From Chromatiales bacterium (lineage in GTDB: Bacteria > Pseudomonadota > Gammaproteobacteria > Thiohalomonadales > Thiohalomonadaceae): a DNA stretch of 33,849 nucleotides. The position numbers were made by a program, and so were the translations under genes. Positions within the stretch are counted from its first letter, which is position 1; every line of letters starts with the position of its first letter. Below the pieces are notes generated by a model. That model saw nothing but the letters and a program-made list of their open reading frames with translations. It did no database searches and had not been told where the DNA came from. Below are positions 1 to 33,849 of this stretch, piece after piece. Location: contig QKFD01000079.1 in the NCBI GenBank assembly GCA_003251535.1, positions 1 to 33,849 on the forward strand, read 5' to 3'.

Positions 1-1187
1 CGAGTTAAATCCACCGCTTTCATTGCATAGCCAGGAGTATTCGAAGAAGTTAACGCATCCCCCACTTCAATCGAATAATCAGAAGCATCCACATAGCAAT
101 AAACTCTACCAGAAATAGCTAGCGGTTTATCTCGTGAACCATCTTGACGTTCGCCTAGGATAAGGCCAGGTTTTGATGCGCCAGCCCCAGATACAATGCC
201 AGCGACCTTTTTGTCATAGGCTTCTGTAGTCAAACGCAAGTGGCCAGGATTGTTTTGATCTATAGACAACAGCATGCCAGTCTCGACGTTTTCCTTATCA
301 GTTATATCGAATATTTCCGCGTAATCGTGCACCATATTACCATCAACAACAATACGCCCAGTTATCTTTATGGTGGCATCGTTGTAATAGTCGGTATCGT
401 AGCCCTCCATCTCAATTACCGGTTCACTATCTAAACCATTTTGGATAATTATTTTACCACCAGTTGTTCCATGAATGCCATACAATGCAACGCCTCTTTT
501 ATTAGCAGTTTCCCCGCTCCAAAGGGAAATCTCCCCTCCCCTATCATCTGCCGTGATTTCTACCCCTTTTACATACCCAGAATTATACCCTTTAACAATG
601 ACTTGACCGCTGTCACGATAAAAATTATTCATTTCAATACCGCCGCCAAGAAAAAAATTACCTTCTTCAGATGTGTTGCAACCTACACAAAGAGCCCCCC
701 CATTAATTAACGCACCTCCGTCAATATCAAGTTTACCAAATGCACTCAAATCGCCACTTAGTCTTACTGAACCAGTAATGCTACCACCGCTCAAACCATT
801 AACTGTTGTTTGCGGTTCGCCTGGAGGACCTTCAGGTCCTTGTGGCCCAGTAGCCCCTATTTCACCTTGTGAGCCTTGAGGCCCTGTTGGACCGGTAGCT
901 CCTGTTTCACCTTGGGGCCCCATATCACCTACATCGCCTTTTTCACCCACTGGAATTACCCAGCCATATTTGGTGCACAAGTATAGAATTTTATTAAATT
1001 CATCGACAACCATTCTTCCATTGTGACCATCATCAACACAGTCTGCATCCAGAGGCAAATGCCCCATTGTCGTATCAAGCTTAACATAACCACCTTTAAC
1101 TGATAGTTGAGGCTTTTCTTGCCCCCAAATGGTGGTCGAGCTTAATAAAATAACACTAAACAGATACCATTTTATCGCACTTTTCAC
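1..1187 (-). CDS. Secreted collagen-like repeat protein, 5' part (gene runs off the window)
   Basis: An uninterrupted frame starts at a GTG (1185-1187) and is still open at base 1, giving about 395 residues. GAGG lies 9 bases before the GTG. The N-terminus ([17 protein letters not shown]...IWG|QE) looks like a signal peptide with cleavage near residue 22, so export is inferred. Residues about 81-125 are a run of Gly-X-Y triplets ([12 protein letters not shown]..., [11 protein letters not shown]), the collagen triple-helix pattern. After a Gly/Asn-rich beta-type stretch, the visible C-terminal part ([11 protein letters not shown]..., [39 protein letters not shown]) resembles modules found near the ends of phage tail-fibre-like and other surface proteins. 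The stop codon is outside the window. The gene is clearly more AT-rich than the PKS operon, which fits separate ancestry. A surface or extracellular fibre role is inference; nothing links it to the biosynthetic genes. Confidence 0.8.
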
Positions 1188-1222
1188 TTTCTCTGGCCTC
1201 CACAAGTCGAGCTTTGTTTCTG

Positions 1223-1251
1223 TTATTACGATAGAGAGTTTAGTTACGCAA
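1223..1251 (-). promoter_or_regulatory. Candidate sigma70-type promoter of the collagen-like gene
   Basis: On the minus strand TTGCGT (1246-1251) and TAATAA (1223-1228) are separated by 17 bases and lie about 36 bases before the GTG start. Each hexamer matches only about half of the consensus, so this is a placement guess based on spacing and the local AT-richness. Confidence 0.3.
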
Positions 1252-1384
1252 AACTTCTCCGCCGTGCTCTCATAGTCTATTTCTGCATTTCCTCTTCTCC
1301 CCTTACGCCAGCGACCTAGTGTTACTGCAGAACTCCGTATCTTTTAAAGCACCACTAATGCGATGATATCTTTTGCCTTTCCGC

Positions 1385-1860
1385 ATCACGGTAGGACGGC
1401 CAGTTGCCCGACTGCTCCCGTACAGCCCCCCGTATGCGGAACTGCCGCACTGGGGGGATTCCCCAGGGTTACTCTCTTCACACACCATCTTCGTCGGCTA
1501 TTCCCCGCAGTGAGGTTGGCTTCATCGACTGGCCCGACATGTCCGGATGACGTTTCCTTTGCAGACTACGTAACCCTGCCGACCCCTTCCCCATGTACGC
1601 CGCTTTCCCGCACTCGGAGTACTATGAGTCGGCCTGACTCCCCAACAACTACTGGCAGCCCTCCCTTTTCGGTTGAAACTGCTTCCCCAGCCGGCAGGCT
1701 CCAGGCTTCGGCCCAGCGCCAAACAGCGCCGCTGTGTATCATGGGGCGCCTTGAGCGGAGAGGTGCCCCTCACCGAACCACGCCCTAGAGATCTCGCCAC
1801 ATGTCCCACGCCCTTTGACGATGAGTTGGCGGGACTCGCCTGCATGACCTATTAGGTGGA
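1385..1860 (-). mobile_element. Miniature or decayed group II intron (reverse-transcriptase ORF deleted)
   Basis: Read on the minus strand, the segment just before the short ORF (about 1560-1680: GGGGAGTCAGGCCGACTCAT, then a GGGAAAGCGG...GGGGAAGGGG run) resembles the leader that precedes the intron-encoded protein in many bacterial group II introns. It is followed by a short ORF beginning MSGQSMKPTSLRGIAD, the N-terminal signature of the LtrA-like reverse transcriptase/maturase class. After about 20 codons the sequence jumps to what looks like the intron 3' end: a hairpin TGCGG-cagtt-CCGCA (1435-1449) and a second hairpin region ending in CCTACCGTGAT near 1385, as in domains V/VI of these introns. 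The 5' GUGYG boundary could not be placed, so the 1860 end is approximate. The family assignment rests on recalled sequence patterns; a covariance-model search would settle it. Confidence 0.6.
1478..1540 (-). pseudogene. N-terminal remnant of the group II intron reverse transcriptase/maturase
   Basis: An ATG at 1538-1540 opens a 20-codon frame that reads MSGQSMKPTSLRGIADEDGV and then stops at TGA (1478-1480). KPTSLRGIA is typical of the first residues of proteobacterial group II intron-encoded proteins, which normally run to several hundred residues. All reverse-transcriptase and maturase domains are absent, so no protein function remains. Confidence 0.55.
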
Positions 1861-1872
1861 GAACAGCGCCGA

Positions 1873-2026
1873 TAGGGTGCAATAAGCGGAGCGCATTGCA
1901 CCATTTTCTCGGCCGGCACGCCGAATTTATCAAGATACACTTTCGCGTGTACCCGAATGTTGCCTGCGATTTTCGGTCGTGTCGGACACTTCCCATGGTG
2001 CAATATGCTCCGCTTATTGCACCCTA
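1873..2026. repeat. Pair of inverted 31-base palindromic repeats
   Basis: The 31 bases at 1873-1903 (TAGGGTGCAATAAGCGGAGC...) recur in inverted orientation at 1996-2026 with two mismatches (GC versus AT in the centre). Each copy is itself a hairpin: GGTGCAAT and ATTGCACC pair around an 11-base loop. About 92 bases lie between the copies. The pair lies between the intron remnant and the radC-like gene and resembles short interspersed intergenic repeats of proteobacteria. It could be a MITE-like unit or two independent repeat insertions. No transposase is encoded here. Confidence 0.75.
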
Positions 2027-2047
2027 CCCGGGCTGCTCCAATTAAAC

Positions 2048-2512
2048 CTAAATCTCCCCTCGATCCGCCAAACTCACATATCCCCCATCCCCAATCACAA
2101 TCATATCCTGCAACACAATTCTCATCGCCGCCGCCACCTGCTTCAACTCCACCGCAGCCCGAATATCATTAGCTGAGGGTTCCGGTGAACCGAGGGGATG
2201 GTTATGGAGCAAAACGATGCGTTTGGCGCGGATCAGGGCGGCGCTGCGGACGATCTCCTGGGGTTCTGCCAGGACGTAGGTTTCTGTCCCGATGGCGACG
2301 ACTTCGAAGGAGATGATCTCAAACTTGTCGGTGAGGTGGAGGCAGACCAGTTTTTCTTTGGCCTTGTCCTCCATCTCGTTGAAGAGGCGGTAGGCGTGTT
2401 GAGCGGAGTGGGTGGGGGCGTTTAATAGGTCGTCGTCGCCCCGCTTTCGCATGAATGCGGCGTCTGGATTTGCAATGGGTCCCTGGGGGTTGATTGCTAT
2501 TATATTATCCAC
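2048..2512 (-). CDS. Short RadC-family JAMM/MPN domain protein
   Basis: The 154-residue product has the zinc-binding JAMM motif of the RadC family: HNHPLGSPEPSANDI with His103, His105, Ser113 and Asp116 in the HxHx7SxxD arrangement, and Glu70 as the probable catalytic acid. It ends in the usual RadC strand pattern (DMIVIGDGGYVSLADRGEI). Chromosomal RadC proteins are usually over 200 residues and carry an N-terminal helix-hairpin-helix region; here only about 30 unrelated residues precede the JAMM core. Such short forms are often found on mobile elements. The GTG start at 2510-2512 is supported by GGAGAGG about 8 bases upstream and by an in-frame TAA just before it. The biochemical role of the family is still uncertain; metal-dependent hydrolase activity is inferred from the motif. 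It lies downstream of the PKS operon and is probably transcribed separately. Confidence 0.88.
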   Translation of the reverse strand: MDNIIAINPQGPIANPDAAFMRKRGDDDLLNAPTHSAQHAYRLFNEMEDKAKEKLVCLHLTDKFEIISFEVVAIGTETYVLAEPQEIVRSAALIRAKRIVLLHNHPLGSPEPSANDIRAAVELKQVAAAMRIVLQDMIVIGDGGYVSLADRGEI

Positions 2513-2668
2513 TTCACCGGCCTCTCCGATGCCTTCTTAGCACCATCTACATTCCGTAGCTGGGACCAACTCCGAGCAGACGAGCCCAGAGTTTTCCATG
2601 TCCCGGAGGGGGTTACAAGCAGAAACTATTGTGTCCCTATTTTTTCAGGGAGCGGGGAGGCGTCGCTG

Positions 2669-3493
2669 TTAGCTTTGATGAAATGTGGCCCCTCCCCTGC
2701 TCTTGCGCGCCACCTCTTCCACCATCGCCACCACCTCTCCCACCACCGCCGCCACGCTCTCTTGCATAAAGAAGTGCCCGCCATCCACCAACGCCACTCG
2801 GCAGTCGCTGAGGTAGTCGCGCCACTCAAACGCTTGGATCCCAGCGGTGAAGCGGTCGCTCTGGCCGCCCAGGGCCAGGGCCGGGATGGCGAGGGGTGCG
2901 GTGGGGGCCGGGCACTGTTCGAAGGCGCGGAAGTCGGCGCGGATGGGCTCTTTGAAGAGGTCGAAGAGCGCCTCCCGATCTGCCGGGCTGAAGGGCATTC
3001 CGCCGGAGTCGATCAGGCATTGCAGTAGGGCCGGGTCCTCTAGGGTGGAGTAGGGGGCGTGGTCGGCGCGGCGGTGGAAGGGGCGGCTGGCGGCGAGGAT
3101 CAGCGCCAGGTTGCGCGCCGGTTGTTCCCGCAGTAGTACCTCGGCCAGGTGGTAGGCCTGGTAGCCGCCGAAGCTCTGGCCGAGGAGGACGCTGTGGTTC
3201 AAAAGCTCGGCGGGGAGCGACTGGTGGTAGAGGGCCACCAGCTCCGCCACGCTCTCTAAGGGGGCGCCCCGTATGGCGCCGTGGCCCGGCGGGTCGAGCG
3301 CCCACACCTCTATCCCAGGAGGTAGGGCGTCGGCCAGGGGGCGGAAGGCGAGGGAGTGGCCGCCGACGAAGGGGAAGCAGAGCAGCCGGCCGCTGGCCGC
3401 GCTGCCCTCCTCGCCCTTCAGGCGGCGCAGCCCCAGCCGGCCGCCGGCTAACTTCTGGTAGCCGGCGCTGCCGCCTATGGCATTACTGGACAT
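2669..3493 (-). CDS. Type II thioesterase (alpha/beta hydrolase) of the PKS-NRPS cluster
   Basis: This 274-residue protein has the size and motifs of stand-alone type II thioesterases, which remove wrong or stalled acyl groups from carrier-protein arms. Visible elements are the N-terminal strand RLLCFPFVGGHS (36-47), DPPGHG (67-72), the nucleophile elbow GQSFGG with Ser107, an acid at Asp213 (GGQSDRF) and the catalytic His240 (DGGHFF). The residue before the serine is Gln where His is common (GHSxG); the serine itself is intact. The ATG lies inside the 3' end of the NRPS gene (11-base overlap), so translation is probably coupled. It is the last gene of the operon. Because the NRPS ends in a reductase, this enzyme is more likely a proofreading hydrolase than the release enzyme. 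The C-terminal tail (RKSRGGATFHQS) is polar and not part of the fold. Confidence 0.93.
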   Translation of the reverse strand: MSSNAIGGSAGYQKLAGGRLGLRRLKGEEGSAASGRLLCFPFVGGHSLAFRPLADALPPGIEVWALDPPGHGAIRGAPLESVAELVALYHQSLPAELLNHSVLLGQSFGGYQAYHLAEVLLREQPARNLALILAASRPFHRRADHAPYSTLEDPALLQCLIDSGGMPFSPADREALFDLFKEPIRADFRAFEQCPAPTAPLAIPALALGGQSDRFTAGIQAFEWRDYLSDCRVALVDGGHFFMQESVAAVVGEVVAMVEEVARKSRGGATFHQS

Positions 3494-6400
3494 GGGGCGG
3501 TTCGAGGAAGCCGACCTTGACGAAGAACTGTTGGTAGGTGCTCATCAGCTGTTCGTCGATGGGTGGGCACTCGACGCCGCTCCCCTCCAGTGCCGCCAGG
3601 GTCTCGCGGGTGTCGTAGACCGGGAAGTTGAGGTGTACCTCGTGGAAGTCCTCCAGCACCGCGGCATAGGGGTAGAGGGCGTTGTCGGTGAAGGCCGGGT
3701 CGTTCATCAGCTGGCTGCGCCAGGCGTTGAGCCGTTTGATGTCGAAGCGGTAGCCGATGCTACGGAACCAATCCAGCAGGTGGTCGATGTGGATGGGGTT
3801 GGGGTTGACGATGTGGAAGGTCTTGCCCAGCGACTCCTGCCGGAAGGCGAGGTGGTTGATGGCCTGCGCCACGTAGTCCACCGGGGTGAGGTCCACCATG
3901 GAGTTGGCCTTGGGGAAGGCGCGCAGCTGCATGGAGCCGGCCAGCACGGCGTAGATGAAGTGCTGCGGCACGCACTGGCCGGTGGCGGAGTGGCCGGAGA
4001 CCTCGCCAGGGCGGTAGACGGTGACCGGCAGGCCGCGGTCGCGGGCGGCCGTCAGCATCTTCTCCGCCACCCACTTGGTCTCGTCGTAGGCCATGTTGAG
4101 GTTGAGGCGGTGGTCGAGGCTGTTGGCCTCCATGAACACCCGGTGCGCCCCCATCGGCAACACCGCCACGGTGGAGATGAAGTGGACCGGTTTGATGCGG
4201 CGGTGGAAGGCGAGGCGGATCACCTCGCGGGTGCCATCGACGTTGACCGCCTTGAGGGCGCTATAGGGGTAGATGAAGTTGACCGAGGCGCCGTTGTGGA
4301 TGATGAAGTCCGCCTCCTGGGCGATCCGCTCCCGATCCTCTTCGGAGAGACCGAGCCCCGGTTTGGAGAGATCCCCCATCACCGGGATGAGCTGCTCGCG
4401 GTAGTGCTCTTTCCAGAGGGAGAAGGTCTCCATCCCCTTGCGGATGCGCTCCACCCCCTGGGCGGCGTTGGCGGCCCGCACCAGGCAGAAGATCTGCACC
4501 GGACGGCTGTCGAGGATCTCCGCCAATAGGTGGGAGCCGACGAAGCCGGTGGCGCCGGTGATGAAGAGCTTGCTGGGGTTCTCCACCGGCTGGTAGCTGA
4601 GGCCGTGGGCGTTGATCTCCGGATCCAGCTCCGCCTCCTGGTAGAGGAAGCGGAACCGCTCCTGCACCGCCTCGCTGGCCTGGTCGAACTCGTCCGCCTC
4701 ATCATCATCGCCGGTGGGGGCCTTGGCCTGCGCCTCGGCCTTGGCGGCGGAGAGCTGCTCGATCTTGGCGGCCACCCCGGCGACGGTGGGGAGGGCGAAG
4801 AATTCGCGCATGGTCATCTTGATGGCGAAGGTCTTGCGGATCTCGATCATCAGCGGGGTCATCAGCAGAGAGTGGCCGCCGAGTTCAAAGAAGTCGTCGT
4901 TCACGCCCACCCGCTCCAGTTGGAGGATCTCGGCCCAGATGTGGGCCAACACCTCTTCGGTGGCGTTGCGCGGGGCGTCGTAGCTGCGCCCCAGCGCCAC
5001 CTTGCGGGCGCTGCTGGGGGCCGGCAGGGCGCTGCGGTCCACCTTGCCGTTGGGCAGGCGCGGCAGCGCCTCCAGTAGGACGAAGGTGTGCGGCACCATG
5101 TAGTCGGGCAGTGTCGCCTTGAGGAACATCTGCAACTCGACGGAGGTGGGCTCCTCGGTGGGGTCGGCCGCCACCACGTAGGCCACCAGGCGCTGGTCAC
5201 CCGGGCTATCTTCGCGCACCACCACGGTGGTCTCCTGCACCTGGGCGTGTTTGGCCAGGGCCACCTCGGTCTCGCCCAGTTCGATGCGGAAGCCGCGCAG
5301 TTTCACCATGTGGTCGGCGCGGCCGACGTAGATGATCCGGCCGTCGGCGCTCCAGCGCACCAGGTCGCCGGTGCGGTAGAGGCGGCCCCCCTCCGCGAAG
5401 GGATCGGCCAGGAACTTCTCGGCGTCCAGCTCCGGCCGATTGAGGTAGCCGCGGGCGACACCGGCGCCACCGAGATAGAGTTCACCCGCCACGCCGATGG
5501 GCACCGGCTGCATCGCCTCGTCGAGCACATAGGCGAGGGTGTTGGTGACCGGCCGACCGATGGTGGGCTCACTCTCCTGGCCGCGTTCGATCAGCTCCCA
5601 GGTGGCGTAGACGGTCGCCTCGGTGGGGCCGTAGAGGTTGTAGACCTTCTCCGCCTGGGTCTGGCGGTAGACCTCCTGCGCCAGGGCGTTGTGCAGCACC
5701 TCGCCGGCCATGTTGACCACCCGCACCGAGGCCGGCACCTCCCCCTGGCGCAGCAGTTCGGCCATGGCGGAGGGGACGGTGTTGATGAGGGTCACCTCGC
5801 CGGCAGCGGGGTGCTGCAACAGGTGCAGGGCGTTCTCCACCACCACCACCTCGCCCCCCAGGCTCAAGGGGGCGAAGAGTTCAAAGATGGAGATGTCGAA
5901 ACAGATCGAGGTGGAGAAGAGCACCGCTTGCAGCTCTTCGGCGCTGTAGCTGGCGTGGGCCCACTGCACCAGGTTGGCGGCGTTGCGATGTTCGATCACC
6001 ACCCCCTTGGGTTTGCCGGTGGAGCCGGAGGTGTAGATGACATAGGCCGCCTGCTCCGGCCGCACCGCCAGCGCCAGGTTGTCGCTGCCCTGCTGCGCCA
6101 GTGCCGCGCCATCGCTATCCAGGCAGATGCGATCGCCGGGCACCGCCTCGATGAGCGGCAGCAGCCGCTGCTGGGTGATGACCAGCTGGGTGTTGGCATC
6201 CTCCAGGATGAACTCCAGCCGCGCCTTGGGGTAGTTGGGGTCCAGCGGCAGGTAGGCGGCGCCCGCCTTCAGCACTGCCAGCACCGCCACCACCATCTCC
6301 ACCGTGCGATCGACAAAGAGACCGACCACCGTATCCGGCGCCACGCCGCGGGCCAGCAGCAGCTGGGCGAGGCGGTTGGCGCGCTCGTTCAGTTCGCGGT

Positions 6401-8186
6401 AGCTGAGCCGCGTCTCACCATCGACGGTGGCGACGGCATCCGGGGTCCGTGCCGCCTGGGCCTCGAACATCCCGTGCAGGGTGAGGTCGGCGGGGTGGCT
6501 GCTGCGGTTGCTGTTGAACCCCTCCAGCAGCTGCTGGCGCTCTGCGGCGTCGAGCAGCGGCAGCTGGCCGAGCGGCTCGGCCGGTGCGCGCAGTGCCGTG
6601 CGCAGCAGCGCCTTGTAGTGGCCCATCCAGCGGCGGATGGTGGCGGCGTCGAAGAGATCGGTGGCGTAGTCGCAGATGAGCTGCACCGCGCCATCCCCCT
6701 CCGGCTCGCCTAGCCGCAGCTCCAGGTCGAAGCGGGTGAACTGGATCGGCGGGGTGATGGCCTCGGCGCTGAGGGCGCCGAAGCCGGCGGCGCGGGTGGC
6801 CGGCTCTAGGTTGAAGGCGACGCTGAACAGCGCCGAGCGGCTCTGATCGCGGGCCGGGTTGAGGGCACGCACCAGGCTGGCAAAGGGATATTCGCTGTGG
6901 TCGGCCATCGCCAGCAGCTGCTCCCGCACCCCCTTGAGGTAGCTGTCGAAGCCCGCCTCGGTCGGCAGCCGGCTGTGGAGTACCACCGGGTTGGTGCTGT
7001 TGGCCACCAGCCGCTCCAGGTCCACCTGACCGGCGGCGCGGGCCAGCACCCCCACCGCGAGATCGTCGGTACCACTGAGGCGACCGAGCAGCAGGTTGAA
7101 GGCGGCCAGGTAGGTCATGAAGGCGGTGACGCCGCTGCGCTTGCTGAACTCCCGCACCTCCTCGGCCAGTTCGGCGTCGAGCTTCACCACCAGTCGCGCC
7201 CCGCCGTAGGACTTCACCGGCGGCCGCGGCCGATCGCCCGGCAGCTCCACCACCGGCAGGGCGGGGCCGACCTGGGCCAGCCAGAACGCCTCATCCGCGG
7301 CGTGCTGCGGGCTGCCGGCGTAGGCCGCCAGCTGCTCCAGGTAGGCGCTGAAGGGGAGCGGTTCACCCAGCTCGGCGGCGGCGTGGCCGCTGGCGGCGGC
7401 GTAGAGCGCCCCCAGCTCTGCCAGGATCAGGTTGAGCGCACTGCGGTCGAGCAGCAGCGAGTGGCCGCTGAGCGCCAGCAGGTGGGCATCCTCCGCCAGC
7501 CGCAGCAGATGGACCCGCAGCGCCTGTTGGCTGAGATCGATGGGGCGGCGCGCCTCCTCTTTGAGCCACGCCCCCACCTTGGCCTGCTGCACCTCGGGGG
7601 TGTCGCGGGAGAAGTCGATCAGGCTGAGCCGGGTGGTGGCGTTGGCCTGCACCCGCTGCACCTCACCCTCGGCCGGGATCACCGTCCGCAGCGCCTGGTG
7701 GCGCTCACTCAGCTGCGCCAGCGCTCCCTCCAGGGCGGCCCCATCGAGCGGGCCGCTGAGTTTGAGCAGCGCGCTCTCCATGTAGGCGGCGCGCGCCCCC
7801 TCTGAGTAGGCGGTCAGGAAGAGGATCTGCCGCTCGGCGTCGGTGAGGGGAAACTCATCGCCGTCACCGAGGGGGCCGTCGTTGGCGGCCAGGGCGCCGC
7901 TCTGGATCGCCTGCTCCCGCTCGACCATCAGGGTGACGATGTAGTCGGCCAGCAGCTCGATGGTGTTGAACTCATCAAACACCCGGCGCATCGACGGCCG
8001 CACCTTGAACGCCTCCTGGAGGACCCGGAACGAGTCCACCAGGATCAGCGAGGAGGCGCCCATCTCCAGGAACGGCGCCTGGGGGTCGATCTGCTCGGGC
8101 GCCAGCTTGAGGTAGCTGCCCAGGGTCTGGCTCAGGAAATCGGTGATCTCCGTTTTCGATGCGACATTCAAGTTCTCGGCGTGCAT
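3483..8186 (-). CDS. NRPS: ACP-C-A-PCP-thioester reductase
   Basis: A 1567-residue single-module synthetase. (1) Carrier domain, residues about 10-88, phosphopantetheine Ser46 in MGASSL; it supplies the ACP that the upstream KS-AT lacks. (2) Condensation domain, about 112-540, whose active-site segment reads HSLLLDR (242-248) instead of HHxxxDG. (3) Adenylation domain, about 560-1060: YTSGSTGKPKG, LYGPTEATVY, YRTGDL and LPNGKVD. Reading the pocket against PheA gives D-I-F-N-N-A-L-V-Y-K, close to the recalled Ala signature DLFNNALTYK. (4) PCP, about 1075-1145, LGGHSL with Ser1106. (5) Reductase domain, about 1200-1567: Rossmann motif ITGATGFVGS and catalytic Thr1339, Tyr1367, Lys1371 (YDETK), expected to release the thioester as an aldehyde with NAD(P)H. 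AGGA precedes the ATG. The substrate is predicted, not shown, and it is uncertain whether the C domain is active. Confidence 0.96.
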   Translation of the reverse strand: MHAENLNVASKTEITDFLSQTLGSYLKLAPEQIDPQAPFLEMGASSLILVDSFRVLQEAFKVRPSMRRVFDEFNTIELLADYIVTLMVEREQAIQSGALAANDGPLGDGDEFPLTDAERQILFLTAYSEGARAAYMESALLKLSGPLDGAALEGALAQLSERHQALRTVIPAEGEVQRVQANATTRLSLIDFSRDTPEVQQAKVGAWLKEEARRPIDLSQQALRVHLLRLAEDAHLLALSGHSLLLDRSALNLILAELGALYAAASGHAAAELGEPLPFSAYLEQLAAYAGSPQHAADEAFWLAQVGPALPVVELPGDRPRPPVKSYGGARLVVKLDAELAEEVREFSKRSGVTAFMTYLAAFNLLLGRLSGTDDLAVGVLARAAGQVDLERLVANSTNPVVLHSRLPTEAGFDSYLKGVREQLLAMADHSEYPFASLVRALNPARDQSRSALFSVAFNLEPATRAAGFGALSAEAITPPIQFTRFDLELRLGEPEGDGAVQLICDYATDLFDAATIRRWMGHYKALLRTALRAPAEPLGQLPLLDAAERQQLLEGFNSNRSSHPADLTLHGMFEAQAARTPDAVATVDGETRLSYRELNERANRLAQLLLARGVAPDTVVGLFVDRTVEMVVAVLAVLKAGAAYLPLDPNYPKARLEFILEDANTQLVITQQRLLPLIEAVPGDRICLDSDGAALAQQGSDNLALAVRPEQAAYVIYTSGSTGKPKGVVIEHRNAANLVQWAHASYSAEELQAVLFSTSICFDISIFELFAPLSLGGEVVVVENALHLLQHPAAGEVTLINTVPSAMAELLRQGEVPASVRVVNMAGEVLHNALAQEVYRQTQAEKVYNLYGPTEATVYATWELIERGQESEPTIGRPVTNTLAYVLDEAMQPVPIGVAGELYLGGAGVARGYLNRPELDAEKFLADPFAEGGRLYRTGDLVRWSADGRIIYVGRADHMVKLRGFRIELGETEVALAKHAQVQETTVVVREDSPGDQRLVAYVVAADPTEEPTSVELQMFLKATLPDYMVPHTFVLLEALPRLPNGKVDRSALPAPSSARKVALGRSYDAPRNATEEVLAHIWAEILQLERVGVNDDFFELGGHSLLMTPLMIEIRKTFAIKMTMREFFALPTVAGVAAKIEQLSAAKAEAQAKAPTGDDDEADEFDQASEAVQERFRFLYQEAELDPEINAHGLSYQPVENPSKLFITGATGFVGSHLLAEILDSRPVQIFCLVRAANAAQGVERIRKGMETFSLWKEHYREQLIPVMGDLSKPGLGLSEEDRERIAQEADFIIHNGASVNFIYPYSALKAVNVDGTREVIRLAFHRRIKPVHFISTVAVLPMGAHRVFMEANSLDHRLNLNMAYDETKWVAEKMLTAARDRGLPVTVYRPGEVSGHSATGQCVPQHFIYAVLAGSMQLRAFPKANSMVDLTPVDYVAQAINHLAFRQESLGKTFHIVNPNPIHIDHLLDWFRSIGYRFDIKRLNAWRSQLMNDPAFTDNALYPYAAVLEDFHEVHLNFPVYDTRETLAALEGSGVECPPIDEQLMSTYQQFFVKVGFLEPPHVQ

Positions 8187-8265
8187 ATCTCTTCCTTATG
8201 AATCCTGGTGGCTAAAGAGGTTGAGTCAAGGCGTCGGCGGTGTGGGGAGCGGGCGCAGCGGCCCG

Positions 8266-9096
8266 TCATCCAGCGCCGCCAGGGTGTGTAGGCGGATGCC
8301 ATGTCAGGTGCGAAAAGGGGATCCCCCGGGCGCGCACGGCGGCGGCCACGGTGAAGCCAGGGCGCGGATTGGCACTGAACAGGGTCCAGTGGTCGGCGTG
8401 GTCGCGCTCAGCCGCCGCCGACTCGGGATCGCGGATCGCCAGGAGGCGGGGCACTTCGCCCGGCGCCAGGCTGACGTCGAAGTTCTCCAGTGGAAACGAC
8501 AGCCCGGTGCCGCGCCCCTTGAGGTAGGCCTCTTTGCGGGTCCAGGCGTTGAGGAAGCCCTGGCGCCGCAGCGCCGCCGGCAGCCCTGCCAGGGCGGCCG
8601 CCTCGTAGCGGGAGAGGTAGCGCTGGGCGATGGCGTCGATATCGAGATGCAAGCGGTCGCCCTCCACATCGACGCCGATCGCCCCCCGCCGGGTGAGGCC
8701 GATGGCCGACATGCCGTGGGTGTGGGAGACGTTGAAGTGGATGGCGGTGGCCAGCGGGCCGTGGCGCTGCGGATCCAGGGCCGGTTTGCCGGCGTGGCCG
8801 GTGATGAACTGCCACGCCGCCGCCGGTGTCTCGAAGTAGTCCGCCAGCAGCAGCCGCAGCGAGGCGCGGGTGAAGACATAGGCGAAGCGATCCCGGTCGA
8901 AGTGGTAGCGGTCGGCCCGCGCCAGCTCTTCCGGCGTCAGGAGGGCGCGCAGCGCCGCGTACTCCTCGCGCACGGCATCGGGGACCGCCTCACCCTGGCC
9001 CGGCGCCACCGCGGTCAGGTCGAGGGTCCAGAGGTGGACCCCCTCGCCGAGCGGCTGCGGCGGCCGGAAGCGGCCGTGGAACTCAGTGGCTGCCAT
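8266..9096 (-). CDS. Sfp-type 4'-phosphopantetheinyl transferase
   Basis: The 276-residue product transfers phosphopantetheine from CoA to the conserved Ser of carrier domains; the six carriers in this operon are obvious substrates. Motifs are in family order: GHAGKPAL (100-107), FNVSHTHG (121-128), IGVDVEGD with Mg-binding Asp143 and Glu145, and NAWTRKEAYLKGRGTGL with Lys188/Glu189. The length fits the Sfp/Gsp group rather than the small AcpS group. The frame is open for 73 more codons upstream, to 9315, but that part lies inside the preceding small gene and reads as a low-complexity Ser/Arg/Trp-rich shadow. The ATG at 9094-9096 is therefore chosen. It overlaps the end of the 101-residue gene by 14 bases, and 79 bases separate its stop from the NRPS start. 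Confidence 0.95.
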   Translation of the reverse strand: MAATEFHGRFRPPQPLGEGVHLWTLDLTAVAPGQGEAVPDAVREEYAALRALLTPEELARADRYHFDRDRFAYVFTRASLRLLLADYFETPAAAWQFITGHAGKPALDPQRHGPLATAIHFNVSHTHGMSAIGLTRRGAIGVDVEGDRLHLDIDAIAQRYLSRYEAAALAGLPAALRRQGFLNAWTRKEAYLKGRGTGLSFPLENFDVSLAPGEVPRLLAIRDPESAAAERDHADHWTLFSANPRPGFTVAAAVRARGIPFSHLTWHPPTHPGGAG

Positions 9097-9388
9097 GGCT
9101 GCCCGCGGCGGGTTGGGCGATACCGAACTGGGCGGCGATCTCCTGCAACCGCTCCTGCTGCTCGTTGGCATCGACCTGCTTGGCCGCCAAGATCCCCGCC
9201 AGGGTCGCCAGCAGCTCCCCCATCTGCTGATGGCTCGGGCTCTGCTCGCCCAGCTCCTGTTCGACCTTGCGGAGGCGGCGGGTGGGCTCCAGCACCCGCT
9301 GGTTGTAGTCGGCATCGTCCTGGTTGTGGTTGGGCGTGCTGGCGATCGCCTTGAGCAGCGCGCCGATGAAGCTGACGGTTTGGGTCAT
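9083..9388 (-). CDS. Small protein of unknown function in the operon
   Basis: I do not recognise this 101-residue protein. It is probably real: ATG at 9386-9388 with GGAG 8 bases upstream, 18 bases after the pfaD-like stop, and a 14-base overlap with the PPTase start. The sequence is hydrophilic and mostly helical in appearance. A short hydrophobic N-terminus (TVSFIGALLKAIA) is followed by charged segments (EPTRRLRKVEQELGEQ, MGELLATLAGILAAK, NEQQERLQEIAAQFGI) with heptad-like spacing, suggesting a short coiled coil or helical bundle. There is no enzyme motif, metal site or signal peptide. A scaffold, docking or carrier-associated role is possible, but this is only inference from its place between a trans-acting enoyl reductase and the PPTase. 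Confidence 0.8.
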   Translation of the reverse strand: MTQTVSFIGALLKAIASTPNHNQDDADYNQRVLEPTRRLRKVEQELGEQSPSHQQMGELLATLAGILAAKQVDANEQQERLQEIAAQFGIAQPAAGSHGSH

Positions 9389-9406
9389 GGGGTTGTCTCC
9401 ATGGGA

Positions 9407-10984
9407 TCAGGGGGCGCCGGCCTCCAACTGGGCCGGCGGCAGCGGTTTAAATTCAAAGGCGGCGGGTGGCAGTGGCAGCCCCTGGGCGGCGAGCCAGCGG
9501 GCCCGCAGCAGGGCGCAGGCGCCGTAGAGGATGTTGAGTGCCATCGGCACCACGCGGCGCTCGGCGGGGGCCTCCAGGAAGGAGCCCCGCGTCCAGTGGT
9601 TGAAGGCGCCCATGATCGCCCCGCACCAGATCTGAAAATCGGTGCTGCGCTCCGCCACCCCCTGCTGCGCCCACTGCGATGAGCGCCCCAGGTACCAGCG
9701 GAAGGCCAGCGCCATGCGCTGCCGCGGGTTGTGTTGTGCCTTGGTCAGCTGGGCCGGCTCGCGCTGGGAGAAGTAGCTCTCCACCTCGGCCCAGACGGCG
9801 GTGAAGGGGACGCGGAAGTAGTAGTGCTCGATCTCCTCCCGCTCCTCTGGCGGGATCGCCTCCCAGGCGCTGTAGCGCTCATAGAGCTGCTGGAGTTTGC
9901 GGGCGCGGGCGGGGTAGAGGGTGCGGTGGCGCACCACCTGCACCTTGGCGCCCAGCTCAAACATATCGGCGGCCGGCGCCTCGGCCACCTGGTGGACATC
10001 CACCTCCGCCAGCAGCTGCTTCACCAGATCGGAGGTGGCCGCCTCACGCGCCGCCTGATTGATGGAGCCGGTCACCAGGTAGTCGGCGCCGGCCATCAAC
10101 GCCGCCGCCGCACTCTCCGGGGTGCCGATGCCACCGGCGGCGCCGATGCGGATATCGGCGGCCGTCGGCTGGCTGCGCGCCAACTCGGCGCGCACCGCCT
10201 GGGCCGCCGCCAGCAGGGCGTGGGTCGGCAGCTTGTCGGTGTGGCCGCCGGAGTCCCCCTCCACGGTGATCTCCTGGGCCAGCGGGATATGCGCCGCCAG
10301 CTCCGCCTCGGTGGCGGAGATCCACCCCTGGCGCAGCAGCTCGGCCACCATTGCGGCGGGCGGCGGCGCCATGAATTTGCGCAGCAGATCGATGCGCGAG
10401 CCCTTGGCGAAGAGGTGGTTGCGCGGCCGCACCCGCCCGTCGCCATCCTGTTGCAGGCCGCGCACCCGGAAGTAGACCAGCGGCAGGGTGATATCCATGA
10501 AGGCGGAGGCGCTCACCCGCCGCACCCCGAGGCGCTGAAACAGCTCCACCAGCGCCCACTCCTGCTGCGGCCGGGTGGGCAGATGCAGCAGGTTGACGCC
10601 AAAGTTTTCCCGGCCCGGCAGGGCGGCGACCATCGCCACGATGGCACGCTCGATGCGATCAGGATCCAGACCGCCGCTGCCGAAAAAGCCGAGCATCCCG
10701 GCCTGCGCCATGGCCACCACCAGCTCCGGCGAGCTGATGCCGCCGGCCATGGCGCAGGCCACGTAGGGGTAGCGCAGGCCGTGCTCGCGCAGGAAGCCGG
10801 CGTGGCCCAGCTGCCCCGGTAGCAGGACCGGCACGCAGCCGGCGAGCTGGTCCGCCGCCGGCGGCTCATCCCGGAGCGCCAGCCCCGCCGCCGTCCGCTC
10901 CAGAAAGAGCGGCCGCTGGCGCAGGCGGTGCAGCGCGTGCGCGGTCAGCTCCGCGGGCGCGGGTAACGGCTCAGAGATAGCCAT
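9407..10984 (-). CDS. PfaD-family trans-acting enoyl reductase
   Basis: The 525-residue flavoenzyme-type protein matches the PfaD/FabK-like (2-nitropropane dioxygenase fold) reductases that act in trans on PUFA synthases and trans-AT polyketide synthases. They reduce enoyl-ACP double bonds with FMN and NAD(P)H. Recognisable parts are YVACAMAGGISSPELV near residues 74-89, FFGSGGL, NFGVNLLH, EGDSGGHTD (about 253-261, a strongly conserved active-site stretch), IGAAGGIGTPE (phosphate-binding loop) and the PfaD-type C-terminal helical region (SYFSQREP..., FQIWCGAIMGAFNHW). Length is normal for the family. No integrated ER domain was seen in either PKS, so this protein would provide any enoyl reduction. 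The ATG (10982-10984) overlaps the SDR stop by 14 bases and has GGGA upstream. Which module it serves cannot be read from the sequence. Confidence 0.93.
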   Translation of the reverse strand: MAISEPLPAPAELTAHALHRLRQRPLFLERTAAGLALRDEPPAADQLAGCVPVLLPGQLGHAGFLREHGLRYPYVACAMAGGISSPELVVAMAQAGMLGFFGSGGLDPDRIERAIVAMVAALPGRENFGVNLLHLPTRPQQEWALVELFQRLGVRRVSASAFMDITLPLVYFRVRGLQQDGDGRVRPRNHLFAKGSRIDLLRKFMAPPPAAMVAELLRQGWISATEAELAAHIPLAQEITVEGDSGGHTDKLPTHALLAAAQAVRAELARSQPTAADIRIGAAGGIGTPESAAAALMAGADYLVTGSINQAAREAATSDLVKQLLAEVDVHQVAEAPAADMFELGAKVQVVRHRTLYPARARKLQQLYERYSAWEAIPPEEREEIEHYYFRVPFTAVWAEVESYFSQREPAQLTKAQHNPRQRMALAFRWYLGRSSQWAQQGVAERSTDFQIWCGAIMGAFNHWTRGSFLEAPAERRVVPMALNILYGACALLRARWLAAQGLPLPPAAFEFKPLPPAQLEAGAP

Positions 10985-11954
10985 CGAAGTGTCCCGCCTC
11001 GCGTAGCCAGGCGATGGTCGGCTCCAGGGTCTCCCGCGCCGAGCGGAAGTTGATCCCCAACTCCTGCCGCGCCTTGCTGTTGTCCATGTACCAGTAGCGG
11101 GTGGCGTAGGGGATGATCTCCGGGGTGTAGGGGAGCTTGATGCCGAGCCGGGTGGCGAGGCGGGTGCCGCCGCGCACCAACCAGGTGGGCACGGTGACGA
11201 TGCGACGCTTGACCCCGAGGATCTCTAGGGTCATCTCCGCCAACTGGCGCACCGTGATGTTGTCGCCGGAGAGGATGTAGCGCTCCCCGGCCCGCCCCTT
11301 CTCCAGGATGGCGACGATGCCGGCGGCGACGTCGTAGACATAGCCGATGCCGTTGCCGCCGTGGGTCACCAGCACCGGATTGGTCTTGAGCAGGTTGATC
11401 AGATTGCGGCCGGTGATGAGGGCGGTGTCGTTGGGGCCGACGGTCTCCGGCGGGTTGGCCACCATCACCGCCAGCCCCTGCTTGGCCGCCTGCCAGCAGA
11501 GCTGCTCCATCTCCAGTTTGGTGCGGGCGAACGGCAGGTCCTCTTTGATGGTGTAGGGGGTCTGCTCGTTGATGAGTTCGGGTTTGTCGGTGCCGTTGAT
11601 GGCGGAGATGCTGCTGATGAAGACCACCCGCAGCCCCGGCTTACCGGCGCGCAGACAGGCGTCCAGCATGTTCTGCGAACCCTGGACGGCGATCTTCTGG
11701 ATCTCCGGCGAGGTGACATCCCGCCAGTCGGAGATGCTGGCCAGATGGATCACCCCATCGCAGTCCGCGATCCCCGGTTCGAGGGAGGCGGGGTCGAGGA
11801 TGTCGCCCACCACCCACTCGATCTCCGGAAAGTCGATCCGGGCGATGGAGCTGGTGGCGCGCCGCAGGCAGCGCACCTGATGCCCGCGCTGGAGCAGCTC
11901 GGCCACCACCGCGTGCCCCATGAATCCAGTCCCACCTGTGACAAACACCTTCAT
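10971..11954 (-). CDS. Extended SDR (NAD-dependent epimerase/dehydratase family), atypical active site
   Basis: The 327-residue protein has the nucleotide-binding GGTGFMG (7-13) and an extended-SDR layout similar to 3-beta-HSD/dihydroflavonol-reductase-like enzymes: VVGDILDP, DGVIHLAS, VFISSISAING, NPPETVGPND and IGYVYDVA. Where these enzymes have YxxxK the sequence reads FARTK: Phe142 replaces the catalytic Tyr (codon TTC), while Lys146 and Ser115/Ser117 remain. The protein may use another proton donor, have reduced activity, or mainly bind cofactor and substrate. A likely job in context is tailoring of a keto, hydroxy or aldehyde group on the product. The ATG at 11954 is preferred over one nine codons upstream because AGGGAG lies 7 bases before it and the Rossmann strand begins at once. 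It follows PKS 2 after a 127-base gap and overlaps the pfaD-like gene. Confidence 0.9.
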   Translation of the reverse strand: MKVFVTGGTGFMGHAVVAELLQRGHQVRCLRRATSSIARIDFPEIEWVVGDILDPASLEPGIADCDGVIHLASISDWRDVTSPEIQKIAVQGSQNMLDACLRAGKPGLRVVFISSISAINGTDKPELINEQTPYTIKEDLPFARTKLEMEQLCWQAAKQGLAVMVANPPETVGPNDTALITGRNLINLLKTNPVLVTHGGNGIGYVYDVAAGIVAILEKGRAGERYILSGDNITVRQLAEMTLEILGVKRRIVTVPTWLVRGGTRLATRLGIKLPYTPEIIPYATRYWYMDNSKARQELGINFRSARETLEPTIAWLREAGHFDGYL

Positions 11955-12081
11955 TGCGACACTCCCTAAAGTTGACTGCATCGGTTACCACTCACCCCGC
12001 CGGGCCAAACTGCGGGCACTCCCCTCCCCGCCCGCCGCGCTCTCTGGCATCGGCAGGAGGGGGCCAACGGTGTGGCGAGGG

Positions 12082-15000
12082 TTACTCCATCACATCGACA
12101 AAGCTGTCGATCCCAAACGTCGCCGCTGCTGGCGGGGCGGCCACCGCCTCTTCCGCGGGCGCCGAACTCGCCGCGGTGGCGGGCGGCAGTACCAGCGGGT
12201 TATCCGCCTCGATCCAGTAGTGCTGGCGCTCGAAGGGGTAGGTGGGGAGCGGCACCCGCTGCCGGCCGCCCGCCTCCCCAATGGCCCCCCAATCGAGGTT
12301 GACCCCGGCGACATAGAGCCGCCCCTGGGCCTCCGCCAGCGCCGCCAGGTCGTCGCGGCCGCGCTGCAACAGCGGCACCCAGTGGCCCTTGGCCGTCTCG
12401 GGGAGCAGCGCCTTGGCCATCCCCACCAATACCGGGTGGGGACCGATCTCGATGAAGACGGTACTGCCCGCCGCCAGCAGCGCCTGGAACCCCTCGGCGA
12501 AGCGCACCGGGGCGCGGATGTGGCGACACCAGTAGTCGGCATCCGGCGTCTCCCCGCGACCGAGCAGGGCGCCGGTGAGGTTGGAGGCGAGCGGCAGGCG
12601 CAGCTGCTGGAAGCGCAACGCCTGGGCAGTGGTGGCAAACTCCGCCAGCGCCGGCTCCATCAACGCCGAGTGGAAGGCGTGGGAGACCTTGAGCGGATGA
12701 CAGCTGTAGCCCGCCTCCTCCAGCTCCGTCAGCAGCGTTTCAAGGGCGGCCAGCGGGCCGCTCACCACGGTGTTGGCCGGCCCGTTGAGGGCGGCGATGG
12801 CGAGTCCTTCACCATGGGCCGCCAGCCGCGGCTGCACCACCTCCGCCGGCGCCAGCACCGCCGCCATACCGCCGCCGGCCGGCAGCGCCTGGATCGCCCG
12901 GCCGCGACTGGCGATCAGCGCCAGCCCCTCCTCCAGGCTGAGGGCACCTGCCACATGGGCGGCGGCGAACTCACCGACGCTGTGGCCGAGCACCGCATCG
13001 GGTTCGATGCCCCACGACTTGAGCAGCGCCACCAGCGCCACCTGGAGGGCAAACAGGGCCGGCTGGGTGTAGCCAGTCTGATTCAACGGCTCCCCGGCCG
13101 CAGTGCCAAACATCACCTCTAACAGTGGTTTTTCCAGTTGATCGGCCAACAGCTGGGCGCAGCGATCCAGGCTCTCGCGGAACACCGGCTCGGCGGCGTA
13201 GAGCGCCTTGGCCATACCGGGAAACTGGGAGCCCTGGCCGGTGAAGAGGAAGGCGACCCGCGGCCGTTTACCGGGCCGGTAGCTCCCGCTCACCGTGTGG
13301 GCGGTCGGACCGTGATCGGCGATCGCACGCAGCTGACGGGCAAACTCCTCGGCGCTGGCGCCGGTGACCGCCAGGCGCTGGAGAAAGTCGGTGCGCCCGT
13401 TGGCGGCGGTGTAGGCCACAGCTGCCAGATCGGCCGACGGCGTGGCGCTGAAGTAGTCGGCGTAGCGCCCCGCCAATTGGCGCAGCGCGCCCTCACTGCG
13501 GGCCGACATCACCAGCGCCCGCGCCTGCTGCCGGCTGGGGGTGGCGGCGGCCGTGGCCGGCGCCTCCTCCAACACCAGGTGGGCGTTGGTGCCGCCGAAG
13601 CCGAAGCCGCTGATCCCCGCCCGCCGCACCCCCTGCACCGGCTGCCACTCGCGCGCCTGATCGATCACGTAGAACGGCGTCTCCTCAAACTGGAGGAGTG
13701 GATTGGGGGCCTGGAAGTGGAGGTTGGGGGTCAGGGTGCGATGTTTCAGCGACAGCACCACCTTGAGCAGCGCCGCTATCCCGGCGGCCGGTTCGAGGTG
13801 GCCGATCTGGGTCTTCACCGAGCCGATGGCGCAGAACTGGCGCCGCTCGGTGGCGTCGCGGAACACCTCGCTCAGGGCGTTGACCTCGATGGGATCCCCC
13901 AGATCGGTGCCGGTGCCGTGGGCCTCGATACAGGAGAGGCTGGCCGGGCTGATGCCGGCCCGCTGGTAGGCCTTGCGCAGCACCGTCATCTGCGACAGCC
14001 GATTGGGGGCGGTCAGGCCGTTGGTGCGGCCATCCTGGTTGACGGCGGTACCCTTGATGACCGCGTGGATGGTGTCGCCGTCGCGCAGCGCATCCCGCAA
14101 CGGTTTCAGCAGCACCATCCCCGCCCCTTCGCCGCGCACATAGCCGTTGGCCGCCTGGTCGAAGGTGTGGCAGTGGCCATCGGGCGACATGAAGCCCCCC
14201 TTGCTGAAGAAGATGAAGGAGCCGGGGGCGATGAGGGCGTGGACACCGCCGGCCAGCGCCATCCGGCAGTCACCCCGCTGGAGGGCCGAGACCGCGTTGT
14301 GGACCGCCACCAGCGAAGAGGAGCAGGCGGTATCCAGGACGAAGCTCGGCCCCTTCAGGTTGAACTGGTAGGAGAGGCGGTTGGCGATGATGGAGAGCGA
14401 GTTGCCGAGCCCCATCATGGCGGTGACCCGCTCGGGGTTGTGGACCCGCGAGGTGGCGTACTCCGCCGAGCTGACGCCGACAAAGACGCCGGTGTCGCTG
14501 CGCTCCGGGGTGTCGCGGCCGTAGCCGGCATCCTCCAGCGCCTCCCACGCCACCTCCAGCATCAGCCGCTGCTGCGGATCCATCTGCTCCGCCTCCAGCG
14601 GCGAGATGCCGAAGAAGAGCGGATCAAACTCGCCGATGAACTCCATGAAGCCGCCCCACTTGGTGTAGCTCTTGCCCGGTTGGGTCGGGTCGGCATCAAA
14701 CAGCTTGGCGCTGGACCAGCGCTCGTCAGAGACCTCGCTGATGCAGTCGCGCCCCTCCTTCAGGTTTTGCCAAAACTCAGCGAGATTGCGCGCCGCCGGG
14801 AAGCGGCCGGAGAGGCCGATGATGGCGATCTCCTCGCCCAACTCGGCGCCAACGGCGGCGGCGGGGAGAGCCGGCCGTGGGGCGCTCGCTGTCGGCGGCG
14901 GTAACGTCCGGCTGGCGGCCGCCCCGCCCTGGCCGGAGAGCCGTAGCAGGAAGTCCAGCTCCACCGTCGCCACCTCGGCGCCGTGGGCGTCGCGCAGCTG

Positions 15001-18000
15001 CACGCTGGCGGTGTAGGCGGCCCGCTTATCGCTGGCGAGTTGGGCCCGGATGCGCGCCTGGTCCGCCTCGGTGACCCGGATCTCGCACTGGAGATCGCTC
15101 AGCCCCGGCAGGCCGTAGTTGATGCGGGAGCCCGCCACCACCGGCAGCAGCGCATACTCCGCGAAGACGCTGGCCAGGGTGAGGGCCGCCGCCGCCTCGG
15201 CGAAGGAGAAGATGGCACCGGCGTAGAGGGAGCCCAGGTGGTTGAGGTTGTCCGGGCCGGCGGGCAGGCGCAGTAGCAGGCCGTCGGGCCAGCGCTCCAG
15301 CAGCTTGAGCCCCAGCCGGTCGATGATGGGGACGCCGGTGGTGGGGGTGAGATCGACCCCACTGGCGGCCGCGACCGGCGCAGCAGCAGTGACCACCGCG
15401 GGCGGCTCCACAGCTGGCGGCACGGCCACGGGCGCGGCCGTCGGCACCGCCTGGGTGAGCCCCTGCCCCTCCAGCCAGGCCACCACCCCGGGCTGTTCGC
15501 TCAGGTAGCCGGCCAGGGCGTCGATGCTGGGGTAGTCAAACAGCAGGGTGGCCGGCAGTTGCAGGCCGGTGTTGTCCTGCAACTCCCGCACGGCGCGCAC
15601 GGCGAGGATGGAGTCGAAGCCCATCTCCAGGAAGTTCTGCAACAGGTCGAGGCTGGCGCTATCCACCTCCAGCACCTGCGCCATGATCCGCAGCACCTCC
15701 TCCTGTACCGCCTCCCGCAGCTGCGGCGAGCCGAGCGCCAGGCCCGTCTCGACGACGGCGGCGGCCGGCGCCCGCACCTCGGCCGCCGGTTTGGGCGGCT
15801 GCGGCGCCAGACCGAGCTTGGCCACCGCCAGCTGGCTGAGATCGGTGGTCAACGCCCGCTCCAGGGCCGCCATGGCGAGATCGCGGCCGATGAGGGCCAC
15901 CCCGCGGGCGCGGGCCAGCTCGGTCAACGGCTGGGCCAGACCGACCCCATCCCACAGCCCCCAGTTGAGGGCCAGGCTGGGCAGACCGCTCTGGGCGGTG
16001 CGGTAGCTGGCGAAGCTATCCAGATAGCGGTTGGCCGCTGCATAGTCCCCCTGCCCCATGTTGCCCTCCAGGGCGGCCACCGAGGAGAAGAGCACAAACA
16101 GCTCCGGCCGATCTTGGCGGGTCAGCCGATCCAGCAGCCAGGTGCCCTCGGTCTTGGCGCGCAACACCGCCCACCACTCCGCCAGCGACTTGCCCTTGAG
16201 CAGGCTGTCACGGGTGATCCCGGCGGCGTGGAACAGGCCGGTCAGCGGACCGACCCGGCGCCGCGCCTCCGTCAGTGCCGCCTCCAGCGCTGCCGCATCG
16301 GCCACGTCGGCGGCCAGCGCCACCACCTCGGCCGCGCCGAGGCCATGCAGCTCCGCCAGCAGCTCCGGCGCCAGCTGCGCCGAGCGGCCCAGCAGCACCA
16401 GCCGCGGCCGGCAGCTGGCGGCCAGATAGCGCGCCAGTTCGAGGCCGATCCCGCCCAGGCCGCCGGTGATGAGGTAGACCCCACCCTGCCGCAGACGGGA
16501 GGGGGCGGGCGCCGCCTCCGGCAGCGGCTGCCAGGTCTCGCGGAACCGCTCCGCGCCGACATAGGCGATCCCGGCCAGCGCGCCACTCGGCTGCCAGCCC
16601 AGCTCCGCCATCACCTGGGCGGTCGCCTGCTCCAGGCCGGCCCGCGGGTCGAGATCGACACAGCTGATGGCGAGGGAGGGGTTCTCCGCCGCAATGGACT
16701 TGGCCAGCCCCCACAGGGTGGCCCCCTCCGGTCGCAGCGCCGGCCGGGCGCTGGCCACCGCCTGGGCGCCGCGGGTGAAGATCCGCAGCTGCCGCGGCCG
16801 CTTGAGGGGGGAGTTGAGCAGCGCCTGGAAGAGGCGGAACAGCAGGGTGCCGGAGCGCTCCAGGGCGCTGTGCAGCCCCTGGAGATCCTCGATCTCCGGC
16901 CCACCGAAGCGGCCCAGATGGATCACCGCATCCGGCGCCCAACTCGCCTCCGCCAGCCCCTGCAAGAGGGCGGGGAACTCCGCGGGCCGCTCGGCATCTG
17001 CCTCGTGCAGATCGACCCCCTGCTCCCGCAGTCGAGTCGCCACCAGTCCGGTGAAGAGCGGCTCCTCCCCCAGCAGCAGCAGCCGCTGGCCGGTGAGCGC
17101 CGCCGGGGCGGCGAGCGCCTCGGGCTGCCACGTCTGTTGCTGTAGCCAACCGGCAAGGTGGGCGCCGCTGGGCTGCGGCTTGGCCGGAGTGAAGTCCCGC
17201 AGGGCGATCCCCTCGAACTCCAGCACCACCCGGCCGCTGTCGGCCTCGGCGATGACGGCATCGGCCTGCACCAGGCCGGCGCTCATCTGCGGCCCCGGCC
17301 GGCCGACGCAGATGAGCGGGGTGGCGGGGTCGAGCGGTGCCCCCCACAGCCGGATGCGCTGCACGGCGAAGGGGACAAAGGTGCCGGCCTGGTGGCGGGC
17401 CAGCAGGGCCCCCACCGCCTGTAGCGCACCATCGAGCAGCCCCGGATGGATGGCGCCTGGCGCCTGCCAGCCGTTGGGGTTGGCCAGCAACTCGGCGACC
17501 ACCTCCCGCGCACCTAAGGAGAGCCGCTGTATGGGGCGGAAGCCCGGCCCATAGAGCAGGCCGCGCTCCGCCAGCTGGGGGTAGATCCGCTCAGCCGTGG
17601 CGCTCTCACTGGCGGGGTCCGCCAGCTGCGCCCGCAGCGCCGCCAGATCGATGGGTGGCGGCGCAACGGGCGGCGGCGCGACGGGCGCGACCGCATCGAC
17701 CTGCGCCAGCAGGCGGGCGCACTCCTGCCACTGCCCATCCCCCTCCGCCGCCAGGGTGATGGCCCACTGGCCAGGCCCCTGCGCCACCGCCTCCAGGCGG
17801 GCGGGCGGCACGTGGCCACCCACCACCGCCAGCGGCCGGCTCAGGTTGAGTCCGCGGATCTCGCGCAGCGTGGCGTTGGGCTCCACCCCCTGCACCACCT
17901 GGCGCGCCAGCTCCACCATGGCCATGCCGGGTAGCACCGGCCGGCCCTGTACCTGGTGGTCCGCCAGCGGCCACGCCTGGGCCGGCAGTTGCAGATCAAA

Positions 18001-21000
18001 CTGGGTAGCCTGCCCACTGCTGCGCGGTTGGCCGATCCAGGCCGTCGCCTGCGCCATACCGGCCACGGCGACGGCGGCTCGGGTCCCCGCCAGCGGCTCC
18101 GGCCAGCAGCGCTGGCGCTCAAACGGATAGGTGGGCAGGGCGATCCGGCGCAGCCCGAGGCCGCTATGCAGCCGCTCGAACTCCAGCTCGACCCCCAGCA
18201 CAAAGAGCTGGGCGGCGATGCTGAGGAGATCGACACACGCCTCCTCCGCCACCGCCTGCCAGGCCAGCGGCTGCGGCTGCACCGGCAACCCCTCGGCCTG
18301 GAGGATCGGCAAGAGTAGATCCTCAAACAGCGGACCGGAGCAGACCCCCAACAGCGCCGCACACAATTCGGTGGGTAGCTGCTGGAGTCTAGGCAGCGCC
18401 CAGCTGCGGAACTGCGCCTCCTGCTCCTGGCGATCGCCGGCCTGATCACCCGCCTGGCCGGTAAATACCAGTGAACCGCGGATGGTCCCCTTGGCGCTGG
18501 CCAGGCGGTGGATCTCCAACTTATCGGCCAGCTGATCCTTGTAGCGCGCCACCAGTGCCAGACGGTGGCGCAAGGGCCGGCGGCCGACATTGGAGGTGAA
18601 GCAGATATCCCCCAGGCGCTCGCCCTGCTCGCCGTTGAGATACTCCAGCAGGCGCTCCACCTGGGCGGCCAGGGCGCTGGCGGTGCGGGCCGAGAGGGTC
18701 AGCAGGTGGGCGGGCCGCGCCAGCGTCTGCGACGGCTGACGAACCGCCGGATACTCCTCCACCACCACGTGGGCGTTGGCGCCGCCGAAGCCGAACGAAC
18801 TGACACCGCCCAAACGCGGCCCCGGCCGTTCGGGCCAGGGGCGGGTGGTGTCATTGACGAAGAAGGGGGTCTCCTCGAAGCGGATGGCCGGGTTGGCGCT
18901 CTCGTAGTGCAGGCTGGCGGGGATCTCCCGCTGCTTGAGCGCCAGGATCAGCTTGAACAGACCGGCCAGCCCGGCGCTGGTCTCCAGGTGACCGATGTTG
19001 CTCTTCACCGAGCCGAGGGCGCACGACGCCGGTGGTAGATCGAAGGGGCGGAACGCCTCTGCCAGGCCGCGGATCTCGATGGGATCGCCCAGGCCGGTGC
19101 CGGTGCCGTGGGCCTCGATGTAGCCGACCCGGCGGGGATCGATGCCGGCATCGCGCCACGCCTCCTCCACCACCCGACGCTGCGCCTTGGGGTTGGGGGC
19201 GGTGAGGCCGGCCTTGGAGTGGCCGTCGTGGTTGACGGCGCTGCCCTTGATGACGGCCCAGATGGGATCGCCATCCCGCTCCGCCGCCGCCAGCGGCTTG
19301 ATCAACAGCGCCGCCACCCCCTCGCCGCGCACATAGCCGTCGGCGCGGGCGTCGAAGGTGCGGCAGCGCCCCTCCTTGGAGAGCATCCCCGCCTGGCCGA
19401 AGATGATCGCCCCATCGGCGGTGACGATGAGGCTGGTGCCGCCCACCACGGCGGCGTCGATATCGCCGCTGCGCAGCGCCCGGCAGGCGCTGTGGAGCGC
19501 CACCAGTGAGGAGGAGCAGGCGGTATCCACGGTCATGCTGGGGCCGCTCCAGTCGAACAGATAGGAGAGGCGGTTGGGGATCATCGACAGGGCGTTGCCG
19601 GAGCCGGTGTGGGCGTCGTGGTAGCGCCCGGCCTGGCGCAGCGCCTCGGTGTACTCGGCGGCGCCGGCACCGACATAGACGCCGGTGCGCACCGTCGCCA
19701 GCTGCTCCGGGGTGTAGCCGGCCTGCTCCAGCGCCTCCCAGGTCACCTCCAGGAAGAGCCGCTGCTGGGGGTCCATCTGGAGTGCCTCGCGCATGGAGAG
19801 GCCAAACAGGGCCGGCTCGAAGTCGGCGATGTTCTCCATGAAGCCACCCCACTTGCTGACGGTGGTGGCGGGGGCGCGGCCGCTGGGGTCGTAGTGGTCA
19901 CGCCAGTTCCAGCGGCTCGCCGGCACCTCGGTGACCGAATCGACCCCGCCCCGCAGGTTCTGCCAAAACTGCTCCAGGGAGCCGGCGCCGGGGAAGCGGC
20001 AGGCGAGGCCGATGATGGCGATATCCCCCACCGCCCCGCTGCTCGGCGGGACGGCAGCCAGTGGCTCGATCGGCGGCGCCGAGGCTGCCGGCGGCGGCTC
20101 GCTGGGCAGGGCCGCGGCCGGAGCCGGCGCCGCAATCGGCGCAGCGGCAGGCGGTGGTGGGGCAGCGGCGGCCGGCAGCAGCAGCGCCGCGAACTCCGCC
20201 GGGTGGGCGCCGGCCAGGTAGGCCGCCAGCTCGTTGATGCTGGGGTACTCGAACAGCAGGGTGGGATCGAGGCCGAGGCCGGTCTCCTTCTCCAGGCCGG
20301 TCTTGACCTGCACCGCCATGATGGAGTCGAAGCCCAGCTCCATGAAGTTCTGCCGCGGGCTGATCTGATCGGTGGGGATCTTGAGGATCTCGGAGATGCG
20401 GGCGGTCAGGTGGCCCTTCAGGGCGCGGGTCAGCGCCTCCGGCTCCACCCCGCTCGCCACTGCCGCGCTGGTAGCGGCCGGCTGCGCCGCCGACGCCTGG
20501 CTCTCGCTGGTGAGCCGGGTCACCACCCAGGAGCCGCTGCCGGGCAGACCGGCGGGCGGCAGCTGCGCCGTCTGGCGCAGGGCGTACTCCAGCAGCCGCA
20601 CCCCTTGGCGCGGCTTGATGAAGTGGAGATCTGCCACGCTGGGGCCGGCCTTGGCCAGGTCCCGCAGCATCCCCACCTCCTGCCAGGGGCCCCAGTTGAG
20701 GCTGAGGGCCGGCAGTCCCGCCTGCCGCAGCTGCGCCGCCAGGGCGTCGAGGTAGGCGTTGGCGGCGGCGTAGTCGCCCTGGCCGATGTTGCCGCTGACG
20801 GCACTCACCGAGGAGAAGAGCAGGAGAAAGTCGAGCGCCAGGGGCCGGGTCAGCTCGGCCAGCAGCGCCGCCCCCTGCATCTTCGGCCGCAGCACGGCGG
20901 CAAAGCGCTCGGCGCTCTTGCTGCGCAGCAGGCCATCATCCACCACCCCGGCGGCGTGGATGACGCCGTGCAGCCCACCCCAGCGGGCCTGCACCTGCGC

Positions 21001-22761
21001 CAGGAGTGTCGTCAGCGCCTCCCGGTCGGCGATGTCGGCGCTCACCAGTAGCAGTTCGGCCCCCAGATCGATCAGGCGCTGGAGCTTGGCCAGCCGCTCA
21101 CGCAGCGCTGCCGGGGTCGCCGGATCGCCCAGTAGCGCCGGCCACTGCGCCTGGGGCGGGAGGGGCGAGCGCCCCACCAGTGCCAGCCGCGCCTGGTAGC
21201 GACGGGCGAGGTGATCCGCCACCTCCAGACCGATCCCCCCCAGACCGCCGGTGATGAGGTAGATCCCCTGCTCGCGGAATGGCGGCGGCGCCATCTGCTC
21301 TGGGGCACTGAAGGGCTCCAGCTCCGGCAGCCAGCGCTGACCGGCGCGGTAGAGCACCTCCGGCGTCGGCGGCCCGGCCAGTAGCTCCGTGAACAGCTGC
21401 TCGGCCTGGGTGGCGGGGGTCAGCCCCTCCGCCTGGAACTCGATGCTGCCGGTCTTGATATTGCTGTGCTCCAGCGGGATCACCCGCGCCAGCCCGCGCA
21501 GGGCCGCCTGCCCGGGGGCGCTGGCCTCGGTGGCGGCGGTGACCAGCCAGAGCTGGAGCGGGAGGCGGCCGAGGCCGCTCAGCGCCTGCACTAGCGCCAA
21601 CAGCGCCAGTACACCGGCCTCTGCGCTAGCCGCCGTCCCCTCGCCGGCAAACAGGACGATCTGGGAGGGGAACTCCCCCGCCGCTTGCAGCGCCGTCACC
21701 AGCGCCGCCGCCGACTCCGCAGGCGGCCAGGCATGGCGCTGGACCTGCTGGTTGTGGCCCTGGAGCTGCGCCGCCAGCAGGCGGGCGCTCTCACCGCCAC
21801 CGAGCAGCAGCCAGCCCCCACCCGAGGGGGGCGCCAGCGGCGGCGTGGTGGCGGGCTGCTGGCGCCAGATCCGGCGGCGCAGCCACTCGGCGGGCGGCTC
21901 GCTCCGCTCCCGCAGCAGCACCCGTTTGGAGGTGACCCCCCGCAGCAGGGCCAGCACCTCGCCCGCCGGGTTGAACAGGCGGATATCGCCGCACAGCGCA
22001 GCGCCGTCCGGGGCCACCGGCGCCACCCCGGCGCTGGCGGTGAGGTGGGCAAAGACCGTCCCGCTGATGGGGCGGTCGAGGATGATCTCCGCCGCCTCCG
22101 CCGGCACAAAGGCGGCCCCAGCCGCCTCGGGGTGGCTCCCGACGATCCAGGCCCCGAGGGACTGGAGCGCCCCATCCAGTAGACCGGGGTGGAGCAGGTG
22201 GCGGGAGGCGCGCCCCTCCAGCTGGGCCAACCCCTGGTTGGCAGCGAGCCGCAGCTCCCGCAGGCTGCGCAGGGTGGGGCCGTAGCTGAGGCCGATATCT
22301 TCGTAGCGCCGGTAGATCTCCAGCGGCGCCAGGGTCTCCTGACACTGTGCCCGCAGCGGCTCCAGCGCCACCGCAGGGCCGAAGGGGGCCGGCTCTGGCC
22401 GCGACAGCTGCCCCTCGCAGAAGAGGGTCTGGCCGCCGTCGGCGGGGGCCGAGAGCAGCCGGAACGCCGCGACCCCAGGCCGCAGCTGCTCCAACTCCAG
22501 CTCCACCGCCACTGGCCGCTCTGCGGTCAGGGCGAGGGGTGCCAGCCAGCGCACCGCCGCGAGGCGCAGCGGCCCCTCGATCCCTAAGGCGCGGGCCCCC
22601 GCCAGGACCGTCTCGATCCAGAGGGCGGCCGGTACCAGGGCCGCCCCCAGCACCTCGTGATCGCGGATGAAAGGTTCCTGCTCCCAGTTAAAAACGCGCT
22701 CGATGACCACCTTGTCGGGGAGATCGATGGGCGTAACGCCATCACTCTGCGGTCTGCTCAT
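12082..22761 (-). CDS. Type I PKS: DH-KR-ACP-KS-DH-KR-ACP-hotdog-KS-AT
   Basis: 3559 residues. DH 1-285 (His35 and Pro44 in HxxxGxxxxP, Asp196) and KR about 490-740 (ITGGLGGIG, Tyr664, Asn668) complete the module begun by the KS-AT of the preceding protein; ACP Ser813. KS 912-1340 (Cys1082, His1218, His1258). Residues about 1345-1555 are only a linker ending in LPTYPFERQRCWPE, with no acyltransferase GHSxG. DH 1575-1860 (His1602, Asp1777), KR about 2090-2320 (Tyr2240), ACP Ser2384. A hotdog thioesterase-like domain follows at about 2468-2612 (NHLGSLYAG, Glu2522). KS 2643-3066 (Cys2813, His2948, His2988). AT about 3168-3485 (GHSVGE Ser3261, HAFHS 3361-3365, the malonyl-CoA-type motif). The protein ends with a Pro/Ala linker and a short acidic tail, without an ACP. 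Its ATG overlaps the upstream PKS stop by 20 bases. Both KRs keep the late Asp of the LDD motif that is linked to B-type stereochemistry. Confidence 0.97.
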   Translation of the reverse strand: MSRPQSDGVTPIDLPDKVVIERVFNWEQEPFIRDHEVLGAALVPAALWIETVLAGARALGIEGPLRLAAVRWLAPLALTAERPVAVELELEQLRPGVAAFRLLSAPADGGQTLFCEGQLSRPEPAPFGPAVALEPLRAQCQETLAPLEIYRRYEDIGLSYGPTLRSLRELRLAANQGLAQLEGRASRHLLHPGLLDGALQSLGAWIVGSHPEAAGAAFVPAEAAEIILDRPISGTVFAHLTASAGVAPVAPDGAALCGDIRLFNPAGEVLALLRGVTSKRVLLRERSEPPAEWLRRRIWRQQPATTPPLAPPSGGGWLLLGGGESARLLAAQLQGHNQQVQRHAWPPAESAAALVTALQAAGEFPSQIVLFAGEGTAASAEAGVLALLALVQALSGLGRLPLQLWLVTAATEASAPGQAALRGLARVIPLEHSNIKTGSIEFQAEGLTPATQAEQLFTELLAGPPTPEVLYRAGQRWLPELEPFSAPEQMAPPPFREQGIYLITGGLGGIGLEVADHLARRYQARLALVGRSPLPPQAQWPALLGDPATPAALRERLAKLQRLIDLGAELLLVSADIADREALTTLLAQVQARWGGLHGVIHAAGVVDDGLLRSKSAERFAAVLRPKMQGAALLAELTRPLALDFLLLFSSVSAVSGNIGQGDYAAANAYLDALAAQLRQAGLPALSLNWGPWQEVGMLRDLAKAGPSVADLHFIKPRQGVRLLEYALRQTAQLPPAGLPGSGSWVVTRLTSESQASAAQPAATSAAVASGVEPEALTRALKGHLTARISEILKIPTDQISPRQNFMELGFDSIMAVQVKTGLEKETGLGLDPTLLFEYPSINELAAYLAGAHPAEFAALLLPAAAAPPPPAAAPIAAPAPAAALPSEPPPAASAPPIEPLAAVPPSSGAVGDIAIIGLACRFPGAGSLEQFWQNLRGGVDSVTEVPASRWNWRDHYDPSGRAPATTVSKWGGFMENIADFEPALFGLSMREALQMDPQQRLFLEVTWEALEQAGYTPEQLATVRTGVYVGAGAAEYTEALRQAGRYHDAHTGSGNALSMIPNRLSYLFDWSGPSMTVDTACSSSLVALHSACRALRSGDIDAAVVGGTSLIVTADGAIIFGQAGMLSKEGRCRTFDARADGYVRGEGVAALLIKPLAAAERDGDPIWAVIKGSAVNHDGHSKAGLTAPNPKAQRRVVEEAWRDAGIDPRRVGYIEAHGTGTGLGDPIEIRGLAEAFRPFDLPPASCALGSVKSNIGHLETSAGLAGLFKLILALKQREIPASLHYESANPAIRFEETPFFVNDTTRPWPERPGPRLGGVSSFGFGGANAHVVVEEYPAVRQPSQTLARPAHLLTLSARTASALAAQVERLLEYLNGEQGERLGDICFTSNVGRRPLRHRLALVARYKDQLADKLEIHRLASAKGTIRGSLVFTGQAGDQAGDRQEQEAQFRSWALPRLQQLPTELCAALLGVCSGPLFEDLLLPILQAEGLPVQPQPLAWQAVAEEACVDLLSIAAQLFVLGVELEFERLHSGLGLRRIALPTYPFERQRCWPEPLAGTRAAVAVAGMAQATAWIGQPRSSGQATQFDLQLPAQAWPLADHQVQGRPVLPGMAMVELARQVVQGVEPNATLREIRGLNLSRPLAVVGGHVPPARLEAVAQGPGQWAITLAAEGDGQWQECARLLAQVDAVAPVAPPPVAPPPIDLAALRAQLADPASESATAERIYPQLAERGLLYGPGFRPIQRLSLGAREVVAELLANPNGWQAPGAIHPGLLDGALQAVGALLARHQAGTFVPFAVQRIRLWGAPLDPATPLICVGRPGPQMSAGLVQADAVIAEADSGRVVLEFEGIALRDFTPAKPQPSGAHLAGWLQQQTWQPEALAAPAALTGQRLLLLGEEPLFTGLVATRLREQGVDLHEADAERPAEFPALLQGLAEASWAPDAVIHLGRFGGPEIEDLQGLHSALERSGTLLFRLFQALLNSPLKRPRQLRIFTRGAQAVASARPALRPEGATLWGLAKSIAAENPSLAISCVDLDPRAGLEQATAQVMAELGWQPSGALAGIAYVGAERFRETWQPLPEAAPAPSRLRQGGVYLITGGLGGIGLELARYLAASCRPRLVLLGRSAQLAPELLAELHGLGAAEVVALAADVADAAALEAALTEARRRVGPLTGLFHAAGITRDSLLKGKSLAEWWAVLRAKTEGTWLLDRLTRQDRPELFVLFSSVAALEGNMGQGDYAAANRYLDSFASYRTAQSGLPSLALNWGLWDGVGLAQPLTELARARGVALIGRDLAMAALERALTTDLSQLAVAKLGLAPQPPKPAAEVRAPAAAVVETGLALGSPQLREAVQEEVLRIMAQVLEVDSASLDLLQNFLEMGFDSILAVRAVRELQDNTGLQLPATLLFDYPSIDALAGYLSEQPGVVAWLEGQGLTQAVPTAAPVAVPPAVEPPAVVTAAAPVAAASGVDLTPTTGVPIIDRLGLKLLERWPDGLLLRLPAGPDNLNHLGSLYAGAIFSFAEAAAALTLASVFAEYALLPVVAGSRINYGLPGLSDLQCEIRVTEADQARIRAQLASDKRAAYTASVQLRDAHGAEVATVELDFLLRLSGQGGAAASRTLPPPTASAPRPALPAAAVGAELGEEIAIIGLSGRFPAARNLAEFWQNLKEGRDCISEVSDERWSSAKLFDADPTQPGKSYTKWGGFMEFIGEFDPLFFGISPLEAEQMDPQQRLMLEVAWEALEDAGYGRDTPERSDTGVFVGVSSAEYATSRVHNPERVTAMMGLGNSLSIIANRLSYQFNLKGPSFVLDTACSSSLVAVHNAVSALQRGDCRMALAGGVHALIAPGSFIFFSKGGFMSPDGHCHTFDQAANGYVRGEGAGMVLLKPLRDALRDGDTIHAVIKGTAVNQDGRTNGLTAPNRLSQMTVLRKAYQRAGISPASLSCIEAHGTGTDLGDPIEVNALSEVFRDATERRQFCAIGSVKTQIGHLEPAAGIAALLKVVLSLKHRTLTPNLHFQAPNPLLQFEETPFYVIDQAREWQPVQGVRRAGISGFGFGGTNAHLVLEEAPATAAATPSRQQARALVMSARSEGALRQLAGRYADYFSATPSADLAAVAYTAANGRTDFLQRLAVTGASAEEFARQLRAIADHGPTAHTVSGSYRPGKRPRVAFLFTGQGSQFPGMAKALYAAEPVFRESLDRCAQLLADQLEKPLLEVMFGTAAGEPLNQTGYTQPALFALQVALVALLKSWGIEPDAVLGHSVGEFAAAHVAGALSLEEGLALIASRGRAIQALPAGGGMAAVLAPAEVVQPRLAAHGEGLAIAALNGPANTVVSGPLAALETLLTELEEAGYSCHPLKVSHAFHSALMEPALAEFATTAQALRFQQLRLPLASNLTGALLGRGETPDADYWCRHIRAPVRFAEGFQALLAAGSTVFIEIGPHPVLVGMAKALLPETAKGHWVPLLQRGRDDLAALAEAQGRLYVAGVNLDWGAIGEAGGRQRVPLPTYPFERQHYWIEADNPLVLPPATAASSAPAEEAVAAPPAAATFGIDSFVDVME
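18097..18151 (-). repeat. 55-base exact repeat, copy in PKS 2
   Basis: These 55 bases are identical to 28193-28247. They encode the conserved RIALPTYPFERQRCWPE segment that closes the AT-less linker after the first KS of this protein. The corresponding segments after the two real AT domains differ at many bases, so identity here is more than conserved protein sequence requires. Confidence 0.85.
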
Positions 22762-25700
22762 CGGTGATATTCCGGTAGAAAGAGTCCAGGGAAATTCTCA
22801 AGGGTGCCCGCGGGGCGGCGGCCGGCGCAGAGGGCGGCGGCTCCAGCCACGGGATGGGGTTGTCGGCCACGGGGTCAACCACCGGCGGCAAGACATAACG
22901 CTGCCGCTCAAACGGATAGGTGGGTAGCGCCACCTTGCGCACCGCCCAGCCGCGATCAAAGGCCGCCCAATCCACCGGCACCCCCAGCAGCGCCAGCTCC
23001 GCCAGCCCCTCCGTTATCCCCTGCCAGGGGTCCGGCTGGGCGCGGTGCAGCGAGCCTATCCAGTGCGCCTCGGCGCCAGCCGGCAGCTGCCGCCCCAGGC
23101 CGGAGAGTACCGGGTGGGGACCGATCTCCAGGAAGTGGCTGTAGCCGGCCTGGAGCAGGTGGTTGAGCCCCGGGGCGAAGCGGACGGTGCCGCGCAGGTG
23201 GCGCCGCCAGTAGTCGGCGGTGACCGCCTCAGCGGCGAGCGGCGCGCCACTGAGGTTGGAGATGAGCGGCAGCTGGGGCGCGGCAAACTGCACCTGCCCC
23301 GCCACCTGCTCAAACTCCGCCAAGATGGGATCCATCAGCGGCGAGTGGAAGGCGTGGGAGACGGTGAGCGGGTGGACCTGCACCCCCGCTGCGCTGAAGC
23401 GCCGCCCTAGCTCGGCGATGGCCTCGGCGGCGCCGGAGATGACGGTGTTGCCCTCGCTGTTGAGGGCGGCGATGGCCACCCGATCGGCAAACTCGCCGAG
23501 GGCGGCGGCCACCTCCGCCTCCGGCGCCAATACCGCCGCCATCGCCCCCGGTTCGCTGAGGCTATCCATCAGCCGGGCGCGGGTGGCGATGAGGGTGAGC
23601 CCCGCCTCCAGGCTCATCACCCCGGCGACACAGGCGGCGACATACTCGCCAACGCTGTGGCCGATGAGCGCATCCGGCCGCACCCCCCAGGCGATCCAGA
23701 GCTGGGCCAGGGCATATTCGAGGGCGAAGAGCGCCGGCTGGGTGTAGCGGGTGCGGTGGATAAGCTCACTATCGGCCGAGCCCGGCTCGGCAAACAGCAC
23801 CGCTGTCAGCGGCCGCTCCAGGTGACCCGCCAGGTGGCGCTCGCAACGGTCGATGACGCTGCGGAACTCGGGGTGGGCCTGGTAGAGCGCCCGCCCCATG
23901 CCGGGGTACTGCGCCCCCTGGCCGGTGAACAGGAAGCAGAGCTTGGGCCGCAGCGGCTCCTCCGAGTGGTGGCTGCGCAGCCCCGGTGCCGACTCCCCCG
24001 CCAGGAAGGCACGCAGCCCCTGGCTCGCCGCCGGCAGCCCCTGCCCCGCCACCGCCAAGCGGTGGGCAAACAGCGCCCGGCCGCGGTTGGCGGTGTGGCC
24101 GACATCGGCCAGCCGCAGGCTGGGTGTCTGCGCAAAGTGATCCAGGTAGCGCTGTGCCAGGCGCCGCAACGCCGCCTCACTGCGGGCCGAGAGCAGCAGC
24201 ACATGGTGGCTGCGCTCGGGGGCGTTGGTGGAGGGTCGCGGTGGCGCCTCTTCGATGATCACATGGCCGTTGGCCCCCCCCATGCCGAAGGCGCTCACCC
24301 CCGCCCGCCGCGGCGCGCCGTTCAGATGGGGCGGCTGTGCCCAGGGGCGCAGGCGGGTGTTCACGAAGAAGGCGGTCTCCTCCAGGGCGAGGTTGGCGTT
24401 GACCCGCTGCACATGCAGGCTGGGCGGGATCTCACGCGCCTTCAGCGCGCTGATCACCTTGATGAGCGAGGCGATCCCGGCCGCCGGCTCCAGGTGGCCG
24501 ATGTTGGATTTGAGGGAGCCGAGGGCGCAGAACTGGCGCCGGCCGGTCGCCTCGCGGAACGCCTGGTGTAGCCCCTGCACCTCGATGGGGTCCCCCAGCG
24601 AGGTGCCGGTGCCGTGGCACTCGACATAGGAGAGGCTATCGGCGGCCACCTTGGCGTCCGCCAGCGCCTGCCGGATCAGCCGAGTCTGGGCGGCGGAGTT
24701 GGGTACCGTCAGGCCGCTGGCGCGGCCGCCGTGGTTGACCGCGGTGCCGCGGATCACGGCGTGGATGAGGTCGCCATCGCGCTGCGCCTGCGCCAGTGGC
24801 TTCAACAGCAGCGCCCCCGCCCCCTCGCCGGGGACGTAGCCGTCGGCCCCCTGGTCGAAGGTGTGGCAGCGGCCGGTGGGCGACAGCGCCCCCAGGCGAC
24901 AGAGGCTCTGGTAGTAGCTGAAGTTCATGCCGGCGTGGACCCCACCCACCAGCGCCTGCTGACAGTGGCCCTGGCGCAGGCTCTCCACCGCCAGGTGGAG
25001 CGCCACCAGCGAGGAGGAGCAGAGGGTATCCACCGTCAACGACGGGCCGCGGAGATCCAGGAAGTAGGAGAGCCGGTTGGCCAGGATGGCGATGGCGTTA
25101 CCCAGGGTGGCGTAGGCGTCCGAGGTGAGATGGGGCACGTGGTCGCGGGAGTAGTGGGAGTAGGTGGCGCCGATGAAGACCCCGGTCTCACTCCCGGTCA
25201 GCTGCCCACCGGCGTAGCCGGCATCCTCCAGCGCCTCCCAGGCCACTTCGAGCATCAGCCGCTGCTGCGGATCCATCGCCTCGGCCTCCCGCGGCGAGAG
25301 GCGGAAGAAGAGCGGATCAAACTGGTAGAGCCCCTCCAGGAAGCCACCCCACTTGGAGTAGCTGCGCCCCGTGGTGTCCTGCTCGGCGCTGTAGAGCCGG
25401 CTGGCGTCCCAGCGCTCCTGGGGGATCTCGCTGATGGCGTCGTAGCCGGCCCGCAGCTGCTCCCAGAAGCTGGCGACATCGGCGGCCCCGGGGAAGCGGC
25501 CGGCGAGGCCGATGACGGCGATGGCGCGCTCATCCCCACGGGTCGGCGCCATCTCCTCCGCCACCGGCCACTGCGCCGCAGCGACCGGCGGCAGGGTGGG
25601 CGGTGGGGGTACGGTAGGCGCCGGTGTGTCCACTGCGGGCGCCGCCGGGGCGGCGGCGGCCGAGGCGCTGAGCGTCAGCTGGTGCTGATCGATCAGCCCG

Positions 25701-28700
25701 CGGATCAGCGCCCGCATGTTGGCGTAGTCGAAGAAGAGGGTGCGCGGCAGGGTGGCGCCGGTGGGCTCCTCGATCTTCTGGATGAGGTTGAGGGCGGTCA
25801 CCGAGTCCACCCCCATCTCGAAGAAGGGTTGCTCCAGATCGATGCGGCGCGGGTCGATATGCAGCTCCCGGGCGATGAGCGCCACCAGGAACTCCTCCAC
25901 CTCCCGCTCGCTGCTACCGCCCCGGCTGGGACGGGCGGCGGCCGCCGGGCGCGCCGCGGGGGGATCGGTGCGCACCACCGCCAGCTGGGTCAGCCCCGAG
26001 CCCAACGCCGCCTCCAGCGCCGCCATGGCGCGGGGGGTGTCCAGCAGCGCGATACCCCGCGCCGTGGCGGAGTCGGCCAGGCCCTCGGCCATGCCGACCC
26101 GGTCCCACATGCCCCAGTCGATGGTGAGGGTGGGTAGGCCGCTCTGGGCCTGGCGCCAGTGGGCGAAGCTGTCGAGATAGCGGTTGGCGGCGGCGTAGTC
26201 GCCCTGCCCCACGTTGCCCACCAACGAGGCCACCGAGGAGAAGAGTACAAACAGCGCCGGTCGCTCCTCCCGGCTCAGTCGATCCAGCACCAAGGCGCCC
26301 TGGATCTTCGGCCCCAACACCCCGTTCCAGCTCGCCAGGGGCTTCTCCTTCAGCAGGCCGTCGCGGTGGATGCCGGCGGCGTGGAAGTAGCCGTCGATGC
26401 GACCGAAGCGGGCGCGGGCCCGCGCCACCACCGTCGCCATAGCCTCCTGGTCGGTGACATCGGCCTGCTCCAGCAGCAGATCGGCCGCCCCCAGCTGGCG
26501 CAGCGCCTCTACCTGCCCCGCGTCCAGCCGCACCGAGCGCCCCACCAGGATGAGCCGCGCCCGGTAGTTGCGGGCCAGGTGTTCGGCCAGCCGCTGGCCG
26601 ATCCCCCCCATCCCGCCGGTGATGAGATAGACCCCACCCTCCGTGAGCGGGGCGGCCGCCGGCCAGGTGCTGGCGGCGGTGATGGCGGTGATCCCGGAGA
26701 CCCACGGCGTCTGGCCGGCGAAGGCCAGCTCGGCACGCTCCGCCGCCGGGCCGCGCGCCAGCTCGGCCAACAGCAGGGGCTGCGCCTCGCCCTCCGCCAG
26801 GGCCGGATCGAGGTCGATGCACTGCACCGCCAAAGAGGGGTTTTCGATACCGATCACCCTGGCGAGACCCCATAGGGCCGCCGCCTCGGGCAGCTGTGCC
26901 GCCCGCTGCGCGGGGATGCTCTGCGCCCCCCAGGTGACTACATGCAGCGCCTTGGGACGGGTCGCCGACGAGCGGGTCAGCCGTTGCAGCAGCAGGAACA
27001 GCGCCGTGGCCGACTGCTCGATGCGCTGCTGGAGCTGATCGACGCTGTTGGCGGCGGCGCTGTGGTGGGGGTCCAGGAACAGCAGGAGATCCGGCGGGGT
27101 GCCCTGGAGCAGCGCGCCCCACGCCGCCTCGCTGTCACCGCTGGGTGGCGTGATGAGTTGGGCACCTGCCGCCCGCAGCCCAGTCACCAGCGACTCGCGC
27201 CAGCTCCCCTCGGCCCCGCCCGCCAGCAGCACCACTCGGCCGTGCAGTGAACCCTCCGCGGCGGGGAGGCTGAGCGGGTTCCAGGTGGGCTGCTGGAGCC
27301 AGCCACTGAGATCGGGCCGCGCCGGACCGGCGGCCTCCAGGTGGCCGGGGGCAGCCAGCCGTTTGAGGGCGATCCCCGCCAGCTCCAGCACCACCTGGCC
27401 GCTCTCGGCAGCGACGATCTGCGCACTGGCGTGGAGTACCCCGCTGGCGTTGACCCCGGCGGCGCTGCCGAGGCAGAGCAGCCGCCCCCGCAGCGGGCCG
27501 TGGAGCCGCAGCTCCTCGATGGCGAAGGGGAGGTAGGCACCGGCCTGGCGCTCGCCCGCCAGCAGCCCCACCGTTTGCAGGGCGCCGTCCAGGATGCCGG
27601 GGTGGATCTCCAGCCCTGCGGCGTCGTTTGGTTGATCCGTCAGCTCGGCCCGCGCCTGGCCGGCGCTGAACTCGATCCGCCGGATGGCCTGGAAGCCTGC
27701 GCCATAGTGGAGGCCGTGCTGCTGAAACAGGGCGTAGATCTCCGCCTGCTCCAGCCCGCTCTGCGCCTGCCAGGTGTCCAGCGCCACGGCGGCCGGGGTG
27801 GCCAGCGGCGCCTCGGCCGGGATCACCGCGCTGGCGTGGTGCTGCCAACCGCCAGCGGTGGCGCTGAGCAGGCGATAGTGCAGATCACCATCGCCCCGCG
27901 TCAGCTCCACCCGCATCGTCACGCCCCCCTCCCCCACCGGCAGCGGCCGCAGGAAGGTGAGTTGGCGCAGGCGCCGCAGCGCCCGCCCCGGTAGCGCCCG
28001 CACCAGCGCATGGCGCGCCAGCTCCACCGAGGCGACCCCCGGCAGCAGCGGCGCGCCCTGGATCCGGTGCTGCGCCAGGAACCACTCGTTGGGGTGCAGG
28101 CGGGTCTCAAACAGCGCCCCATCCAGGCTGGCCCGCTCGGTGTCGATCCAGGGGTGCTCACGGCGCGGGGCCGGGGCCAGCGTGGTGGGAGTCTCCGGCC
28201 AGCAGCGCTGGCGCTCAAACGGATAGGTGGGCAGGGCGATCCGGCGCCCACCGAGATCGGCATCGAGCGCCCGCCAATCGATCTCCGCGCCGGCGAGGTA
28301 GCACTCTGCCAATAGCGCCAGCAGCTCTACACAGTCGGCCTCGGCCAGCTGACTCCAGTCGATGGTGGCCCCCGCCGCACCAGCGGCGAGACCCGCCCCC
28401 ACCAGCGCCTCCCAGACCGAGCCGGCACCGAGGGCGGCAAACCCGCGGCGCAGCGCCGGTGTGAGGGCGGCCAAGCGCGGTAGCAGCTCCGCCGCCACCG
28501 CCTCGCTGGCGGCGACGGTGGAGAAGATCAGGGAGCGGCGCAGATCGGCACCGGCCGTCGCCATCTGGCACAACTCCAGCTTGTCGCTGAGCTGATCTTT
28601 GAAGCGCACCACCAGCGCCAGCCGATGGCGGAAGTGGCTGCGGCCCCGGTTCAGGGTCAGCGCCAGGTCACGCAGGGTGGCGGCCTGTCCCGCTGGGGTG

Positions 28701-31700
28701 GCGAGGAAACGGGCGAGATCGGCGACCCGCTGGCGCAGCGCCTCGGGGGAGCGGGCCGCTAGGGTGATCAATTCGGCGGGGCGGGTCGCCAGCGGTGCGG
28801 CCGGCGGCGATGCCGGCAGCTCTTGCAGCACCACGTGGGCGTTGGTCCCCCCCATGCCGAAGGCGCTGACACCCGCCGTCTTGAGGCCACTCTCTGGCTG
28901 CCAGGGGCGGTTGCGATCCTGGAGGTAGAACGGCGTCTCCTCAAAGCGGATATAGCGGTTGGGGTGGCGCAGATGGAGGTTGGCCGGCAGCAGGCCGTGG
29001 CGCATCGACAGCAGCACCTTGGTCAGCCCCGCCAGCCCGGCGGCCGGTTCGAGGTGGCCGATGTTGGATTTGACCGAGCCGATGGCGCAGAAGGCGCGCC
29101 TATCGGTGAAGCTGCGGAACGCCTCGGTGAGCCCTTGCAGCTCCACCGGATCCCCCAGCTCGGTGCCGGTACCGTGGGCCTCCACGTAGGAGATCTGCTC
29201 CGGGTGGACGCGGGCGCGCTGTAGCGCCTCCCGCACCAGCTCCGCCTGGGCCTTGGGATTGGGGGCCGAGAGGCCGTTGGAGCGGCCGTTGTGGTTGACG
29301 GCGCTCCCCTTGATGACGGCGGTGATGGTGTCGCCATCCGCCAGCGCCGCCTTGAGCGGCTTCAGCACCAGGGCCACCACCCCTTCACCGCTGACGAAGC
29401 CGTCGGCACTGTTGTCGAAGGTCTGGCAGCGCCCACGCTGCGACAGGGCACTGCTGCTGGAGAGGCCGAGATAGTGGGCGGGGTCCAGCACCAGGCTCAC
29501 CGCCCCCACCACCGCGCTGCTGCACTCACCGCTCCGCAGGCTCTGGCAGGCGAGATGGACCGCCACCAGGGAGGAGGAGCAGAGGGTATCGACAAAGACC
29601 GAGGGGCCGCGGAAATCCATGAAGAAGGAGAAGCGGTTGGGCACCATGGCGAGGCTGTTGCCCACCAGGTAGGAGAAGTCCCGGCTCTGTGCCCGCACGG
29701 CGTCGAGTTCGCGGTAACCGGCGTGGGTCGCCGCCACAAACACCCCGGTGCGGCTGCCCGCCATCTCGCTGCCGCCGTGACCGGAGTTCTCCAACGCCTC
29801 CCAGGCCACCTCCATGAAGACCCGCTGCTGCGGATCCATCTTCTGCGCCTCGGCGGGGTTGAGGTGGAAAAATAGGGGGTCAAACTGCTCGATGCCGGCC
29901 AGGAAGCCGCCGCTGGTGCAGTAGAGCCGCCCCTTCTCGCCCACCTTGGGGGAGTAGAGGGCGTCGCTATCCCAGCGGCTGGTCGGCACCTGGTCCACCG
30001 CATCGCGGCCCGCCACCAGGTTCTGCCAAAACTCATCGACCGAGGCGGCGCCGGGGAAGCGTCCGGCCAGGCCGACAATGGCGATGGGCTCATCATCCGC
30101 CGGCAGCTCCGCCACCTCGGGCGCGCTCTGCGGCGCGCCCTGCGGGGCCGGCGCCAGATGCTCCGCCAGCTGGCGGATGGTGGGGTAGTCCCACACCAGG
30201 GTCGGGGAGAGGCTCTGCCCCAACCACTCCTCCAGATCGCCCACCATCTCCACCGCGGCGACGGAGCCGAGGCCGTAGTAGGTGAAGGTCTGCTGGTGAT
30301 CGATGGTCGCCGGATCGACCTTGAGGCGGCCGGCTAGCTCGGTGGCCAACCACTGCGCGATCTCACTCGCCGATTGGGAGGGCGACGGCACGTTGTCAGT
30401 AGCCGGCGGGGTGACCTCCGCAGTTGGCGCCGAGGGCTCTACCAACACCGCCGCTGCACTGCGCCACTCGGCCACCACCTCCAACTCGCCGGCCAGGAAG
30501 CGGCTGCGACAGGCGCGCCGCATGATCTTGCCGCTGGAGGTGAGCGGGATAGAGCCGGGTTTCACCAGCACAATGGCGTGGACCTCCACCTCGTGCTGCT
30601 CGGCGATGGCCTGGCGGATGGCCGCAAACACCTCCGCCGGATCCGGTTTGGCGCGATACTCCAGCTCCTGGATCAGCACCAGCCGCTCCTGCTCATCCGC
30701 CTCCACCGCAAAGGCCGCCGCCGCCCCCGGGCGCAGCGCCGGATGGGAGCACTCCATGCCCTTTTCCAGGTCTTGGGGGTAGTGGTTCTTGCCGGCGATG
30801 ATGATGAGATCTTTGAGTCGGCCGGCGATAAATAGCTCACCCTCGCGGAAGAAACCGAGATCACCGGTGCGCAGGAAGGTGCCCTCATAACCTACCGGCG
30901 TGGCGCCAAACACCTCCTGGGTCGCCGCCTCGTTCTCCCAATAGCCGCGCGCCACGCTGGGGCTGCGGCTCCAGATCTCGCCGATCTGGCCATCGGCCAC
31001 CGGGACACCCGACTCCGGCTGCACCACCAGCACGGTCTCCTGGTCCTCGAACACACGCCCCGAGCTGACCAGGGTGACCTGCTTGCCGCTGCCACCGGCC
31101 ACCAGTTGCCCATCGGCCAGGGCATCGGCGTCGGCGGCGAGCTGGACCACCCCTTGATCCAGCGCCCCCGACGAGACATAGAGCGTCCCTTCGGCGAGCC
31201 CGTAACAGGGGAAGAAGGAGGCCGTGCGGAACCCATGGGGGGAGAAGGTCTGGGCGAAGCTCCGCAGGGTCTCCGAGCGGATGGGCTCAGCGCCGGAGAA
31301 GGCGACTCGCCAGGTGCTGAGATCCAGGTCCGTGACATCCTTATCGCGCACCTTGCGCACGCAGAGATCGTAGGCGAAGTTGGGCCCACCGGAGAGGGTG
31401 GCGCCAAACCGACTGATAGCCTGTAGCCAGCGCAGCGGGCGTTGCAGGAAGGCGGAGGGGGCCATGAGATAGGCACTCCCACCCGCCACCGCTGTTTGCA
31501 GGATCGGGCCGATGAGCCCCATGTCGTGATAGGGGGGGAGCCAGGAGACCATCAAGGTGTTGGCGTCGATCCCCATGCTCCGGCAGATCATCCCGGAGTT
31601 GTGCACCAGATTGCCGTGGGTGACCATCACCCCCTTCGGGCTGCCGGTGGAGCCGGAGGTGTATTGCAGAAAGGCGACGTCATCGGGCTGCGGGGCGACG

Positions 31701-32191
31701 ATGCGCCACCCCGCCTCCGCCCCTTCGGGGATCGACTCCACACTGCGGCAGTGCAGCCGCGCCAGGGGCTCATGGGTCTCCCACAGCGCCCGGATCTGGT
31801 CAAACGAGGCGGCAAGGGTCAACACACCCACCGGCCGGGCGCTATCGACAATCCCCAGGATGCGCGGGAGTCCGCGGGCGTTGCGGGGCGGATAGCCCGG
31901 CACGGCGATCACCCCTGCGTAGAGGCACCCAAAGAACGCTGGGATAAACTCCAGCCCTGGTGGGAACAGCAGTAACACCCGATCCCCAGGCTGGGCAAAC
32001 TCGCTAATGGCCGCCGCGCAAGCCCGCGCCTTGCGGTCCAACTCGGCGTAAGAGATCTCGCTGGAAACCACCTCTCCGCGCTCTAGCCAGCGGTAGATGA
32101 TGTTGTCGGGCTGTACCGCTACTTGGGCGCGGAGCAGCGCTGTTAGATCCTTAAACGACATGGAAGAAATGCCTGTCATTGGCCATACCAC
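22742..32191 (-). CDS. Type I PKS with fatty-acid loading: FAAL-ACP-KS-DH-KR-ACP-KS-AT
   Basis: 3149 residues. A fatty acyl-AMP ligase at about 11-580 (YTSGSTGSPKG, SWLPPYHDMGL, YGLAEGTLY, RTGDLGF) should activate a free fatty acid and pass it to ACP Ser643. KS 700-1128 (Cys871 in DTLCSSS, His1006, His1046). Residues 1139-1333 are a linker without an AT, ending LPTYPFERQRCWPE. DH about 1345-1615 (His1375, Asp1535), KR about 1640-2060 (ITGGMGGIG, Tyr1999), ACP Ser2130. KS 2222-2648 (Cys2391, His2526 in ECHGTGT, His2566). AT about 2750-3060 (GHSVGE Ser2846, HAFHS 2946-2950, malonyl type). It stops after the AT with the tail SLDSFYRNITDEQTAE. It is the first gene of the operon. A GTG start at 32191 has AAGGGA 9 bases upstream; an ATG ten codons later (32161, MSFKDL) is an alternative start. 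Confidence 0.97.
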   Translation of the reverse strand: MVWPMTGISSMSFKDLTALLRAQVAVQPDNIIYRWLERGEVVSSEISYAELDRKARACAAAISEFAQPGDRVLLLFPPGLEFIPAFFGCLYAGVIAVPGYPPRNARGLPRILGIVDSARPVGVLTLAASFDQIRALWETHEPLARLHCRSVESIPEGAEAGWRIVAPQPDDVAFLQYTSGSTGSPKGVMVTHGNLVHNSGMICRSMGIDANTLMVSWLPPYHDMGLIGPILQTAVAGGSAYLMAPSAFLQRPLRWLQAISRFGATLSGGPNFAYDLCVRKVRDKDVTDLDLSTWRVAFSGAEPIRSETLRSFAQTFSPHGFRTASFFPCYGLAEGTLYVSSGALDQGVVQLAADADALADGQLVAGGSGKQVTLVSSGRVFEDQETVLVVQPESGVPVADGQIGEIWSRSPSVARGYWENEAATQEVFGATPVGYEGTFLRTGDLGFFREGELFIAGRLKDLIIIAGKNHYPQDLEKGMECSHPALRPGAAAAFAVEADEQERLVLIQELEYRAKPDPAEVFAAIRQAIAEQHEVEVHAIVLVKPGSIPLTSSGKIMRRACRSRFLAGELEVVAEWRSAAAVLVEPSAPTAEVTPPATDNVPSPSQSASEIAQWLATELAGRLKVDPATIDHQQTFTYYGLGSVAAVEMVGDLEEWLGQSLSPTLVWDYPTIRQLAEHLAPAPQGAPQSAPEVAELPADDEPIAIVGLAGRFPGAASVDEFWQNLVAGRDAVDQVPTSRWDSDALYSPKVGEKGRLYCTSGGFLAGIEQFDPLFFHLNPAEAQKMDPQQRVFMEVAWEALENSGHGGSEMAGSRTGVFVAATHAGYRELDAVRAQSRDFSYLVGNSLAMVPNRFSFFMDFRGPSVFVDTLCSSSLVAVHLACQSLRSGECSSAVVGAVSLVLDPAHYLGLSSSSALSQRGRCQTFDNSADGFVSGEGVVALVLKPLKAALADGDTITAVIKGSAVNHNGRSNGLSAPNPKAQAELVREALQRARVHPEQISYVEAHGTGTELGDPVELQGLTEAFRSFTDRRAFCAIGSVKSNIGHLEPAAGLAGLTKVLLSMRHGLLPANLHLRHPNRYIRFEETPFYLQDRNRPWQPESGLKTAGVSAFGMGGTNAHVVLQELPASPPAAPLATRPAELITLAARSPEALRQRVADLARFLATPAGQAATLRDLALTLNRGRSHFRHRLALVVRFKDQLSDKLELCQMATAGADLRRSLIFSTVAASEAVAAELLPRLAALTPALRRGFAALGAGSVWEALVGAGLAAGAAGATIDWSQLAEADCVELLALLAECYLAGAEIDWRALDADLGGRRIALPTYPFERQRCWPETPTTLAPAPRREHPWIDTERASLDGALFETRLHPNEWFLAQHRIQGAPLLPGVASVELARHALVRALPGRALRRLRQLTFLRPLPVGEGGVTMRVELTRGDGDLHYRLLSATAGGWQHHASAVIPAEAPLATPAAVALDTWQAQSGLEQAEIYALFQQHGLHYGAGFQAIRRIEFSAGQARAELTDQPNDAAGLEIHPGILDGALQTVGLLAGERQAGAYLPFAIEELRLHGPLRGRLLCLGSAAGVNASGVLHASAQIVAAESGQVVLELAGIALKRLAAPGHLEAAGPARPDLSGWLQQPTWNPLSLPAAEGSLHGRVVLLAGGAEGSWRESLVTGLRAAGAQLITPPSGDSEAAWGALLQGTPPDLLLFLDPHHSAAANSVDQLQQRIEQSATALFLLLQRLTRSSATRPKALHVVTWGAQSIPAQRAAQLPEAAALWGLARVIGIENPSLAVQCIDLDPALAEGEAQPLLLAELARGPAAERAELAFAGQTPWVSGITAITAASTWPAAAPLTEGGVYLITGGMGGIGQRLAEHLARNYRARLILVGRSVRLDAGQVEALRQLGAADLLLEQADVTDQEAMATVVARARARFGRIDGYFHAAGIHRDGLLKEKPLASWNGVLGPKIQGALVLDRLSREERPALFVLFSSVASLVGNVGQGDYAAANRYLDSFAHWRQAQSGLPTLTIDWGMWDRVGMAEGLADSATARGIALLDTPRAMAALEAALGSGLTQLAVVRTDPPAARPAAAARPSRGGSSEREVEEFLVALIARELHIDPRRIDLEQPFFEMGVDSVTALNLIQKIEEPTGATLPRTLFFDYANMRALIRGLIDQHQLTLSASAAAAPAAPAVDTPAPTVPPPPTLPPVAAAQWPVAEEMAPTRGDERAIAVIGLAGRFPGAADVASFWEQLRAGYDAISEIPQERWDASRLYSAEQDTTGRSYSKWGGFLEGLYQFDPLFFRLSPREAEAMDPQQRLMLEVAWEALEDAGYAGGQLTGSETGVFIGATYSHYSRDHVPHLTSDAYATLGNAIAILANRLSYFLDLRGPSLTVDTLCSSSLVALHLAVESLRQGHCQQALVGGVHAGMNFSYYQSLCRLGALSPTGRCHTFDQGADGYVPGEGAGALLLKPLAQAQRDGDLIHAVIRGTAVNHGGRASGLTVPNSAAQTRLIRQALADAKVAADSLSYVECHGTGTSLGDPIEVQGLHQAFREATGRRQFCALGSLKSNIGHLEPAAGIASLIKVISALKAREIPPSLHVQRVNANLALEETAFFVNTRLRPWAQPPHLNGAPRRAGVSAFGMGGANGHVIIEEAPPRPSTNAPERSHHVLLLSARSEAALRRLAQRYLDHFAQTPSLRLADVGHTANRGRALFAHRLAVAGQGLPAASQGLRAFLAGESAPGLRSHHSEEPLRPKLCFLFTGQGAQYPGMGRALYQAHPEFRSVIDRCERHLAGHLERPLTAVLFAEPGSADSELIHRTRYTQPALFALEYALAQLWIAWGVRPDALIGHSVGEYVAACVAGVMSLEAGLTLIATRARLMDSLSEPGAMAAVLAPEAEVAAALGEFADRVAIAALNSEGNTVISGAAEAIAELGRRFSAAGVQVHPLTVSHAFHSPLMDPILAEFEQVAGQVQFAAPQLPLISNLSGAPLAAEAVTADYWRRHLRGTVRFAPGLNHLLQAGYSHFLEIGPHPVLSGLGRQLPAGAEAHWIGSLHRAQPDPWQGITEGLAELALLGVPVDWAAFDRGWAVRKVALPTYPFERQRYVLPPVVDPVADNPIPWLEPPPSAPAAAPRAPLRISLDSFYRNITDEQTAE
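28193..28247 (-). repeat. 55-base exact repeat, copy in PKS 1
   Basis: Partner of 18097-18151, at the equivalent place in the AT-less module of the first PKS. Synonymous positions are also identical, which suggests recent duplication or gene conversion between the two AT-less modules. Confidence 0.85.
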
Positions 32192-33021
32192 TCATTGACA
32201 TCCCTTTGTCACACTGAGGGTTTTTTTTAAATGGAAGGCTTGGCGCAGATGCCGGAGATTCCCTCTCAGCCCTTCCCACTAGATGCGTTGTGCCCTCTTA
32301 CCGCGGCGCCCAGCACACGCCCCGCAGGGGCTAAGTCCCATGGGCGTTATCCACCCGCCGCAGGGCGACTCCCCAAAGCGCTGAGTTCACCTCCCCCGTG
32401 CCCCGAGGCCCGAGGCCCCCCTCCGCGAGCAGGCGCCGCGGGCGACAACGCGGCATCAAACCGAGAGGAAGGGCAGGCAAATTTCCTTTTCATCCCGCCC
32501 GCCGCGGGGCGGGGCAGGAACAACAACCATCGCTCATTTCATTCCACTCTAACGTGCAGGGCCCCCCGCCGTTGTGCCAAATGCCACAGCGAGGACGCTG
32601 GGATAACAGTGAAAACGGCGGGCAAGCGGCGCGCAATACAGGGGTTTTAGGGGCATCGCGCCAGCGCTAAATAACCAGCGCCTGCGCTCTGAGATAAGGC
32701 CTTTAAGAAGGCCCTGAGGAGACTCTGTACGCCTCGGCAACCGATCATAGGGCAAGCCCAAACCGGTCACTATGGAGCATCTGGGCCAACGCCTTTTTTT
32801 GATGACTTGCCAGGTAGCGGGTCCCTTTATAGGGCGGTTTTTTTGCCCACACCCCGATCGTCCCTCCCTCGTATCCCGCCGCATCGCTATCCGTCAAATT
32901 CCTTATTTTACAATGAGATAAATAAATATAAACCGCTTCCGAGCACAGACAAAGAGGCCGCCATCTCAGACGCACGAGGAATAAATAGACACTCCACTAA
33001 TTCATACCATGGGCAAACAAT
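32192..33021. other. Region without a convincing gene upstream of the PKS operon
   Basis: This stretch should contain the promoter of the operon, but I could not place -35/-10 boxes with confidence. The part up to about 32720 is GC-rich; beyond about 32880 it is AT-rich. Small structures include CCCT...AGGG followed by eight T (32202-32228, plus strand), CCCT-ttat-AGGG followed by a T run (32823-32844, plus strand) and a GCGCTGG direct repeat spaced by 7 bases (minus strand, about 32668-32688). Open frames on both strands here have no recognisable domain and lack good ribosome binding sites. Confidence 0.5.
32201..32206 (-). promoter_or_regulatory. Ribosome binding site of the first PKS gene
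   Basis: AAGGGA on the minus strand lies 9 bases before the GTG at 32189-32191 and is the reason for preferring that start. The downstream ATG candidates at 32179 and 32161 have poorer upstream purine runs. Confidence 0.5.
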
Positions 33022-33258
33022 CTAGTCGATTAGTGAAAACCCTACAAAAAAAACGGTATTCAATAAATAGGGGCGGGCACCGAATAGATTCTTAATACGC
33101 CACGAGGACTCTTTTACCCCTATTTCCATCTTAAAAAAGCCACATCTACAAACAACAATATGTATTTGACCCTGTATGGCCACCCCCATAGACAACGCCT
33201 CCTTCGCGCCCCTCACACTTGTGAATTCAACGTTTCTTATAACCGTTAAATCAATCAC
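33022..33258 (-). CDS. Doubtful small ORF, no recognised family
   Basis: A 78-codon frame from a GTG at 33256-33258 to TAG at 33022. GGGAG lies about 10 bases upstream. The product (MIDLTVIRNVEFTSVRGAKEA...) has no motif I know. Base composition is AT-richer than the operon, like the collagen-like gene on the other side. It may equally be chance open sequence in an AT-rich intergenic region. Confidence 0.2.
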   Translation of the reverse strand: MIDLTVIRNVEFTSVRGAKEALSMGVAIQGQIHIVVCRCGFFKMEIGVKESSWRIKNLFGARPYLLNTVFFVGFSLID

Positions 33259-33280
33259 CGTCGTCTTTCTCCCGCCCCTC

Positions 33281-33849
33281 CTACCCTCATCATCGCGGTG
33301 GTGGGATCACCTCCGAGATGGGTGGTTCAGGCGAGCCCCTCGAAGTGGACGCTATCCGCTGTAGGTCGGCGTTAGCGGAGCGCCACCCGACAATCCCCCG
33401 CAGGGGCACAACCACATTCCACTGGGACTGTGGGTTTTGCCAGAGATGGGGATTCCACTGCTGCGTTTGTAACGGTGGTGCCGGGGTGGGGATTGTTGGG
33501 TTACGCTGCGCTAACCCAACCTACCCTCATCATCGCCGGGGTGGGATCTCCTCCGAGATGGGTGGTTCAGGCAAGCCCCTCGAAGTGGACGCTATCCGCT
33601 GTAGGTCGGTGTTAGCGCAGCGTAACCCGACAAACCCCCGCAGGGGCGCAACCACATTCCACCGGAACTGTGGGTTTTGCCAGAGATGGGGATTCCGCTA
33701 CTGCGCTTGCAACGGTGGTGCCGGGGTGGGGATTGTTGGGTTACGCTCCGCTAACCCAACCTACCCTCTTCATCGCCGGGGTGGGATCTCCTCCGAGATG
33801 GGTGGTTCAGGCAAGCCCCTCGAAGTGGACGCTATCCGCTGTAGGTCGG
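33281..33849. repeat. 240-base direct tandem repeat (two full copies and a partial third)
   Basis: Copies start with CTACCCTC at 33281, 33521 and 33761, an exact period of 240 bases; the third is cut by the window end. The first two full copies are near-identical with scattered substitutions. Each unit contains a hairpin formed by GTTGGGTTACGC and its complement GCGCTAACCCAAC at its end and a second, related half-palindrome (GTTAGCGnAGCG, about 100 bases into the unit). Reading frames across it look non-coding. The internal palindromes resemble common intergenic repeats of proteobacteria. Confidence 0.9.

Follow-up and report, generated by a model that had tools for sequence, protein, structure and literature searches.

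A single hotdog domain of the DUF4442 type embedded between an ACP and the following KS of a modular polyketide synthase

The window (the whole stretch of 33,849 nucleotides analysed here) encodes a modular polyketide synthase, PKS 2, a large assembly line of the antibiotic-making type, that carries an extra domain between the ACP of module 3 (ACP3) and the KS of module 4 (KS4), namely a single hotdog of Pfam family DUF4442 (Table 1). The fold and placement of this domain are near certain, and it is apparently an active enzyme domain. We infer that the two copies pair in the PKS homodimer, that the pair is catalytic, and that it hydrolyses thioesters in an editing role. A cis-acting acyl-ACP hydrolase, serving for editing or as a checkpoint and with its active site formed across the PKS homodimer, is the most likely reading of the domain, which we nevertheless put forward tentatively.

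PKS 2 (P0001) is a single open frame of 3559 aa. An earlier note, made from the sequence alone, had proposed a hotdog inserted between ACP and KS at 14926-15360, and these coordinates proved exact (residues 2468-2612, window 15360-14926, minus strand), the domain lying after an ACP with the motif GFDSI and before a KS with LDTACSSS (2809). In the whole protein, DUF4442 (PF14539; curated cut-off 25 bits) matches residues 2496-2602 at E 2.2e-9 and 38.0 bits, well above chance, and the excised domain reaches 44.8 bits; in Cylindrospermum the score is 39.8, likewise over the cut-off. The AlphaFold2 model of the embedded domain has hotdog topology (mean pLDDT 85.9, pTM 0.82), and the structures that match it best are hotdog proteins rather than a linker. 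PA5026 (1SH8) is the closest sequence match (phmmer, PDB sequences; E 1e-12) and the top Foldseek match to the model (E 1.5e-10); the decarboxylase MadB (8AYV) comes second in Foldseek (E 7.8e-8), and 3DKZ and the Arthrobacter 4-hydroxybenzoyl-CoA thioesterase 1Q4S are among those that follow. VIA comparison of the model gives 1SH8 a Z of 16.2 (rmsd 2.6, 142 aligned) and MadB a Z of 15.7 both for 8AYV (rmsd 2.4, 140 aligned) and for 1T82 (rmsd 2.6, 137 aligned), so that 1SH8 and the Mad decarboxylases tie as the nearest structures. General thioesterases reach Z values of about 12-13, tied with FabZ (7QV0, Z 12.2, rmsd 2.6, 120 aligned; 3AZ9 is also present).

Table 1. Features of PKS 2 and its neighbours (window positions; residue numbers refer to PKS 2)
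Feature	Position	Strand	Basis
PKS 2 gene: DH-KR-ACP2-KS3-DH-KR-ACP3-hotdog-KS4-AT4	12082..22761	-	Pfam and motifs
ACP3 (module 3 ACP), residues 2350-2425, GFDSI at 2381	15487..15714	-	Pfam PP-binding (2 stretches in protein), motif
ACP3-hotdog linker, residues 2426-2474, Pro/Ala/Val-rich, poorly conserved	15340..15486	-	Identity, dN/dS
Embedded DUF4442/PA5026-type single hotdog, residues 2475-2610	14932..15339	-	Pfam, phmmer, AF2, Foldseek, dN/dS
Putative active-site stretch, N2505-L-N2507-H2508-x-G-x-x-Y-A-G-x-x-F-x-x-x-E2522	15196..15249	-	Conservation, alignments
Hotdog-KS4 linker, residues 2611-2640	14842..14931	-	Identity, dN/dS
KS4, residues 2641-3065, Cys-His-His motifs	13567..14841	-	Pfam ketoacyl-synt 2643-2891; motifs 2809, 2946, 2983
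AT4, residues 3171-3488, GHSVG and HAFH	12298..13251	-	Pfam Acyl_transf_1 3171-3488, motifs
PKS 1 gene: FAAL-ACP-KS1-DH-KR-ACP1-KS2-AT2	22742..32191	-	Domain and motif search
SDR, epimerase/3-beta-HSD-like	10971..11981	-	Domain search
PfaD-like reductase (NMO + FabD_helical_ins)	9407..10984	-	Domain search
Phosphopantetheinyl transferase	8266..9315	-	ACPS PF01648
NRPS: ACP-C-A-PCP-thioester reductase	3483..8186	-	Domain search
Discrete alpha/beta-hydrolase type II thioesterase	2669..3493	-	PF00975

The earlier note had assigned the domain to a PaaI/YiiD pattern; the hotdog part of that assignment stands, but DUF4442/PA5026 is the family that fits best. YiiD_C (PF09500, cut-off 27) gives 17.7 bits in the whole of P0001 and 24.9 with the excised domain, and the domain is likewise below the cut-offs of TIGR02447 (19.3 against 97.1) and of the thioesterase models TIGR00369 (16.8 against 36.6), TIGR02286 (14.2 against 118.9) and PF03061 (17 against 20.6). 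PA5026 is a Pseudomonas aeruginosa DUF4442 protein that carries the annotation 'probable thioesterase'. It has the same N-x-NH-x-G-x-x-YAG...E stretch as the embedded domain, but it is a stand-alone protein and its acid is followed by PGG, where the embedded copies have AAA or VAA. Examples of hotdog thioesterases that work with a PKS are AziG (5HMB) and the enediyne enzymes CalE7 and DynE7, separate proteins that act in trans, whereas the domain described here forms part of the elongating PKS itself, placed between ACP and KS; AziG is among the VIA matches (Z 12.7, rmsd 2.4, 120 aligned). PaaI and 4HBT-II enzymes (1J1Y, 1Q4S) are also single hotdogs with an acid in the motif HGGxxxxLAE/D, of which the embedded YAGAIFSFAE keeps the acid and the second Gly, His and the first Gly being replaced by Tyr and Ala; they are, however, stand-alone enzymes acting on CoA esters, and the match to 1J1Y is weaker (phmmer E 0.021). 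According to PMC516016, the 4HBT-II motif is HGGAS-x-ALAE with Glu73 as the active residue, and that of PaaI is HGG-x-IF-x-LAD with the Asp proposed to be catalytic. Glu2522 (codon 15196-15198, minus strand), which the earlier note had picked out as a downstream acid, does occupy this known (4HBT-II) or proposed (PaaI) catalytic position, and N2507 precedes it by 15 residues, as Gln58 precedes Glu73 in 4HBT-II (same source).

PKS dehydratases (PS-DH) and PfaC-type DHs also place a hotdog fold within a PKS. The PKS DH (PF14765/PF21089), however, is a double hotdog with HxxxGxxxxP and Asp, and the embedded domain is single. We rejected its assignment as a PKS dehydratase, as it contains no HxxxGxxxxP, and the two PS-DH stretches of P0001 and its two DH motif pairs are found in other parts of the protein; module 3 possesses a DH besides, with HQVQGRPVLP (HxxxGxxxxP) at 1602 and an Asp motif at 1772, in agreement with the earlier view that this is not the normal PKS DH. 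The PS-DH profile matches 8 of 38 hotdogs at E up to 1 (best 0.0021), and the window copy is not among them.

A search for the ACP-hotdog-KS order elsewhere located it in two cyanobacteria, Cylindrospermum sp. FACHB-282 and Chlorogloeopsis fritschii PCC 6912, whose clusters are related to that of the window. The claim that no standard PKS module has this order is consistent with these findings, but the arrangement is not unique to the window. Because the cyanobacterial clusters keep the hotdog in the same place, it probably acts on the growing chain between ACP and KS. In the tree, the three embedded copies form one clade (support 100/99) apart from 35 stand-alone relatives, and among the matches listed in surveys of 1508 genomes there were no further embedded copies. 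Relatedness extends to neighbouring genes, with 51.5% identity over 332 aa between the window SDR and that adjoining Cylindrospermum PKS 1, 50-52% over about 1560 aa between the NRPS and cyanobacterial genes, and 55-57% between the PfaD-like reductase and genes of the cyanobacterial clusters. We take the NMO and FabD_helical_ins reductase to be 'PfaD-like' and a trans-acting ER, and the HAFH motif of AT4 presumably denotes malonyl specificity.

The motif NHLGSLYAGAIFSFAEAAAA begins at residue 2507. All three embedded copies share N2505, N2507, H2508 and E2522, residues that are 97-100% conserved among the 35 stand-alone proteins. There NH is imposed by the survey search pattern, which fixed the NH and YAG columns; N2505 and E2522 lie outside that pattern. 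Moreover, 7 of the 19 columns outside the pattern that are at least 90% conserved in the stand-alone proteins are kept in all three copies, against a background of 11 of 114 (hypergeometric p 2.7e-4). Between the two cyanobacteria the hotdog is under purifying selection, with a dN/dS of 0.205 compared to 0.563 for the linker on the ACP3 side (38 codons) and 0.689 for that on the KS4 side (47 codons). Elsewhere dN/dS is 0.027 (ACP3), 0.067 (KS4), 0.133 (AT4), 0.181 (KS-AT linker region) and 0.271 (post-AT tail), and the lower constraint on the hotdog than on ACP3, KS4 and AT4 is a point against hydrolysis. Identity between the window and Cylindrospermum is 36% in the hotdog, 60.5% in ACP3, 64.9% in KS4 and 52.8% in AT4, and 26% and 23% in the ACP3-hotdog and hotdog-KS4 linkers. 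G2525 and G2526 (94% and 100% in the 35 stand-alone proteins) are Ala in all three embedded copies, D2534 is also lost, and F2533 and P2540 are additionally lost in the cyanobacterial ones. Since these stand-alone-conserved features just after the acid are gone, the substrate or reaction may have changed.

The earlier note had offered hydrolysis, isomerisation and gating as candidate functions. In the mechanism that we propose, a stand-alone DUF4442/PA5026-type enzyme would have entered an ancestral PKS by fusion, probably in a single event, and been retained after ACP3, where it would act in cis on the ACP3-bound chain, or on a wrong acyl group, before uptake by KS4. Because a single hotdog has half an active site, each copy would pair with that of the partner chain in the PKS homodimer, and the Asn2505/Asn2507 loop of one chain would face Glu2522 of the other. 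Asn2507 and the backbone of Ala2514 and Gly2515 may hold the thioester carbonyl, with Glu2522 as the putative base or nucleophile, and hydrolysis would free ACP3 of acyl groups that are stalled or misprimed, or serve as a checkpoint ahead of KS4. As module 3 has no AT of its own by Pfam, ACP3 relies on a different AT, and its misloading is plausible. The fold, the position of the acid, the kept residues, selection, the shared position, the single clade and the AT-less module 3 all support this hydrolase reading. Editing by the hotdog may, however, be redundant, because the cluster already has a type II thioesterase, and no activity of PA5026 or DUF4442 was found reported in the literature, which also counts against hydrolysis.

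It is unlikely, in our estimation, that the hotdog instead shifts the double bond of an ACP3-bound enoyl chain from alpha,beta to beta,gamma, or finishes dehydration before KS4. Such a chain is expected on ACP3, since module 3 carries KR and DH, and the Cylindrospermum module 3 DH reads HxxxDxxxxP by eye, the HxxxG pattern search giving no match there. The catalytic pair of FabA is His70/Asp84, FabZ having Glu (PMC516016), and the 14-residue spacing of His2508 and Glu2522 equals that of the FabA pair; FabZ is also in the VIA list, level with general thioesterases. The NH pair, however, is found in P. putida MadB as well, and all 35 stand-alone DUF4442 proteins carry it (there imposed by the pattern), so that His2508 need not point to FabA-like chemistry. 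In addition, PA5026 and MadB stand 3.5-4 Z units over FabZ by VIA, FabZ is absent among the best 50 Foldseek matches listed, and the window module 3 DH retains its own motifs. The structural tie of MadB with PA5026 (Z 15.7 vs 16.2), itself a point against hydrolysis, raises an option that the earlier note missed, namely that the domain decarboxylates malonyl-ACP3, or a different beta-carboxyacyl group, to give acetyl-ACP3 for loading or as a safeguard, which we regard as rather improbable. Mad decarboxylases (PF09500; 8AYV, 1T82) are hotdogs that act on malonyl-ACP, MadA-C being fused to GNAT where the embedded hotdog is fused to a PKS, and MadB N43 and N45 align with N2505 and N2507, T49 being Ser/Thr. 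PMC8666670 describes N45 as the key residue of MadB (over 100-fold loss), and PMC12093956 calls Arg124 crucial in Mad proteins; in the alignment this position is Arg in both cyanobacterial copies but Ala2582 in the window. The Cylindrospermum PKS passes PF09500 (29.2 against 27), although it is below the cut-off of TIGR02447 (31.6 against 97.1), and Asn is also used by LnmK, a decarboxylase with a hotdog fold that acts on methylmalonyl-ACP in a PKS pathway. MadB, however, lacks an acid at the position of E2522, a residue that each of the three embedded copies retains; in place of H47 stands L2509 (Ile in cyanobacteria), and F51, invariant in Mad proteins, is Tyr (Y2513). Moreover, phmmer from the window domain gives no Mad entry up to E 1 among PDB sequences, the domain misses the PF09500 cut-off, and conversion of malonyl-ACP3 to acetyl-ACP3 in an elongating module would halt extension. 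Quite improbable, too, is a non-catalytic dimerisation or docking element that places ACP3 close to KS4. Single hotdogs such as MadA-C and MadB are dimers (PMC8666670), and the domain, set between two variable linkers, could therefore hold the PKS dimer together more tightly; the loss of the stand-alone GG after the acid and the faster divergence of the hotdog than of ACP3, KS4 and AT4 are consistent with such a role. A scaffold, however, need not keep N2505 and E2522, which are retained despite the 36% identity.

Modules of modular PKSs are built from a short list of domain types, whose order is used to predict products. To our knowledge, that list includes no conserved, apparently active hotdog placed ahead of a KS and after the preceding ACP, and the products of such lines may therefore be mispredicted. 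It is possible, though somewhat doubtful, that the domain stands for a class of PKS domains acting in cis that is new, a single-hotdog checkpoint between ACP3 and KS4 whose active site exists only across both chains of the homodimer. Its reaction would be one not so far known from elongating modules (hydrolysis that is selective and in-line, a shift of a double bond, or loss of CO2 from the group on the ACP), and the domain would have been acquired once and moved with the cluster between cyanobacteria and, judging by G+C content only, another bacterial lineage. Should the hotdog act as an editor or gate of the chain, the line would contain its own proofreading step, which would interest PKS engineering; should it act as an isomerase or decarboxylase, it would bring new chemistry to the ACP-KS position. 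The domain also connects the uncharacterised, widespread DUF4442 family with acyl-ACP substrates, making the function of the family testable.

Residues 2468-2612 of PKS 2 (P0001), corresponding to window positions 14926-15360, had been described in the earlier note as a hotdog thioesterase-like domain inserted between an ACP and a KS, and this span is borne out. A Pfam domain search of the whole protein gives a DUF4442 match at residues 2496-2602 (E 2.2e-9, 38.0 bits, cut-off 25), with YiiD_C falling below its own cut-off; the excised domain scores 44.8 bits for DUF4442, 24.9 for YiiD_C (cut-off 27) and 17 for 4HBT (cut-off 20.6). The solved structure nearest to the domain by phmmer is PA5026 (1SH8, E 1e-12), followed by PaaI (1J1Y, E 0.021), and no malonyl-ACP decarboxylase (Mad) entry is among the matches up to E 1. 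A profile of 38 sequences, 35 of which are stand-alone proteins, matches 1SH8 (1.9e-55) together with the MadB structures 8AYV (1.9e-11) and 1T82 (2.3e-8), a result that says more about the group than about the embedded copy itself. AlphaFold2, supplied with the domain and 37 relatives, returns a hotdog model (pLDDT 85.9, pTM 0.82) in which the long hotdog helix comprises model residues 55-73. Hotdog proteins head the Foldseek search of the PDB with this model (1SH8, E 1.5e-10; MadB 8AYV, 7.8e-8; 3DKZ, 9.8e-7; 1Q4S, 2.8e-6), so that the fold proposed earlier is upheld by both prediction and structural comparison. In VIA-align, 1SH8 (Z 16.2, rmsd 2.6, 142 aligned) is tied with the MadB entries 8AYV (Z 15.7, rmsd 2.4, 140 aligned) and 1T82 (Z 15.7, 2.6, 137), followed by 3LMB (Z 14.5) and by thioesterases at Z about 12 to 13, themselves tied with FabZ entries at 12.2. 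On these two rankings the embedded domain, as modelled, is a single hotdog whose closest neighbours are PA5026 and the Mad decarboxylases.

A known structural linker is ruled out by the DUF4442 match, the AlphaFold2 fold and the Foldseek matches, a collapsed PKS DH by the domain search of the whole protein, and a frameshift or chimera by the open reading frame and the same domain order in two other genomes. An AlphaFold2 model of ACP3-hotdog-KS4 built from three sequences reached a pLDDT of only 37.9 and was set aside.

The domain lies in a hybrid PKS-NRPS gene cluster with a G+C content of ~70%, whose genes are all on the minus strand. At that G+C content a cyanobacterial source is unlikely.

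Genes of the hybrid PKS-NRPS cluster in the window
Feature	Position	Strand	Domain order
PKS 1 (P0002)	22742-32191	minus	FAAL-ACP-KS-DH-KR-ACP-KS-AT
PKS 2 (P0001)	12082-22761	minus	DH-KR-ACP-KS-DH-KR-ACP-hotdog-KS-AT
SDR	10971-11981	minus	
PfaD-like reductase	9407-10984	minus	
Phosphopantetheinyl transferase	8266-9315	minus	
NRPS with terminal thioester reductase	3483-8186	minus	
Type II thioesterase	2669-3493	minus	

The only AT match of each PKS follows the last KS at the C-terminal end (KS2 and KS4, respectively), and no AT match is found in the KS1 and KS3 modules; two ACPs may share a single AT, or the AT may work in trans. Elsewhere in the window, a RadC-like JAB domain protein of 154 aa (2048-2512, minus; PF04002, E 6.3e-29) adjoins the type II thioesterase, and an incomplete collagen-like protein with Gly-x-y repeats (3-1205, minus) has a local GC of 49% against about 70% in the PKS cluster, placing a compositional border near 2 kb. 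A tandem repeat of 240 bp (2.4 copies, 94% matches; 33280-33849) reaches the contig end.

The earlier note knew of no standard PKS module with the ACP-hotdog-KS order and suggested looking for it elsewhere; it is found in two cyanobacterial PKSs. Genome contigs, one genome per species for 84,980 species, were scanned with the pattern NHx[GK][TSV][MLI]YAG[AV], giving 454 stretches of which 408 were confirmed. Among the best 80 of these 408, for which reading frames were examined, 78 lie in frames no longer than 352 aa and two in PKS frames: one of 3654 aa in Cylindrospermum sp. FACHB-282 (locus L033), and one of at least 1274 aa, ending at a contig end, in Chlorogloeopsis fritschii PCC 6912 (locus L034). 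These are also the top two matches of the scan (1e-29 and 1e-27 versus 4e-21 for the third). Relatedness extends across the clusters, with P0001 being 44% identical to the Cylindrospermum PKS 2 over 3270 aa and 51% over 1195 aa to the C-terminal portion that is present for the Chlorogloeopsis protein; the corresponding values are 50-52% for the NRPS genes (versus P0003), 55-57% for the PfaD-like genes, and 51.5% over 332 aa for the SDR adjoining Cylindrospermum PKS 1 (versus P0006). Given the shared order and related cluster genes, ACP-hotdog-KS is a trait of one cluster family, which is represented in the window's organism and in two families of Nostocales.

The Cylindrospermum PKSs likewise have one AT match per protein, and PKS 1 is longer than that of the window, with FAAL, three KS, a methyltransferase and one AT. 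Beside its SDR and PKS 1 lies a gene for a 450-aa PapA_C/condensation-type acyltransferase (contig locus L117, 16641-17993; PF16911, E 1.2e-21), none being seen in the window cluster. A KR-bearing stretch of 483 aa is 95.7% identical between two Cylindrospermum PKSs (P0009 3151-3633 in L117, P0010 1892-2374 in L033), pointing to a recent duplication or gene conversion between modules.

Since the scan pattern fixes N2507, H2508 and Y2513-G2515 and restricts their neighbours, copies with a broken motif would escape it. Surveys with the whole domain as query are free of this constraint; at most about 9-10 candidates per genome were scored, and matches were judged by frame length. Across 1508 genomes in four class or phylum surveys (369 + 388 + 367 + 384), no embedded copy was listed beyond those of the window's genome and G385, the Cylindrospermum genome, the largest other frame with a match being 945 aa. 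In the window's class, a protein query matched in 31 of 369 genomes, the only giant frame being the window's own and the next largest 613 aa; in the class of G385 there were matches in 7 of 388 genomes and a giant frame only in G385 itself. Matches were found in 108 of 367 genomes of the phylum of G774 (genome of locus L036; largest frame 755 aa) and in 133 of 384 of the class of G775 (genome of locus L066; 945 aa). Among near relatives, 4 of 56 genomes had matches, including the window's own, as did 0 of 19 in its family, and the window's genome has no second DUF4442 match above cut-off. A plasmid collection searched by tblastn gave a single match, in a 167-aa frame of Nocardia farcinica, and none of 36 pattern stretches in viral contigs was confirmed. 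When close relatives of the PfaD-like gene were sought in 388 genomes of G385's order (at most three candidates scored per genome, E cut-off 1e-100), identity did not exceed 51% apart from G385's own gene, so a second copy of the cluster was not found among these genomes.

A tree was built from 38 domains, namely the three embedded copies and 35 of the 78 stand-alone ones; a branch with support 100/99 separates the embedded copies from the rest. Between the two cyanobacteria, Nei-Gojobori counts give the hotdog a dN/dS of 0.205, compared to 0.027 (ACP3), 0.067 (KS4), 0.181 (KS-AT linker region), 0.133 (AT4) and 0.271 (tail), ratios that are rough because dS (0.7-1.5) is near saturation. The linkers flanking the hotdog give 0.563 and 0.689, although at 38 and 47 codons they align badly. 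The hotdog is thus constrained with sharp edges, though less than ACP, KS and AT. Identity between the window and Cylindrospermum is 36.0% for the hotdog, 60.5% for ACP3, 64.9% for KS4, 52.8% for AT4 and 23-26% for the two linkers.

Conservation in the 35 stand-alone relatives is at least 90% in 25 columns, 13 of which all three embedded copies retain. Of the 19 such columns that lie outside the search pattern, 7 are kept (G2484, P2500, N2505, F2518, E2522, D2591 and G2594) versus 11 of 114 overall (p 2.7e-4), the three copies not being independent trials since two are close relatives. T2519, G2525, G2526, D2534 and K2580 are lost in all three, and F2533, P2540 and P2552 in the cyanobacterial copies only. 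Catalytic-type residues are kept, and the region after the acid, which is probably part of the pocket, is changed.

Hotdog thioesterases work with an asparagine and an acid, and on this analogy our tentative first choice is hydrolysis of the ACP3-bound acyl group, which would act as editing or a checkpoint ahead of KS4. One account gives HGGAS-x-ALAE as the motif of 4HBT-II, Glu73 being its active residue, and HGG-x-IF-x-LAD as that of PaaI, where the Asp is the proposed one; in FabA the residues used are His70 and Asp84 (PMC516016). The acid of both thioesterase motifs falls at E2522 of the window's YAGAIFSFAE, and the 15 residues from Gln58 to Glu73 equal those from N2507 to E2522. The FabA spacing is matched too, by the 14 residues from H2508 to E2522. 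Isomerisation or dehydration by the embedded hotdog is a less likely alternative. For MadB, a >100-fold loss is reported upon mutation of Asn45, which acts with Asn43, His47 and Thr49 (10-fold) (PMC8666670), and Arg124 of Mad is named crucial in a further paper (PMC12093956). The alignment places N43 and N45 opposite N2505 and N2507, H47 opposite L2509, T49 opposite S2511, F51 opposite Y2513, and Arg124 opposite A2582 in the window (Arg in both cyanobacterial copies); MadB has no acid at the E2522 position. Putative decarboxylation, despite the closeness in fold, appears even less probable. A structural role, to be set beside both the weaker constraint on the domain and its retained catalytic-type residues, seems equally improbable.

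PKSs form homodimers built around the KS. MadB and MadA-C are also described as dimers (PMC8666670). A single hotdog would require a partner, and given these dimeric states the two hotdogs ahead of the KS dimer could pair, being carried by linkers of ~49 and ~30 residues.

Neither the ACP-hotdog-KS order nor a single DUF4442 hotdog in cis between ACP and KS was found among the titles and abstract beginnings listed in searches of an open-access library, weak evidence of absence as most subscription papers lie outside it. Discrete hotdog thioesterases serving PKSs are known, including AziG of the VIA-align match list, and DH and PT domains with a double hotdog are commonplace. The embedded hotdog is a known fold, probably with chemistry of a known kind, in an apparently new position within the assembly line.
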